A stretch of 64,000 nt of DNA from Symbiodinium sp. CCMP2592 (Eukaryota > Sar > Dinophyceae > Suessiales > Symbiodiniaceae), in the NCBI GenBank assembly GCA_905221615.1, contig CAJNDT010002001.1, positions 1,512,381 through 1,576,380 of the forward strand, written 5' to 3'. Below, piece after piece: positions 1 to 64,000 of the stretch. The notes beneath the pieces were generated by a model, which was given only the letters and a program-made list of their open reading frames with translations, searched no databases and was not told where the DNA came from. The position numbers and the translations under genes were made by a program. Numbering within the stretch: position 1 is the first letter of the stretch; each line of letters starts with the position of its first letter.

Positions 1-3000
1 CCTCGTTTGTGCCGGGACAGTCGTGCTTTATCGGCCACTGATTGATAGCTGGAATTTTGTTATTCTGTGTGTGGCTTTTCATAATGCCATTACTGTTGTT
101 GCTGCTGTTATTATTGTTTTGGTTGGTTTGTTATTGCTTTTCTTGTAATTGCTTGTGTTCATGTTGCTGACCGTGTTGGTGTTCGTGCCGGTGCTGCTAT
201 AGTGCTGCTGCTGCCGCCACTGCTGCTACTCCTACTGCTACAACCACTACCACTACCCCTACACCTACCCCTATTTCTACTGTTACCACGGCTACCACTG
301 CTACTACTACCACTACTGCTGCTACTGCTACTGCGGCTGCTACTACTACTAAATACTGCTACTACTGCTACTACTACTACTGCTGCTGCTGCTACTACTA
401 CTACTACTACTACTGCTACGATCCCGCCGACGACTATTATTACATCGACGACTGTTTCTATACCCCTTCTCCGACTACTACTCAGTTTGCTCGTATTAGT
501 GCTAGTACCAGTTCGTGTACTACGATAAGCACTAGGTCTCCTTCGTTATGTTGCATTGACCAACCTTGCACTTTAGCGGTGGATCCGGAGGCTTCACGAT
601 TTCGTGCTTTGCGCGCTGGAGCTTCTCATGGAATCCTCTGGACATGTGGCAGAGGCAAGGTGAGAACATTCACGACTTCTTTCCGCACCTACAGCCCGAG
701 TGCTGTGACAACCATGAAACTGCGATAGCAACCGCCTTGTACCCCCATACGCCGTATGGAATACAGCCTGTCAGCTGCGGCAGCATGGGGCGCATTCCTG
801 ACCGCAATTGCGGCTGGGACTTGTTGCTGACAGGAGACCGGCGAGCCCCACGACACACGAGAGATGTTTCTCGCAGCCTGCACCGAGCCTGCAAGAGCTC
901 GCTGGCAATTCAAAGTTTCTGATAGAGGGCGTGGATTCTTTTGTTTTATCCTGCTTCGATGTGTGCCATTACCGCATGCGGCGGGTGTGACTGGCCGTTG
1001 TGACTGAGCTATCGAGGCGAGACGTACCTCGCAGTGCCTGTTATCCCGAGGATGCAATCGAGGAGTTCGCATCTCGCTCCTGGTAGCTAGCTACACTGAC
1101 CCTGTTGACATGGGATGTTGTCAAGCACATTTCCTTGCTTTCCAAGCACTTTCTTGGCTCAGTGTAAGAACACGTCGGTGGGTTCAGCCCAAGAGGCAGT
1201 GGAACAACGACTTTGCATCATGCGATTCTCCTGTGCAAGGAGCAACTTCCCAACAAACAAAACCGAAGCAAAAGTTCTGCAGGCCAGGAGGCCAAGATCC
1301 CAACTCCAAACGATATCAATTCTCTTGAGATCCGCAGTTAGTGAGTTGTGAAGCAGGATGCAAAGCTGCGTCACCTCCTTGCGCCGATCCGGGCTGCTGT
1401 GCCGACCTCGTGCTCCGGGATGTCTGCACTCACCAGTTGTTCTGTGGAACGCAGTCAGCTTCGCCGTGCCCGTTGCAGCCATCATGGAGCTCAATGCTGG
1501 CAGCAACAGGTGGCATGTCGTTTGCATTCGTTGCTACCCATCCAAGCAGACGGCTTGCTTCGACTACGCTATTATTAGGGTCGTGCAGAAGATGCAAGGG
1601 CTACAGTGAAGCAGCGACAGAATGAACTCAGCCGAGGCCGGAAGATCGACTGAAGCAGGTCCTTTCCGAGGCCTGGAAGGTAAAGTGACATGGAGCAGCA
1701 GGAAGGTAGACGTGTACTATGCCCTTCTCAACCTTAATTGCATGCACCGCTGCACGTTTACTCCCAAACGGTTGATGTCAAAACAGCTCGGAGGCGAAGG
1801 TTGGGAAATGATCGGCGTCATGCTAGCTTTTACAGGCTTGAAGCTTGGCACAATTGGAATTCCCGCTTGCTTCGGGAGGTGGAGTCTGGCGGATCCACAA
1901 GCTTTGACTCTTCAGGCAGGGACAAAATTGGTGTGTCCGTGTGCATGCAGCACCGGCACCGGCATTGCGAGCACTTCCTGCCAGGTTCAGGCTTGCATGC
2001 GATTCGCGACAGAGATGCAGTCCACAATGCCTTCCAAAGGCACGGTGGCATGCCGGGACGATACCATCAGTTAGAAGCTGAATTTGCTGCAGTTCGAGTA
2101 ATGGAAGGATCACCTTACGGCTTGTTGAAGTGTTGACAAACATACAGATTGCAGCCGACAGGACGCTGTGTGCGCTGTCAAGCCCGCTTGCCAATCTTCT
2201 AGGTCCTAACTGCTGTGAGCCACGAGCTACGAGCATGCAACTATTCTCGGTATTGTCACTAGTTTCATCATCATGTTGTTCTTATCGTTATTCTCATTGT
2301 GCTTGCTTCTTCTTATTCTTCCGGCAAGCTGCCAGGTCGCTTCGCGAGAGCGTCCGGGCCCAGTCTAATTCCGACATGTGTCGATCGACTGCTTGGTTTC
2401 GGGGATGTTCGGCTCAATTCTCTAATTAGCAACGATAAACTATGAACTGACATGAACAAATACCCAGTCGGCGCCGTCATTGGCCAACAAGCGGTTCTGG
2501 TCGCGGTCCTGGATGCGGTGGTCGTGGTTCTGGTCGTCGTTGCAGTCGTCGCCGCTGGTACCTTCTTCTTCATTCTTCATCATGATCATGTCATCCTCAT
2601 TAACACCGTAGGAAGAGTGACAGGCGCATGGTCTTTGGAGCTTCGGGGTCTCCTGGGTTATGTCAGATCTCCCCGCGTCTTGCTCGATGTGCAAAAGGCT
2701 CGAGCTGCCCGCTCCAGCTCATTCCCAGGGATGTCTCAATTTCCATTCTTGAGTTCTCTTACGTGGAGAGTCTGCATCCTTACGGCGCAAACCACATCTG
2801 CTGCAAGACACGCTTGGTGACAGAGGTCATCGGCCGGGTGGACCGTCTTTGCCCGTTGGACGTTCGCGAGAACCTCTTGGCATCTTTCCGGGAGCCCCAG
2901 TACTTGAAACTTCTTGCGGTCTGGGATGTCGAACAAGACTGGACAACTTCACGCTTGTTTGTTTCCGTCGGGTTTTGCATAAGCTGGGTTTGGACGAACG

Positions 3001-3593
3001 GGTAGAAGGGCAGGCAGAGCCAAGCGGCAGCAACCACTGCACACTCGAGGACAAGTGACAAGATTGACTGCATTTGCTATCGGTTAGAGAATAGTTGTTA
3101 TTCTGACTAATCCGTTGGTTGAGCATGTGGAAACTCAATTTAATCGCAGGTCAACAATAGTCAAACGACACACGCCGTACCATGATTAATATGGAAGTCG
3201 GAGAACTCATGTTGACGACGGTGGTGGCACATATGCTATGAGCTGCCATGATGCAGTAGCATAGTAGCAGGTTTACACGCCTGCCGAACTGATATTGACA
3301 TTGAAGCATCGAATGCAGGTACCACACCTGTCCGATCCTGCACTTACCAGCACGTTCCCAGCAGAATACGAAGCTTTTTGTTTTCAATAATGCTCTGTGA
3401 AGTTTCAGTGCATGTTAATTCTTGTTCGGCGTATATCAAGCTGATAAAGGGTTCAGACCTTAAATTCGTGACATCACCTTATAGTCCCACACAGACTTGC
3501 ATTCTATTATGCCCCACAACGCTGCATTTTGACTCTTGAGGCCGCTGTATCACTGTCTTCATGAGCCGCATGTCCCTGCACCTAAGCCCTCTA
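1..3593. other. No recognisable gene
   Basis: Mixed-composition sequence with only short ORFs on both strands. None shows a domain, a codon pattern or a length that separates it from chance, and none of their translations is recognised. The only structured part is the CTA/CTG microsatellite near the left end. Exons of a host gene could be hidden here, because dinoflagellate introns can use non-canonical borders, but nothing supports a specific model. Confidence 0.5.
190..430. repeat. CTA/CTG trinucleotide microsatellite
   Basis: Imperfect runs of ctg, cta and act triplets for about 240 bp. They generate a spurious Leu/Thr-rich reading frame. Same class of sequence as the much larger array at 38560-39235. 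Confidence 0.85.
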
Positions 3594-3912
3594 AACTTAG
3601 ACTCGTCTATAAACCCCATATAGCCTAAACCCGATAAACCCTAAACCCTATAAACCCTAAGCCCTATCAACCCTAAACCCTATCAACCCTAAACCCCATT
3701 AACCCGAAACCCCGTAAATCCCAAACCCTAAACCCCTCAACCCTAACTAACAGGGCAGGAGGAAAAGAGGGTTCAAAAGAAAAAAAACCCTCAACCCTAA
3801 ACCCCTAAACCCTAAACCCCTAAACCCTAAACCCCTAAACCCTAAACCCCTAAACCCCTAAACCCTAAACCCTAAACCCCTAAACCCCTAAACCCTAAAC
3901 CCCTCAACCCTG
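3594..3912. repeat. Interstitial telomere-like array (CCCTAAA type)
   Basis: Degenerate repeats of ccctaaa, with variants such as cccctaaa, ccctataaa and ccctcaa, run for about 320 bp. They are interrupted once by an unrelated patch near 3750-3787. The 7-mer is the TTTAGGG-type telomere repeat known from plants and dinoflagellates. Unrelated sequence continues on both sides, so this is an internal tract, not a chromosome end. Confidence 0.85.
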
Positions 3913-4048
3913 AGCACCTCGGAGGAGCTTGCAGCGCCTCCCCTCGTGCGCCCAGCGAGGGCGCCATGGCCCGGGGGCCCCCAGTGCCAGCTACTCCTGG
4001 AGGCTCCAAGAGCGGCTCTTTGGGTTTAACTAGGGTTTATAAAAAATG

Positions 4049-4064
4049 TATACATATATATATG

Positions 4065-4096
<32 letters not shown>

Positions 4097-4170
4097 GGGT
4101 TTAGGGTTTGTAGTTTATAGTTTATAGAATTTATAGGGTTAAGGGTTCAGGGGTGTTCAGGGTTTAGGGT
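4049..4170. repeat. TA tract followed by inverted telomere-like tract
   Basis: A TA-dinucleotide tract (4049-4096) is followed by tttaggg-type repeats in the orientation opposite to the array at 3594-3912. The whole block 3594-4170 is therefore a large imperfect inverted arrangement of telomere-like DNA around an AT core. Confidence 0.75.
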
Positions 4171-4621
4171 GCTACTCTCGGAGGCTCCAAGAGCAGCTCA
4201 TTGGGGTCTCTGGGCTTCAGGGGCGCTCAGGGGTTGGGGTATTATGAGATTCAGGGTTCAGGTTTGGCGCTAAGGAGTTTGGGGCTGAGGGTCCGGATCC
4301 GCAAAAACCAGAAACATCAAAGTACCGGTCCGTACTCGTCGCTTCGAGCGCCCTGGGCGAGGCTTGCGTTTCAGGACTAAGTCGAACGACTCCAACACCA
4401 TGATAGTGGATCTGCGCGTGTGCGACAACGTGTGCGAGACTCGGGTAATTTTAACGCTACGCCGCCCGCCTCGGCTGTGTAGCGGCAGGGCGAGGGGGCA
4501 GTCGATGTTCTTTTATGCTAGGGCGGCCTGTCAAACCCCAAGCTTTACACAGTTGTTGATACGAAGTGCCAGGAAAACGGGCACAGGGGGAGGGAGGGGG
4601 GGAGTGGGGGGAGGGGGGGGG
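4171..4621. other. Gene-free spacer ending in a G-rich tract
   Basis: No gene is seen. An approximately 30-bp phrase about a gene-sized gap away in the same block (ggaggctccaagag core, about 4000-4020) recurs at about 4178-4200 as a direct repeat. The stretch ends in a G-rich tract (about 4586-4621) that abuts the left LTR of element 1 and continues after the right LTR. Confidence 0.6.
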
Positions 4622-4869
4622 TGAAACCATAAACCTCTAAGGGGGTAGCCCTAACAGGTACCTACAGCAATGGCTGCATGCTCATACATATACATTCCGC
4701 TGCCCATTGGCTCACAGTGGTTTTACCATATTGAGACAATACAAGCTCTCCTTGCGTAGCAAGACAAAACAACTACTGTCCGTGTGCAGGGCGCTGCCCT
4801 TTGATCCTTAGGGAATAACTGGTCATACACCTCCTCACAAGGAGTATTCCTTGGGGGTGTATCGGCACA
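4622..4869 (+). repeat. Left LTR of element 1
   Basis: 248 bp, starts tgaaaccata and ends ggcaca (TG...CA). It matches the right LTR at 20290-20537 with six substitutions and no gaps. It should contain the promoter and the R region; no TATA box or polyadenylation signal is obvious. It is preceded by a run of at least five G residues that is also present after the right LTR. Confidence 0.95.
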
Positions 4870-4875
4870 GTTTTC

Positions 4876-4891
4876 TGGTAGCGGAGCCCGG
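4876..4891 (+). other. Primer binding site, initiator tRNA-Met type
   Basis: TGGTAGCGGAGCCCGG lies six bases after the end of the LTR. The first 12 bases match the classic Copia primer site TGGTATCAGAGC at 10 of 12 positions. This is the site where the 3' end of initiator methionine tRNA would prime minus-strand DNA synthesis. Confidence 0.8.
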
Positions 4892-4944
4892 AAAGGGCCG
4901 CCCGCCTCACAAAGTCCGCTACAGCGGTCGGCCTCGCCGAACGC

Positions 4945-6624
4945 TTGACCAAGCGGATAAGAGGCAGCACAATGTCGAGCTCGCATAGCGAAGCCGACGG
5001 CAGTTCCCAATCCTCCGGGGGATATGAGAACGAAGAGACCTCCCAAGGTCCAGCCACTTATGTCGCACAGTCATATGCAACATCTGACCGCATGCTTGCA
5101 TCATTAGGCATAACGCCCAAGATCGCGCCTGCCTATGATGGCACCACCTCGTGGTTTGAGTATGAACAGTTGATTGACGACTGGTGCGACATAACAACGC
5201 TGGATGACACCAAAAGAGGTCCGTCTCTCAAGACGAGGCTCTCCGGATTGGCCGCAGTACAAAAAGAATCACTTAACCGAGAAAGGCTTGCAGCCCCAGA
5301 TGGAGTAGATTACTTCAAGAAGAAGATGCGTCCATTTTTCGTGAAAGGAGAACAGTACGTTTTCCTGTGGCGTTTCCTCGGCCTATTCAAGGCATGGAAG
5401 GGCAACCAAGACTTTGTGACTTGGATTGCTAAGTTTGAGATCGTGCTACAGCGCGTGAAAAACTCATGGATGGATCTCTTACCAGAGATAGCTCTGGAAG
5501 ATGCCCATCCAGATTTCATGCAAGCTGTGCAGGCAGATCAAACCTTCTTGCGCCTACAGGATGCAACCGAGAGAGACACATACGCCGCACGTTTCTTCGA
5601 AACATGGAACAAGGAACGCCTTGATAATCATCGAAGAGCGTTTCCTCTAAATGATAATCTCCTAGCTCTCCTCTTCCTAGTGCAGTCCGACCTAAATGAG
5701 ATGCAACGTGAGAGGTTGGTAACAGCATTGACCAACCAAGGTCACCGAATTGAGACCTACACGTACCCTGTGGTACGGCAGACCATGTTCGATCAGTTCT
5801 CAACGACCAGAACTGGTCTGCAGGATCCCAACATTCGGCACTCTTCTCACAAGAAGGACCGCCATGGAAGGAGAGACCAACGCCGCAAACGCGGAGGTCG
5901 AAACTTCCTCATCCTCGATCAGGGTGAATACGACGGAGTCGATGGATTCTGGCTCCAAGACGAAGACACCCTTGAGGAAGGCTTTCTTGCCGCCGAGGAT
6001 GAAGAAGCTGTCTTCTGGACAGTTGACGACCATGAAGCCTTCGTTGCAAGGAGATTCAAAAAGGGAAGAAGACCAAGAATGCGTCCCGGATCACCGGGAA
6101 GAGCAAAGGGTGGCAAGCGAAAAGGACGTGGCCGTTTTAGGTCATACCGCGGAAAAGGGAGAGCCAACCAGGCAGAACATGATCCAACTGATTCCAGCTA
6201 TTTCGGTAAAGGTAAAGGAAAGGAAAAAGGAAAAGGTGGAAAAGGCAAAGGAAAAGGAAAGGACAAAGGAGATAAAGGAAGCTCCTTCAAAGGCGCAAAG
6301 GCAAAAGGCAAAGGTAAGGATACAGCTAAGTCTGCCTCCTTACAAGGAGACCAAACTGGATCTCCACAGGCCTATGAAAGTTCCACCGCACCGAGCTGGG
6401 ATTCATGGTATGAGGACAGTTATTATACTGACTCCAGTTGGAATTATGCCGCTTATGACGATCAAACGTCTTATACATACTATGCATCACAAGCCTCACG
6501 AAGAAAAACACGGAGAAAGAAGAGAAGAAATCAAGCAGGATCATCAGGTAGAGGCACAGATCCGAGCGCGCACCAAGAACCCGTGTACAACTCATCAGTG
6601 AGTTACGTGCCCCAGGTCTCTTGA
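4945..6624 (+). CDS. Gag-like capsid/nucleocapsid protein of element 1
   Basis: 559 codons, first ORF after the primer site; an ATG at 4972 is an alternative start. Residues about 1-50 are Ser/Gly-rich. Residues about 55-290 form a helical region with Trp-rich motifs (SWFEYEQLIDDW, FLWRFLGLF) in the position of a Copia-type Gag capsid. Residues about 300-460 are strongly basic, ending in GKGK/KGK repeats. The C-terminus is Tyr/Ser-rich. There is no CCHC zinc knuckle, so nucleic-acid binding would rest on the Lys/Gly tail; such GKGK tails are common in dinoflagellate proteins. It forms the particle that packages element RNA. The ORF ends in UGA; the protease continues in the +1 frame, with a 23-base overlap. 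Confidence 0.85.
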   Translation: MTKRIRGSTMSSSHSEADGSSQSSGGYENEETSQGPATYVAQSYATSDRMLASLGITPKIAPAYDGTTSWFEYEQLIDDWCDITTLDDTKRGPSLKTRLSGLAAVQKESLNRERLAAPDGVDYFKKKMRPFFVKGEQYVFLWRFLGLFKAWKGNQDFVTWIAKFEIVLQRVKNSWMDLLPEIALEDAHPDFMQAVQADQTFLRLQDATERDTYAARFFETWNKERLDNHRRAFPLNDNLLALLFLVQSDLNEMQRERLVTALTNQGHRIETYTYPVVRQTMFDQFSTTRTGLQDPNIRHSSHKKDRHGRRDQRRKRGGRNFLILDQGEYDGVDGFWLQDEDTLEEGFLAAEDEEAVFWTVDDHEAFVARRFKKGRRPRMRPGSPGRAKGGKRKGRGRFRSYRGKGRANQAEHDPTDSSYFGKGKGKEKGKGGKGKGKGKDKGDKGSSFKGAKAKGKGKDTAKSASLQGDQTGSPQAYESSTAPSWDSWYEDSYYTDSSWNYAAYDDQTSYTYYASQASRRKTRRKKRRNQAGSSGRGTDPSAHQEPVYNSSVSYVPQVS

Positions 6625-7354
6625 ACCATCCGAGGGGCAAGGTGTTGAAACTGCAACAGCGGTGTTTCCGTTGCAGCACACCGTCCTATCTGCTCTCACA
6701 GAGCGGATCAATCTTGATAAGAGCCCTACCTTTGTCATACTTGACTCTGGTTGTACTAGGGCTATGGGTTCCCGCTATGCGGTGAACAGGCTTATCAAGG
6801 CCGTGAAGCAACGTGCCCCAGGCATGATTGATTTCACTTTTTCACCTTCGAACACGAAGTTCTCTTTCGCAGATAGTGAAACAGCTCTTATCAAGGAGCG
6901 TGTAACTCTATGGTTCAACACAACTCCAAGAAGAGATACAACCATAGAAGTTTTGGATCAGGGGAGAGTCCCCATTTTGTTTTCCATCGAACAGATGAGG
7001 AATTTAAGAATGACTCTCGAGTGTAGTCCCACAGCTGACCTAGCAACGTGTGAAGCTTTCGGTTTGTATAAAACCCCTCTTCCGATTAGTACCAATAACC
7101 ATTTGGTATTGGACCTTCTAGGCTTCACTTCCACCAGGAAGTATCTCCCTAAGTCAGGTACGTCGTTCAGTGCGACGGAGACTGCTCTAGGAGCCAACAA
7201 GCCTTATATTAGGATACCGGAAGGTCGCTGTCCAGCCTGTGCCGGACAGAAAAGGGCTCACACGTACCTCAAGGGTTGCGACAAAGCACCTGAGGGAGCA
7301 GCTGATCCACCACCAAAGAGGATTTCAGGTAAAAAGAAGCCTCTTTCCATCTGA
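6602..7354 (+). CDS. Aspartic protease region of element 1
   Basis: Open in frame 2 from 6602, in the +1 frame relative to gag; the first ATG is at 6662. The motif FVILDSGCTRAMGSRYAV (codons around 6732-6785) holds the catalytic D-S-G triad of retropepsin-like proteases, followed by a hydrophobic beta-rich stretch as in Copia proteases. A CPAC motif near 7230 could be a zinc ligand pair. It would cut the Gag-Pol polyprotein. The frame ends at UGA 7352-7354, just where the integrase frame takes over. The absence of an ATG in the overlap with gag suggests expression by frameshift, not independent initiation. Confidence 0.82.
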   Translation, partial: VTCPRSLEPSEGQGVETATAVFPLQHTVLSALTERINLDKSPTFVILDSGCTRAMGSRYAVNRLIKAVKQRAPGMIDFTFSPSNTKFSFADSETALIKERVTLWFNTTPRRDTTIEVLDQGRVPILFSIEQMRNLRMTLECSPTADLATCEAFGLYKTPLPISTNNHLVLDLLGFTSTRKYLPKSGTSFSATETALGANKPYIRIPEGRCPACAGQKRAHTYLKGCDKAPEGAADPPPKRISGKKKPLSI

Positions 7355-10300
7355 TCCGGCAGAATCATCTGCCAAGAAACCTGATACACCAGAACCATCT
7401 GGTGATGCTCCTGAGCCTTCCGGACCATCGGAACCATCATCAGGCTCTAGGGACAAACCTGCAGAATCATCTGCACCGCACGAACCTCCAGAAGAAGAAA
7501 GACTTGAGGTTCCACCTGCGAAGACAAAGACTCCAAAGGGTCTTAAAAACCTTCTGAAGAAAACCCGCAAATATGCGGTCAAACCTCCTGTTGAAGAGAA
7601 GTCTAAGGTCCCAGGAGCTGATGACGGGACGGAGGTAAGACCACTTGAGTCAAGAGAATACCCGGCTCCTGGTACAGACTCACCTACAGGTGAAGAGATT
7701 GTCGCAGAACCATCGCCATCTCTTCCCATTGCTCTTCGCAGGATTCATGAGAAGCTTAAGGACCCTGTAGAACTCTATAAGCTTCACCTTAAGCACCGTC
7801 ATATGAGTACGGATCAGTTCAAGCGACGCACAAAAGCCTTACAGATCCCAAAGGAGATATACGAGCTATATGACCAACTGGTCAAAAAGTGTTCAGCCTG
7901 CCAGGAACATGTGAGAGCTCCTTCAAGAGCGAAGATTTCTGGTTTAAGATCAGAGACTTTCGGTGATCTCACCTTCGTAGATCACGGTGAGCTTCCAATT
8001 CCCGGCAAGGATAGTCGCTTAGTATTTCTTATTCTCTATGATGGAGCAACAAACTTGTTGACTGCCGAAGTAGTCCAGGATAAAGAAGAACATACTACAA
8101 TGTCGATTATGAATGACTACTTTGAGAAATTTCAGATCAACCCAAAGGTTGTAGTTGGAGATCAAGCATTCATGACTCCAAAAATGGAGGCTTATTACAA
8201 TCGGCAGAATATCAAGCCTGTGGCAACAGGACCTGGAACACCATGGCCCAACAGGGCCGAAGCTGCTGTAAGATTGCTGAAGCATCAGATTAAGCTCATA
8301 CTTCAGATCCTGAAGGATGGTGACCCGCAGTATAACGGAATCACCATGAAGTATGGCAACCTCGTTCGCCAAGCATGTTTGGCAAGAAACTCTTCGATTA
8401 CCTACGGAGGAGTTACTCCTTTAGAAATGGCCTTTGGAAGGCGTCCTCGAGATGTTATAACACCAGAGAACGCTGATCCCAATCAGTTGACAGGTAATCC
8501 AACTGATACGGAAGTCACTGCGAGAGCCATTAAGGAGCTTGCCAACAGGGCTTACCAAGAGGCACGCCAATCTGATGATCTGCGTAGAGATCTTGCAGCC
8601 AGACTGTCAATGACCCAAGGACCTTTCTCTTTGGGAGATAAGGTTTTCTACTGGTCAGAAGATAAGTCTAAGATTGGATCCACTGGGTCCAAACATGGAT
8701 CTTGGCTAAAAGGAAAGGTGATCTCCGAACTCGGAGGATCCATGGTAGGTGTGGATCTTGGAACACGCATCGTCCGCGTCAATATCTCAAAACTGAGGAA
8801 AAATTATGACATAACATCTGATGTGGAGATTCCTCTCGCGCCTGATGAGGAAACTCTGACGTCAGAAGGTTCTGACCACGCAAGTTGCATGGTCACCTTC
8901 GATGCTTCCCTGCAGTCGACAGACCTAACGGTTCCACATCAAGAGTGTCACTGGCAGGTCACCAGCACTGGGAAGATTGACTTCCTAGAACTCTACGGCG
9001 GATCTCCCCGCATGAGTCACAAAGCTGCCCTGTCAGGTCTGCGAGTAGGTCAGCCAGTCGATTTGCGTAGCGGTCTAGATCTTGAGCAACCGCAAGGTCG
9101 CTCCAATCTTCTTAGGATCATCAAGGAACAAGAACCTACTATTATTGTTATGTCACCGGACCATTCTCAGTGGTCTAGCTGGTACTCACAGTGGAAGAAA
9201 GGCTCTGCCAAGAGACTTTCTGTTTTAAAATTCTGTGAATCGGTCGCAGACCACCAAATGAAGCTCGGACGTTACTTTGTTCTTGAGAACCCATACTACA
9301 GCAGGCTCTGGTCTTCACCAGAAGCAAAACGCCTGTTTTCTAATCATAAGATCAGCTATGAGGTCTGTAACCTACAGGCCTATGGCATGAAAGATCCAAC
9401 AGGATACTATGAATCGAAATCCTCGATTTTTATGCACAACTTGCCACCGCAAGTTTTAATTCCTCTCCAGAGGCATTCTGCCAAAACGAAATCTCCAACA
9501 TCTCCACCAGGAGACGAAAAGGGTATTCAAGGCTACGGTCTTAAAACGAAACTCGCACAAGTGTATCCTTATGAATTCTGTGAGACCTTTGCCTCGTGTT
9601 TGGCAAGATTCCTGAAGCGAGATGCGTATGCATCTCATCTGTCTTTGGTCACAGACATACTAGAATACTCTGGAGATGAATGCCTCCAGGGACTTTCGGA
9701 ACTTCTTGATCAGGAGTATTCACTTTTGACAACAAATCCTCTCAAGGATTCAAAACTCCTGCAAGATCCGAAAATCAGATCACTTGTTGCTAGAGTAAAT
9801 TCCTTATCGAGTAAAACTGAATTACCATTGCATCATTCCAAACCATCACCGTCCCTTGATGCCTTGGTGTCAGACATTACTCGCCTTAGATCAAGACTCT
9901 TACCAGGGTCTGGTTTCGAACAGTGTACTCTATACAGAGGTACATTTGGAACAGTCAAAGCACTCACCAGTGTAACTGATGGCGTTCTTGTCTTTTGGAA
10001 CAAGAAGAAGCCCAATTCGACTATGACGTGTTGCTTGCCGCACCAGGTTTCCTGGAACAAGGTACACCCATCAACCTTCTCGGGGGTGCTATTCCAGATG
10101 ACAGGCGGCAAGACTTCACCGTCCGTGCGAACACCGCCGGATGTAATCATGTCGGACGAAGAGGTTTCGCCGTCAGACCCGTCAGAACCAATGAGCACTA
10201 ATCGCTCACGGATCACATCTGACGATGTCTCTATGCCGGAACCAGATCAGCCGATGCCTCCCGGCACGCCGCCGTCGCGTCCTCCTCCTCCCATACCTCC

Positions 10301-12842
10301 ACCGCGACTACCGGCCGTTTCCTCCGATGAGCCCGTGGCTCCTGCTCGGGCTAAGCCTCGCGTGCATCCGCCTCCTCGCGTTCCGTCTCCTCGGCGTCTG
10401 GGGGGTGATGTGTCGCCAAGGTCTTCATCGGAAAGGAAAGTTTCGCCGCACAAACAGAAATCACCTTCACAGGTGCCGACACCAAAACCTAAACCGAAGG
10501 CACATCCACAGGGACCCATTCTTCCGTTACAACAAGATGAAGAAGACACTGAAGAAGAACTGGTCCCAGACGACCCCGGACAACCGTCCGCTCCTCCTCA
10601 CACTTCTGGTTCACCAGAACCGGAGAGCGATGCCGAGTCAGAAAACACAAGGTATTACTCTGATGAGGAAGGTGACTTGGTCGTAGATGAGAAGGACTGG
10701 GTCCTTCTCACAGAAGAACAGAAACTGTGCAGTAACACAGGTTCTTTCTCCATGCCTCGGTACATGCATGGCGGACCCGTAGACATCAGAGAGGTAACAT
10801 CAAGAGTGAGGTCAGACCGAACACGGTATAAACCCACCAAAAGGTTCCGATCTGACATTCGTGAAGAGTACGATCTTCTCACGGAAGAGGACAAGGCCTT
10901 ATCCCTAAGTTCCCCCAGGAACTCAGCGAATCTGACCCAGAAGGCACAACGGAAGGAGGCAACTGCCAAGGAAAAGCGTGAGATGAAGAAACAGTTTGAT
11001 GAAGCGAAAGCAGCAGAATATCAGAGCTGGCTAGACAATGATGTCTTTGAGCTCGTCGATACACGGAAACTCGGAAACATCCGAAATTATGTCACTGGTC
11101 GATGGGTCCTGACTCTAAAAAGAGACAAGGACGGAAACTTCCTTAAGTGCAAGGCCCGATGGGTCCTGAGAGGTTTCCAGGATCGACAGAAGGACATTCA
11201 GCAAACTGATAGTCCTGCTGCGAGTCGCCCAGGTTTCCGCTTAGCGATTCAACTAGCAGCTAACAAGCTGTGGAATCTGACACACATCGACCTAAAGACT
11301 GCTTTCCTGCAGGGTGAAGCCTATGATGAGTCGAGAGACATAATCTGTCAGATTCCTCCTGAAGCAGGTTATCCTTCCTACATTGCAGCGAGGATGAAGA
11401 AACCCGCTTATGGACTTAACGATGCACCTCGAAGATGGTGGAACATCGTTGATAAGGCACTCCTGTCTTATGGCCTGGTGCCAACCCGTGCGGATCGCTG
11501 TACATATGTTCTGTATGGTAAGAAGTCTGCAACAGCAGATGCTGAGCTCAAGAAGTCTCAGCCAAAGACCATGGAATCAGCGATTGACTATCTCCTAGAT
11601 CCCATAGCAGGCAACAATGCCAAGGGTAGACAGGTACATGGAGTAGTCTGTTTGCATGTAGATGACCTGTGCATGGCCGGTGATGACACCTTTCGTAAGG
11701 CCGTGATTGAATCGATCAAAAAGGAGTTTGCAGTAGGTTCTGAAGACACGAATGATATCATGTTTGTAGGACAGAGATTAGTCTGGAAGGATGCTACAGC
11801 ATCAGTGCCAGCACATATCTCAGTAAATCAGAACCTAGCTGTTGAAGCTCTAGAAGAAATTGTTTTTGATAAGAAGCTCAACAATGAGCAACAATGCACA
11901 CCACAGCAGCACACTGCTTATAGAAGTGTTTTAGGACAGATCAACTGGCTACAAAGCCGGACTCAAGCTCACATCTGTTATCGCTTCAGTCGGTGTGCGA
12001 GCAAGGCTGCCAAGCCTACTATCGGTGATATTCGAGAATTGAACAAGCTTGTTAGGATTTTGAAGTCTACCGAAGTAGAATTGCGTTTTTGGCCGCTGAA
12101 AGGAAATCTCAGAATCCTCGGTTACCCTGATGCTTCCTACAGGAACAATGATGACAAATCATCTCAGAGAGCACATGTTATTTTCCTTGCTGAAGATCGA
12201 AATCCAAAGCTAAAGGGAATGAAACAATCAGCAGCAGCTGCTTCTTCCAAGAAGAACGATTTCTCTGAATCCTCTATTAAGGAAACATCCTCGAGAGGTA
12301 GCCTGGTGGATTATGAGTCTCACAAGATTACGACAACCACAATGTCCACAACAGTGGCAGAGCTTAACGCACTGATGCGTTGCTTTGGTACCTGCCTGTT
12401 CCTCAAGGGACTTTGGGCAGATCTCTCATCAGAGACCGTACCTATACATATCAGAACAGATGCGAACAATCTTGTGACAACAGCAGGCACGACACACCTT
12501 CCAGAGCAGAAGGAAACTCACCATCTTATACAGATGCTTCGTAAGGAATCCAACTCTGGATCTTTAGATGACCTAGCTCATGTAAGCTCGAAGTACTGCC
12601 TAGCTGATGCATTAACAAAGCATTCGGCGCAACCTGATGAGCTTATCAAGGCTCTGGAAACAGGAAATTTACCAGAAACAGACATTCATCCACCCTTCCG
12701 TGAACTTCTTCAACATAAAGCTTTCACTGTTCGGTGGATCATAGACAACCTTAAGAATGCCGCTACAGCGGTAGCCTTCCTTGGAATTGATGTCTCAACA
12801 GAGATTTACCGATTATTTTACTGCCAAGGAACATGGTGGTAG
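7239..12842 (+). CDS. Integrase - methyltransferase-like - reverse transcriptase - RNase H (Pol, element 1)
   Basis: 1867 codons; useful reading probably begins near 7340. Visible in order: acidic/Pro-rich linker; HHCC zinc module (H..H near residue 183, CSAC near 218); DDE integrase with FVDHG (D near 247), VGDQAF (D near 308) and NRAEAAV (E near 341); a Rossmann-like segment at residues about 577-800 beginning FLELYGGSPRMSH and containing MSPDHSQWSSW, resembling C5-cytosine methyltransferases but without the Pro-Cys pair; a Pro-rich linker at about 960-1120; Copia RT with RWVLRGFQD, HIDLKTAFLQGE, AYGLNDAPRRWW and the catalytic HVDD (near 1474); RNase H with DASY, AELNA, RTDANN and LADALTK. 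It copies the RNA into DNA and inserts it. All RT, integrase and RNase H key acids are present, so this ORF looks functional. Confidence 0.93.
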   Translation: MPDRKGLTRTSRVATKHLREQLIHHQRGFQVKRSLFPSDPAESSAKKPDTPEPSGDAPEPSGPSEPSSGSRDKPAESSAPHEPPEEERLEVPPAKTKTPKGLKNLLKKTRKYAVKPPVEEKSKVPGADDGTEVRPLESREYPAPGTDSPTGEEIVAEPSPSLPIALRRIHEKLKDPVELYKLHLKHRHMSTDQFKRRTKALQIPKEIYELYDQLVKKCSACQEHVRAPSRAKISGLRSETFGDLTFVDHGELPIPGKDSRLVFLILYDGATNLLTAEVVQDKEEHTTMSIMNDYFEKFQINPKVVVGDQAFMTPKMEAYYNRQNIKPVATGPGTPWPNRAEAAVRLLKHQIKLILQILKDGDPQYNGITMKYGNLVRQACLARNSSITYGGVTPLEMAFGRRPRDVITPENADPNQLTGNPTDTEVTARAIKELANRAYQEARQSDDLRRDLAARLSMTQGPFSLGDKVFYWSEDKSKIGSTGSKHGSWLKGKVISELGGSMVGVDLGTRIVRVNISKLRKNYDITSDVEIPLAPDEETLTSEGSDHASCMVTFDASLQSTDLTVPHQECHWQVTSTGKIDFLELYGGSPRMSHKAALSGLRVGQPVDLRSGLDLEQPQGRSNLLRIIKEQEPTIIVMSPDHSQWSSWYSQWKKGSAKRLSVLKFCESVADHQMKLGRYFVLENPYYSRLWSSPEAKRLFSNHKISYEVCNLQAYGMKDPTGYYESKSSIFMHNLPPQVLIPLQRHSAKTKSPTSPPGDEKGIQGYGLKTKLAQVYPYEFCETFASCLARFLKRDAYASHLSLVTDILEYSGDECLQGLSELLDQEYSLLTTNPLKDSKLLQDPKIRSLVARVNSLSSKTELPLHHSKPSPSLDALVSDITRLRSRLLPGSGFEQCTLYRGTFGTVKALTSVTDGVLVFWNKKKPNSTMTCCLPHQVSWNKVHPSTFSGVLFQMTGGKTSPSVRTPPDVIMSDEEVSPSDPSEPMSTNRSRITSDDVSMPEPDQPMPPGTPPSRPPPPIPPPRLPAVSSDEPVAPARAKPRVHPPPRVPSPRRLGGDVSPRSSSERKVSPHKQKSPSQVPTPKPKPKAHPQGPILPLQQDEEDTEEELVPDDPGQPSAPPHTSGSPEPESDAESENTRYYSDEEGDLVVDEKDWVLLTEEQKLCSNTGSFSMPRYMHGGPVDIREVTSRVRSDRTRYKPTKRFRSDIREEYDLLTEEDKALSLSSPRNSANLTQKAQRKEATAKEKREMKKQFDEAKAAEYQSWLDNDVFELVDTRKLGNIRNYVTGRWVLTLKRDKDGNFLKCKARWVLRGFQDRQKDIQQTDSPAASRPGFRLAIQLAANKLWNLTHIDLKTAFLQGEAYDESRDIICQIPPEAGYPSYIAARMKKPAYGLNDAPRRWWNIVDKALLSYGLVPTRADRCTYVLYGKKSATADAELKKSQPKTMESAIDYLLDPIAGNNAKGRQVHGVVCLHVDDLCMAGDDTFRKAVIESIKKEFAVGSEDTNDIMFVGQRLVWKDATASVPAHISVNQNLAVEALEEIVFDKKLNNEQQCTPQQHTAYRSVLGQINWLQSRTQAHICYRFSRCASKAAKPTIGDIRELNKLVRILKSTEVELRFWPLKGNLRILGYPDASYRNNDDKSSQRAHVIFLAEDRNPKLKGMKQSAAAASSKKNDFSESSIKETSSRGSLVDYESHKITTTTMSTTVAELNALMRCFGTCLFLKGLWADLSSETVPIHIRTDANNLVTTAGTTHLPEQKETHHLIQMLRKESNSGSLDDLAHVSSKYCLADALTKHSAQPDELIKALETGNLPETDIHPPFRELLQHKAFTVRWIIDNLKNAATAVAFLGIDVSTEIYRLFYCQGTWW
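8968..9640 (+). other. Methyltransferase-like segment inside Pol of element 1
   Basis: Lies between integrase and RT in the same reading frame. FLELYGGSP resembles the SAM-binding motif I of C5-cytosine methyltransferases. PTIIVMSPDHSQWSSW takes the place of the catalytic motif that normally reads PPC, and FVLENPYYSRLW resembles the ENP (motif VI) region. The catalytic cysteine is not present, so a methyl-transfer activity is doubtful; DNA or SAM binding is possible. Known: cytosine methyltransferases have been reported inside retrotransposons of dinoflagellates. The family assignment is by eye. Confidence 0.55.
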
Positions 12843-13066
12843 TCTTGTTTGCTGGTAGCACAACCATGTGCTGGATTTTCTATTTAGACTGTTTTCCGTC
12901 TAAAAGAAAATTTGTGTCTGCAGGCTGCGTTTTCATCAAGATCGGACATGTTCATGAGAACTATATGTTCTGTATCATCCGCAGCCGCTTTCAGCCTCGA
13001 GCCTCACAGCAATCAGCCTTTTGAGCTAACCAAGCATTCCTGATCCTGTTTGGTCATCGTGCCGTA
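12843..13066 (+). promoter_or_regulatory. Spacer between pol and accessory ORFs: hairpin, PPT-like copy, possible splice acceptor
   Basis: Contains a perfect 7-bp hairpin (TTTAGAC/GTCTAAA, 12883-12904). Overlapping and following it is a purine stretch, taaaagaaaattt, that continues to tgtgtctgcag (12894-12923). The purine stretch with the gtgtctg that follows also occurs just before the right LTR (20262-20287). The tctgcag ending could serve as a 3' splice acceptor for a subgenomic or trans-spliced mRNA of the downstream ORFs. Function is inferred; only the hairpin and the repeated phrase are directly seen. Confidence 0.5.
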
Positions 13067-13519
13067 ATGAGCACACGATCAAACTTCCGTAGCCGTGATG
13101 GACACGCCCTACCCAGGGCAGTACAGGCGTACCATGAGCGACATCCACACATGGATAGCTCGTACCCCGAGTCTCGTCGGGAAGCATCACGTCGACACAC
13201 CGAACACGGTGGACACCGATTTCACAAACGTGAGAAAAATCACGAGCCTCCATACATTTACATGGGTCACCAACAGGTGTTCAATCCGCATCCAAGAGAT
13301 CTTGCTGAACTGATCTCACGATGTGGCCATGCGAGTCGAGCAAGGCTCACTCCAATCTCCAGACATGGAGTCAGGCTCTACGAAGGAGTCCTTCAAGGAC
13401 CATGGGACAACAGTCCCCTTTATACTGGGATAACAACGTGGGTAATCACGCTCGTGATCCACGCCAGTTTTGTACGATGCTTGCACATCACCTTCAGACA
13501 GGCCTCCCACCGGAGGTAA
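13067..13519 (+). CDS. 5' part of accessory ORF A of element 1 (frame 2)
   Basis: 150 codons from an ATG about 220 bases after pol. The translation is basic and hydrophilic up to about 13420 and then turns unlike the rest; the neighbouring frame (13321-14892) takes over with convincing coding sequence. I read this as the N-terminal part of the same protein, with a -1 (or +2) frame change near 13400-13450. Residues PRDLAELISRCG are compatible with a leading helix. It could instead be a chance ORF over a 5' leader. Confidence 0.45.
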   Translation: MSTRSNFRSRDGHALPRAVQAYHERHPHMDSSYPESRREASRRHTEHGGHRFHKREKNHEPPYIYMGHQQVFNPHPRDLAELISRCGHASRARLTPISRHGVRLYEGVLQGPWDNSPLYTGITTWVITLVIHASFVRCLHITFRQASHRR

Positions 13520-14892
13520 AACAATGTGTGAGTCTTGATGCATCCGGAGAATATGACTATTCCTCCTCAGTGCCAAGACTGGCAGAGGTAACAGGTCTCT
13601 CACCAGAGATGTGCTTCCACATTCTTTCCAAGACCAACAGAGTCGGAAGGTGGTTGGCACACTCAACAAGACACCTTCAGAACGATCGCCCTGATCTCTT
13701 TACTGGCCAACACAATTATCTTCTGGACATGTTCAAGTTGGCCGATTCACAGCTCGCACAGTATACACCGCAAGAGATCGCGCTTGGTGTCCTCCTCAAC
13801 ACTAAGTCCAGGTTCGTGGTCACTATGGTTTATAACCAAGATGGCAAGGCCGAAACCACAGATGCCGCCGTTACCATCCCACCGGATGCAAATGTGCTGA
13901 CCATGACCAAAGTTTTCCTCTCGGCAGTGGGAGGACACGGTTCACGACGAACTCTACCAAGAGTTGAAGAACCAGATCCTGAAGAAGAGAGGCCAAGGTC
14001 ACACATGACCATCTCAGACTTCATGGCAACGGGCAGCAATCCAGTGCAGTCCCGTGCACAGCGTCTCTCCACTAACGCGCCGAGACCCGTAGGCATGGAG
14101 GATTTTGTTCGACAGAACAACCCTTGTTACATCATGCATGCCACGGACCTACAGGCATTATCCTCAATCCTGAGGCACGGTCTGGTACCATCAAACCTCC
14201 TATCGCAGGTGGTTACATCACCAGGTCTTCAAGCTCTCGTGAATGAAAACAGTCGTTCCAACAGGGACACTGTTCAGTTTTCAACGCTAGACCTGGCGAA
14301 TCCTAATCCGACCATGTTGCGTGCCAACAAGGCACTGCTTCTAGTATTCGACGCAAATAACGTAGTGAACGAAGTCACAAACATGTGGCAGTCGCAAGCA
14401 GGGATGTTTGCTACACCAGAGGTAGTGCATGCCCGTACTCTTAGCGCCGTATTCGCACCCTCTGAACCACTCTGGGTATCATCGCAATACGATGAGCTCA
14501 AGAGCATCGGACCATGGTGGGCAGACCACTGCTCCGAACAGATGCCGTCAGCGACTTACGAGTCGAAGAAATGGTGCGCAAATTACGGCCAAGAGATCGA
14601 ATCGACACTTCGGAAGGTGTCAAAGCGAAATCTGCCTCCAGAGCCTCCCAAGGCTAGATCTTCTCACAAGAAGTCTTTCTTCTGCCAAATACAGAGGCTG
14701 ACACAGCTCCAAACCTGGAGCAAACCGCTTCTGCAGGTGAGGTACCTCCGAAAACGGAGACTACTACAAAGGACATCCATCCGAGATCCAAGCTCGCCCG
14801 GCAGGCCGAGGCAGACAAGGATCCGGACAGTCTTATGGGACAGCTCTGGAACTCCGACGGCACCAGAAGCGCCACTGAAGTTCTTAAGATAA
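13321..14892 (+). CDS. Accessory ORF A: Tpt1/KptA-like (RNA 2'-phosphotransferase fold) protein
   Basis: 523 codons; the ATG at 13321 lies inside the upstream overlapping frame, so the true start may be 13067. Residues about 45-110 resemble the winged-helix half of Tpt1/KptA: a DxxGEYDYSSSVPRLAE stretch, then LSPEMCFHILSKTNRVGRW. Residues about 270-400 resemble the catalytic half: CYIMHATDLQALSSILRHGL matches the H-x-T and I..GL pattern, and LLLVFDANNVVNE with an FATPEVV stretch resembles the last beta strands. Known: Tpt1/KptA removes a 2'-phosphate from RNA using NAD+. The usual Q-G-H-S motif is not seen, so activity is uncertain. After about codon 448 the frame degenerates; coding continues in frame 3 (accessory ORF B), again a -1 change. 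Confidence 0.55.
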   Translation: MWPCESSKAHSNLQTWSQALRRSPSRTMGQQSPLYWDNNVGNHARDPRQFCTMLAHHLQTGLPPEVKQCVSLDASGEYDYSSSVPRLAEVTGLSPEMCFHILSKTNRVGRWLAHSTRHLQNDRPDLFTGQHNYLLDMFKLADSQLAQYTPQEIALGVLLNTKSRFVVTMVYNQDGKAETTDAAVTIPPDANVLTMTKVFLSAVGGHGSRRTLPRVEEPDPEEERPRSHMTISDFMATGSNPVQSRAQRLSTNAPRPVGMEDFVRQNNPCYIMHATDLQALSSILRHGLVPSNLLSQVVTSPGLQALVNENSRSNRDTVQFSTLDLANPNPTMLRANKALLLVFDANNVVNEVTNMWQSQAGMFATPEVVHARTLSAVFAPSEPLWVSSQYDELKSIGPWWADHCSEQMPSATYESKKWCANYGQEIESTLRKVSKRNLPPEPPKARSSHKKSFFCQIQRLTQLQTWSKPLLQVRYLRKRRLLQRTSIRDPSSPGRPRQTRIRTVLWDSSGTPTAPEAPLKFLR

Positions 14893-17800
14893 CGACAGGT
14901 CACAAACCTCCAGAACCTGTTCAGGATACTTCTGCCAACGTAGTTCCTCCCAAGGAAGAATCTTCTGGAACAGAGACGGAACCTGAGGAACCAGATCCTA
15001 ACCAGGATTGTGACGAAGAATCAGACGTTGAGTCGGCATCAAGCGAAAAGAGCGAAAAGAGCGAAAAGAGCTCAAAATCTTCGTCATCCTCAGAACTCCG
15101 AGTTGATGTTAATCCGTCTCACAAGACGAACTCTGCACCTGCAGCGTCAGAGGAGAAGAAAGAATCTCCCACGGAAGAGATCACAGAGAAACTTGAGAAG
15201 GTCAAACTTGACCAACCAAAGCCTGAAACAGAATATGTTCAGAGTTCAGACGAAGAGCCAAGGAAACCAAAATCTCCTAAAAAGGAGAAGGAAAAATTCC
15301 TAGTTCTCTTCGATCCTGAAACAGAAACTTATTATCGAGTCAACAGAAGCAAGCTCAACCTCGAATACGAGGAGCCTGCTGATGAGGAAGACCTCGTAAG
15401 AGAACATGAGCGCATCAGCGCTCGAATTCGAGAAAATCGCAAGCACCGAATCTCGAAGTCATCGTCTAACCCGGCTATGCAACAGGAAATGCAAGAGAGA
15501 ATCTGGGTTAGTCGATGGAATCGAAAAATCCGAAGTCCACTCATGATCAAAGATTCTGAGGCTCCTGACGAAGAGGAGTGGGACAGACCCAGAGAGTCGG
15601 CATCTTCCTCCTCTGCACCTCCTACCAAGGAGAGATTTGTAGGAGTACGCAGGACAGCCATGAGCCTTAACCAAAGGATACGGATGTTGCCTCGACCAGA
15701 CAATCCTCTCTGCGATCTCTGCAAACAGCCTACAGGCTATTTTTGCTATTCCTGTGGTACGATTGTATGTGCAGACTGTCGACTTACCCCACAGGGTAAA
15801 CAACGGATGTGCGAGTGCGTCTTGCCAATCGATTGCCTCGAGACCTCTAAAGTGTCAGCAGGAATGACCTCAGAAGAGCGTCAGTTTTTATACGAGGCCA
15901 TCCTCACACATGAGGACGTAGATTTGGCAGTCCAGAAAATCAACATGTATTGCGACCACGCAAGAAATCTGTTCGAGAAGGACCATCCAGGCGTTGATCC
16001 ATGCAGCCTTGATGATATTAGGAACAATCCTCCGAATACGTATGACAGCTCCACAGAGGCTCCAACCCTGGAGGAATACAAGAGCATTAACAAGAGTCAC
16101 ATCAATATCAAGGACTCTAGAACAAGCCACCCGGCTTCTTTTCTCTCTCTTACTGGCTACGAAGACAAACTGGTGCTCGACGCACATTACGAGATAGTTC
16201 GCAATAGGATGGCCGGTGTTAACGAGAAGAGAGAATACATTGAAGGCTCAAACCCAGACAGCGTATCGCTAAACCTAGTGGTATTCAACTGGGGAAATAT
16301 GGATCGAGCGCCGGTGCCCGCAGGGAATCCCAAAAAGAAGCTCAAACCTGAGAAGGGATTCGATTATCACCCTCTTATTGACATGTGCTTCAACAATTCA
16401 GCTCATATTACCCTCGTACTCGAGGCAGGAGCACTTGCGTCAGAGTATTCGATCGCAACCATGCGACAACATGAATACAGGGGGATGCTAATCCATTCTC
16501 CTCCCAAGGAGCCTGAGGCACCCTCGATGTATATTGGAGTCAAGGGTGACCCAACAACAGACATCGCTCTCGTCCACCACTTTTACCGTCATCGAACAAT
16601 GAAGCCTAAGAATGGTGGTCCCAAGAAGCGACTGTGGGCATGCCACGGTGCGGTATGCCGCCTCACCTTTGGGTACCACAGTACCATCCAGGAGGCAAAA
16701 GAATGGGTCCACCCATATTCTGGCCAAAGGATGACGAGAGACGAGTTCATGCAGATTATCGGATATGACCCACTCAAGGGCAAAAATCCTGACAAGGATG
16801 GACCCACTGATGGCTCTTACCTCTCACCAGAGGCGTGCCTGACACTGTCGAACCTCGACCCCTCGCCGGTTCTCTGTGAATGGAACGGCCATGTCGAGGG
16901 TGATGAGCCACCAGAGGAAGACTTTGAGTCATACGCAGAGATCTTCTCACAAGAAGCATCGAACGATCTTGACGAGATGTGGTGTACAAAAGGGCCTTAC
17001 AAGGTCATCACCATCGCGATCGTCCATTTCAACTCATACATGACTCATAAGGAAGAACAGAGACGCGAACTGGTGAACGCGTTCCTCAACGAGATTCTCC
17101 CTTTTAAACCGGATGTAATAGCGGGAGATCTCAATAATATTGCGTCGAGGCTCACCTTAAAAGGTGGAGACGTTCACCCGCGAAACAGTTTGTTTTCTCT
17201 ATACCTGGAGAAGAAACTTGCAGCATTCAACAAAATAGCAGGAAGGCACTCACAAGTGCGACATCTTTGCTTGAACAACTCCGACCAGCACAGACTGGCA
17301 CGTGCAGATCGTCTACCGGCGGACCCGGCGAAGAAAGTTGCTGACCTTGACTGTATCAACAGTTATATCCTTGACTGGAGTAAAACGCCGCACACGGCGT
17401 CACCTAGTCCAAGAGATGTTACACCTGCCGCCGAAAGAACATACTGGGAGCGAATCTCAGATATGTGGCAGGACATGAACAATAACAGGGATATTGATAT
17501 CCGTCTGTTTGTCTCAGTCAAGCAGTACTATTCAACTTTTTCTAACCTTGACCTATGGTTGAGTCCCTCTGACAAAGATTGGCACAGCCCTTTGGGCTTC
17601 ACGATACAACCAATCCTTACAAAAGGGAAACACAACCGGTCAGATGCCCAGGTTCAGAAGATCGCTGACAAGCGAAAGGCTTTCAAGCAGCGTAATGCTG
17701 AATACTGGGGTTACAAAGATTCATTCGTTTACTCATCCGGCAACAGCTGGTACGACAGATCGCAACCATCAGGTAGCCATCACAGATACGGAAGATTCTG

Positions 17801-19988
17801 GGAATGGCCACAGCCTGAACGTCCCAGCGAGCCTGAAGGTCCTCCTCCAAGAAGGAACCAGGAATCATCGTCCTCTTCACAACAAGATCTACCAAGATCA
17901 AGGTCCAGGCCTCAAAGAACCAATATTGTTGACAAGCTCAACATGTCTTTGGAAGAGCTGGATGGACTAGAAGAGGAACCGTCACCAACAAAAAGTGACA
18001 TCGAAGAACACGAAAGAGAAACATCAAACTTGATGTCTGCTCAGAGAGATGAAGAGGAACAAGAGGACGAATCCTCCAGCCGGAGGAGAAGAAGGAAGGC
18101 ATCGCGTCCACCGTCTGCTCCGAGCGGCAAGGCACTCAGAACAGCTGCTACAGCAGCGGGGTTGTCGGGCTGGTTCGGACACCGCAACCAAGGTGGAGCG
18201 AACGCAGAGTCTATCAAGACTGATGAAACTTCACTTCCAAACTCACTAACCAGTGAGCAGGACTTCTCCGTCTTCAGCATCGCGTGGAATGTGTTTCTGC
18301 TGCTAATGGGCTTACACTGGATGTGGAAGCAGATTACCAGGCCTCCTATCAGATGTATGGAGCGCCAACAACCAAAATCAAAAGCAGCAGCGAACCAAAG
18401 AGTTCCATTCCTCGAACCCGAGGATGAACCGCAGACGCGTGAACCTTTAGGACCCAACAGGGTCAATTCCGGAGAAACAACTGATCTGCGACCTATCTGG
18501 CATACTTCCCGAAGCGAAGTCTACCATCTCTCAGACAGCTGTTACCAGCTCAAGCAAGCAAGAGATGTTTGCAGGAAGGTGCTGTGCAAAAACTGCCTCC
18601 ATGCAGTACAAGTTGCGGAGATTCGCAGGAACGATCCTTTTCAAAGAGGTGATACACGTCCACGTGGCACCGAAAGAGACATTGAGCGCTTCCAGACCTA
18701 CGATGATGCAAGTACCACTCCTCATATGACGCAATTATTCAAAGATGCATTGCATGCACAAATGGCCGAAGAAGCCATGCAGATTACCTATACATCGATC
18801 CCCAAGGGATCCTCGGCAAAAGCCAAAGGTACATCTGCACTCTCAAGTGCCGCATCGTCGTCAGCGCCCAAGGCAATGCCACCAGTGCCTAACAAGGCAA
18901 ACATGTCACCTCCACCTAAGAGTCCTCCGCCAAAGGCGAAAGGAACAGTACCTTCAGATCCTCCGAGACCAAAAGGTCCTACCAGAAGAGGAGGTCAAAA
19001 TCGGCGCATTCAACGAAAGGCAGCCAGAGAAGCCCACAACAGTGGACTCTGCACCTATGCAGACGCTGCACTTAACGAAGCCAATCAAGGCCAGGCAATT
19101 AACATTACGTGCCGAAACATGGCAGCAAGACACGTCAGCTCTATCGATGCAACGGTAGAAGCAGCCGATCAGTTTACACAACGCGTGCTACAGCACGTAG
19201 AAACATATGATGAAGAGGAACCGTGGAGCACGGAGTTTCTACCAGTCGTGGAAGTCCTATTCAGGAACTTAAGCGGCGACGAAACAACTGTCATACATGA
19301 CAATCAAACGGTAACTATGCCTCTTACGAAATACACAGACCTCCTCAGAATCGCACAATCATTGCGAAGCTCTATCCAGAGAGACAAGGAGGAAAGGAAG
19401 GAACATCTTGACACCATCCAAGATACTCTATCCAGAGTGGAAATCCTTCTAACAGCACTGAAGGACTCAAGGACAGTCTTTAACCAATTGGTCCATTCCT
19501 CACTAGAGATAGAGCGAAGAAATAACAATCTCAAAAATGTCCTCGAGACACTCTTTGACGACCAAAGCTCTGAGGAAGACCAGTCAGAATCTGACAATGA
19601 AGAAGTCCTAACTCCTTCTGCAGCACAGTACTGGAATAGCCTTTATGCCCACGCCTTATCTCCTTCAGGAGATGAAAGTGAAAGATCATGGGCGTCCTCA
19701 GACGGACAGCTTGAAAGAAGAAGGGCTGAACGGGCAAAGGCTAAGCAGCCACAACCGGCTAAAGCCAAGGCAACTCCAGTCAGCTCACAAGCTGCGCCAA
19801 AGGCCGAGCCAAAGGCGACAACATCCAACCATGGATATGATACTGCAGACGCCGCCTTCACCAGGGCTGAGAACAGACTACTCGGAATTTATTCAAGTTC
19901 CGAAGAAGATCACTCAGACCCGGATGAGCCACATCCGAACGTCTACGCTCGAGCCTATGATCCAAACCTGGATCCAAATCTGAGATAA
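14835..19988 (+). CDS. Accessory ORF B: EEP nuclease-like, Cys-rich, possible membrane segment
   Basis: 1717 codons; frame 3 is open and coding-like upstream to about 14660, so ORF B is probably the continuation of ORF A. Visible in order: acidic Glu/Ser-rich region; Cys-rich module with LCDLC, CYSC, CADC and CEC (residues about 292-330), like a double zinc finger; an endonuclease/exonuclease/phosphatase-like domain at about 480-840 with VVFNWGN (N), LVLEAG (E), IVHFNS (H) and IAGDLNNIA (D, N); a basic/acidic linker; a hydrophobic segment VFSIAWNVFLLLMGLHWMW near 1146-1168; a H...C...C..C motif (IWHTSRSEVYHLSDSCY, KNC) near 1221-1256; a Pro/Lys linker; a coiled coil near 1500-1575. The final S-D-H of EEP enzymes is not apparent. 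EEP domains are typical of LINEs, not Copia. Confidence 0.6.
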   Translation: MGQLWNSDGTRSATEVLKITTGHKPPEPVQDTSANVVPPKEESSGTETEPEEPDPNQDCDEESDVESASSEKSEKSEKSSKSSSSSELRVDVNPSHKTNSAPAASEEKKESPTEEITEKLEKVKLDQPKPETEYVQSSDEEPRKPKSPKKEKEKFLVLFDPETETYYRVNRSKLNLEYEEPADEEDLVREHERISARIRENRKHRISKSSSNPAMQQEMQERIWVSRWNRKIRSPLMIKDSEAPDEEEWDRPRESASSSSAPPTKERFVGVRRTAMSLNQRIRMLPRPDNPLCDLCKQPTGYFCYSCGTIVCADCRLTPQGKQRMCECVLPIDCLETSKVSAGMTSEERQFLYEAILTHEDVDLAVQKINMYCDHARNLFEKDHPGVDPCSLDDIRNNPPNTYDSSTEAPTLEEYKSINKSHINIKDSRTSHPASFLSLTGYEDKLVLDAHYEIVRNRMAGVNEKREYIEGSNPDSVSLNLVVFNWGNMDRAPVPAGNPKKKLKPEKGFDYHPLIDMCFNNSAHITLVLEAGALASEYSIATMRQHEYRGMLIHSPPKEPEAPSMYIGVKGDPTTDIALVHHFYRHRTMKPKNGGPKKRLWACHGAVCRLTFGYHSTIQEAKEWVHPYSGQRMTRDEFMQIIGYDPLKGKNPDKDGPTDGSYLSPEACLTLSNLDPSPVLCEWNGHVEGDEPPEEDFESYAEIFSQEASNDLDEMWCTKGPYKVITIAIVHFNSYMTHKEEQRRELVNAFLNEILPFKPDVIAGDLNNIASRLTLKGGDVHPRNSLFSLYLEKKLAAFNKIAGRHSQVRHLCLNNSDQHRLARADRLPADPAKKVADLDCINSYILDWSKTPHTASPSPRDVTPAAERTYWERISDMWQDMNNNRDIDIRLFVSVKQYYSTFSNLDLWLSPSDKDWHSPLGFTIQPILTKGKHNRSDAQVQKIADKRKAFKQRNAEYWGYKDSFVYSSGNSWYDRSQPSGSHHRYGRFWEWPQPERPSEPEGPPPRRNQESSSSSQQDLPRSRSRPQRTNIVDKLNMSLEELDGLEEEPSPTKSDIEEHERETSNLMSAQRDEEEQEDESSSRRRRRKASRPPSAPSGKALRTAATAAGLSGWFGHRNQGGANAESIKTDETSLPNSLTSEQDFSVFSIAWNVFLLLMGLHWMWKQITRPPIRCMERQQPKSKAAANQRVPFLEPEDEPQTREPLGPNRVNSGETTDLRPIWHTSRSEVYHLSDSCYQLKQARDVCRKVLCKNCLHAVQVAEIRRNDPFQRGDTRPRGTERDIERFQTYDDASTTPHMTQLFKDALHAQMAEEAMQITYTSIPKGSSAKAKGTSALSSAASSSAPKAMPPVPNKANMSPPPKSPPPKAKGTVPSDPPRPKGPTRRGGQNRRIQRKAAREAHNSGLCTYADAALNEANQGQAINITCRNMAARHVSSIDATVEAADQFTQRVLQHVETYDEEEPWSTEFLPVVEVLFRNLSGDETTVIHDNQTVTMPLTKYTDLLRIAQSLRSSIQRDKEERKEHLDTIQDTLSRVEILLTALKDSRTVFNQLVHSSLEIERRNNNLKNVLETLFDDQSSEEDQSESDNEEVLTPSAAQYWNSLYAHALSPSGDESERSWASSDGQLERRRAERAKAKQPQPAKAKATPVSSQAAPKAEPKATTSNHGYDTADAAFTRAENRLLGIYSSSEEDHSDPDEPHPNVYARAYDPNLDPNLR

Positions 19989-20289
19989 GGAAAATCTCGG
20001 AGTTTCACAACAGTGACTCACAAAGCTCTAACAAGAGCAAAGTGAAGGGCTGCATAATTCGATGTAGAAAATATCGCCAGACATGATCTTGTACAGACGA
20101 TCTCTCTGACCAACATGCATGAGTGTGTGCAAAAGGAGTGTCCTCAGCAGTGTACTTCAGTGCTATACCTAGCTTAAATAATATGCTGTTTTCATCATGA
20201 GTCCAGACTCCGCAACTGTGACAGTGGGCATAATAGTATATGTGTGAATGTGCGGCCATGCTTCCGGTAAAAGAAAATTAGTGTCTGTT
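19989..20289 (+). other. 3' untranslated part of element 1
   Basis: Non-coding, between the stop of accessory ORF B and the right LTR; ends in the purine-rich stretch listed separately. No other structure seen. Confidence 0.6.
20262..20287 (+). other. Polypurine-tract-like stretch before right LTR
   Basis: The stretch ttccggtaaaagaaaatta is followed by gtgtctg and ends three bases before the right LTR. A purine-rich tract here is expected as the plus-strand primer. It is nearly identical to 12894-12920, after pol. The tract is short and not purely purine, so the role is tentative. Confidence 0.5.
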
Positions 20290-20537
20290 TGAAACCATAA
20301 ACCTCTAAAGGGGTAGCTCTAACAGGTACCTACAGCAATGGCTGCATGCTCATACATATACATTCCGCTGCCCATTGGCTCACAGTGGTTTTACCATATT
20401 GAGACAAGACAAGCTCTCCTTGCGTAGCAAGACAAAACAACTACTGTCCGTGTGCAGGGCGCTGCCCTTTGATCCTTAGGGAATAACTGGTCATACACCT
20501 CCTAACAAGGAGTATTCCTTGTGGGTGTATAGGCACA
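20290..20537 (+). repeat. Right LTR of element 1
   Basis: 248 bp, TG...CA, six substitutions against the left LTR. Immediately followed by gggggaggggagg, matching the poly-G flank before the left LTR and consistent with a GGGGG target duplication. Confidence 0.95.
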
Positions 20538-20600
20538 GGGGGAGGGGAGGGGGGGGAGGGGGGGGAGGGGGGGTAGAAGGCGGGGGGAGGCAGGGGAAGC
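20538..20600. repeat. G-rich flank (insertion target of element 1)
   Basis: Runs of four to eight G separated by single A. With the matching tract at about 4586-4621 it forms one G-rich stretch split by element 1. It could fold as a G-quadruplex. Confidence 0.75.
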
Positions 20601-21709
20601 GAAGAAAATTGGGTGGGACTGCCTGCAGAAAGCCAAAATCCACTGGAGAAGGCGAAAATTCACCGCCGGACCTTGGGGCTCATCGACACGTTTCCATTTG
20701 GGTGGCCAGGATTTTGGGGGTGGGGTGACTGGGGAGGGGATTAAGAACCTCTGACCGCTTCGGCCGGGGCCGAGGCGAATTTCTTTAGAACCAAAAAGGT
20801 TAACCTTTAGTTCCCCATGATACCCGACAACGTAGGAAGACCTTAAAAGCTGAGTAGGTAACGTTTAACCTTTTGGGGCTTATATACTCCTATCAGAATT
20901 GAAAAGGTTAGCCCTTTTTGGGCTAGGCTACCCGGCCCCTAAGAAGACATACGTCCCCAAAACATCAATCCACTTCCGCATTGTCTTGGCTAAGGGTCAA
21001 GGCTCAGGGTTTGATCCCTTTATTTGAGACCCTGCATGCGACTCAAGGGTACCTTATAGTCCTCGCAACGGACGTACGTGATGGATCCTTTCAGGGCTCT
21101 GGGACAAAAGCAAGAGTTGCGCAAGGGTTTGGGGTTTTGAAGATCAGTGGGCCTCTTCTCAAGGGTCACTGAATGAAGGACCTTGTATCAGACGAAAATC
21201 GACGCCTAAATACTGTAACTATGACTAACCCTATACAGGTTTTGATGTCACATACTACATACAGATCTACAACTCTGGCCTTAACCGTTCGTGGTTTATA
21301 TTCAAGTTTTGTACCTTCCGAAGCTCACACTTTTTGTTTTGTGAGGTTCCCACGTATGCATCCTACAGAACTTGCTCCGTTTCTTGGATCACTGAACACG
21401 ACAGTCTAAGTTTTCAGTGCCTGTTAAACTTCGCTGTTTTGGAAGATCCTCGCTGCTGCCGCTGCAGAGCCCGTCGAGGCCCGGGAGGGTACCAGTAATG
21501 AATTTGGGGATTATTTTGGCTTTGGCTTTGGAGTTAAATACCAGGGTCAAGGATTCAGGATTGTAGTATGCGGGGACCATTCCAAACTGCATGTGACGCT
21601 AGCTCTAGGCCCTGAACCGACACTTGATGCCATCCAATGCCAAAACAAACATGTGCAAATGACTACGAATAGGAAAGTAGGAAGCCATGGAGTAATTGAG
21701 CGAGGGAGG

Positions 21710-21805
21710 GACTGACTGTGGGAGTTGGTGAGTGCGTGGCTGCGCGCGTGAGGAAGCGAGTGAGTGAGTGAGTCAGTGAGTGAGCGAGCGGGCGAGTGAG
21801 TGAAT
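21710..21805. repeat. GAGT-type simple repeat
   Basis: Imperfect tetranucleotide gagt/gagc repeat, best between 21760 and 21805. Confidence 0.75.
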
Positions 21806-22050
21806 GTGGACGTAGGGAAGCAATCAAGCAGGTTAGCAATCATGTAAGGAAGGGGGTAAGTAACCACGAAGGAAAATCAACAACATATACAACCCGATTG
21901 CAAAGTCCTATTCAGTCATAATTCTCATTATGCAGGCCAATCAACCCCCAAGCCCTGGAGAACCTTGGCAGGACCCTAGTGTGATCTCTTTCTAGCCGTG
22001 TTCAACATCATCGGGTCCAGGTAGATCAGCACGCTAAACCTTCCTTCTTC

Positions 22051-22175
22051 GAGGAACATGGGATTTAGTAAGTAGGGTTATACGTACATTCATTGGAGCT
22101 ATATAAGTAATTATTAAAGCTGTGGTTTCTGTACTTGTAACCCCACTTACTGAGTCCCATGATCCTTTAAGTAAG
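22051..22175. repeat. Hairpin element, family A (diverged)
   Basis: Inverted ends gaggaacatgggatttagta and tgagtcccatgatccttta around an AT-rich centre. Diverged copy of the commonest palindromic family in this window. Confidence 0.6.
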
Positions 22176-22820
22176 CCATTCCAAAAAAGAGGGTCCTAAA
22201 ACCTCGACTGCGTGGGCTCGCAGTGGTTCCCTTTTGCCGTTGTTCTCTTAGACTTCCCGTATGAAAATTGAATACTGGCAAGAAAGCCTTGTTTTGAAAG
22301 GGTAAGCTGGCGAACCTAGAGATATTTGGAGGGTCGGGGGGTTTCGTAAGTAGTTACTTTTATCGAGTTATGAGTATCATAACCCTTTTAGGGCATTTTT
22401 GACTCTATTTTAGTGGCCCTCCAAGTAAGGAGAGCGAGCCGGTCCCGGCAGCAGAGACAGAAGCCGGACTCCAAGAAGAGAAGGAGGCGCGGGTGGGTCG
22501 AGGGTTTAGGAGTTCGGGGCATTTCAGGGGCCCAAGAGATCACGATTTTAATTTGAAAAACACACGTGCGAAGAGCCGTTTAGGCTTCAGGCTTTACGGC
22601 CTCATGAGGTTCCTTGAAGGTTTGGGAGTCAAGGTTTGGGATGTTTCTTGGGTTTTGGGTTCTGCTTTGAAGTGGTTTCAGGGTTTCGGATTTGGAGTTT
22701 CCTTCTGATTTGGAGTTTCGGGTTTACTCTTCAGGTGTTTGCCCTGACAGGGTCCATTATCATCCCGTGCAGTGTCGGCTTTCATGTAACACGTTCTGAT
22801 ACCTGAATCCTAAGCAACTC

Positions 22821-22932
22821 CTAGGATGCCCAGTAGTACCCTTATTCCCTTTTTGTAGTCCTAGGTTCCTTATAAAGTTACCCGATACCAAAAAGGGAGC
22901 CCTTTTTATTCCTAGGTTACTGGGCATCCTAG
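22821..22932. repeat. Hairpin element, family C (copy 1)
   Basis: 112 bp with ends CTAGGATGCCCAGTA and TACTGGGCATCCTAG-like sequence. Almost the same length and sequence as 37135-37246, which has a 25-bp flanking duplication; here no flanking repeat is visible. Confidence 0.85.
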
Positions 22933-23003
22933 TTCCTAAACCCTAAACCCCTGAACCCCTAAACCCCTGAGCCCCCAACCCCTAAACCCCTAAACCCTAA
23001 ACC
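22931..23003. repeat. Interstitial telomere-like tract
   Basis: Degenerate ccctaaa/cccctgaa repeats directly abutting the family C hairpin. Confidence 0.8.
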
Positions 23004-23550
23004 TGGCATCAAAGGTAGGGGCTCTACTGGGTCCCTGTTAAGGCCAGCACCAGCCCGAACTCGAAACCCTCCACCCTTGGAACCGCCTCTTGAAGCTCTA
23101 CTTAAAGGGATCAGGAATTAGTAATTGGGGTCCTTAAGGGCCCCCTTTAAGGGGAATTATAGGGGTACTATAAGGGTTTAGGGTTTGGGGTCTACTTAAA
23201 GGATCAGGAGTTAGTACTGTTACTACTTAAAGGATCATGGGCCTTAGGAATTGGGGTCCCTCTATAGAGGATCTATCGGGGTACTACAAGAGTTTCGGGT
23301 CTAGGGTCTACTTAAAGGATCTGGAGTTAGTACTTGGAGTTATAAGTAAGGTAACTACGCTTGCAATTAGTAATAACCCCAATGAAGGTACTTATAACCA
23401 TGCTTACTAGGTCCCACGATCCTCCATTTTTGGTGGGGCCCTTAATATCACTATAGTGTAATGGGTACCCAAACCCTATTCTAATTCTAAATGATTAGTA
23501 AGGCCCCTATATTATGTTTAGGGTCTAGGGATTGGGTGCTCCAAGTATTA

Positions 23551-23695
23551 GAATTCCCAGAGACTCCAATACCCTTGAATTAAGTAATGTATATTAGGAT
23601 CCCTAATATGATTTAAGGAATATTCCTTAATTAAGGATCCCTACTATAATTTAAGGTATATTCCTTAACTAAGGGATATTGAAGTCTCTGAATTC
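23551..23695. repeat. Hairpin element, family I (copy 1)
   Basis: Ends gaattcccagagactccaat and attgaagtctctgaattc in inverted orientation, with a second inner palindrome around ggaatattccttaattaagg. Related copies lie at 24700-24805 (one end only) and 34714-34885. Confidence 0.8.
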
Positions 23696-24084
23696 CCCAA
23701 GATGATGCGCAAACCTGCCGCCTCTCAGCCTCGATAGACTCCGCCACTCGTTTCCGAGGATAAGCTGCAAACCTTACACCGGGTTTAGGGTTTAGGGTTT
23801 AGGGTTTAGGGTTTAGGGTTTAGACCCTAAACATCCCGAATTCCTAAACCCCAAACCCCCAAAGCCCCTGAACCTCTAAGCCCAAAACACCTGAACCCCT
23901 TATAGATCCTTCATAGATCCCTTTCAAGGAACCTTTACAGAAACCCCTTAACCCTAAATCCCTGAACCCTTAAACTCTAAACTCTAAACCCTTAAACCCC
24001 AGGCACGCAGGATACACGGAGCCGCGTTTCATTCACCAAAAGGATCCAAAGCGTACCTGCCCTAAGCGTCCAAGTACTCCTTAC

Positions 24085-24183
24085 GGTTGATGATATAGAT
24101 CCTGTATTACCTTAATGACCCTAGACTATGGGAATGATGGTATATTCTTTATTATGCGTAATGCAGGATTTAGATCGTCAACC
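24085..24183. repeat. Hairpin element, family B (copy 1)
   Basis: 99 bp with ends ggttgatgatatagatcctg and the inverse. A 16-bp direct repeat, gtccaagtactcctta, occurs at 24068-24083 just before it and again at 24213-24228, 30 bp after it. Confidence 0.85.
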
Positions 24184-24699
24184 GTATTATGGACTTTGGG
24201 GTTTGGGTTTAGGTCCAAGTACTCCTTATTTTAGGGCATTGGGGCCTTTAGGGCATCAAAAACCATGAAAATGGACTACTTGGACCCTCAGGCTTGTATA
24301 GTAGAATGTAGGTTTCTACATTGGAAAGTACAATTGCGATTCAAGGGAAGTATCCCCCAGAAGGCGACTCGAAAAGCACTATAAACCCATAATCCCCTCT
24401 AAACACTTATGGGTCCCTTCAAAGAACCCGCTAGAGAACCAAAACATCCCCGAACCCTAAACCCTTGAACCCTAAACCCCTAAACCCCTTATGGATCCCT
24501 TTAAACAACTCTTTAGAGAACCTACGACCTAAATATTTACCAATATCTTTTTTGCGGGGGGTTCCTTATTCTAACTATAGTATGCTATTTTCAAAAACCT
24601 TATTCTACTCATTAAGGTCCCTATATTAAACCTCTTATAGTAGCCCTTGTAGTAGCCAATGAGCCCCCTAAAAGAACCTATTCTAATTATTAAGGCCCC

Positions 24700-24805
24700 A
24701 AAACCCCTTAATTAAGGAATATACCTTAAATTATTATAGTAGGATCCATAATATGATTTAAGGAATATTCCTTAATTAAGGGGTATTGGAGTCTCTGGGT
24801 TATTA
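24700..24805. repeat. Hairpin element, family I (partial)
   Basis: Shares the ccttaattaagg core and the tattggagtctctggg end with 23551-23695, but the left end is lost. Confidence 0.6.
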
Positions 24806-25261
24806 AGGCCCCTACAGTAGGATCCTTTGGGTCAGGAGGCTCCTGTCACGGCGGCTGAGCCCGATCCGCCTCTCTCGGCCATGGAAGCTGCAGCCGAGGA
24901 TCGCTTGTTGTTGGGGCATGGAGTTTAGGGTTTAGGGTTTAAGGGTTTAGGGTTTTGGGTTTTGGGTTTTGGGTTTTGGGTTTAGGTTTAGGCCGCAAAC
25001 CTGTGGGGGCTACTTGAAGGATCATGGGGTGTTTCTTAGAAGCTGAGTAGGTAACCTTTAACCTTTTTTGGGTAGTATAGTCTCTATATAATCCCTATGT
25101 AACCAAATATTTGTTAACCTTTAGTTCCCCGTGATACCCGACAATTAGGGCTTAGAAATTGGAGATATATGTGATTAAAGCAACTACAGGATACTTTCTT
25201 ATAAACCTCAATTGAGGTACTTATAATTTTGTAGCACTACTACTTCCAATGATCCTCCAAG

Positions 25262-25404
25262 TAGTTGCCCCCCCAAACTGGGTTCTTGTTAAGGGATTTA
25301 TTTTAAGTTACCATAATAGGGATCGATAGCAAATTCCATTGTTTCCTTGTTACGGTGCCTTAAATTAACTTCTTAGCAAGAGCCCAGCAAACTGTGGGGG
25401 CTAG
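25262..25404. repeat. Hairpin element with GCCCCCCAAACTGGG-like ends
   Basis: Left end ccccccaaactgggttcttg pairs imperfectly with the right end aagagcccagcaaactgtgg; the centre is AT-rich. Only one copy seen. Confidence 0.55.
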
Positions 25405-26245
25405 TGTAGGGTGATGGAAAAGGTCTTCAAAATGAAGGGTTTCTCGTTGTGGCAGTTTGGTTTAGAGGTTTTGCCAAAACATCGTCGAAACCAAACCTTG
25501 GTCATTCCAAGATAACTACCAAGACTTCAATTGCCGCTCCATGTTGAAGGTGGCTTGCTTCAACCTACACTCTCCCTTCACAATCGACCAAGTCTGAGGA
25601 CGTAAAGTAGTAATTACAGTAGTAGTACAGTACAACTCGTTTTCGGGAGACTAGAATCGCGCAACCCTAAACCTATGCTCCAAGACAAGCCCGTGCCAGG
25701 AGCCTCTAGCCAGCCTTGCAGCAGAGGCTGCAGAGAAGGTCCACTTACTGTCCTGTCTTCTCTTCAAAGTTTACTAGGACCTAGAGTAGGCCATCATTCC
25801 ATTTTGTTGGTTCAGGTTCCCTTCTAAGCCCCTTAAACCAATAATGGCACACTTTTTGTTCTTAGGGTACTCTCGGGTCTAGTTTAGGGTTTAGGGAAAC
25901 GACGCTAACCCTGCACGTTTTCTGGCTGGTACTAGCCAATCCCAGTGCCAGCCTTCAGACACTGCACGAGTTTGACCATTTAAGGCAGACAAGGCTTCTG
26001 CTTCTTCCAGGTCTCGTTTCGAGTATCGCAACAACCTGGATGTCTTCAGACGTTCATCAAATGTCCAACTCATTTGGAGGTTTCCCCGTAGTACGCTTTT
26101 GCCTTTTTTTTCTTCAGGGTTGTCGTATTCAAGCTGAACACCAGGAGGCAGGTCGTGTACCTTAAACCCGAAACCCGTTTTTGCCCTGAGGTCGGCAAGG
26201 GCTTCCCCGGGTCCTTTACAGTAAAGCATCCCCAACCCTATAAGA

Positions 26246-26345
26246 GTCCATGTACCCAAATAGTATATACTTATGCCCCAAAGTACCTTTGTAGGGACTA
26301 CTTTAAGGCCAATATATCTACTAACTACTATTTGGGTACATGGAC
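26246..26345. repeat. Hairpin element, family D (copy 1)
   Basis: Ends gtccatgtacccaaatagta and the inverse tactatttgggtacatggac. Two more copies lie at 27393-27484 (opposite orientation) and 29281-29394. Confidence 0.85.
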
Positions 26346-26740
26346 CCTGAGGGAAAGATGGAAACCCTACAACGTCCAATCTTGTGTTTGCCCGCAATCA
26401 GTATTACTACAGTTAAGTGCGATCTGACAAGCATTATGATTACTACTCCTTTTTATGATGACTGTTTTGAGTTGCAGTAGTACTTCGCTTGGCCCGCCAT
26501 ACAATACCAGGATACCTGTCTGGTGGCATAAAGGCATGAAGCCTTGTGAATGCAAACCCAGACACATATTCTAGCTTTAAGGCCCCAATACCATTCCCTT
26601 ATTGTACCCTCTTAAGTTCCTTGCAACAACCCTGCTCGTACCCCTAAAGGAAACCTATTCAAAGTCTTAACGCCTTCCAGAAGCGCGAGGTGAGACAGGC
26701 CATAGCGAGCCACAACGCCCAATCGAAAGCATGCCCTGAC

Positions 26741-26950
26741 CCTAAACCCTAAACCCTAAACCCAAAACCCTAAACCCTAAACCCTAAACCCTAAGTAAAC
26801 CCTCAGGCCCAGAAGGATTCGACTCCCGGAGTATCAGTGAGACGTTCTGCCTGTAAGCACTTTGAAGCCCCGGATCCCCGGATAGGAACTCTAGGGTTTA
26901 GGGTTTAGGTTTTAGGGTTTAGGGTTTAGGGTTTTGGGTTTTGGGGTTTA
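26741..26950. repeat. Facing telomere-like tracts
   Basis: A CCCTAAA tract (26741-26795) and a TTTAGGG tract (26889-26950) face each other across about 90 bp of unrelated sequence. Confidence 0.8.
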
Positions 26951-27392
26951 GGAGCCTTAGTGCGGGGGTGGTTGTGGAGTGTGCTGGCTGGACATGTGAA
27001 AGCTGTTGCTGCCTGCAGCCAAGGATGTCAGCCTTGTTGTTCCCGTGGGGGCGCAGATGAGCTACGGCTGGTCATAGGCGGGTAGAATGAAGCCGCAGGC
27101 AGGACAGTGAACTGGACATCCAGACGATGTTCGAACAGTTCCGGGCGATTTTGTATGCGCCTTACGTCCAGTGTGGCTTCTGTCGGGCGGAGCTGCTGAC
27201 TCCTGCTCGCGACCCTTGGAAGCAGAACAAACCGAACTGGAGGTTGCCTTTTTTGGAGCCTTTAGGGCGCAGCGATCAGATTCCAGGCATGCAGAGATTG
27301 GTCAACGTTCGCCAACATGCAACTTGTGAAAAACGATAACACACTCACCAATTTGCAGCGTGCAGTAGCCCAAACAAGTAATTTAAACGCCA

Positions 27393-27484
27393 CGTCATGT
27401 ACCCATAGTAGATACGTCGGCCTTAGAGTAGTCCCTAAAAGGGTACTTCGGGGCATAAGTGTATACTATTTTGGTACATGGACC
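27393..27484. repeat. Hairpin element, family D (copy 2)
   Basis: Diverged and in the opposite orientation to copy 1: the internal phrases ccttagagtagtccct and ggggcataagtgtatact are its reverse complements. Confidence 0.7.
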
Positions 27485-28195
27485 CTTAGGGTAGCTTCAG
27501 CAGATGCCTACTTTTTTCGCGCAAGGACGTAGAGAAGAAGCAACCGTGTTATGGAATCCCAAAAATAGGTAGGTTTGTGTCGGCTACAGGAACCCTAAAG
27601 CCTAATTGTGTTCCGATAACCCTTAAACCCCATACGTACTTCTAAACCCTGGTCCAAAACACTCTACACCCAAAATCTTAAACTCAAAACCCTAAGCCCG
27701 AAACCATGAACCTAATGCGCCGATGCCTGCTGCTCCAAACGGTCCAAGTAATGGTATAGGTATAGTGTATCCTTTTAGGGCCCAGACATCTGCTAAGAGC
27801 CCACTGTAATGGTGGATGGACCCTTTGGCTTCAGGAGGCAGAGGCCCCGGCGCTGCCCGCACAGGCCTGGCATTACGACGGATGGCTGGGTGTAGGGTTT
27901 GGGGTTTAGGCTGTAGGGTTTGGGGTGTAGGGTTTAGGGTTGTAGGTTCAGGGTGCACCGATTGCGGGTTTTTGGGTTTAGGCTTTACGGACTAGGGTTT
28001 TGTGGGGGGGGGGGGGTGTTGTAGGATTGTCTCAGGTTGTATAGTTTTGAAGGAGTATAGGTTGTCAAGGTATTGGGGTTCGGAGTGCGGGCTACAAGGC
28101 AGGCTTACAGCTTGTACGGATTCTCTATGACTAAAGATTGACGCCGACGGTTTAGGTTTAACCTTCAGGCTCAAAACATTCTAAGCCCTGATGCA

Positions 28196-28290
28196 AGCCC
28201 TAAAACCCTAAACCCTAAACCCTAACCCTAAACCCCCAACTTTCAACCCTAAACCCTAAACCCTAAACCCTAAACCCTAACCCTAATTTA
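28196..28290. repeat. Interstitial telomere-like tract
   Basis: About ten ccctaaa units, some perfect, with one break at about 28240. Confidence 0.85.
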
Positions 28291-28488
28291 AACTCCTAAA
28301 TCTCATGACCCACTTAGAGGACTTCAAGGACCCCCCACTCACGAACTGACACTCTGGGTTGATGGTTAGGGCCCCCGACCCCAAGCATGAAACTGATACA
28401 TAGTAGTCTATCCCTTTTGGGATTACCCTATAGGATTCTATATATGAGCGACGGCTTTTATTTGCGTTTATACTACAGTACTTTGAAA

Positions 28489-29210
28489 CGAGATACCTCC
28501 GTACAGTATTTTTGTTGTCGGAACTAGCCCTACTAGGGGAACGAGATAGGGGCACCGCTTCAAACGAGATCAAGTATATATTTATGTGTATATATATATA
28601 TAATATGATTACAATAGACATTTCTCTTTGACGGAAAGTGTTGTAACTGTCTGTCATAAAGACTTCCTTCCTGCACGAAATATGCTTCTATTCTGTCATA
28701 CACACATCTTCCCGACGGAATCTTTATATTTTATCATTCTCTCGTAAACATTGCTTTCCGAGGGCCTGCTACTACTCTTTGCCTTTAGTCACAGATGTTT
28801 GGAATACTTCCGTTAGCGGTTCGGTCAAAGACGCATCTTTCCGACGGAATACTTGGACTAGTTTTATCTGTCATATACATCTTTGGGGGGGGAATGCTCG
28901 TAGTTAGTCCTAGCTAAGCCCTTCCAACGGCTTCCGACGACGGCATGATGTAGAGTAGGGGCATAATTGGGGTGATGTAGTCGAATCGAAACGAGATAGA
29001 AAACGAGATCAAAACGAGATCCAAAACATGCACGGAGTCGGCCATAGAAGGCCATGGCCCATTCATTATTACTACTAGTACTAGTACCAGTACTCGTACG
29101 AGTCCGAGTGTACCGGCAAGTACTAACGATACTTGAACGAGATCGACTTTTTCTGCCAGTACTTAACATGATGAAACGAGATAGGGGCACGGCTTCGAGA
29201 TAGCGTAATT
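28489..29210. repeat. Dispersed ACGAGAT motif cluster
   Basis: acgagat occurs at least seven times, twice as the longer phrase acgagataggggcac followed by cgcttc/ggcttc. A gacggaat phrase is also repeated several times between 28630 and 28850. Spacing is irregular. No coding potential. Confidence 0.5.
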
Positions 29211-29280
29211 AGCCCAAGCAATAAATAAACGCAGTGGCTCATATGAACCCCAAAAAGGAACTACTATGGAGCCTCTAGGT

Positions 29281-29394
29281 ACCCTCAGGGTCCATGTGCC
29301 CAAATAGTATATACTTGTGCCCCAAAATGTACCTTTTTGAAAACAACTGTAAGGCCACAGTATCTACTATTTGGGTACATGGACCCTTAGGGTA
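29281..29394. repeat. Hairpin element, family D (copy 3)
   Basis: Ends agggtccatgtgcccaaata and tatttgggtacatggaccct in inverse orientation, with the same internal order as copy 1. Confidence 0.85.
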
Positions 29395-29466
29395 TATTAT
29401 CCTTACATGGAAGGACTACGCAAAGAATCTCAGAATCCAAGTGCTCTGTCCAACCCTAAGGCGCTC

Positions 29467-29597
29467 CCTTCAAGGATCATGGGACTTAGCAGTTGGGGTT
29501 ATAAGTAAGGTAACTACAGTTCCAATTACTGTATATTCCCAATTGCCAATTGATGTGTTTATAACCCTACTTACTAAGTCCCACGATCCTCCAAGCA
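29467..29597. repeat. Hairpin element, family A
   Basis: Ends ttcaaggatcatgggactta and taagtcccacgatcctccaa, with an inner inverted ggttataagtaaggtaac-type part. Confidence 0.85.
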
Positions 29598-29834
29598 GGG
29601 CTTGAAGTCAAGGATTTCGGGCAGGCTTCAGGCCTGCGCTGCGCTTTGGACCAAGTTTTCTTCGCCCCTGTCGGACCTTTTCTTTTCGACGAAGCCGTTG
29701 TCCACACCACTGAAGCCTAGGCCCCATATGATAGGGGCCTTAACAACTAGAATAGGGCTTTGGGGAAAAAGCTCTACTATAAGTATAAGAAGGAACTCCA
29801 AAAACAGTATAAGTAGTTGTGAAGGCGCATACAG

Positions 29835-29959
29835 TACTTAAAGGATCATGGGACTGTAATTGGGTTATAAGTAAGGTAACTACAGTTATTAGTACATACA
29901 ACCTTAGTTAAGGTACGTATAACCCTACTTACTTAGTAAGTCCCATGATCCTCCAAGTA
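29835..29959. repeat. Hairpin element, family A
   Basis: Ends tacttaaaggatcatgggac and gtcccatgatcctccaagta; 125 bp and almost fully palindromic. Confidence 0.88.
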
Positions 29960-30041
29960 CCCCCGGGGCTTCAAACATGCCTGCTTCGGAGGACCCAGAG
30001 GAGCCGCCAGCAGCAGGTAGCGACCCAGAAAGCAGAAACAC

Positions 30042-30170
30042 TCGGTTTAGGGTTTTTGGGCTTATAGGGTTTAAAGGGTTTATAGGGTTTTGGGCCTTGA
30101 GGGTTTAGGGTTTAGGGGACTAGGGGATTAGGGGTTTAGGGGTTTAGGGTTTAGGGTTTGGGGATGTTTC
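30042..30170. repeat. Interstitial telomere-like tract
   Basis: Degenerate tttaggg/tttagggg repeats. Confidence 0.75.
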
Positions 30171-30410
30171 GGGCCTAAGCAACCATGAAGCCGTGGAGAG
30201 ATCCTTGCTTAACATGCCGCACAGCCTGTAATTCAGGTATATAGCGCTGTATTCCTCAACTCAGGGCTTTCGGGTGTTCCTGCAGAAATCCCAGGTAAAG
30301 CCGTGCGGCTGTTGTAGTGCCACAAGAGCAAGACGTCAGAGGGCTTTGCTGGACTTTAGACGTCGCCCGGCATAAAGGTCTACATAGTCACCAACAGCAC
30401 ATCTGGTTCT

Positions 30411-30525
30411 ATAGTAGAAGCCAGAAAGTTGGAACATGGCTTTAGGAGGATTAGTGCTAGGATCCCCTATACTTTACCTTAAGGGTCTGAGGACGATGAT
30501 GTTCCAACTTTCTGGCTTCTACTAT
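30411..30525. repeat. Hairpin element, family G, perfect 27-bp inverted ends
   Basis: The first 27 and last 27 bases are exact reverse complements (start atagtagaagccagaaag). Total length 115 bp. A diverged relative is at 34297-34412. No flanking duplication seen. Confidence 0.9.
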
Positions 30526-30573
30526 ACCGTGCCCAACATCATTCAGGCCCTCTATCGTTTTCTGGCACCCCCA

Positions 30574-30683
30574 CATGTGGCAGTTTCCGAAAAGTAGGGG
30601 TACCTTATTTTGGGGTCCTTATAATAAGGATCCTACTATTCAGGGTACTATATTAGGGTCCCCTATTTTCGGAAACTCCCATA
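30574..30683. repeat. Hairpin element, family F (copy 1)
   Basis: Ends catgtggcagtttccgaaaa and ttttcggaaactcccatat in inverse orientation; second copy at 36484-36592. Confidence 0.85.
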
Positions 30684-31935
30684 TAAAGAGAAGCAGACCC
30701 TTATGAGAAGGCAAGTGAGCAGGGTTGCAGGGTTGAGGGACTAGGGTTTAGCGTTTATCATCTAGGGTGCCGGGTGACCCCCTTTCGCCTGGCTGTGATG
30801 TGAAGCCCAACGAGCTGTTTTACTCTTGATCATCGACCTTGCTTATGACGAGGATCACGGCCATGATTTGAAAGGATCCTAAATTCCTGAAACAGAGACA
30901 AACCCCGAAGCCGCAAAAGGATGGATCGACGAAGCCTGACTGTAGCAGAGGTCGGAGTAATAATCAGGGAACCTAAGTAATTTCCAATCGTATTTTTGGA
31001 TTCCTGATTATAATTCTAGTAGAATGGGCACCAAAACCCCATTCCAATTATTAAGGCCCCTATATTAACCACTGATTTCCCGAATGGTCCGCACACACTT
31101 CTAGTATACTGTGCCTCAAGCCCTGATTCCAACTGGTTCAGGCCCCTATTGGACCCCAATTAGAGGAACCCCTAACAGCTTAGGGTTTAGGGTTTAGCAA
31201 CCCTCTTCTATCTATTCAAGCCCTTCCCTATCCCTCCAGGGACCTCATAGTTAGGGCCCTAGACCCCTTAAGGACCCCAGAATAAGGTCCCCCGACGCAT
31301 AGGGCTTATGCTTGGGATTCCACAGCCTGTCTCCACAATTCCGCCTCTGCCAGCTCCTGCGGCTACCAGCTTCGAGGAGACCGCGGCGTGGTTTCCCAGA
31401 AGAGCCACTGACTACGTCGCCGATTAAAAAGGTGTTGGGAGTAGGGTTTAGGGTGTATTTCGGTCTTTGGGGTTAAGGCTTAGGTTTTGTGGTTTTGGAT
31501 GTAGGGTTTGTGTTTAGGGCTTAGGTTTAGCTGTTGCGTAGGCACATGCCTTGTGAGCGTTGGTATAGTATTCCAAGCAGCAAAAAGGCCTCGTAAGTAA
31601 GACTCTGTTGTTAATGGCCCCATACGATCCAGCCAGCATGTTTTGAGGTTGCGCGTGAGCAGTGAGCTTCCGAAGCTTGTGCTCACTCGTTGTCGTCGTC
31701 GCCGTGGTAGCAGCAGTAACAGTAGCAGTAGTAGCATCGATGCTCAAAGTTTGGTCTTCAGACAAGCAGCATAACACACTGAAGGTCGTTGATCGTTTCG
31801 GCAATCATGACGGTGGTAGCTAATCGCTTAAACACCCCAAACCCGTACACTCAGAAACCCTACACTCCTGAGCATCTAAACCCCTAAGCCCTCAACCCCT
31901 TAACCCCCAAACTCTCAACTCGGAAGTCCTAAACC

Positions 31936-32061
31936 CTACTTAAAGGACCATGGGACTTAGTAATGGGGGTTATAAGTACGGTAACTATAGTTATAATTAC
32001 GTATAACCCCAATTAAGGTACTTATAACCCTACTTACGAAGTCCCATGATCCTCCAAGTAG
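31936..32061. repeat. Hairpin element, family A
   Basis: Ends ctacttaaaggaccatggga and tcccatgatcctccaagtag; 126 bp. Confidence 0.88.
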
Positions 32062-32143
32062 ACTTACCCCGAGGCCTCCAATCCCTGAACTCTAGGACCG
32101 CCTGGTCTCTTTTGCCCTTTTGGTGCTCTTCAGTTGCTTCAAT

Positions 32144-32270
32144 TACCCAGACCCCCTTTGGAGGATCCAGAAAGTAGATCCCCTAATTTGGGGCCCTATA
32201 CTACTAAGGGTACTTTATAGGAACCCCTATTAAGGGATCTACTTTTCGGATCCTCGCGGGGGTCTGGGTA
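32144..32270. repeat. Hairpin element, family H
   Basis: Ends tacccagaccccc and gggggtctgggta, continuing imperfectly to an inner ggatcc and the pair gtagatccc/gggatctac. Confidence 0.85.
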
Positions 32271-33183
32271 TTCCGAGAACCTATAGGTTACGGGGGATCC
32301 TCGAGCCCCCAAGGCCCTAAACCCTATATACACCTAACCTCCTAAAGCCCTCAAAGCCCTACAGCCCTAAACCCTTTCCCGAACCCCGAAACCATCGAGG
32401 TCGACTTCGGTGGTGGCGCCGATTGAGGCCGAGAGCTCAAAAACCTTCTTTTGGTGCTTTCTATTAAGATTCGCTCTTACAGTGTTACAGGGTCGTAGAG
32501 AGTTCTAGGGTTCACAGGTTTACAGTTTTCTTGGGTGTGCTGTTTTTGCTTAGGTGTGTCGGGTGCTTAGGGGTTTGTTGAGGCCGGCGTGTAGGCCGGG
32601 TTGGCAGTTTCCTAAGTTCACGTTCTCATGCAATGGCTTTGCGAGGCGCTTTAGGTGTGTCTTTTAGTATGTTTAGGGATTACAGAGCTTCTTTGACTAG
32701 CAGGTTGCATTCACCTCATAGAGCCCAAAGGGAAATTCTTGATGCGTTGCTGGTCGCTGTGGAAGGCTGCGGATGACCCTGAGCGCCGTCTGGGAAAGTC
32801 TGCCTAGAAGCTCTAACTCTAAACTCGTCTTAGCCCCGAGCATCTAGTTCCGCCAAGTCCTAAACCAGAAAAGCTGTAAATCCTCTAGTTATGGCACTCT
32901 ATGGGAGCCTTGAGACAGGCGTATAAGAAAACTTGTATATTCATGTTGTGAAGACCTGTAAAGCCGTTACGCGCGACATGCTTGCGTTACAGTATAAAAT
33001 TATTGAGACCCATTTGTTAGGTAGGTGGGATACTTTCGGAAAGTTGAGAAGTAGGCGGCAGCTCTGGTTATGCAGCGAGGCGGGAATACGCAAAAAAAGA
33101 CCTTCGCAACCATTGGGTTTAAGGGTGCAAGAACAACAGTTTTCCCAAAGAATATGGATCTTAGGTTAGCATCTCATATGGGT

Positions 33184-33277
33184 GGTTGTCCAAGCTAAGG
33201 TCCCTTTTTGGTGTACTTTAAGTAACAGGGGCCGTACTATAATAGGGACCCAAAAACGGACCAGAATTTTGACAACC
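33184..33277. repeat. Hairpin element, family E (copy 1)
   Basis: Ends ggttgtccaagctaaggtcc and the inverse ggaccagaattttgacaacc. Confidence 0.75.
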
Positions 33278-33611
33278 CCCCGTACATACTCTGTTTTGTT
33301 GCTGCAGGTCCTTGAGTTTCTGCCAGTTATGTAAACGTGAGACCCTCCAAATCCCTTCAGACCGAGGACAGCCTCATAATTAGTGTAGGGGCATTAATAA
33401 TTAGAATAGGGTTTTGGTGATTCCTTAGTATAATTGTAGTATAACATTCACCAAAATTCTTTTCTAATCGTTCATGCCCAAGATTAGTTGGGTTCAGGTT
33501 CAGGATTTAGGATGTCGGTTTCAGTTTGGGGTTCGGTGTTTCGTCATTTGGGTTGTAGGGCTTCAGGGTTTTAGGGTGTAGTGACTAGGTTGGGGGCCCA
33601 CGGTTTAGATT

Positions 33612-33783
33612 CTTAGATGCAATTAGGATGTCCTTAAGGGGGGGTGGTCCAAGGGGGGTAGGTAACCTAGTAATCCCCATTATTCCCCAATACTCCCTAA
33701 GCTTCCCTAAGGTTCCCCAAAGCTCCCTAGTACCCTCCCCCCTTGAACCACCCCCCCTTAAGGATCCTATAACTTAGATGCAA
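33612..33783. repeat. Hairpin element, family K, with 11-bp flanking duplication
   Basis: Inverted ends ttaggatgtccttaaggggg-like and the complementary right end surround a run of tccccaa/ctcccta phrases. The 11-mer CTTAGATGCAA flanks it exactly at 33612-33622 and 33773-33783, as expected for a target duplication. Confidence 0.75.
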
Positions 33784-33820
33784 AGCCCCAAGGCTCAAAA
33801 CAGCCCCGAAGCCCCTGCAT

Positions 33821-33957
33821 ACTCAGAGGGTCATCTCACTTAGTAGTTGGGCTTACAAGTTGTAAGTATAAGGTATCTACAGTTGTAATATTACTGATAG
33901 ACCCGATTGAGTACTTATAACCCTACTTACTAAGTCTCAGGACCCTTCAAGTACCCT
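33821..33957. repeat. Hairpin element, family A (diverged)
   Basis: Ends agagggtcatctcacttagt and ctaagtctcaggacccttca. Confidence 0.7.
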
Positions 33958-34036
33958 AAACCCTAAATCCTGATAGTACCCCTATGTCAAGTACCCCAAA
34001 CCCCAAGTCCTTATAGTACCCTCATAGATCCGTGTA

Positions 34037-34112
34037 AGGGACTCCTAAACCCCTAAACCCTAAACCCTAAACCCTAAACCGAAACCTAAACCCTAAACCC
34101 TAAACCCTTAAC
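34037..34112. repeat. Interstitial telomere-like tract
   Basis: CCCTAAA repeats, several perfect, cut off abruptly by a family A hairpin end (ttacgaagtcccaggatcctc). Confidence 0.8.
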
Positions 34113-34296
34113 CGTGTACTTACGAAGTCCCAGGATCCTCCAAGTAGCAAGGACTTCAGGCTTTGAGGCTTCTAGGTAAGGGTGGTTTAGATCCCCTAAA
34201 CCCTATAGATCCCTTAAAGGAACCATTTATTAAAGGAGCCTTTATAAGATCCCTTAGAGGGGCCCTAGCTATCCCTGAATACAGTTTAAGGTATAC

Positions 34297-34412
34297 AGTA
34301 GAAGCCCAACAGTTGGAAACCCAATAGCCTTAATCCTTAAGAGTAATGTATAGGGAATCCCAGCACTATTTGGCCTTAATCCGGTTTCCAACTTTATGGG
34401 GTTAACTGTAAA
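34297..34412. repeat. Hairpin element, family G relative
   Basis: Ends agtagaagcccaacagttgg and a right end ccaacttta...ttaactg; diverged from 30411-30525. Confidence 0.55.
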
Positions 34413-34506
34413 GTAGGGTTCCTTCTAATGTAGGGCCTTTATTAGGGTTCTATAAGGGTTCCTTTGTATAAGGGTACTACAGGGGTTTTGGGGGGTTCGA
34501 TGTGGG

Positions 34507-34606
34507 AACCTGATCAAGAAACCTTGGGTCTTTATTAGGGTTCCTTATATGAACCCTAATATTTTGGGTTATAGGGCCAGGGTTTCTTAATCAGGTTCCT
34601 ACATTA
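34507..34606. repeat. Hairpin element, family L
   Basis: Ends gtgggaacctgatcaagaaa and tttcttaatcaggttcctac in inverse orientation. Confidence 0.8.
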
Positions 34607-34713
34607 CGTCCTGGTTATGAGTCAGTTATGAGGGTACCGTACTGTCTGCCGGACCTAAATAGGGACCTTAAATTGGAGAACTACCCACATGAATGCTTGA
34701 AGCCTGGTTCTGG

Positions 34714-34885
34714 GTTCCCAGAGACTCCAATTTCCCTCAATTCAGGAATATACCGTAAATCATAGTAGGACCCCTAATATGATTTCACGTATATTGCCTT
34801 AATTCCCTTATCGAACCCTCTTTAAACCCTTTAAGGTGCCTGAAGTATATGTCTTAATGTGAAGGAATATCGGAGTCTCTGGATT
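34714..34885. repeat. Hairpin element, family I (copy 2)
   Basis: Ends ttcccagagactccaatttc and the inverse atcggagtctctgga. Longer than copy 1 because of an inner insertion. Confidence 0.75.
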
Positions 34886-36095
34886 CGGCTTCTTGGGCAA
34901 CTGTTTTTTGGGCTACTATACCTGGACCCCAAAGAACCTACCTGTTTAGGGTTCCCGAATATGGTTTCTGTATATAAGTCTTCAAAACTTCAAAAAGGTA
35001 GGTAATCTGGGGTTAAGGGAATCCCTATGTAATCCCCAAGGTTAACCTTTAGTTCTCTGAAGGTACTGGACAACTTGGTGAGTGGCCGTGGTTTAGGGGT
35101 TCCGTTTGAGGTAGTAGGTTTGTCGTAATTTGTTTCAAACCGACAGTGTCCAATCATGCCCTCCGTGGGCTGTCCGCGGGATAGCAATCCTAAATCCTGA
35201 CAGACCACTGCAAGGTTGAAAACCCTCTTGCCTCAAACCTCGTACGCCAACTCCCGTCGCACCCAAGCATTCCTTTACCTTGAACCCCTGGACCCGTGCA
35301 TCACCCCTAAATCCCCAAACCCTTTAGCCTGGACATGTCAATATAGTGGCCCAAATATTGACCAATACTATTTTGGGGGTTCCTTATTATAATTATAGTA
35401 CAATGGGGCCCAAAGCCCTAGTCTAATTATTAAACCCCTTTACAGGAACCCTTGACTAATTATTAAGGCCCCTACATGAAATCCCTGTAGTAGCCCATTA
35501 TAGTAACCCTTATAGACCCCTTTAAAGGAACCTTAGTCTAATTGATTAAGGCCTCTAGAGTACCCTAAACCCTAAACCCTCCTAAACCCTACAGTAAACC
35601 CTAAACCCTCCGAAACCCTAAACCCTAAACCGTAGTACTCTCTCTATCGCTGCAGCTCCTGCGGCTCACAAGTTAGTCAGCGGATTCCAGCTACCGACTT
35701 CGCAGAACTGAAGGTCGGCATTGCCATGCCTCCACAGCTAGTCTGTACATTCAGCAGAAAAGATGGTCCAGTATGTGTATAAAGAAATATATATATATAT
35801 ATATATATATATGAATCATAGCATCTTGTCATGGTCATGGCGATCGGTGATATGTTTGCTTTTGCAACTGCGGTATATCATTGGGCATCTTAGGGGCAAA
35901 GGCATATACAACCAACAACTTACACTTTCTAGCAGACTGACAGCCTTGCACCACACGCGGCCTAGGGTAGCATCGTTGCAGCTTACTTCTCGCGCTCTCT
36001 TCCGGAAATCCGGGCGCAAAGGAGAAGTGATGCGCGCAGGATCGATGCGTTTCGGATGGCTTCTGGTTGCAGGCATTCTGGCACGAATTTACTTG

Positions 36096-36194
36096 GGTAG
36101 TTGTCAAAATTATGGTCCCTTTTGGGGTCCCTAATGTAGTACGGCACCTAATACTTCGGGCACCCAAAAAGGGACCATGATTTTGACAACCGCC
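36096..36194. repeat. Hairpin element, family E (copy 2)
   Basis: Ends gttgtcaaaattatggtccc and gggaccatgattttgacaac pair at all but one position. Confidence 0.88.
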
Positions 36195-36483
36195 TACTTG
36201 TAGAAACTTCGCCTGCAAAGCCCTAGACCCTAGACACCGGACAAGCCTCATAAAGCCTGATGTCCCTAAACCATAAACCCCCTCTCTCAAAGCTTCTTGG
36301 AGGACGTGTATGTTGCGCAGGATAACACTGAATTGCAACTACATGACCAGATGCTGTATATATATATATATATATATATATATTATGATGTTTTTTGAGG
36401 TATAGTTCAACAGTTGGGTGTTTAGGGTTTAGGTAGCGATTTAGGGACGGTCACCTGTGTCGTCCTCATCATCCCTGCCTTTT

Positions 36484-36592
36484 ATATGGGAGTTTCCGAA
36501 AATAGTGGACCCAATATAGTACCCTAAATTAGTAGGACCCTTATTACAAGGACCCCAAAATACGGTACCCCTAATTTTGGGAAACTCCCATG
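36484..36592. repeat. Hairpin element, family F (copy 2)
   Basis: Ends atatgggagtttccgaaaat and attttgggaaactcccat; inner order is the reverse complement of copy 1. Confidence 0.85.
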
Positions 36593-36837
36593 TCGGGGTG
36601 TGGGCAGTCGGGGTTCGGGGCTTGAAGTTTAGGTTTTGATTTTAGAGTCTAGTAGTGGTAACGATTAGAACCAACACCAGCCGAAATAGAACTTACAAAT
36701 GGTGCCGTTCGATTCAATGTGCGGCCGTGCCCATACGCTACGTAGCACCTCTTTGCCCTTGTTCTGGGCTCCCTGAAAGAGATTTTATCAATGCCGAATA
36801 GTAGGAAACAACGGCGTACCCCTGTTATTCAGGGGGT

Positions 36838-36958
36838 ACTGCTTGGAAGGGCAGGGGACTTAGTAAGTAGGTTAAAAGTAGGGTTATAATTGGGGTAACT
36901 CCGTTTAGGGTACTTATCACTCTACTTATAACCTACTTACTAATGCCCCTCCAAGTAG
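36838..36958. repeat. Hairpin element, family A variant
   Basis: Ends actgcttggaagggcagggg and cccctccaagtag; a further half copy follows at about 37028-37058. Confidence 0.75.
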
Positions 36959-37109
36959 ACCCTAAACCCTAAACCCCCATAGATCCCTTTAAGGAACCCT
37001 ATAGATCCCTTTAAGGAGCCCTTATGAAGAGCCCTTACTAAGTCCCCTGCCCCTCCAAGTGGGGAGCCTTCGACTTGTTTCTGAAACAACCCCTTTTGGA
37101 CTCAACATC

Positions 37110-37271
37110 TAAACCTCGAAACAGCAGGCTTCTCCTAGGATGCCCAGTAGTACCCTTATTCCCTTTTTGTAGTCCTAGGTTCCTTATAAAGTTACCCAAT
37201 ACCAAAAAGAGAGGCCTTTCTATTCTTAGGTTACTGGGTATCCTAGTAAACCTCGAAACAGCAGGCTTCTC
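37110..37271. repeat. Hairpin element, family C (copy 2) with 25-bp flanking direct repeat
   Basis: The hairpin is 37135-37246 (112 bp, CTAGGATGCCCAGTA ends). It is flanked by an identical 25-bp sequence (starts taaacctcgaaacagcagg) at 37110-37134 and 37247-37271. That is far longer than the 2-10 bp target duplications of ordinary DNA transposons. Confidence 0.9.
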
Positions 37272-37436
37272 TAAGCCCTACCTAGAGGCTCATACCGTAC
37301 CCCATGTTTAGAATACCTAGTTTTATGGTTAGGATCTGTTATTTAGACTATTAGGTACCGTAAAAAAGGGGTAGGGTAAGAGCCTCTGGGTAATCCCCAA
37401 ACCCACAAACCTTTTCAAACACCGAACCCTTAACCT

Positions 37437-37562
37437 CTACTCGGGAGATCATGGGACTTAGTAAGTAGGGTTATAAGTACCTTAATTAAGGTTATATGTA
37501 CTCATAACTGTAGTTACCTTACTTATAACCCCAATTGCTAAGTCCCATGAACCTTTAAAGTA
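37437..37562. repeat. Hairpin element, family A
   Basis: Ends ctactcgggagatcatggga and tcccatgaacctttaaagta, with ataagtaccttaattaaggt inside. Confidence 0.85.
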
Positions 37563-38559
37563 CCCATAAACCCACAACACCCAAAACCCCGAAACCCCTA
37601 AACCCTAAACCCCTAACCCTAGATCCCTACCCTTATAGTACCCCTTATAGATCCTTTAAGTACCCTCAGACCTCGCAGAAACCCAGTAAGCCTTGTCATC
37701 CCGAAACCCTCTTTGCCCTGAGGCCTAACCCCATACACGTCCCATAGGCCCTAAACCTCAACAGCTCCGACCCAGCACTCGAAACGCCCAGGCCCTAACT
37801 AATGTAGGGCCCTTAGTAAGTACTTTTTTTTTTTTTTTGTTTTATGGTGGGGGGGCGGGTCCCTAGTCTAATTCTAGTCTAATGGGCTCCAAAACCCATC
37901 CTAATCATTGAAAAGCCCCCTATATTAACTACCCCGTAATGCTAAGGAAGCCGCACTATTTGCGAGACTCTTGAGTACCCCGAAGCTCCAAATCCTGGTT
38001 TAAGATTTGATGCTTTGGGGTTTAGGCTAAGGGGGTCACTGTACCCTAAACCCTAAACCCGAAGCCCTAAACCCTAACTGTAGGTTCTCAGAGTTTAGGT
38101 GTTCATGGTTTCGGCATTAGCAATCCTGAGGACTTCTTGCGGAGGCTCATTGGCAGCATTAGGGTTTAGGGGTTAGGGGTTTAGGGGTTAGGGTGGTTTA
38201 GGGTTTAGGGTTTAGGGCCTTCGGGTTCGCTGGTATATATCTCGTAGAACTTTCCGAATGGCCTTGTCTGCCGAGTCAGGCCTCCGTATTGAAAGCACCC
38301 ACCAAACTTCACTAAACCCTCAATGCAAAAGCCTTTCTGATGTTTAGTCCTCCATCCCAAGAAGCTTTCGAGAGGCTTCACGCTGGCGTTTCCCACAGCA
38401 CAGGGTGCTAGCGTGGCCCCAGACAACCGGAGCACTGACGTCGACCATGGCTGCTTGGCCAGCTCTTTCTGGTAGCGACAGTAGCAGTACGGGTGATAGC
38501 AGGAGGAGGAGTAGTATTAAGCAGGAGCAGGAGTGAGAGTACGCGCAGTCGCAGTGGCG

Positions 38560-38610
38560 GCAGTAGCAGTCGTCGTACTCGCAGTCGTCGCTGTAATAGT
38601 CGTCCTCGTG

Positions 38611-38652
<42 letters not shown>

Positions 38653-38729
38653 GAGGAGGAGGAGGAGGAAGAGGAGGAGGAGTAGTAGCAGCAGCAGTAG
38701 TAGCAGTAGTAGTCGTCGTCGTCCTCGTG

Positions 38730-38775
<46 letters not shown>

Positions 38776-39125
38776 CGTCGTCGTAGTCGTCGTAGTCGTC
38801 GTAGTCGTCGTAGTCGTCGTAGTAGTCGTAGTAGTCGTAGTAGTCGTAGTAGTCGTAGTAGTCGTAGTAGGAGTAGTAGGAGTAGTAGGAGTAGTAGGAG
38901 TAGTAGGAGTAGTAGTAGGAGTAGTAGGAGTAGTAGGAGTAGTAGGAGTAGTAGGAGTAGTAGGAGTAGAGTAGTAGTAGGAGTAGGAGTAGGAGTAGGA
39001 GTAGGAGTAGGAGGAGGAGGAGGAGGAGTAGGAGTAGGAGTAGGAGTAGGAGTAGGAGTAGGAGTAGGAGTAGGAGTAGGAGTAGGAGTAGGAGCAGGAG
39101 TAGGAGTAGGAGTAGGACTAGCAGC

Positions 39126-39179
<54 letters not shown>

Positions 39180-39235
39180 CGTAGTAGCAGTAGTAGCAGT
39201 GGCGGTAGCAGCAGCACCAGCAGTAGTAGCAATAT
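38560..39235. repeat. Large compound trinucleotide/hexanucleotide microsatellite
   Basis: About 680 bp of agt, cgt, gga and gtagga units in blocks of different composition. It gives long Leu-, Val-, Tyr- or Ser-rich open frames in several frames and on both strands, the signature of a repeat, not a gene. A related ggtgctg-rich patch continues to about 39420. Confidence 0.95.
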
Positions 39236-40449
39236 CAGCAGCAGGAACGGTGGGTGTGGCCGGTGGGGGGCATGGGTGTGGCGGTGGGGTGGCGGTGGTG
39301 CTGGTGCTGGTGCGGGGCTTTTGGTACTGCTGCTGCTGCTGGTGCTCTTGTGCTGCTGGTGCTGGTGCTGGTGGCGCTGGTGGTTCTGGTGATGGTAGCA
39401 GGAGAAGGAGCAGGGGCAGAAGCAGGAGGCTGTGTTTCAGCAACAGGAGTATTCATTAGGTAACTCGCTGTAGATAACAACGGTGACGAATGCCACCAAT
39501 TCGCACTAAGCACACTCGTGCGGATGATCACCTAGCATATGCGCATACGTAACTCATGTTAATAGAGTACATGTATCTAGCACTATACATCTTCGAGTGG
39601 GTTTTTGTAGCTCCGTACGTATGTGTGGCATGTGTGCGCATGCGTACATACTATACACATGAACAGAGACACGATTGTGCAACTCCCAAGATCGATACCA
39701 TCACCGGCAGCACGCCACGACAACGACCAGCACCACCACGACGAATGCTACTTACAGCTAAGAGGCGAATTTGGGTATCCCTGCACCGGGAATTTCTTGC
39801 TTTAGGGCCCCAAACCCTAAGCCCCAACACCCTACTTCTGCTCGAGACGAGAGTCGGCGGGTTTAGAGGGTCACGGTTTAGAGTTTTTGAGTTTATTTAT
39901 GGGGTCCTTACTTAGCACTTACGTTGATCCTAAGGTTTAGCGTGCCCATGTGCGGTTTGCTGGAAGTGCCAAATGAAGCTGCTGAATGTCGTGTCGTCCT
40001 TGGTTGGTTCGGGGTTTAGTATATAGCAGGATACCTTGCTGCTCTGCTTGCTGTTGCTTTGTGAGGTTGGTGGTGTTCGCCACGCAAAGGCGCTTGTGAC
40101 GGCAATCACGACACTGGGCATCAAGAACCGAAACCCCAAGTCCTAAAGTTCAGGTCTCGTGAGGCTGTAATATGTACTGAGGACCGAATCGTTAGTGATT
40201 GCCGCTGTCGAAATTAATTAAGGTCCTGGTAACATGTGTCCCAAAACCCTGTTGGACTTGTTGGTTCTAAGAGTCAGAGGCTTAGCAGTTTAGGACATAC
40301 AAAAAATAGATCGAGAAGATTTACCTCAGAGTGGGCTCAGAAACCCGAACCTAAGACCCCCCAATACCCGGGATGTAGGCCCCCCCTAAACCCTAAGCCT
40401 CTAAGCTCCAAGCCCAAAGCCCCAAACCCTATTCCCTAAACCGTTGCTC

Positions 40450-40621
40450 TAGGCCAAAATTTCTTTGCAACAGTACTTAAAGGATCATGGGACTTAGTAA
40501 ATAGGTTATAAGTGGGGTTATAAGTCCCCTAAGTGGGGTTATCCTAATTAAAACCTACTTATAACCGTACTTACTAAGTCCCATGAGCCTTCAAGTAGGC
40601 CAAAACTACTTTGCAACAGTA
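40450..40621. repeat. Hairpin element, family A, with 26-bp flanking direct repeat
   Basis: The hairpin 40476-40595 (ends cttaaaggatcatgggactt and aagtcccatgagccttcaag) is flanked by a 26-bp direct repeat at 40450-40475 and 40596-40621 with two mismatches. This is a second case, in a different family, of an unusually long flanking duplication. Confidence 0.88.
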
Positions 40622-40996
40622 GTTTCAGGGCTCCGGCTAGCGCTTGTTTTGGGATTCCTCAGATACAAAAGCTTGAACAAATTCCAGTCATACTGTTCCT
40701 TAGAACTCCTTCCTAACTCAGTTCGAAGGATCAAAGCCCTTGTGTTATGTTGCCAGGTCTAGTTAAGGTTTAGAGCTAAGGGTGTGGATACTGCCCCCAC
40801 TCAGGAACAGTTTCATATGGATAGATGAAGCCGTTAATACAACCCTCGTTATAGACTGTTACTGCACGGGGACAGAAGGGTGTCCACTTGGAGGATCCGA
40901 GAACCGGGGGCTTCGCAAACTACTGTTTTACGCACACACACACACACATACATATCATGACCCTAATTAGGGTATTTATGACTTCAGCAAATAACA

Positions 40997-41100
40997 ACTT
41001 ACCCAAAGGGTCCAAGTATCATCCTGGTATATACTTATAGGGCATTTTGGGTGTCTAAGTATATCCCATGATGATACTTGGACCCTTTGGGTTACTAAGT
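40997..41100. repeat. Hairpin element, family J
   Basis: Ends acttacccaaagggtccaag and the inverse gataattggaccctttggg-like end (atgatacttggaccctttgg); the inner tatatacttataggg/ctaagtatatccc also pair. Confidence 0.85.
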
Positions 41101-41438
41101 TCTCCGACTCTCCAAGTACAATGCATTTTGCACCTCAGGAGCGACTGCTTGGAGACAAGCCAGTCAGAATGGCGAGCCGTCGCGTCCTCACGCTCGTGGT
41201 TCAGGTTTAGGGTTTGGGGGTTTAGGGTTTAGGGGTTTAGGGTTTAGGGTTGTGGCTTCAGGTGGGGACTCTCCTCAAACCCTACACCATAAACAGATCA
41301 AGCCCTAAGCCCGAAACCGCATACAACCCTGAACCCCAAATTGCTGTCAATAGTACTGAGAGTAAGGGTGCCAAGGGTTCAAGGTTCAGGGCCTAGGGTT
41401 TGTATGTCCAGGATCCTATACTCCCGAAGCGCCCGAGC

Positions 41439-41535
41439 GTTGATGATATAGAGTCTGCATTACCTTAATGACCCTAGACTATGGGAATCCTGGTATATTC
41501 ATTACTATGGGTAATGCAGGACCTCTATCATCAAC
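41439..41535. repeat. Hairpin element, family B (copy 2)
   Basis: 97 bp, ends gttgatgatatagagtctgc and the inverse; inner taccttaatgaccctagact is identical to copy 1 at 24085-24183. Both copies are followed by cgtat. Confidence 0.88.
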
Positions 41536-42003
41536 CGTATGCACTTATATACTGTATCAGAAGGTAGGAATGACTATTATATTTATTGTGATTTGTCACT
41601 GACATGCGTATATGTGCTTCTGCCTTCTGGTTAGGAATCAGACCAACTTTGTCTCACTACGCAGCTTGACTGCTCAAGGACCGCCTAGCGAGTCCCAGGA
41701 AAAGACCGCTTACAGCCTGGGGGTTGTAGGACCTGTCTTCTACCTGAGCGTCAACCTTACGGTTTTTAACTCTGATCATCCTTGCTTTGCCTGCTGCATT
41801 GCTTTTTATCTACGATCGGCTGCCTTGGGCTTTGTGACCGAGAGTTGAGTGGAATCCTCCGCTTTTCACAGGTTATCAGCCGTAAGGCCTCCGCATCCGA
41901 TTGTGGATTGCTGCTTCGCTGCTGCTGCTCGGCACTCGGACCGCCTGATCCAATCAGTGTCTGATCACTACCGTTTTCCTGGCTCAGACCAAGTTCGGAA
42001 CTT
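41536..42003 (+). other. Presumed 5' leader of element 2; no LTR found
   Basis: No ORF precedes gag here. I compared it by eye with the sequence after 61391 and found no terminal repeat, and no clear TGGTATCAGAGC-type primer site. The 5' LTR may be diverged, deleted or outside the region compared. Confidence 0.4.
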
Positions 42004-45000
42004 GTGATTGGCCACGCCACCGAGAGAATGGCGACTCCGATCGGTTCTCCCCGTGTCCCCTCGACTGTCGGTTCTTCACTAGTGACGCCAGTTGCTCGAG
42101 ATGTCGTGGAGCCCGATGATAGTGCCCACGCATCTCGCTGCACTGCACCCGCCTCGCACGCTTCGCTCGCTCGCTCTGCTTCGCTGCTTGCTTCGCCGCC
42201 TGCTGAGGACGATCAGAGAGCTCAGCACCATGCGCCGCTTTTGCCATGCTCTGCTGCCGCTTTCGCAACGCCTGGCACGATGCACGCCGGCATGCTGCCT
42301 GCTTCTGCCACCGCTCGTGCTTTGCCTTTGTTGCCTGCCTTTTCTGCGTCCGCTGCTCCTGCTGCTTCCGCACCTGCCCTTCTTCCGACCGATTCTTTGT
42401 CTTGTCCTCTGTCCCTTCGCGGGGATCCAGAGGGCGCTCGGGCCCTCTTTGGGTCCGGGCCGGACGGCCGTGGTCCACCGATTTCGGACCCGGCGTCCTT
42501 TCGTCCACCGCGCCCCGATTCTTATGGGCCGGTGGCAGGCCGCGGTGGAGCCTCGCTCCCCGACGAGCCCATGAGCGAGCACCCGGGTGCACCCCATGTG
42601 TCCGTCGCAACGATTACCGCGGCGGATCATGGTGGTGCTGCCCCCGCCACCGATAACGGCGGGAGGCTTCCCGGTCCCTGCGCTGTCAGGGCCCTGGTCG
42701 ATGAAGCCATTGGGTCGGAAGCATCCGCGCGTATCGCCACCGATATTCTGGCGATCGCGCAGGGTGTGTCCAACACCCAAGCCGACCTCGATATTCTGAG
42801 GAACGGCGTCTCGGACATTGCTGAAGCACTTGAAGACAAGATCCGAGAAATGTGGGAGCTTCTACAGGCCGAGATGAGGAAGGAGCGTGAACTACACACG
42901 ATCTTTCAGGACTCCGTCCGCGAAAGGCGGATTTCGGACCATGAAACTCTTGAAGAGCATTTTGCGAGGCTCAACTCGATGGTCAACGATCGATTCATTG
43001 AGTTTGATGAGCGGATCCACCGATTCAACGAAAAGCGTGCTGGATCGATATCCATGCAGCTTGCTGAGACGATCCGCCACATCAAGCATTACCCTGATGC
43101 GCTGCAGCAAATTCAGATCAATATCTCAAATGCTGAGGCGCGTATCGCTACGGTTGAGCAGAATGCTACTCACCGTATCGAGGTCATTAGAACCGAAATG
43201 AGCCGTGCTCTCTACGATCATAAGGAGAGTAACCGTGTGCTCATCGATCAGCTCACTGCTCGCATTCAGCATCTTGAGAGTTCTCATGTCCGCAGGGGTG
43301 GTTCTGACATGTCGACACCTTCGCGTCCGGAACGGACGCAGTTCTTCGACATCAGTGACCATGATGGGGATATCCCACGTCCCGCGGACTTGCCGCCAGT
43401 TCCTGGTGCTCTATTCCCTGGCGGACCGACTACAGCCATTCCGAGATCTTCTTTGTTGGGTCCGATTGATCATGGCTCTCCGCCGGGATGCAATGCTGCG
43501 CCTGCTGAAAAGGCCTCAACGGTGCACTCTCAGACGAGTGGCATCAATCTTGATGACATTCTGAGGCGCGCGCAGCAACGGGTCGCTGATGATCATCCTC
43601 CTGAAAGTCGCGGGCAAAATAATCCTGTTGAGCCCGTCCGACAAAATTATGGCCAAGCGTCTGCCTCTTTTTCAGGAAGATCTCCGATTCCGACCGTTCC
43701 GTCCACAAATGCCGCCGGAACGACATCCGGCCAAGCTCCGAGTGTCAGACCCTTCCCTGTCGATGATGATCTGGCCATTCGCAGTGGCGTCCGCTATGAC
43801 CCTGAAACCCAGAGATTTGCTCCAGAGCCCAAGCGGAGCCCTACATTTCCGTGCCAGATCTCATATGATACGCGAACTGTTCCGGCAGGAAAGGGACCTT
43901 CAAGATGGTATGATGCAATGCTTGGCCGATCCAATCTCATTGGCAGCGGTTCTGGTGCACCTGTTCTCCAAAGCGAGACTGGTACCTTCACGCTAGCACC
44001 GAGCGCAAGCGTCACTGGGACACTTCGACCTGCTGCCACTGATGATGTCGATGGATGGACTATGCCTCCGATGCCCACCTTTAATGCTAGAACATCCGCC
44101 CCTGCACCCAGTGCTGCGCCATCCGGATTAGGCGGACCGCCGCCCGCGCATGGCGGTGACGGTGGTTCTTTCGGTGGTGGTGGCCCCAACGATAACGGGG
44201 GTGCATATGGTGGTGGTTTTGGTGGACATGGACACCATGGGTCCGGTTTCCGCCCTGGTGGCGGTGGTGGACCACCCAGTGGCCCGCCCAGTGGCCCGCC
44301 CGGTGGTGGTGGCCCTCCTGACGGGAATGGCCCGCCTGATGGTGGACTTGATCCGCCTAGCATCAGGCCCTCCGGCCGGCCGAGTGGGAATGATACTTTC
44401 CAGTGCGAGCGCTGCGCCGGAACTTTCCCAACCACCGTGCGGCGATCGTGCATATCTTGCCGATTCTCGTGTTGCAATGGATGTTGCCGAGATCCTTTGA
44501 GAATCTGTCTCGTGTGTCTTGAGAGACAGACTGGGAATCCGCCCGGTCCCAACGATACGGGATTCGGTGGACCCAAGGGCGATGGATCGCTGAGCGAGGC
44601 TAAGAAGGCGAAATGCAAGTCCTTCCGACTCGATCCCGAGCCGGAGCCCGCTCAGCTGCGGCGCTGGATCGTCGACATGAAGGAGCGAGTTGCAAATGCA
44701 TTCGCATACGATCCCGGATACGCACTCTCGTGGGTTGAGATTCCCGATGGTACACGATATGAAGACCTTCTTGATGAGTGCAAGTACGGAATGCTTGAGA
44801 ATGAGTGCAACTCTGCATTCCGCGAGTGTGTAAAATCCATTGCACTAAAGAATAAGATCCAGACCGAAACCGAGCGCATGCATACGATAAATCGGCGACT
44901 CGGCAGTAGGCAGATCTTGTGGTTGTTGTATGATTTCCTTCGACCACATGTCACTGGCGATTCGACCTTCAAGCTCGTCGATCTGATGAAGACCACGATT

Positions 45001-45855
45001 GATCGGTTTACTCATGGATCCGAGCAGGAGAGGCTAGAAGCCTTCTCCAATCGGTGGGATCATGTTCTCGCTGGTATCTCAGTCGATCGTCCCGAGGATC
45101 CTGTTCTCTGCGCACTCTTCTATGAGCAGGTACGTGAGTTCCGCTGTCTCGAGCTCGATATGCAGTTGTGGGACAGGGACGTGTCTGTCCGGAACTACGC
45201 GTATTTGCGGACTGTCTGCGTCAATGCGATTACAACTTGGCGCCGGCGTCGCAACCAGGAGAAGATGTACACCGCTACTCGATCCACCTCTGCGCAAAGA
45301 CGGTATGCTGCACCTGCACATGGTAGCCCACGCAGATCCTTCTCAAGAAGCAAGAGGGGATCTAGATCTCCTGGACACCGAGACTCAAGAAGAGGGAGTC
45401 CCTACCGAAGGAGCTCGCCGAGGCGCTCGTCGCCCAGACGATCCTCCCCGAGGCGCGGTTCGCCGAGGCGATACTCGCCGCGCAGTCCGGGAAGGGCCGC
45501 TCCTGCTCCGACGCGCCCTGCATCACGATCTCCACGAGGGCGGGAAATCTGCTACGATTTCAAGAACGGCAGATGTACGCGAGGAAGCGGTTGTAAGTTC
45601 TCTCACAACCTCAAGGGCAGAAGCTCCTCGCCGAAAGGATTCCCGCCTCGATCCCAGTCACCGATATCAAAGGAGTCTGGCATATGCTTCTACTATGCCC
45701 GTGGATCTTGCACAAGAGGTGATAAGTGTCCGTATAAGCATGTGAAGCCTGGTGCTCCTGCTGAGAGCACTTCTGTTGTGGCTCCTGCGCCTGCTGAGCC
45801 CGTGCCGACATCAAGGCGGGTTGACAGCCCGGCGCCAACGCCCTCGGATTTTTGA
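42004..45855 (+). CDS. Gag-like protein of element 2 with CCCH zinc fingers
   Basis: 1283 codons; several ATGs near the start are possible, 42028 being an early one. Residues 1-240 are Ala/Pro/Ser-rich. About 260-440 is a long coiled coil (DIAEALEDKIREMWELL...). About 700-790 is Gly/Pro-rich. About 800-842 is Cys-rich (CERCAG, CISC, CCNGCC, CLVC). About 870-1085 is the helical core in the place of a Gag capsid. About 1110-1170 has SPRRSSPRR-type Arg/Ser repeats. Two CCCH fingers follow: CYDFKNGRCTRGSGCKFSH and CFYYARGSCTRGDKCPYKH, both C-X7-C-X5-C-X3-H. CCCH fingers normally bind RNA; here they stand where retroelements usually have CCHC knuckles. The ORF ends GAT TTT TGA, where a one-base backward slip enters the protease frame. 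Confidence 0.82.
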   Translation: MIGHATERMATPIGSPRVPSTVGSSLVTPVARDVVEPDDSAHASRCTAPASHASLARSASLLASPPAEDDQRAQHHAPLLPCSAAAFATPGTMHAGMLPASATARALPLLPAFSASAAPAASAPALLPTDSLSCPLSLRGDPEGARALFGSGPDGRGPPISDPASFRPPRPDSYGPVAGRGGASLPDEPMSEHPGAPHVSVATITAADHGGAAPATDNGGRLPGPCAVRALVDEAIGSEASARIATDILAIAQGVSNTQADLDILRNGVSDIAEALEDKIREMWELLQAEMRKERELHTIFQDSVRERRISDHETLEEHFARLNSMVNDRFIEFDERIHRFNEKRAGSISMQLAETIRHIKHYPDALQQIQINISNAEARIATVEQNATHRIEVIRTEMSRALYDHKESNRVLIDQLTARIQHLESSHVRRGGSDMSTPSRPERTQFFDISDHDGDIPRPADLPPVPGALFPGGPTTAIPRSSLLGPIDHGSPPGCNAAPAEKASTVHSQTSGINLDDILRRAQQRVADDHPPESRGQNNPVEPVRQNYGQASASFSGRSPIPTVPSTNAAGTTSGQAPSVRPFPVDDDLAIRSGVRYDPETQRFAPEPKRSPTFPCQISYDTRTVPAGKGPSRWYDAMLGRSNLIGSGSGAPVLQSETGTFTLAPSASVTGTLRPAATDDVDGWTMPPMPTFNARTSAPAPSAAPSGLGGPPPAHGGDGGSFGGGGPNDNGGAYGGGFGGHGHHGSGFRPGGGGGPPSGPPSGPPGGGGPPDGNGPPDGGLDPPSIRPSGRPSGNDTFQCERCAGTFPTTVRRSCISCRFSCCNGCCRDPLRICLVCLERQTGNPPGPNDTGFGGPKGDGSLSEAKKAKCKSFRLDPEPEPAQLRRWIVDMKERVANAFAYDPGYALSWVEIPDGTRYEDLLDECKYGMLENECNSAFRECVKSIALKNKIQTETERMHTINRRLGSRQILWLLYDFLRPHVTGDSTFKLVDLMKTTIDRFTHGSEQERLEAFSNRWDHVLAGISVDRPEDPVLCALFYEQVREFRCLELDMQLWDRDVSVRNYAYLRTVCVNAITTWRRRRNQEKMYTATRSTSAQRRYAAPAHGSPRRSFSRSKRGSRSPGHRDSRRGSPYRRSSPRRSSPRRSSPRRGSPRRYSPRSPGRAAPAPTRPASRSPRGREICYDFKNGRCTRGSGCKFSHNLKGRSSSPKGFPPRSQSPISKESGICFYYARGSCTRGDKCPYKHVKPGAPAESTSVVAPAPAEPVPTSRRVDSPAPTPSDF

Positions 45856-48770
45856 GAGGGGCGTGCCGCAACCCTCAGGCAATGACAGCATCCTCCTTTG
45901 GAGACTTTGCGTTCGCTTGTGCAGCATCATTCGATATGGCATGTCCGTCAGTCAAGCGGAAGACAGTGTCGTTTGGGAACACTGAGACCCGCGTGATAGA
46001 GTCTTCTTTCCCGGAGCCGGCCTTCGGCCCCGTCAATCGCGAGAGGAATTTGAGCTATTCGTGGCCGGAAAATATCCGTGGTTTGAATAGTGCTCGCGAG
46101 AGGCGAAGAGCCCATATGAAGGCTGTGCTGTGGCGAGAGCAGGTTTTGCTCGATGACATTGATGCCAAAACGTTAGGAAATGATGCTTGTGTTCTTGAGC
46201 TCACGCTTTCTCAGCGGAGCGCTTGCGAAGTCTTTGCTGCTGCTGTCAAGTCTATTAAGAGGGTACGGAGGCTCATGCTTGACTCCGGTTGCGGTATAGA
46301 CCTTATTGGTCTCGGTGATTTATCCCGTGAGGAAAGGGATTTGATCGTCCAGAATGCAAAGATCAGTCTTCGGACAGCCAACGGGAAGACCAACACCAAG
46401 GGTGTCGCGCATATGCGCATCGATGGTCTCGATGAACTGATTGAAGCTTATGTGTTGGAAAGCACGCCAAGTCTCCTTTCCCTTGGGAAACGATGTAAGG
46501 AGCTTGGTTATCGATTCATTTGGGAGCCCTTTTGCGATCCGATATTCTTTGATCCGAAAGGGAAACGCCTCAAGGTCGACGTGATCAATAATATTCCCTA
46601 CCTTGCTCCAAGTGAGACAGAGGTAGTGGCCGGCCGACCTGATCTCCCTCGCGTGTATCCGGCCCTCCCAGCACCGATTATCGTCCACGAGAAGGTCGTT
46701 GCAGCTGGTGAGGAGCCTGGCAGCGAATTAGACGCTGTCGGAGAACTTGATCTCGATATGCCTAACGCCAAGAGCGTTCAGAAGAGTGCACCTGACGATA
46801 ACAAGAAGGTGCCCGACAAGGGTAAGCCTCAGTCGCCGCCTGATGAACCTAGAGCGCGCGATCTGAGAGATGAGGCAAAGTCAATCCGTCATCTCATGAC
46901 CCATCTCCCAAAGAACCCCTATTGCGATGCCTGCCAACGTGCAAAGATGGAAAATGTTAAATCCTTTCGTCAAGACTCACCGCGCGATAAAGGGTTTGAG
47001 AAGTTTGGCGAACACGTTACCATCGATACAATGGTGTTGCATGGGCTCGGCAATCGCGGGAATAATGGGGAGACGGATGCTGTCGTCTTTTACGATCTAG
47101 CAACCGAGTGGCTGGAGAGCGTTCCCGTTAAGGGAAGAACGAATGCCGATACGCTCCGAGCATTTCAGCAGGTCTTTGGCGATCTTCGAGATGTGAACTC
47201 GTGCTCCATGGATGTGGAGAGGAGGTATGCACCTTCTGCGATTCGGGAAATCTACTGTGATAAAGCCCGTGAGTTCATATCGACCTGCAAGAAAGTCGGC
47301 ATCTCTGTGAAGCATTCCACGCCGGGAATGCCTCGAACTAATGCCATTGCCGAGAGCAAGGTGAAGCTTGTCCTTCATGGCGCACGTGTGGCGCTACGAC
47401 AAGCGGGATTGAGCGCCAAATTCTGGCCTTATGCATGCAAGCACTTCTGCCATGCTCGCAACATCGAGTTGCGTGAGGGTCAGAGTGCCTATGCGATGCG
47501 ATTTAATGGTGTTGAGTTTGACGGTCAGATTCTGCCGTTTGGTTGCCTTGTTGACTTCTATCCTACGCCGGCACGAAAACAGACCCGGCGGAGTCAGAGA
47601 GATGAAGTCGTCCTCGGCGATGGTGAGGAGTACGCCGTACCTGCGCCTGGGGCCGACGGACTGATTGATGTCGAAATTGGTTTCGATGACGATGGTTATT
47701 TAGAGTGGATTGATGACGGAGACAATGATCAATCTAGCACTCTTCAGGGCGCCGAAGTTGATCAACGCTTGTCGTCTTACCAACGCCCCAGTAAGTTCTC
47801 CCCTACGAGTAAGCCTGGTATTTTTCTGGGTTATCATTTTGAGAACGGGGGCAAGTGGGACGGTGACTACATTGTCGCCGATTTGGAAGATTTCAAACGC
47901 GATGCGTTGCGCGCGAGCGTCCACCAGGTCAAGAAGATATATTGCTCACCCAAGGAGCGATGGACGTTCCCGATGCTCGCTGTGTACGACAAGCAGACTC
48001 GATCAATGTGCATCAACGATCCTGCGATGCAGTCTTGTGCGGCTCAATCTAGTGAGCGCCTTGACGCCTCTGATATGCTCGAACTCGAAGATATCGATGA
48101 AATATTTGCCCTCGACGAGCCGACCCGAATGACCGAAGAAGATGTTCGGCGGGCTCGTGAGGCCGAGTTGCGAGCCGAATCTTCTCATGGAGGAGGTGTC
48201 GACTACTGGGAATATGATCCATCGAGTCATAAGTGGACTTATCACGTAGTCGTCCCGAGAAAGGCGATGATTCATCCCAGTAAGACTCCCGGATCTCTTG
48301 GCGAGTCGCCTGATCCGTGGAAGCTGAGCACAGTGCGTATTTCGCATGTTCAGTATAAGGATAAAAGTCCGGTTACGATCTATGAAACCGGCTATGCCTT
48401 CGGCAAAACGAGACTGATGCAACTCTGGACAGGCACTGTCGAATTCTATGATGATGGCTTTGCCCCATCCAAGAAGAAGTTACCTCCTTACCATGGGTCA
48501 GAGATCCTGGAGGGCGAGGGGGGTTTGCCTTACCGTCAGAGTGTGCCACGCTCCGAGCGTGTCTACAGAGGGTCTCGAAAACCGAACTCTATCGACTCCT
48601 CATCCTGGCGCAGCATGAATCGCGCCGAACGGGAGGGATATGTCGAGGCTGAGCGCCGAGAAGCTGAGTCTCACGCCATGTCCCGAGAGGATTCTCGCGA
48701 TGCCGCTCCTATCGACATCGCTTTCGATTCCGAATATGAGTCGGGTGCTGAACGGCATGATAAGGATTAA
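45825..48770 (+). CDS. Protease-integrase of element 2
   Basis: Frame 3 is open from 45825, overlaps gag by 31 bases and has no ATG at its beginning; the first in-frame ATG is at 45882. This favours expression by -1 frameshift from gag. The retropepsin motif RRLMLDSGCGIDLIG is at about 46266-46310. The integrase zinc module has H..H with CDAC (46890-46935). The DDE acids are in TIDTMVLHG (near 47020), YCDKAREF (near 47253) and AIAESKVKL (near 47345). A C-terminal region to 48770 probably includes the integrase tail. The next ORF continues in frame 2 after TAA at 48768-48770; the overlap is seven bases and no good slip sequence is visible, so this junction may be a mutation. Confidence 0.88.
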   Translation, partial: QPGANALGFLRGACRNPQAMTASSFGDFAFACAASFDMACPSVKRKTVSFGNTETRVIESSFPEPAFGPVNRERNLSYSWPENIRGLNSARERRRAHMKAVLWREQVLLDDIDAKTLGNDACVLELTLSQRSACEVFAAAVKSIKRVRRLMLDSGCGIDLIGLGDLSREERDLIVQNAKISLRTANGKTNTKGVAHMRIDGLDELIEAYVLESTPSLLSLGKRCKELGYRFIWEPFCDPIFFDPKGKRLKVDVINNIPYLAPSETEVVAGRPDLPRVYPALPAPIIVHEKVVAAGEEPGSELDAVGELDLDMPNAKSVQKSAPDDNKKVPDKGKPQSPPDEPRARDLRDEAKSIRHLMTHLPKNPYCDACQRAKMENVKSFRQDSPRDKGFEKFGEHVTIDTMVLHGLGNRGNNGETDAVVFYDLATEWLESVPVKGRTNADTLRAFQQVFGDLRDVNSCSMDVERRYAPSAIREIYCDKAREFISTCKKVGISVKHSTPGMPRTNAIAESKVKLVLHGARVALRQAGLSAKFWPYACKHFCHARNIELREGQSAYAMRFNGVEFDGQILPFGCLVDFYPTPARKQTRRSQRDEVVLGDGEEYAVPAPGADGLIDVEIGFDDDGYLEWIDDGDNDQSSTLQGAEVDQRLSSYQRPSKFSPTSKPGIFLGYHFENGGKWDGDYIVADLEDFKRDALRASVHQVKKIYCSPKERWTFPMLAVYDKQTRSMCINDPAMQSCAAQSSERLDASDMLELEDIDEIFALDEPTRMTEEDVRRAREAELRAESSHGGGVDYWEYDPSSHKWTYHVVVPRKAMIHPSKTPGSLGESPDPWKLSTVRISHVQYKDKSPVTIYETGYAFGKTRLMQLWTGTVEFYDDGFAPSKKKLPPYHGSEILEGEGGLPYRQSVPRSERVYRGSRKPNSIDSSSWRSMNRAEREGYVEAERREAESHAMSREDSRDAAPIDIAFDSEYESGAERHDKD

Positions 48771-49924
48771 ATCACGATGTCGCAGCTGGCACGGTCACCC
48801 GATTTCATGTGATCGAGCGCCGAGCGCGCTTTAATCCCACCTCAGTGAAGGACTGTCCTGTCGATCCTGTGACCTTGACAGATGTCAGGATGACTATGGC
48901 CATGACCGATGGCACGGAATTTACGTTGCAGGATTCATGGAGATCATCCGATGTGCGATCTCTGCCATGTCGATGGACAGGAAAGACAGTTTTCGTTATC
49001 GGTTCTTCTGCCAAAACACAGATCAAGGTTCGAACCAGTCTGCCGAATAACGACGGAACAGAGCGCCGAGTGCAAACAGCGAACGGCTATTATGGCCACG
49101 CCTTACGTGCGAAGGGACGTGTTGTAGTCCCTGCTAAATCTCGCGCCTGTGTTGTTACTGACCTTGAATTCGATCCCCCAAGCGGCATGTCGGCCCGCCT
49201 TCAGCCGCTTCGCGGTAGTGGCCTCGATATTTGTCCGGCCATGTATACGTACAACGAAGGGGCTACCCAATCCGGGGTCGACGTCCTTAATCCTACCGAC
49301 ACCGATCTTATTGTCGAACCAGGACAGGATGTGGCAGTGGTTCAGTTTTATACTTCCGTGCTAGCCGCAGTTGACCTTGATTTCACAGATGAGGATACCG
49401 GGGATGGTACTTCTGCACCGGTAGAGCCCTCCAACGACTGTCTGGATACCGATGCAGCACCTGCGATGTCTATTCGTTCCGATCCTCATTCGCATCGCTC
49501 TCCAGACTCTTCGGTGTTCTTTTACAGCGCGTGTGTCGCACGGCCTGTTGATCGAAAAGAACGTGCCGCTAATCCCAAGGCCAAGGCCGCCCTTGATAAG
49601 GAGTGGAACAAACTTATCAATCAGGGCTGCTGGGATTACGCCTCCGTGCGTGAATGGCGCGATGTATCTAACGAGGCCATGGCGAAAGGAGAGACGGCCC
49701 ATGTTGGTCGTATCTTCGATATATGCGTGGAAAAGAACTCCGAGCTTCCAGAATCCGATCCAAATCGAAAATTTAAGGGTCGTGTCGTGTTTGAGGGCTG
49801 TCATGTCAAAGATGAAGGCAACAATTGGGCGATTTTCTCCGAGATAACTTCATGCCCCGCGACCATGGAGGCAGGGAAGGCCGCTGATGCTTTCGGTCTC
49901 TTGCCCGGTCACGACCTGGAGCGC
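48764..49924 (+). pseudogene. Reverse transcriptase, 5' half (interrupted)
   Basis: Frame 2 is open from 48764; no ATG at the start, so it depends on upstream translation. The N-terminal part includes a dUTPase-like looking beta-rich stretch (GSGLDICPAMYTYNEG, PTDTDLIVEPGQDVAVVQF) that I cannot assign firmly. From about 49590 the Copia RT begins: ALDKEWNKLINQGCWD, KGRVVFEGCHVKDE, ITSCPATMEAGKAADAFGL. The domain is cut within the motif that would lead to the first catalytic aspartate, by the insert 49925-50114. The frame runs on into the insert to a stop at 49969. Confidence 0.8.
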
Positions 49925-50114
49925 CCTTTGATACACAAATTTCCGCTCGAAACGCACGCGGGCGCATAACACCGCATACGGGCGCATAATGCCGCATATG
50001 GGCACAACACAACCCGCAAAACGAGCGCATAAACCCGCCAATCGAGCGCATATTCCCGCAAACGAGCGCAAACTGATCTGGCACAAATTCGAGCGGAAAT
50101 AAGTGTATCAAAGG
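49925..50114. mobile_element. 190-bp MITE-like insert in RT of element 2
   Basis: 27-bp terminal inverted repeats with two mismatches (start CCTTTGATACACAAATTTCC at 49925; inverse end at 50088-50114). The inside is made of about 20-bp direct repeats with gcgcata and cgagcgcataaacccgcc phrases. A target duplication was not resolved. The insertion splits the RT domain and shifts its frame. Confidence 0.85.
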
Positions 50115-50127
50115 AGGGTCTAGGGAA

Positions 50128-52380
50128 ATACAAGTTGCTGACGGCGAGTCCGCCTACACTCAAGCTAAGCTTGGTGGCCCCGCCACATGGGTGCGACTGC
50201 CCAAAGATCGATGGCTGCCCGAATGGCATGGGAAGTATCATGACCCGGTTGTGCGTCTTGTATTGGCCCTTTACGGGCACCCGGATGCCGGTGGGTTCTG
50301 GGAACAGCATTGCGAAAAGGCTCTCCGCTCTGTTGGCTTCGAGCAATGCCCTGACTGGAAGAGCGTGTTTCGCCATCCCAAGCTTAACCTTATGCTTGTG
50401 GTCTACGTCGATGATTTTAAGCTCAGTGGACCAAAGGCCAATCTGGCCACAGGGTGGGAGCTCATGGCATCAAAGATTAAGTTGGAGCCGCCCTCGAGCA
50501 TCAAACGTTATTTGGGTTGTGAGCATGTTACTTTCTCTCATGTTGTTCCTAATTCTTTTGATCCGCGCTCCTATTGGACGCGTTTCGAGGAACCCAAGAA
50601 GGCATTTCCCGAGCTCACTTTTGGCGATCGTGACACTACTGTCGCTCATGGCTCTGTCGGTCCTCGCGAAATCCGAATGATCAAGTACGATATGCGATCT
50701 TTCATGGAGCAATGTGTCTCTCGCTATGTCGAGCTCTGTGGTCCGAAATACAAAGCCACCTTGCGGTCGGCTGACACGCCGTTTCTCGATGAGTCACGAC
50801 CGGAGTTCGATACTAATCCGGATCGTCCCGAGGTGAACCGTTTGTTGGGCCATCCCACCGATACGCCTATACCTCCTGGTAAGGGCGTTCTCGGTGACTG
50901 CGCTGCCGCTGTCCTGATGAAAATCTTGTATGGTGCTCGCATGGGGCGATACGATCTCATCCGTCCTGTGCAGGCACTTGCTAGTCTCATCACCAAGTGG
51001 GATGGTTTGTGTGACAAGAAGCTCCATCGTTTGGTGTGTTATATCAACTCCACCCTCGATCTCAATTTATATGGTTGGATTGGTGATGCGCCCGAGATGT
51101 TAGAGCTTGTGCTCTATTGCGATGCTGATCTTGCGGGCGACCGCACTGATTCCAAGAGCACGTCTGGTGTCTTCGTGTGTCTTCTTGGCCCGCGTAGCTT
51201 TATGCCTCTTAATGCGCTGTCCAAGAAGCAGACTTCTGTGTCAAAGTCTACTCCCGAAGCCGAAATTGTCTCCCTTGATCACGCCGTCTATAAACTGGGA
51301 TTGCCCGCTCTCTCCATGTGGGAGTATATGTTGGGTCGTCGCTTCCGTTTGCGTGTCATGGAAGACAATGAAGCTGCCATCCGAGTCATTATCACTGGTC
51401 ACAATCCTAATATGCGTCATATGTCCCGTACCCAGCGTATCGATATTTCTGCGTTGAATGAACGCTACCACGCTGGTGACTTTCTATTTGTGACGTGTCC
51501 CTCTCAGTTTGAGGCTGGTGATATCCTGACCAAGGCCTGCACTGATGCCAAAGTGTGGGGTCGCAACCTTATGTCTATTGGTCATTTTCGCAAAGGTACT
51601 CTTATTTCCTCTGGTATGCTGTCTGCCGCTCCCGCTCTCTCTGCTCTCCCCTCTGTCTGTCCAACCAGGGGGGTACATCTTGAAACTGGTCACAGTCCCT
51701 TCAACGATTTCATCCTCGAAATGTCTCGTCAGGGGGGTATTTCAATTGATGATGCTCACCAATTCGGAGCAGCCATAAAATGTATTCATATCGGAGGCGA
51801 AGGCATAAACCGATTCCCTCATGCTCGAAGTATCAACCTCAGTCTCGATGATAATGCAAAGGGGATTGCTAGTTCGAACATCAGGGTTCCGCCTACGCCT
51901 GCGGTATGTATTGTTACTGTTCCGATTGCTGGCACCGCTAACAAAAGAGAAGCCGATTTCAAGAGCAGGGGTTGGAAAGAAATGAGGGGCGACCTCAAAG
52001 AAAAAGGATGGGAAGCCAAGAAATTACTCGGGTACGCTTCCGCTGCCCGGTCATCTGGAATCCCTGTATTCCTTGTGCTACCGAAGGGAAACCCATTGTG
52101 GGGTAGGGAGTACATAAGACGATGGTCTGAATCGCACGAGCTTTGCCCAGTTAAGCTGTGTTCGTGCTCCTCTGGTCGATGTTCTCAGCATGCGTGGATG
52201 TGCGAGATTTTCATGCCCGCCCGGTTTGGGCCCATCTTCATGTCACGATTTGCATGCAATCACAAGAAGGCCAAAAGGGTCGACCCGAAAGAGCTTCGAT
52301 TTGCATTGTGGGCTGTGCTAGAACATTTCATCAATTCTGCGGTTTTTGGCTCACAACAATCCGCGTTGCCGATTGCTTAA
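50128..52380 (+). pseudogene. Reverse transcriptase 3' half, RNase H and C-terminal extension of element 2
   Basis: Frame 1; RT similarity resumes at about 50128 (VADGESAYTQAKLGG), the first ATG being at 50191. RT: WVRLPKDRW, VVRLVLALYGHPDAGGFWE, catalytic YVDD at about 50404. RNase H: YCDADLAGDRTDSKSTSG, SKSTPEAEIVSL, EDNEAAI, QFEAGDILTKA. After about 51620 there is a 250-residue extension with CSCSSGRCSQHAWMC and a hydrophobic FLVLPKGNPLWG stretch. The latter is loosely reminiscent of the ENP-type stretch of the methyltransferase-like domain of element 1, which would be in a different place; not a firm call. Called pseudogene because the first RT half is separated by the MITE. Confidence 0.82.
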
Positions 52381-52460
52381 ACAAAGACGCCAAGGCCATG
52401 CACATACTTACACACTCACACTTGACTATAGCTTGCTAGGGAGCTCTAAGGGCAACGATC
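52381..52460 (+). other. Short spacer between pol and accessory ORF of element 2
   Basis: 80 bases, no structure recognised; no clear PPT or splice acceptor. Confidence 0.4.
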
Positions 52461-53327
52461 ATGGATCACCTTCATCAACCGACCATCACAGACCACCTCT
52501 ACTACGACTCAGTCCATAGCCCACTTGCGCTCCCTGCTAGGACAGGTTGTAGCTGCCACGGGCTGCGAATTTCTCCGCGCTGCCGCCGCTGCTGGACGAT
52601 GGGGGGAAAGAACAAGCAGCCACCGAAGAAGGCTGCCGCCAAGACACCGGCTGCCCGATCACCTCAGCCGAAATCTCCCTCGCCATGCGGGGAAGGCCTT
52701 CCGAGCGGCCCGATTGCGCCAACTACGGAAAGGCCTCCTGCTCCGCCGATCCCTACGGAGCAGGACGCCAACATGGGCGCCGATGAAGCCCCAGTCCCGA
52801 TTCAGACCCCGAGAGATGAGTCTACTGGGGGTGGGAAGCGCTCCGAGGACGTTCCGATAGGATTGAGGATGAAAGCAATGATGCTGAAGATCGGGGTCCA
52901 AGAGATCCCACAGGCCTCAATCTGGCAGCGCCTCGAACAGCTGGCATGCAACTCTGGTTTCGACCTAAAGCTGCATCAGCTAGTTGACTCCTTCCTCCTC
53001 TCTAATCATCCGCTTGCGGATAAGCAGAGGAAGCAGTATCCCCGAGAGTTTATGGACTTCGTCGATCGATACAGGGTGATGTGCGCTGTTGCATTTTCCC
53101 GAGTGGCAACGTTGTCCGGTGACGCCGCAGGGGTCCGCGAGAAAATGGACCTTACGATGGCATTGGCTCGCCACTGTATGCACTTCCAAGCGCAAACCTT
53201 TAAGGGGTCTCGAGAGACACTGAGCAACGATACGCTCCGTCTCATGGGAACCTGTTACATTCCGTCGCCTCTTGCGAGTTGGAATCGAAATCTCATGGGA
53301 TACAGCAGTTCGTCTGCGGAACAGTGA
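52461..53327 (+). CDS. Accessory ORF of element 2, N-terminal part (to UGA)
   Basis: 288 codons from an ATG. Pro/Ala/Lys-rich first 130 residues with QPPKKAAAKTPAARS, then a helical domain (residues about 130-280, VPIGLRMKAMMLKIGVQEI...). Not recognised. It ends at a single UGA (53325-53327) and the same frame continues open for 2686 codons. A readthrough polyprotein or one nonsense mutation are the two simple readings. Confidence 0.7.
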   Translation: MDHLHQPTITDHLYYDSVHSPLALPARTGCSCHGLRISPRCRRCWTMGGKNKQPPKKAAAKTPAARSPQPKSPSPCGEGLPSGPIAPTTERPPAPPIPTEQDANMGADEAPVPIQTPRDESTGGGKRSEDVPIGLRMKAMMLKIGVQEIPQASIWQRLEQLACNSGFDLKLHQLVDSFLLSNHPLADKQRKQYPREFMDFVDRYRVMCAVAFSRVATLSGDAAGVREKMDLTMALARHCMHFQAQTFKGSRETLSNDTLRLMGTCYIPSPLASWNRNLMGYSSSSAEQ

Positions 53328-53330
53328 TGG

Positions 53331-56300
53331 TTGAGGACCGATACGAGTATCAAGCACAACGACCTCACCAAGCTGTCGCCCATTGAGTTGTCAAGGGATG
53401 TGGTCAACCCGGCTGAAGCCGCGAGGTTCTTCAAGGGATTTCTGCAGCTCAGGCCGACACTTTCTTTCATCCCTGGGGCGTTTCTGGCAATCAAGGCCCT
53501 TAACCGATTTCCCACGCTGAATTCTCTGAAAGAGCAAGCGAGTCACCTCGAGAATGATCGCAAGGAACACGGCTACGATCTACCTGCCGTGGATGCGAAC
53601 GGGATTGGTGAAGTGGCCGCCTTTCGCAACGAAGACGACGATGAGAATAACCCGCTGATGCGCGGGTGGGCCTCGTTCATGAACACGATGGCTGAGGCCT
53701 ACCCCGGGCGATGCGTCAGCATCGATGATACGCTCAATTGGGGAGCCAGCACCCAAATGACCTACGAGGACGGTGCGTCACAGATCACCATCCGCCCGAC
53801 TGACGGGTGGGTGTATGTCCCAGCGATGAATTCGGACATATACGATCCTCAGGAGACGTACCTCCACGGAACGAATCTCCGATACCTCTGGTCGATTCTT
53901 GCTCACGGAGGCTTGTTCGGAGAGGATTACGTGACGGATGATCATGGAAGTCACGAACCCTGCGTCTGGGTGACTGGACACGCCCCCGAGGCTGCCGGTA
54001 GCTATGCATCTGGCACGTACCTCGGCGGAGGCTACTGGTTCCAGGTGATGATCTGCGTCTCCCGAACTATGGTGAACAGCCACAGTCGCACGACAAAGAA
54101 GCTGGGGGGATCCCAGAAACAGATCCGCGTAGGAACTCGATTTCTCGAGCTGTGCGGAATCGCGTTCAGGCCCTTCCGCCTCTTGGATGACCGCGAGCAA
54201 GGGGTTTCTACTTCCCCAAACTACGTCATCCACGGACACCGATTCCTCAGTGCCGATGGGACGAAAGCCGTGGCCTGGCACCCGTGGATGGAGGCGAGCC
54301 CGATCGATCCTCGCATTCTGAAGCTGCTGGGAGACAGTGTCGCGCGCGACAATGTTGAGTTTGCCGACCTAACGATTCAGGGGGGCAACACTACCCAACA
54401 GGCTGCATCTACCGAGACGGAGCAGCCTGTGGCGACCGCGGCCGATGATCATGCTGCGGCGAGTGGTGGTGAGGCAACGGAGCGAATCACCGTCAACCCG
54501 GTAGTGCTTCGACGCAATCACTGGATGCCCGACTCGTACGGGACGAGTGAGCAAGCCACTGTCGGTGGAAGGTATGCATTGCTATCCGAGCTCCAGTCCT
54601 CTAGCTACCGAATCGAGCTGGCTCCTTTCTTTCAGTCGCGTGCACCCATGCTGGGTGAGGAAGGCAGCCAAGGCTTGCCCAAGCCTACAAAGCTCGAGAC
54701 AATAGCCGGAGGACCCTCCAAAGAGTGGGAGGCATGGTGCAGGCACTACCGAAAAGCATACGGTGCTCTGCTCGGCAACTTCGGCAAGAATATCAAGGGT
54801 ATCGTATACGATGAAGAAAATACGACGGATATCATTGGCGCGCTTATTTGGAGCCCAGCCGATGCCCTTGTGGCTGTCTCGATTCACGGGATCCGAACGG
54901 TCACGACCATGGCATCCACGATTGCATTTGGAGGTGCTCCGCCAACGATCAAGCCGGCAGTACCCAGCAAGCCGCAGAGATTCGTTGTCATGCACGATGG
55001 CCTGCTAACCTTCAGATCTGCCAAATCCTGGCACGCTGGTGAGATGAACACCCATCTGAAGAACGCGCTGGCAAGCTTTGGATTCCCTGAGTCCGAAGTT
55101 CGGGTACAGGCGTTTGATGAGGGCGAAAAGCTCAAGGAGATGGTAGACACTCTCGAGCTGATGCAGAGTGACCCATCTGTCCCGCCATCGAACGTTCACA
55201 TCCTCATCCTCTGGAAAGGAGACGAGTTGTGGAAGATGGACCAAGGCTGGAATAAGCTGACTGGTGACATCGATATGGCACGATCACAATACGCCAAAGT
55301 GACCGCCCGGGACGCCCTTGAGAAGTATAACACGATCTACGGATCGGTGTCCCTTTGCGGACCAGTGTCACCGAGCATGGGTTTCCTTCCGACTCTTCCT
55401 GGCCCTCTCTTCGAGAAATACAGAGAGGAGATGAGGTCGATCTGGGACGAAATCAGGAGGTCCAACTTCCTTTCCCTGTCGTTTGACGCTATCCTGGAAG
55501 GACTACCGTACCTGAAAGGATATCACATCATGCATGAGTCCAAAACGATCGGGGTCCTATGTACCCGTATCTGCTCGATGTTTACACTGGCGGCTCTCGC
55601 ACGATTTCCGTCTTACGCTACACGACGGGAGTATCAGATTGCCCACGATAAGCTGTGGGCGCGCACTCCAGTTCCGGAAGAAAGGTCGACTGGCACGGTG
55701 AAGGCCATTGTGCACTCCACAGTGCAGGACCTTATCGAAGGGGCAGATCGCGGCGCTGATCATCGAGCCGCAAAGACCGTTGACATGAGTCAGCTTGGCT
55801 TCGATGACGAAGATGAAGAGGAGATGGCTGACGATGCAGGTCCGGCTGCTCCTGAGAATCCGATTAAACAGGAACAGACGTCTTTGGCTGATCTGCCGGG
55901 TATTCGTCATCCGGATCCGATTGAGCTGCCCGCTACTCCCGTGCATGGCCAGGCAATGCCGGTATCGCCCGGCCTTGCTCCGGCTGCTGCGAACGATGAA
56001 GAGTCTAGCGATAGCTCCGATGGCGACGGACAGCAAGGGGATGGCGATGCAGCGATGCCTGCGGTCAAGAAAGAGGAATCCGATGAGGAGTTTAATGAGC
56101 TTCTCGAAGGAATGACTGAAGCATTCGAGAACTTGCCTACTCCCCGGGATGCAGAGCGAACAGTCGCCGCCAATCGGGATGCTGCACGACCACCCGCCGT
56201 GCCGGCGATCCCGCTATCTGCGATGAAGAAGCCGAAGCCGTTCAGTGGTGTGGAAGCCGCGGGACCTACTGCCGAGGGTCGCCAAGGCTATGCGCACTTC

Positions 56301-59300
56301 GAGAGCCAAGTCAGTGAAGCTGAGGCTCGACGTGAACAGGCTGCTAAAATGAAGGCGCATATCGCGGAAGTGGCGAAGGGCGCCACGGGAGTTGAGAATG
56401 CCGAACACCTTCGATCCATTGCCGATGGGCTAGCCAGGGTCATGGACCCGAACATAAACGATGACAATGTGTTCCAGGGTGCCATGTATCCTCCGGGTGA
56501 CTATGCGCTTGACGCTGTCACGAACCGGCTGGCCCAGGGCCGACGCCGAGTTGAGTCGAACAGCAATCTCATCAGGGAGATGGCCAGCGACCGATTTACG
56601 CCTGTGCTCATCAACCGAGATACTGGTGAGACTGTGTCCGCCATTGATGCACGGTGGACCCCGGAGTATGGAAACAGGGGGGAGCTTGAGGCCAAGGTTG
56701 GTGCGATTATCTCCAACCTGGATGCAGTTGTCGCAAGCATGTCGACCCTTCCTGTGTTCCATCCGCACATTCCCTCAACATATGGTATGGCCCGATCGCT
56801 TCTCAACACATACCAGTCATTGCAGATTGCCATCCGACACCGCGGCATGGGTGCGATGTCCTTTGAACAGATGGTGTTCAAGCCAGAGGACCTTGAGGTT
56901 CCGACTCCCGATGACTGGCCGGACCTTATTGCGCCTACCCCTGGAAAAGTCATTCAATCCATGCGGGTGGCCCTGGTGAACAACACGGCGGCAAGGTTGA
57001 CGAGAGAGGACCTCAAGCTGCCACCGGGCTTCGCCATGCAACGACGAGTGACTGAGTTCCGTAAGCCGGAGGAAGATCCAGTGCAGAGCCTGATGGGGCT
57101 CACCGATGACTTGAGCTACGGCACTACTGGTCGATCTGGGGATGACAGATTGTCCCAGTTCCAGCGTAGTATGGCAGTACAGCTGCGGAACACTGCTGGA
57201 TTCCTTGCGAGTGAGTTCCAGAAGCATGCCCGATCTATTGCCGCTTCTTCCTCGCGTCGCAGTGATGCTTCAGGTGCCCTGAGTAGCCAGGGTGATGGCG
57301 CGGCGGACAACGATCTTCCGTCCACTGAACAGGTTAGTGTTGCATCTGAGCGCGCGATTGCGCCGCCTCCGCCAAACGTGGCTCCTCCTCCTCCGCCTAC
57401 TGCGGCAGCACCTCCGAGGGCGTCCGAAGAGAGTGCAAAGGAGGATGACGATGATACCAAAATGGATGATGACACGGCCGGTCAGAAACCCGAGCAGAAA
57501 CCCGAGGAGGACGCAGATATGGGTAGCGGGAAGGAGCTGCAAGACGAGGTCCCCGGCAAGGCCCCGCCGCCAGCTGCCCGAACCGCTGAGAGCCCTCCGG
57601 AACACGGCCTGCGTTCCAGTCCTCCGAATGACATGGTTGCTCAGGGAGCCGCGCTCTCCGGTGCTCGAGGGCCGGATATCGACATTGACCCGGCCAGCAC
57701 CACAGCCGATCAAGCGGCAAATGATCCGAGAAATTTCCGGATCGAGGGCCCTGGTATCAAGGCGACAACGATTCATCGCCCTGACCAGATGCCCGAGAGG
57801 GGTGTCGACTCTATTGCACCGATTGTGCAGTATGAAATGACGTCCGTCCCGATTGCGCTGACTGACTTCGTCGTCCCGGGACTCGACATGGGCATCGATG
57901 ATTCCGTCCATGGTCGGCTGGTCTCCGCGACCTGTCTCCCACCGACTGACGAACAGCGCAAATATTCGAGGCGCCGATTCGCTATGCTGTCCTCGAATCA
58001 GACGGTGTACTTGAACGTCGCACTTCACAAGAAACCGGTGAAAGGAGATCACGATTCTTTCCTCCGACCGGAGTCTTACGAGGATTGCCGCGAGATCCAT
58101 GACGCTGTCCGAGCATACAATGCTAAGGAGGCAAAGTTCCGATCCGTCGGCGGAACATCCGTGTCATGCAGCCGATTGTTGATCGATGACGCACAAAACA
58201 TCCCTGCTGCCAGGATTCCGGACGCCGGAATGATCAACTTGGTGCGGAAACTGCTGTTCCGAGTGCTGACGCAAACGAAGGAGTATCCTTCCGCTACTGC
58301 CGAGAGAACGCAGAATCGCCCCCAGGATCAAGAAAGGGGCATTCCCTTGTATTCGCGCTTCGACCAGAGTGGCATTATCGCTTTCGATGTCATTCCGATG
58401 TACATGGAGCGTGAGAGGGAATACATGAAGGCCAACGCCGGAGAGAACGATGGCCGAATCCTTCTCCAGACAAATATTCTGGATGAGCGAGGCGAACCGA
58501 CCGAGATCACTACCCGATGCATTATGGAGATCGCTCGGACGGACAACAACCGAATGTTTGAGTTCTTCTACTCGACGATCGACAACGATGGAAGTCCTCA
58601 ATTTGTCGGCATTCGAGCCACCTACGGTTTCGGCCCTGATAACTTCAACCGATTCCGACTGCTGACCAAGTGCCAGCACGGGCCATTTATCCAGCTCGCT
58701 CAGGATCATTACGTCGCTGGCGAGAGGAAAAGAAATGTGGCCCGATACCATCCTCAGTATGGATGGGGATGCGCAACGATTCGCGAATTCTTCGGGTACA
58801 TGAGCGATTGCAAGCTCAATCCTCCGAAAGGACGGCTGTTCCTCACTCTGCTCCCGTATGCTCCCGGATCTGGGAACAACAATGAGTGGGAAGAGGTGTA
58901 CATGAACGTCCGAATGAACCCGGGGCGTGAGACGCTTTCGAACACCGCGTCATCACAATCCATGCTCCCTGAAGGGATGGGATCCAACCGCATGATCGTG
59001 TTTGCGATTGATTTGCACATGATTGCGGCGGGAATCAATCCGATTGCATTCCACCCGAGGGGATATTATGCGATCAAAGACAGTATCCCTCTCGCCTGTA
59101 TGCCCATTGCATACTTCATGGACACGGGATCCCTCGTGTTCAACACGGCCTTCAAATATGTTGGAGGCCCAAAGTTCGGCACTGGCCCCAAGAGAGGAGA
59201 CCACAAACGAGAAACGTGGCCGCTTGCTAGTTTCGACTGCCCCATGTGCGGAGCATCATTCCCGGTGGGTCTCCACATGTGTCACTCTTGCACCAAGCCG

Positions 59301-61391
59301 ATTCATTATCCTGATGGGATGTTCTACGCCGATCCTGTAAACCCATTTCAGGTCGAGTACTATGGAAGTCATGCCGAATGGCTCAACGAGCTTACTGAGC
59401 GAAACGAGCTTAAAGAATTCCGACTTCGCGAGTACCCTGCAATCAAGCAGCTGAGGAATTTCCCGGTATCTAGGTCAATCGCTGAGGACCACAGGCAAAC
59501 CGCGTTCTTCGGGGTGCCACCGATCAAATGCACTGCAGCTGATACATCGCCGAAAGAAGTGGAATTGTTCAAGAAGAGCGTGCGCGGAACGATTCAAGGC
59601 GCCATTCGATTGGACATCTCCATTGAGAGGCTTGTTGCCGGTATCACTGGCAAGGAAGCTCGGAGCGGTGTGGAAGACTTCCTCAACTCGCAGTCGATCG
59701 CCTGTGCAACCACGATAGTCAAGCACTTCGGCGCGGTCTTCGCCACATGCCGCGAGAAGCCGCTGTGCTACTATGCACGATGGTCGATCCACTGTCAGCG
59801 CGCATACCGAGTCTGCCTGTCGCGTGGCTATCTCTCCCCCTTTTACACAGGAGGAACAATCGATTATACCGTCGACTCAGACATGATCGAGAAAATTCGG
59901 CTTGCGCATCTGCCATTGCAGAACGCCAATCTGGCGATGAGAAGGCAAATTCGACTTTCCACCGAGTTTGGAACGTTGGATGAGTTCCGTGCCACTATCA
60001 CGGACACGCAAAAGTATCAGCGATACATGCGTGTCGATAGTGAAAGCCTTTCCGCGCTCCTTGCCAAGGTTACCCTTACAACGTGCTACGTCATTCCGAT
60101 GAAAGGTGAACCTGGCTACATCTCTGACGATGAAGCTGAGGAGATCGAAGGAACTGCGGCGGCAATTGAAAAGCCCAAAGGGAAAGGAAAAGGGGAAGAA
60201 GAAGAACCCGATGTCCAAGCCATCAATTGGCGTGATTTGGACCCTTTGGGGCGGAAGTTCATCCCGCACCATACCGATTCCCGATTCACGATTTTTGCTG
60301 ATGGGAATACGGCACTCCTTGATGCCCCCGAAACGCCTGACGAGAAGCGTAAGGAATTCAAGGAGTTCATTCGCGATCACTCTGTCAAGATTAAGGAATG
60401 TTTCGATGATGATCGCGCGACTGAGAAGACGTTCTTCAATCTTGTTGAAGGCGTAAAGGATCAGCTCCCCGATACTAAGAGAACTGACCCTGTTCTTATG
60501 AAAAAGAACGAAGATGTTTTCGAGGCTCTACCCGATGAACTAGAAGAGCCTCAAGATCTGTTCGACGTCGCAGCTCAGCTGGCACGACGGCGTGCTGATG
60601 CGCCTCAGCGCAGAGTGCAGGTCACTGAGCAACGGCACGCGTCGATCCCCGAAGCTCATGCCGTCCCCGTTCCTCCGGATGACGAGGACGAGGATGATAC
60701 TGAGCTCGAACGGGCGATCCGACCCGGCCCGAAGTCACAGCGCACTGGGCGAGAGCACCTCGGAGGTGTCGCTCCTGAGACGAACCCGCCTCCGCCTCGC
60801 GAGATGCCGCCTCCGTCTAATCCACCGAGTCGGAAGACGTCGAGGCAATCGGGCTACAATGTTCCCCACGCCGAAGGGGAGACACTGATGGTCTCAGGAA
60901 GGGCACCCTACTCCGATCAAAAGGGTCTACCCTTGGTACTGCGAATGAAGACCCGGGTTCCGGAGCCTGATTTGGACAACCCGACGATTGAAGATATCAT
61001 TCGCATGTATCACGCACCGAACACGCTGCCTGTTGTCAGGAAGAAAGTCGCCAATGTCATCATTTCGATGAATGCAAATCCCGATGACCCTATCAATATG
61101 AAGGCGGCTGGCGTAGTTCCTCCCTCTGCCGAGGAAACAGGAGCGGGAAGAGCTGCCTCGCCTGGAGGCACTTCCGCTACTACGCAGGAACGGATTAACC
61201 CTAAGTTCCCTGCACCAAATACTCGCACCGCTTCGAACCCACCTTCGAAATCAGCCCGCGACGAGAAATGGGCTCCTTCGATTGTGCGGCCAACTCCTGG
61301 TCGGGTGATTACTTGGGGAGCCCCTGCATTTGGTTGGATTTATAAGCACTTAGCTGGACTTAGACAGCTAAGTGGGGCTAAGTCAGACTAA
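53331..61391 (+). CDS. Giant accessory protein of element 2 with Tpt1/ADP-ribosyltransferase-like segments
   Basis: 2686 codons, in frame with the preceding ORF; the first codon listed is UUG and no early ATG marks a start. Visible: residues about 170-290 with ETYLHGTNLRYLWSILAHGG and CVWVTGHAPEAAGSYA, like the H-x-T half of Tpt1/PARP folds and similar to CYIMHATDLQALSSILRHGL of element 1; about 540-720 an alpha/beta segment (RFVVMHDGLL, HILILWKGDELW), unassigned; acidic and Pro-rich linkers (about 820-980, 1340-1450); about 1660-1780 a winged-helix-like part (SRFDQSGIIAFDV, IMEIARTDNNRMFEFF, GIRATYG); about 1885-1920 MIVFAIDLHMIAAGI and YYAIKDSIPL, like the last Tpt1 strands; CPMC/CHSC zinc pair near 1970-1985. 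Tpt1's Q-G-H-S is absent. Activity is uncertain. Confidence 0.6.
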   Translation: MRTDTSIKHNDLTKLSPIELSRDVVNPAEAARFFKGFLQLRPTLSFIPGAFLAIKALNRFPTLNSLKEQASHLENDRKEHGYDLPAVDANGIGEVAAFRNEDDDENNPLMRGWASFMNTMAEAYPGRCVSIDDTLNWGASTQMTYEDGASQITIRPTDGWVYVPAMNSDIYDPQETYLHGTNLRYLWSILAHGGLFGEDYVTDDHGSHEPCVWVTGHAPEAAGSYASGTYLGGGYWFQVMICVSRTMVNSHSRTTKKLGGSQKQIRVGTRFLELCGIAFRPFRLLDDREQGVSTSPNYVIHGHRFLSADGTKAVAWHPWMEASPIDPRILKLLGDSVARDNVEFADLTIQGGNTTQQAASTETEQPVATAADDHAAASGGEATERITVNPVVLRRNHWMPDSYGTSEQATVGGRYALLSELQSSSYRIELAPFFQSRAPMLGEEGSQGLPKPTKLETIAGGPSKEWEAWCRHYRKAYGALLGNFGKNIKGIVYDEENTTDIIGALIWSPADALVAVSIHGIRTVTTMASTIAFGGAPPTIKPAVPSKPQRFVVMHDGLLTFRSAKSWHAGEMNTHLKNALASFGFPESEVRVQAFDEGEKLKEMVDTLELMQSDPSVPPSNVHILILWKGDELWKMDQGWNKLTGDIDMARSQYAKVTARDALEKYNTIYGSVSLCGPVSPSMGFLPTLPGPLFEKYREEMRSIWDEIRRSNFLSLSFDAILEGLPYLKGYHIMHESKTIGVLCTRICSMFTLAALARFPSYATRREYQIAHDKLWARTPVPEERSTGTVKAIVHSTVQDLIEGADRGADHRAAKTVDMSQLGFDDEDEEEMADDAGPAAPENPIKQEQTSLADLPGIRHPDPIELPATPVHGQAMPVSPGLAPAAANDEESSDSSDGDGQQGDGDAAMPAVKKEESDEEFNELLEGMTEAFENLPTPRDAERTVAANRDAARPPAVPAIPLSAMKKPKPFSGVEAAGPTAEGRQGYAHFESQVSEAEARREQAAKMKAHIAEVAKGATGVENAEHLRSIADGLARVMDPNINDDNVFQGAMYPPGDYALDAVTNRLAQGRRRVESNSNLIREMASDRFTPVLINRDTGETVSAIDARWTPEYGNRGELEAKVGAIISNLDAVVASMSTLPVFHPHIPSTYGMARSLLNTYQSLQIAIRHRGMGAMSFEQMVFKPEDLEVPTPDDWPDLIAPTPGKVIQSMRVALVNNTAARLTREDLKLPPGFAMQRRVTEFRKPEEDPVQSLMGLTDDLSYGTTGRSGDDRLSQFQRSMAVQLRNTAGFLASEFQKHARSIAASSSRRSDASGALSSQGDGAADNDLPSTEQVSVASERAIAPPPPNVAPPPPPTAAAPPRASEESAKEDDDDTKMDDDTAGQKPEQKPEEDADMGSGKELQDEVPGKAPPPAARTAESPPEHGLRSSPPNDMVAQGAALSGARGPDIDIDPASTTADQAANDPRNFRIEGPGIKATTIHRPDQMPERGVDSIAPIVQYEMTSVPIALTDFVVPGLDMGIDDSVHGRLVSATCLPPTDEQRKYSRRRFAMLSSNQTVYLNVALHKKPVKGDHDSFLRPESYEDCREIHDAVRAYNAKEAKFRSVGGTSVSCSRLLIDDAQNIPAARIPDAGMINLVRKLLFRVLTQTKEYPSATAERTQNRPQDQERGIPLYSRFDQSGIIAFDVIPMYMEREREYMKANAGENDGRILLQTNILDERGEPTEITTRCIMEIARTDNNRMFEFFYSTIDNDGSPQFVGIRATYGFGPDNFNRFRLLTKCQHGPFIQLAQDHYVAGERKRNVARYHPQYGWGCATIREFFGYMSDCKLNPPKGRLFLTLLPYAPGSGNNNEWEEVYMNVRMNPGRETLSNTASSQSMLPEGMGSNRMIVFAIDLHMIAAGINPIAFHPRGYYAIKDSIPLACMPIAYFMDTGSLVFNTAFKYVGGPKFGTGPKRGDHKRETWPLASFDCPMCGASFPVGLHMCHSCTKPIHYPDGMFYADPVNPFQVEYYGSHAEWLNELTERNELKEFRLREYPAIKQLRNFPVSRSIAEDHRQTAFFGVPPIKCTAADTSPKEVELFKKSVRGTIQGAIRLDISIERLVAGITGKEARSGVEDFLNSQSIACATTIVKHFGAVFATCREKPLCYYARWSIHCQRAYRVCLSRGYLSPFYTGGTIDYTVDSDMIEKIRLAHLPLQNANLAMRRQIRLSTEFGTLDEFRATITDTQKYQRYMRVDSESLSALLAKVTLTTCYVIPMKGEPGYISDDEAEEIEGTAAAIEKPKGKGKGEEEEPDVQAINWRDLDPLGRKFIPHHTDSRFTIFADGNTALLDAPETPDEKRKEFKEFIRDHSVKIKECFDDDRATEKTFFNLVEGVKDQLPDTKRTDPVLMKKNEDVFEALPDELEEPQDLFDVAAQLARRRADAPQRRVQVTEQRHASIPEAHAVPVPPDDEDEDDTELERAIRPGPKSQRTGREHLGGVAPETNPPPPREMPPPSNPPSRKTSRQSGYNVPHAEGETLMVSGRAPYSDQKGLPLVLRMKTRVPEPDLDNPTIEDIIRMYHAPNTLPVVRKKVANVIISMNANPDDPINMKAAGVVPPSAEETGAGRAASPGGTSATTQERINPKFPAPNTRTASNPPSKSARDEKWAPSIVRPTPGRVITWGAPAFGWIYKHLAGLRQLSGAKSD
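61347..61374 (+). terminator. Perfect 10-bp hairpin at the end of the giant ORF
   Basis: CACTTAGCTG, 8-base loop, CAGCTAAGTG, inside the last codons of the ORF. It is followed by more ctaagt phrases (61376-61403) and then ttttttt. Could be an RNA 3' end signal, a recombination site or the end of a DNA transposon; only the symmetry is seen. Confidence 0.5.
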
Positions 61392-61627
61392 GTAGAACTA
61401 AGTTTTTTTAGTCGTAAAATGGAGTTTTCGGTTTCGAATCGCAAATGTCAGTATTTTTAACTTGTAACCTTGTCAACACCAACGAAACCAAGGTTCATAT
61501 CTTCTTGTGTGCTGATGCCTAAGGTCTAAAGTTGCAGGCATGGCTTAGTACATCATCTTCCCCTCAAAACACAAGGTTAACTTGCGTAGTAAAGCCGACA
61601 CCAGACAACACGATGCGATCCTTTTTT
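61392..61627. other. Spacer between element 2 and the transposase gene
   Basis: No ORF and no LTR recognised. Contains a short T-run and AT-rich stretches that would be the 3' flank of both converging genes. Confidence 0.5.
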
Positions 61628-63571
61628 TCAATGTAGCAGCGTGACTTTGTCGCCAGTCGAACTGGGCAACATCCAAGACGCCATGGTTCCTTGCAACAGT
61701 TGCTCGGGCGCGAGCAGGACGCATTGCTTGCTTGGACGCCACACCGTAAAGGTATGTTCTCGGAAGGGCAGTCTGTCGTTTTCTCGTTTCAGCTCACATC
61801 CCAAAGCACTGGGGGGGTCGTCGTGTCGCTGCACAAAGCATTCAACGTTCACGGCCTTAGCCGCGGACAGGATGTAGGTTCCCGCATGCAGGATGCCGCC
61901 TTCCATCAGCAAGCTTTCGGAAGCAAGGAAGTTGTCAGTCCCCAGGATTCGCCCGACATGGGGTCGCCGAACCATAGGCATATTCAGCTTGGGTCGCTTG
62001 CTATAGGTGTCAGAAGAGTCTTTCTGCTCATCCTCGTTGAGTAGGAGCAGTACTCCTTTTTCCATTTTAGCTGGCACCGGAAACCTTGGGGCTGCTTGCT
62101 TGAAGTTTTTGTTCTTTCTTTCTGTAGACCAGCAGTCGACTGCCAGGCCCATGATAGCAACCTGCTGCGGAATATGCAAGCTGTAATGGTGTTTCGGCTT
62201 GACATACTTTGATGTGTACGTTGCTTTAAACTGAGCCAAATGCTGGCACTGTAGGCTCTGAAGCCCGCTTGTTTCTTGAAGGCTTCTGCCTGGAGTCTTT
62301 AAGCTGAAAACTTTGCAGCACACCAGACAAAGCAGTCGGAGGCTCTTGACTTCTTGGGCCAAGCTTTTGCAGTCTCCAAGCACGGTTTCTGCGAAGTATG
62401 TGAGCAAAGGCAAAGCTAAGGCGCACTGGGTAGCACCACCTTTGTAGTCTGCACCAAAGACCAGGATTCTCTCATCCAGCACCTCTTTTGCGGATCCTTT
62501 TGTCCCACATTTCCATGCCAGGGCAGCAAGGCTTTGCAGCATGGTTTTCTGGAGTCCCTGGGCAGCGGCTCTTTCCAGGAAGAGGCCAATCTCCACATTC
62601 ACGATTCCGTTCGACCACAAGCAATGCATGGGATCGTAAACGCTGTCAATGACATTGACCAGAGTTCCTGGACAGGAGCTGAGGCTTCTTGGTATGAGGT
62701 ACCAGCCCAATAGCTTGCAGTCTTTCTCATACTCTGAGATGCTGGAAGCAGCTCGCAGATGCTGCATGATCGCATCCAACTTTTCTTGCCGCATAGGCAA
62801 GAATTTCGATATGTCCGGCTCATCTATGCAGACCAAGGACACGGCACGCCGATGCTGCTTGGACACTGCGTTTTGGCACTTAAGGCACGGACGCATGCCG
62901 CTGGCGCCCTTGCTGCCAGCCGTAGCCTTCAGCGCAGCTTCGTCTCCCAGCAGGTAGATTTTCCTTGCTCTCAGAAGAAAAGGAACACGGCAGGAGTCCT
63001 CTAAAGGCACTCCAACCACGCATTCTTCTAAGAACAAGGCCAGGGCTTGCATGTAAGAAGCCAGCCCACCACTGATTTGGTCTATGGTTTTGTGCCGCAC
63101 AAAACCAACGGTAATCCAAGAGCTGCCTCGAGCAAGGCCTAGCCCTAAAGCTGTCCAGGAAAAGTGTGCCAAATATCCTTTTCGGTTCTGGTCAGGTCGT
63201 AGTACATTTCCGGGGACGGCCTCGTCTACGTACAGAATGCCATCAAGCCCTTCCACAGCTTCTTTTCGCATGTGGTGGCCCAGCACGTCGGCAAGGCCTG
63301 GTAGCTTCTGGCATCTGGCCTGAAGGGCTTTGTCCAGTCTGAGGACCGGGAGTTGCAGGATATGGTCTGTGCCAGCTTCCCGAACCGCGATGCTACTCAG
63401 CAGCGGATATGTCTCTGGGTATCGATTTGCGTCCTTGTGTGCTGGGGCTGTTTCATGCTTATCTTTCTTAATCACGCGGGCAGCCTCTTTCTGGCTTACG
63501 CCTCTAGCGCAGCTCAGAACATCTCGCACGCTTTGGTTGCTTTCATCTGCCTTTCTTTTCTTTGGCGCCAT
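61628..63571 (-). CDS. DDE-type transposase-like protein (CACTA/En-Spm-like, tentative)
   Basis: 647 codons, intronless. The ATG gives MAPKKRKADES, with an SV40-type nuclear localisation signal PKKRK. Residues about 111-130 read GILYVDEAVPGNVLRPDQNR, with a candidate first catalytic D116. YLLGDEAALK gives D210 as a second, followed by a C-x2-C pair (CLKC, 229-232) and H240. YDPMHCLWSNGIVNVEIG (about 312-329) and KPKHHYSLHIPQ with DCWSTERKNK (about 465-500) are further conserved-looking blocks. The pattern fits a cut-and-paste transposase and is close to sequences I associate with CACTA-like dinoflagellate transposons; the family name is tentative. Flanking inverted repeats were not found. It faces element 2, separated by 236 bases. 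Confidence 0.6.
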   Translation of the reverse strand: MAPKKRKADESNQSVRDVLSCARGVSQKEAARVIKKDKHETAPAHKDANRYPETYPLLSSIAVREAGTDHILQLPVLRLDKALQARCQKLPGLADVLGHHMRKEAVEGLDGILYVDEAVPGNVLRPDQNRKGYLAHFSWTALGLGLARGSSWITVGFVRHKTIDQISGGLASYMQALALFLEECVVGVPLEDSCRVPFLLRARKIYLLGDEAALKATAGSKGASGMRPCLKCQNAVSKQHRRAVSLVCIDEPDISKFLPMRQEKLDAIMQHLRAASSISEYEKDCKLLGWYLIPRSLSSCPGTLVNVIDSVYDPMHCLWSNGIVNVEIGLFLERAAAQGLQKTMLQSLAALAWKCGTKGSAKEVLDERILVFGADYKGGATQCALALPLLTYFAETVLGDCKSLAQEVKSLRLLCLVCCKVFSLKTPGRSLQETSGLQSLQCQHLAQFKATYTSKYVKPKHHYSLHIPQQVAIMGLAVDCWSTERKNKNFKQAAPRFPVPAKMEKGVLLLLNEDEQKDSSDTYSKRPKLNMPMVRRPHVGRILGTDNFLASESLLMEGGILHAGTYILSAAKAVNVECFVQRHDDPPSALGCELKRENDRLPFREHTFTVWRPSKQCVLLAPEQLLQGTMASWMLPSSTGDKVTLLH

Positions 63572-64000
63572 AGCGAAGGCTTCGAGCAGGGAAAACGACC
63601 TAAACTGTGACTGCGGGGTTTAAGCTCAATGTGCTCAAGGGCTTGGAACCAAAGGAGCAAACCTGGTAACCCAAACCATTAATTATGAGGACCAGTATAC
63701 ATGTATTGGTTCTGGGGACACAGGTTTATGTATTTTTCGGTGCTTGCTCCGGGTTGAGGCTTCAAGTTCAGATACCCGAGTTTAAAGCTTAGGTTAGTGC
63801 AGTTTGCTTGAACCATGACGTTACTGCGGTCGTCCCTGGCAGAGACGAATCCCTTCCTGAAAACAAGCAGCTGTAGAGAATCACTGCCACTGTGGATCTG
63901 TTTTCTGCGGCCGAAGGCTGTGTCTTGGCCTTGTGACTTGTCAGGCGGCTTCGGGTTCTATGCCTGCTGTCTGCACAGCTCCTGTCGTTGCGTATGGCAG
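63572..64000. other. Upstream region of the transposase gene
   Basis: No ORF of note, no TATA box, no inverted repeat matching 61392-61627. Nothing further seen. Confidence 0.5.

Follow-up and report, generated by a model that had tools for sequence, protein, structure and literature searches.

Whether two unrelated Copia retrotransposons carry the same kind of cargo, a module related to the RNA-end enzyme Tpt1, at the same place after pol is the question raised by this locus. Tpt1 removes a 2'-phosphate by means of a catalytic Arg-His-Arg-Arg tetrad (PMC6333775). The window, the whole stretch of 64,000 nucleotides that was analysed, comes from Symbiodinium sp. CCMP2592, a coral-symbiont type of alga; its coordinates are used throughout, and all window features given below are on the + strand.

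Two Copia elements with a long ORF after pol

The first element, E1, is a Copia-type LTR retrotransposon at 4622-20538. It was assigned to Copia by its LTRs (249-nt direct repeats at 4622-4870 and 20290-20538, 97.6% identical) and by the RVT_2-type reverse transcriptase (RT) of its pol ORF at 7191-12842 (RVT_2, E = 3.3e-17; rve, E = 0.025, under the cut-off). The next ORF (13309-14892), with YIMHATDLQALSSILRHGLVPS at 14128-14193, has a frameshift before 14892 in the window, and the reading continues in other copies; of the 82 rows scored, 16 have a downstream frame of exactly 2318 aa and 8 more have one of 2132-2399 aa. The rest of this downstream protein (14658-19988), which is in the same frame as the module in other copies, matched a B-box zinc finger under the cut-off (E = 1.9e-4).

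The second element, E2, starts at 41587 and is interrupted at 61312 by a nested insertion. Similarity among its copies begins at about 41587, the start of a 5' LTR of 285 nt (41587-41871) that is also found after the downstream ORF in C705 (L059:950-1234, 86%) and C1624 (L060:1214-1497, 90%). The 3' LTR of the E2 copy in the window is probably C2001:1610186-1610469, a sequence outside the window that is 100% identical over 284 nt. A gag-like ORF with CCCH zinc fingers (42004-45855; Torus, E = 2.3e-10; zf-CCCH, E = 3.4e-6) is followed by an integrase ORF (45825-48770; SH3_retrovirus, E = 0.026; rve, E = 0.058; both under the cut-off) and by an RT/RNase H region (48764-52380; RVT_2, E = 5.3e-8, above the cut-off). 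An integrase ORF preceding the RT is the Copia order, and E2 was assigned to Copia by RVT_2, the weak integrase matches before the RT and the 285-nt LTRs shown with the help of copies. The RT/RNase H region is broken between about 49919 and 50129, a piece missing from P0005, a predicted protein whose gene model may include splicing.

The downstream protein of E2 (52599-61312) starts with MGGKNKQ and ends at the insertion; its frame has a single in-frame stop at 53325-53327, and the ORF in the window runs from 53328 to 61391. In other copies the frame is open over 2964-3031 aa (8 of 82 matched rows), and the length of one E2 copy is about 20.1 kb. The match to the window ends at 61306-61313 in 31 of 32 matched copies and at 61101 in the remaining one. 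The strings on which the initial annotation was based are present in this ORF as written, with YLHGTNLRYLWSILAHGGL at 53859-53915, FVGIRATYGFG at 58602-58634 and MIVFAIDLHMIAAGI from 58992. In E1 and E2 alike the module is in the next long ORF after the RT ORF, and the two elements are indeed unrelated-looking, both being Copia with RTs between which BLASTP gave no clear match (25 aa, E = 0.052).

Relation of the E1 module to Tpt1

The E1 module (13411-14679) is a divergent, whole-length Tpt1-related domain with the motifs TRH (13645-13683), K-S-R-F (13798-13821), LSA.GGH (13912-13944), HAT (14128-14193), NRDTVQF (14257-14289) and GMFATP (14392-14427). Against the Tpt1 family PF01885, the module in the window scored 17.2 bits (E = 0.0057) and its relative P0022 scored 15.1 bits, both below the 26-bit cut-off; the relatives P0023 and the truncated P0020 gave no match. 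Comparison of the module with 10 Tpt1 sequences by hhalign gave a probability of 79.6% and an E-value of 1.5e-5 over 172 columns, collinear with Tpt1 over the whole domain, and the score was reached by none of 200 shuffles. The window sequence of E1 alone scored 36.4 against Tpt1, while 32 control tiles from both elements scored 18.4 or less. Searches with E1 found nothing among the sequences of solved structures, and NCBIfam led nowhere.

The tetrad was kept in all 17 E1 rows, in which the window copy is counted twice and from which P0021, with an incomplete module, is left out. All four residues have an aligned counterpart in the motifs T-R-H, K-S-R-F and N-R-D; they are also present in 5 of 5 PDB chains (18/19/68/121 in CthTpt1 and 40/41/86/150 in human). 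The Arg of IRA..GHS was considered as the third tetrad residue and was rejected, as the residue numbers in the papers point to the Arg of K-x-R-F. At other conserved sites E1 departs from Tpt1, with HAT for HGT, T-V-Q for H-V-H, and the IRA Arg absent. Because the Pfam score is under the cut-off and these conserved sites are changed, use of NAD+ by E1 is not assured. Taken together, these sequence comparisons give good support for a relation of the E1 module to Tpt1, catalytic tetrad included.

Tpt1-like stretches in E2 and selection on the modules

When the 2687-aa E2 ORF was compared with Tpt1 in 48 segments, only two stretches, ART1 (53784-54377, with its Tpt1/ART-like part at 53784-54180) and c2 (58230-59093), stood out. 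ART1, whose core starts at 53859, where the initial annotation had placed the start, has the motifs TIRPTDGW..., LHGTNL..LWSILAHGGL and CVWVTG...AAGSYASG...FQVMICV; its best score against Tpt1 was 30.3 (E about 0.001, 46 columns), with none of 200 shuffles as high. Distant ART1 copies are decayed pieces. The c2 stretch scored 26-29 (E = 0.002-0.005, 96 columns), and no shuffle in sets of 200 and 300 was as high, the best of the 200 being 25.0 against 26.45. The hhalign match covers the first half of c2 only and, with relaxed gap settings, still stops short of the C-terminal motif; the C-terminal part was matched to Tpt1 by eye. GIRATYG (58602-58634) and VFAIDLHMIAAGI (from 58992) had been described as separate parts, a reading that was rejected. 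Since both share the c2 stretch in Tpt1 order (by eye), we take them to be a single unit, the second Tpt1-like one in E2. After c2, a Cys-rich knuckle pair, CPMCG...CHSC, was read from the sequence at 59238-59291 (double zinc ribbon, E = 0.15, below any cut-off).

None of the four tetrad places is aligned in ART1; in c2 the third is Met, the fourth is Arg and the first two are unaligned, and a whole Arg-His-Arg-Arg tetrad cannot be placed in the E2 stretches. PF01885 had no match in them at E-values up to 5-10, and Pfam and NCBIfam searches of these stretches found nothing. With the Tpt1 HMM on 20 E2 family rows, 19 were among the matches listed, none over 6.3 bits, and the HGT block was the best match in 15 of those listed. 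The solved-structure search gave nothing for ART1 and five chance-level matches for c2.

The initial annotation had aligned E1 and E2 with each other by eye. What stood was a short common motif, H(A/G)T...IL.HG, matched profile to profile over 18 columns (E = 0.0096, or 0.019 with smaller, earlier alignments); the likeness as described was not confirmed, with 1 of 200 column shuffles equalling the score. By BLASTP the block scored 22.3 bits (E = 0.22), and an unrelated best match was higher (24.3 bits). Profile comparison had been set beforehand as the check on this pair; it did not give a total absence of relation, but for the direct pair it came near to one. One and the same module in E1 and E2, as read from the alignment of the initial annotation, was rejected on the 18 columns and the shuffles, and the case from these sequences that the two elements hold the same module is weak.

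The modules of both elements are under purifying selection, with dN/dS of about 0.03-0.13 in informative copies, in agreement with the selection for the module suggested in the initial annotation. For ART1, dN/dS was 0.034-0.100 in 10 informative copies out of 18 rows, in every one of the 10 below that of the preceding part; the value of 0.30 in L028 rests on one silent change. For c2 it was 0.09-0.13 (3 of 3 copies). In the E1 module, silent changes were too few for a ratio in 7 of 12 copies, including the window itself and L042, which has 3 amino-acid changes and 0 silent ones. Over E1 residues 36-459, dN/dS was 0.90 in L033 and 0.54-0.56 in L039, L040 and L042, an excess that falls outside the ART part.

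Tpt1 in LINE-like elements and possible roles of the modules

The Symbiodinium sp. CCMP2592 genome has at least 152 Tpt1 matches (150 of 1550 candidates scored), all above the curated cut-off among the matches listed. PF01885 was found in 4 ORFs of three LINE-like families (E = 4.7e-51, 6.7e-45, 1.4e-39 and 1.7e-39), at 136-174 bits against the 26-bit cut-off and from positions 2-5 to 176-177 of 177. In these families, A, B and C, the Tpt1 ORF is upstream of an endonuclease and RT, as read at one locus per family; the 4.7e-51 ORF is that of a further locus, L015. RVT_1 and Exo_endo_phos gave E-values of 1.3e-16 and 5.2e-4 in family A (L017), 2.5e-22 and 8.8e-4 in family B (L013/L014), and 1.7e-7 and 1.2e-5 in family C (L016), with Exo_endo_phos under the cut-off in A and B. 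Among solved structures the family B ORF matched PDB 7yw3, a tRNA 2'-phosphotransferase (E = 3.4e-20), and a PARP-like domain is ahead of its Tpt1 (PF00644, residues 227-276, E = 2.6e-4, under the cut-off). Of the 5 Tpt1 rows from the genome, 4 have the full tetrad (L001, L003, L013 and L016); L002 begins past the first two residues and has the other two. The proposal of Tpt1/ART cargo in two Copia elements is supported in part: it came out weaker for E2, and stronger for E1 and in the genome-wide pattern. No relatives were found in the viral contigs scanned.

The placement of the modules, the relation of E1 to Tpt1 with its tetrad, the complete LINE-like Tpt1 domains and the purifying selection are read directly from these sequences. 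We consider it an evenly balanced proposition that the unrelated E1 and E2 carry Tpt1-related modules of the ADP-ribosyltransferase superfamily after pol as part of a wider habit among the retrotransposons of this dinoflagellate, with the element-encoded Tpt1 acting on the element's own RNA. Cutting of such RNA leaves a 2',3'-cyclic phosphate, and once a host ligase had rejoined the ends an internal 2'-phosphate would stay, which we assume to hinder reverse transcription; Tpt1 would take it off, using NAD+. The same active site can also place ADP-ribose on 5'-phosphate RNA ends, which could protect them; TRPT1/KptA ADP-ribosylates RNA 5'-ends, and tetrad change abolishes the activity (PMC6582358). 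The E1 module may act likewise, and the E2 stretches, without a placeable whole tetrad, would serve in RNA binding or in related chemistry. Judged from sequence, RNA-end chemistry may matter to the copying of such elements. It is possible, at somewhat less than even chances, that at least five retrotransposon lineages (two Copia, three LINE-like) of this one dinoflagellate took up and kept Tpt1/ADP-ribosyltransferase modules, so that in this group NAD+-dependent RNA-end repair or capping is a regular part of reverse transcription, encoded by the elements themselves, with one family joining PARP-like and Tpt1 domains in a single ORF1 protein.

That the E2 likeness is chance, with a differently folded protein that happens to contain short HGT...IL..G and IRA..G motifs, is unlikely though to be taken seriously: each E-value of 0.001-0.005 is that of one comparison among about ten independent segments, PF01885 and the Tpt1 HMM hardly respond to E2 (silence, and at most 6.3 bits among the matches listed), and the direct E1-E2 score was reached by a shuffle. 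Two separate places of 48 nevertheless stand out, each above its own 200 shuffles, the control tiles of both elements stay at or below 18.4, and in all 10 informative copies ART1 has a lower dN/dS than the preceding part.

The Copia modules could also be inactive and have a second use within a large structural protein, in binding RNA or in building particles, which would fit the incomplete tetrad of E2, the loss from E1 of HGT, of the IRA Arg and of the H-V-H pair, and the very large proteins (open over about 2300 and 3000 aa) with zinc-finger-like motifs. The whole tetrad in 17 of 17 E1 rows speaks against this reading, as does an HGT block invariant in 8 of 8 rows (another protein, P0007, has R for H), and we regard it as improbable. 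Just as improbable in our judgement is that the modules are ART effectors against host proteins or defence, with PARP-like domains ADP-ribosylating a host factor during retrotransposition. A PARP-like domain does precede the family B Tpt1, ART1 fits that domain about as well as Tpt1 (E = 0.002 and 0.0016), and viral ARTs besides KptA are described as mostly fast-evolving, with a suggested role in conflict (PMC9503650); the modules here evolve slowly (dN/dS about 0.03-0.13, informative copies), unlike an arms-race protein, and the RNA-phosphate tetrad is kept in E1 and in the LINE Tpt1 domains.

With respect to Tpt1/KptA/TRPT1 (PF01885), the LINE ORFs carry the complete domain, above the curated cut-off and including the tetrad, and E1 is a whole-length collinear relative with the tetrad; the difference is that they are retrotransposon-encoded, at high copy number and within long ORFs, with E1 under the Pfam cut-off (HAT for HGT) and E2 weakly related. 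ART1 has a GW...HGT.L..L..IL..G block in common with the PARP catalytic domain (PF00644) of family B, whose match is below the curated cut-off, whereas ART1 has no Pfam match. Plant LTR elements have env-like extra ORFs after pol. Bdelloid rotifer LTR elements are described with accessory ORFs besides gag and pol (PMC5408684); unlike in both, the cargo here is Tpt1/ART-like, in frames of up to about 3000 aa and, in one E2 copy, an element of about 20.1 kb.

KptA domains also occur in a few RNA viruses, within polyproteins, and in some eukaryotic DNA viruses. There too KptA is carried by a foreign self-copying genome, but it is called absent or rare in eukaryotic viruses, in a survey whose main text mentions neither retrotransposons nor dinoflagellates (PMC9503650). 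In the literature searched, partly the best matches of longer lists, no report of Tpt1 in retrotransposons was found. According to PMC6333775, Tpt1 is essential for fungal tRNA splicing, E. coli and mouse knock-outs have no known phenotype, and its role is not obvious in taxa without a fungal-type ligase. A retrotransposon with its own complete Tpt1 in many copies suggests element RNA as a natural substrate and makes this question testable. The Symbiodinium LINE and DIRS elements that carry a DNA methyltransferase also have a captured enzyme domain in or beside the RT ORF in many copies, with no Copia among them as described (PMC5890265); compared with these, the Tpt1 cargo would be new in kind for a retrotransposon, as the enzyme acts on RNA ends and does not methylate DNA.

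E1 encodes a divergent relative of Tpt1

When the 1.1-Gb genome containing the window was searched with the Pfam Tpt1 model (150 of 1550 candidates scored), at least 152 Tpt1 matches were found, the best at 8.6e-50, and all matches listed were above the curated cut-off. Five of the genome matches were aligned with five solved Tpt1 chains to give a Tpt1 profile. The module in the ORF after pol of E1 (13411-14679), a Copia element at 4622-20538 with 249-nt LTRs and an RVT_2 reverse transcriptase, aligned with this profile collinearly over its whole length (E 1.5e-5), and none of 200 shuffles scored as high. As a control, 32 tiles taken from elsewhere in E1 and E2 (gag, pol and other ORFs) scored 18.4 or less against Tpt1. 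In the E1 relatives P0022 and P0023, windows including the HAT block scored 39-42 against the Tpt1 profile, windows with other module parts 10-26, and windows without any module part at most 15.3.

The T-R-H, K-S-R-F and N-R-D motifs of E1 align with the Arg-His-Arg-Arg tetrad of Tpt1, as described in the available portions of PMC6333775 and PMC6582358, and all four residues were present in 17 of 17 rows (the window copy being counted twice). Elsewhere E1 differs from Tpt1, having HAT for HGT and T-V-Q for H-V-H and lacking the Arg of IRA, and the module falls below the Pfam Tpt1 cut-off. Because the alignment spans the whole length and the tetrad is kept in every row, the E1 module is, at the level of sequence, a divergent Tpt1 relative.

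The E1 downstream protein has relatives at 53-59% in ENA genomes (P0020-P0023) and one in Symbiodinium microadriaticum (P0026) that matches over part, at 65%. The rest of this protein (14658-19988) has a B-box-like zinc finger at E 1.9e-4, under the cut-off, and the motifs NWGNMD and GDLNN, which by eye resemble those of endonuclease/exonuclease/phosphatase proteins. Many short CCCTAAA/TTTAGGG telomere-like arrays lie before E1 (3600-4150) and between E1 and E2 (22000-41500).

Probable ADP-ribosyltransferase-like stretches in E2

The initial annotation proposed that E1 and E2, the second Copia element, carry the same Tpt1/ADP-ribosyltransferase (ART)-like module. Both of its strings were found where it had placed them, in the ORF after pol. 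Direct comparison showed only the block H(A/G)T.L..L.SIL.HG to be common to E1 and E2. Since BLASTP gave an E-value of 0.22 for this block, and the profile comparison (E 0.0096) covered 18 columns with a score equalled in 1 of 200 shuffles, the direct likeness is too little to establish one and the same module.

When the 2687-aa ORF of E2 was compared with Tpt1 in 48 windows, only two places stood out, each exceeding its 200 shuffles with E-values of 0.001-0.005, uncorrected for about 10 independent windows. One, at residues 150-195 in the stretch ART1 (53784-54377), is the site singled out in the initial annotation, and has TIRPTDG upstream at about the spacing of the Tpt1 IRAxQG. The other, at residues about 1726-1830, belongs to the stretch c2 (58230-59093), which has Met at the third tetrad place and continues to the previously noted VFAIDLHMIAAGINPIAFHPRGYYAIKDSIPL; the likeness of VFAIDLHMIAAGINPIAFHPRGYYAIKDSIPL to the Tpt1 C-terminal block was seen by eye only, and hhalign of c2 against Tpt1 did not align this part. 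ART1 resembles the PARP-like domain encoded by a LINE-like ORF as closely as it does Tpt1. Judged from these similarities, E2 is probably ART-like.

The E2 downstream protein had matches of up to 99%, 19 of 19 from Symbiodinium sp. CCMP2592 and none elsewhere. Its part at 54981-55541, in which a Pfam search returned no match, contains FVVMHDGLL ... YHIMHES, recalling by eye the layout of SGNH hydrolases. The E2 reverse transcriptase frame is broken by about 210 bases (49919-50129) that are missing from P0005, a protein predicted from this genome, and may represent a short insertion or intron-like segment.

The 5' LTR of E2 (285 nt) starts at about 41587, and two other copies (L059 and L060) have the same LTR 3' of their downstream ORF; one of these two, on contig C705, measures about 20.1 kb from its start to the LTR end. 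The window copy is broken at 61312, where the match to 31 of 32 other copies ends and other repeats begin. Because an LTR identical to that of E2 over 284 nt lies on the same contig about 36.5 kb past the break (C2001:1610186-1610469), the remainder of E2 was probably displaced beyond the window by nested insertions, and the LTR identity suggests a young insertion. On contig C4855, two like LTRs are similarly far from each other, at about 40 kb.

Complete Tpt1 domains in LINE-like elements

Pfam searches identified complete Tpt1 domains upstream of an endonuclease and reverse transcriptase in three LINE-like families, with the reverse transcriptase read at one locus per family. LINE-A (L017) has an ORF of 1237 aa, and at least 14 rows of the genome Tpt1 search score alike, with Tpt1 read in 8. 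LINE-C (L016) has an ORF of 757 aa. In LINE-B, an ORF of 665 aa combines a PARP-like domain (E 2.6e-4, under the cut-off) with Tpt1 (1.4e-39), and the PARP-like part has at least 150 genome matches at 92-100% identity (150 of 293 candidates scored). Identity between the three families is 23-30% in the reverse transcriptase and 33-39% in the Tpt1 domain. Because most forks of a ten-row tree stayed open, single and repeated capture of Tpt1 are both compatible with the data. Two scans of viral contigs gave no relatives of the LINE-borne Tpt1.

On contigs C890, C5312, C459 and C980, same-strand PARP-Tpt1 units of LINE-B recur at intervals of about 10.1-10.6 kb (about 10.1 kb on C890), a tandem-looking arrangement that is not typical of LINEs. 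Among the 150 rows matched by the PARP-like part there are 4, one with a stop within the match, in which the module lies inside an open frame of 2119-2334 aa, as though ORF1 and the reverse transcriptase ORF were joined. The latter ORF (L013:6966-9998, minus strand) also matches ubiquitin carboxyl-terminal hydrolase (UCH) behind the reverse transcriptase (E 1.9e-8, over the cut-off). A further Tpt1 match (L002, C4512:155721-156191; 1.5e-45) lies in an open frame of just 242 aa and may be an exon from the Tpt1 gene of the host itself.

Selection, possible roles and known systems

Between E2 copies, ART1 was read in 18 rows that include the window itself, and the 10 copies showing 10 or more silent changes gave a dN/dS of 0.034-0.100. 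For c2 the ratio was 0.089-0.129 in 3 of 3 copies. For the ART part of E1 it was 0.04-0.13 in 5 of 12 copies (at least 4 silent changes), and 0.29-0.45 in the region before it in the same five. LINE-A Tpt1 gave 0.034-0.125 across 12 comparisons, in which 7 loci were set against two references and one pair entered twice. Given these low ratios in E1, E2 and LINE-A, active lineages probably need the modules.

According to the accessible sections of the sources, Tpt1 uses NAD+ to remove an internal 2'-phosphate (PMC6333775), and the same residues allow TRPT1/KptA to ADP-ribosylate RNA ends bearing a 5'-phosphate (PMC6582358). The tetrad is intact in the E1 module and the LINE Tpt1 domains. We propose that element-encoded Tpt1 may act on the element's own RNA, where it could clear repair scars that would hinder reverse transcription or guard the 5' ends. 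For the E2 stretches, it is just as likely that they only bind or act in a PARP-like manner.

Among the titles and abstract openings listed from the open-licence literature, none reported Tpt1 in retrotransposons. KptA is described as absent or rare in eukaryotic viruses, including RNA-virus polyproteins, in the part of PMC9503650 available, and LINE and DIRS elements of Symbiodinium bearing a DNA methyltransferase are already published (PMC5890265, from its accessible text).
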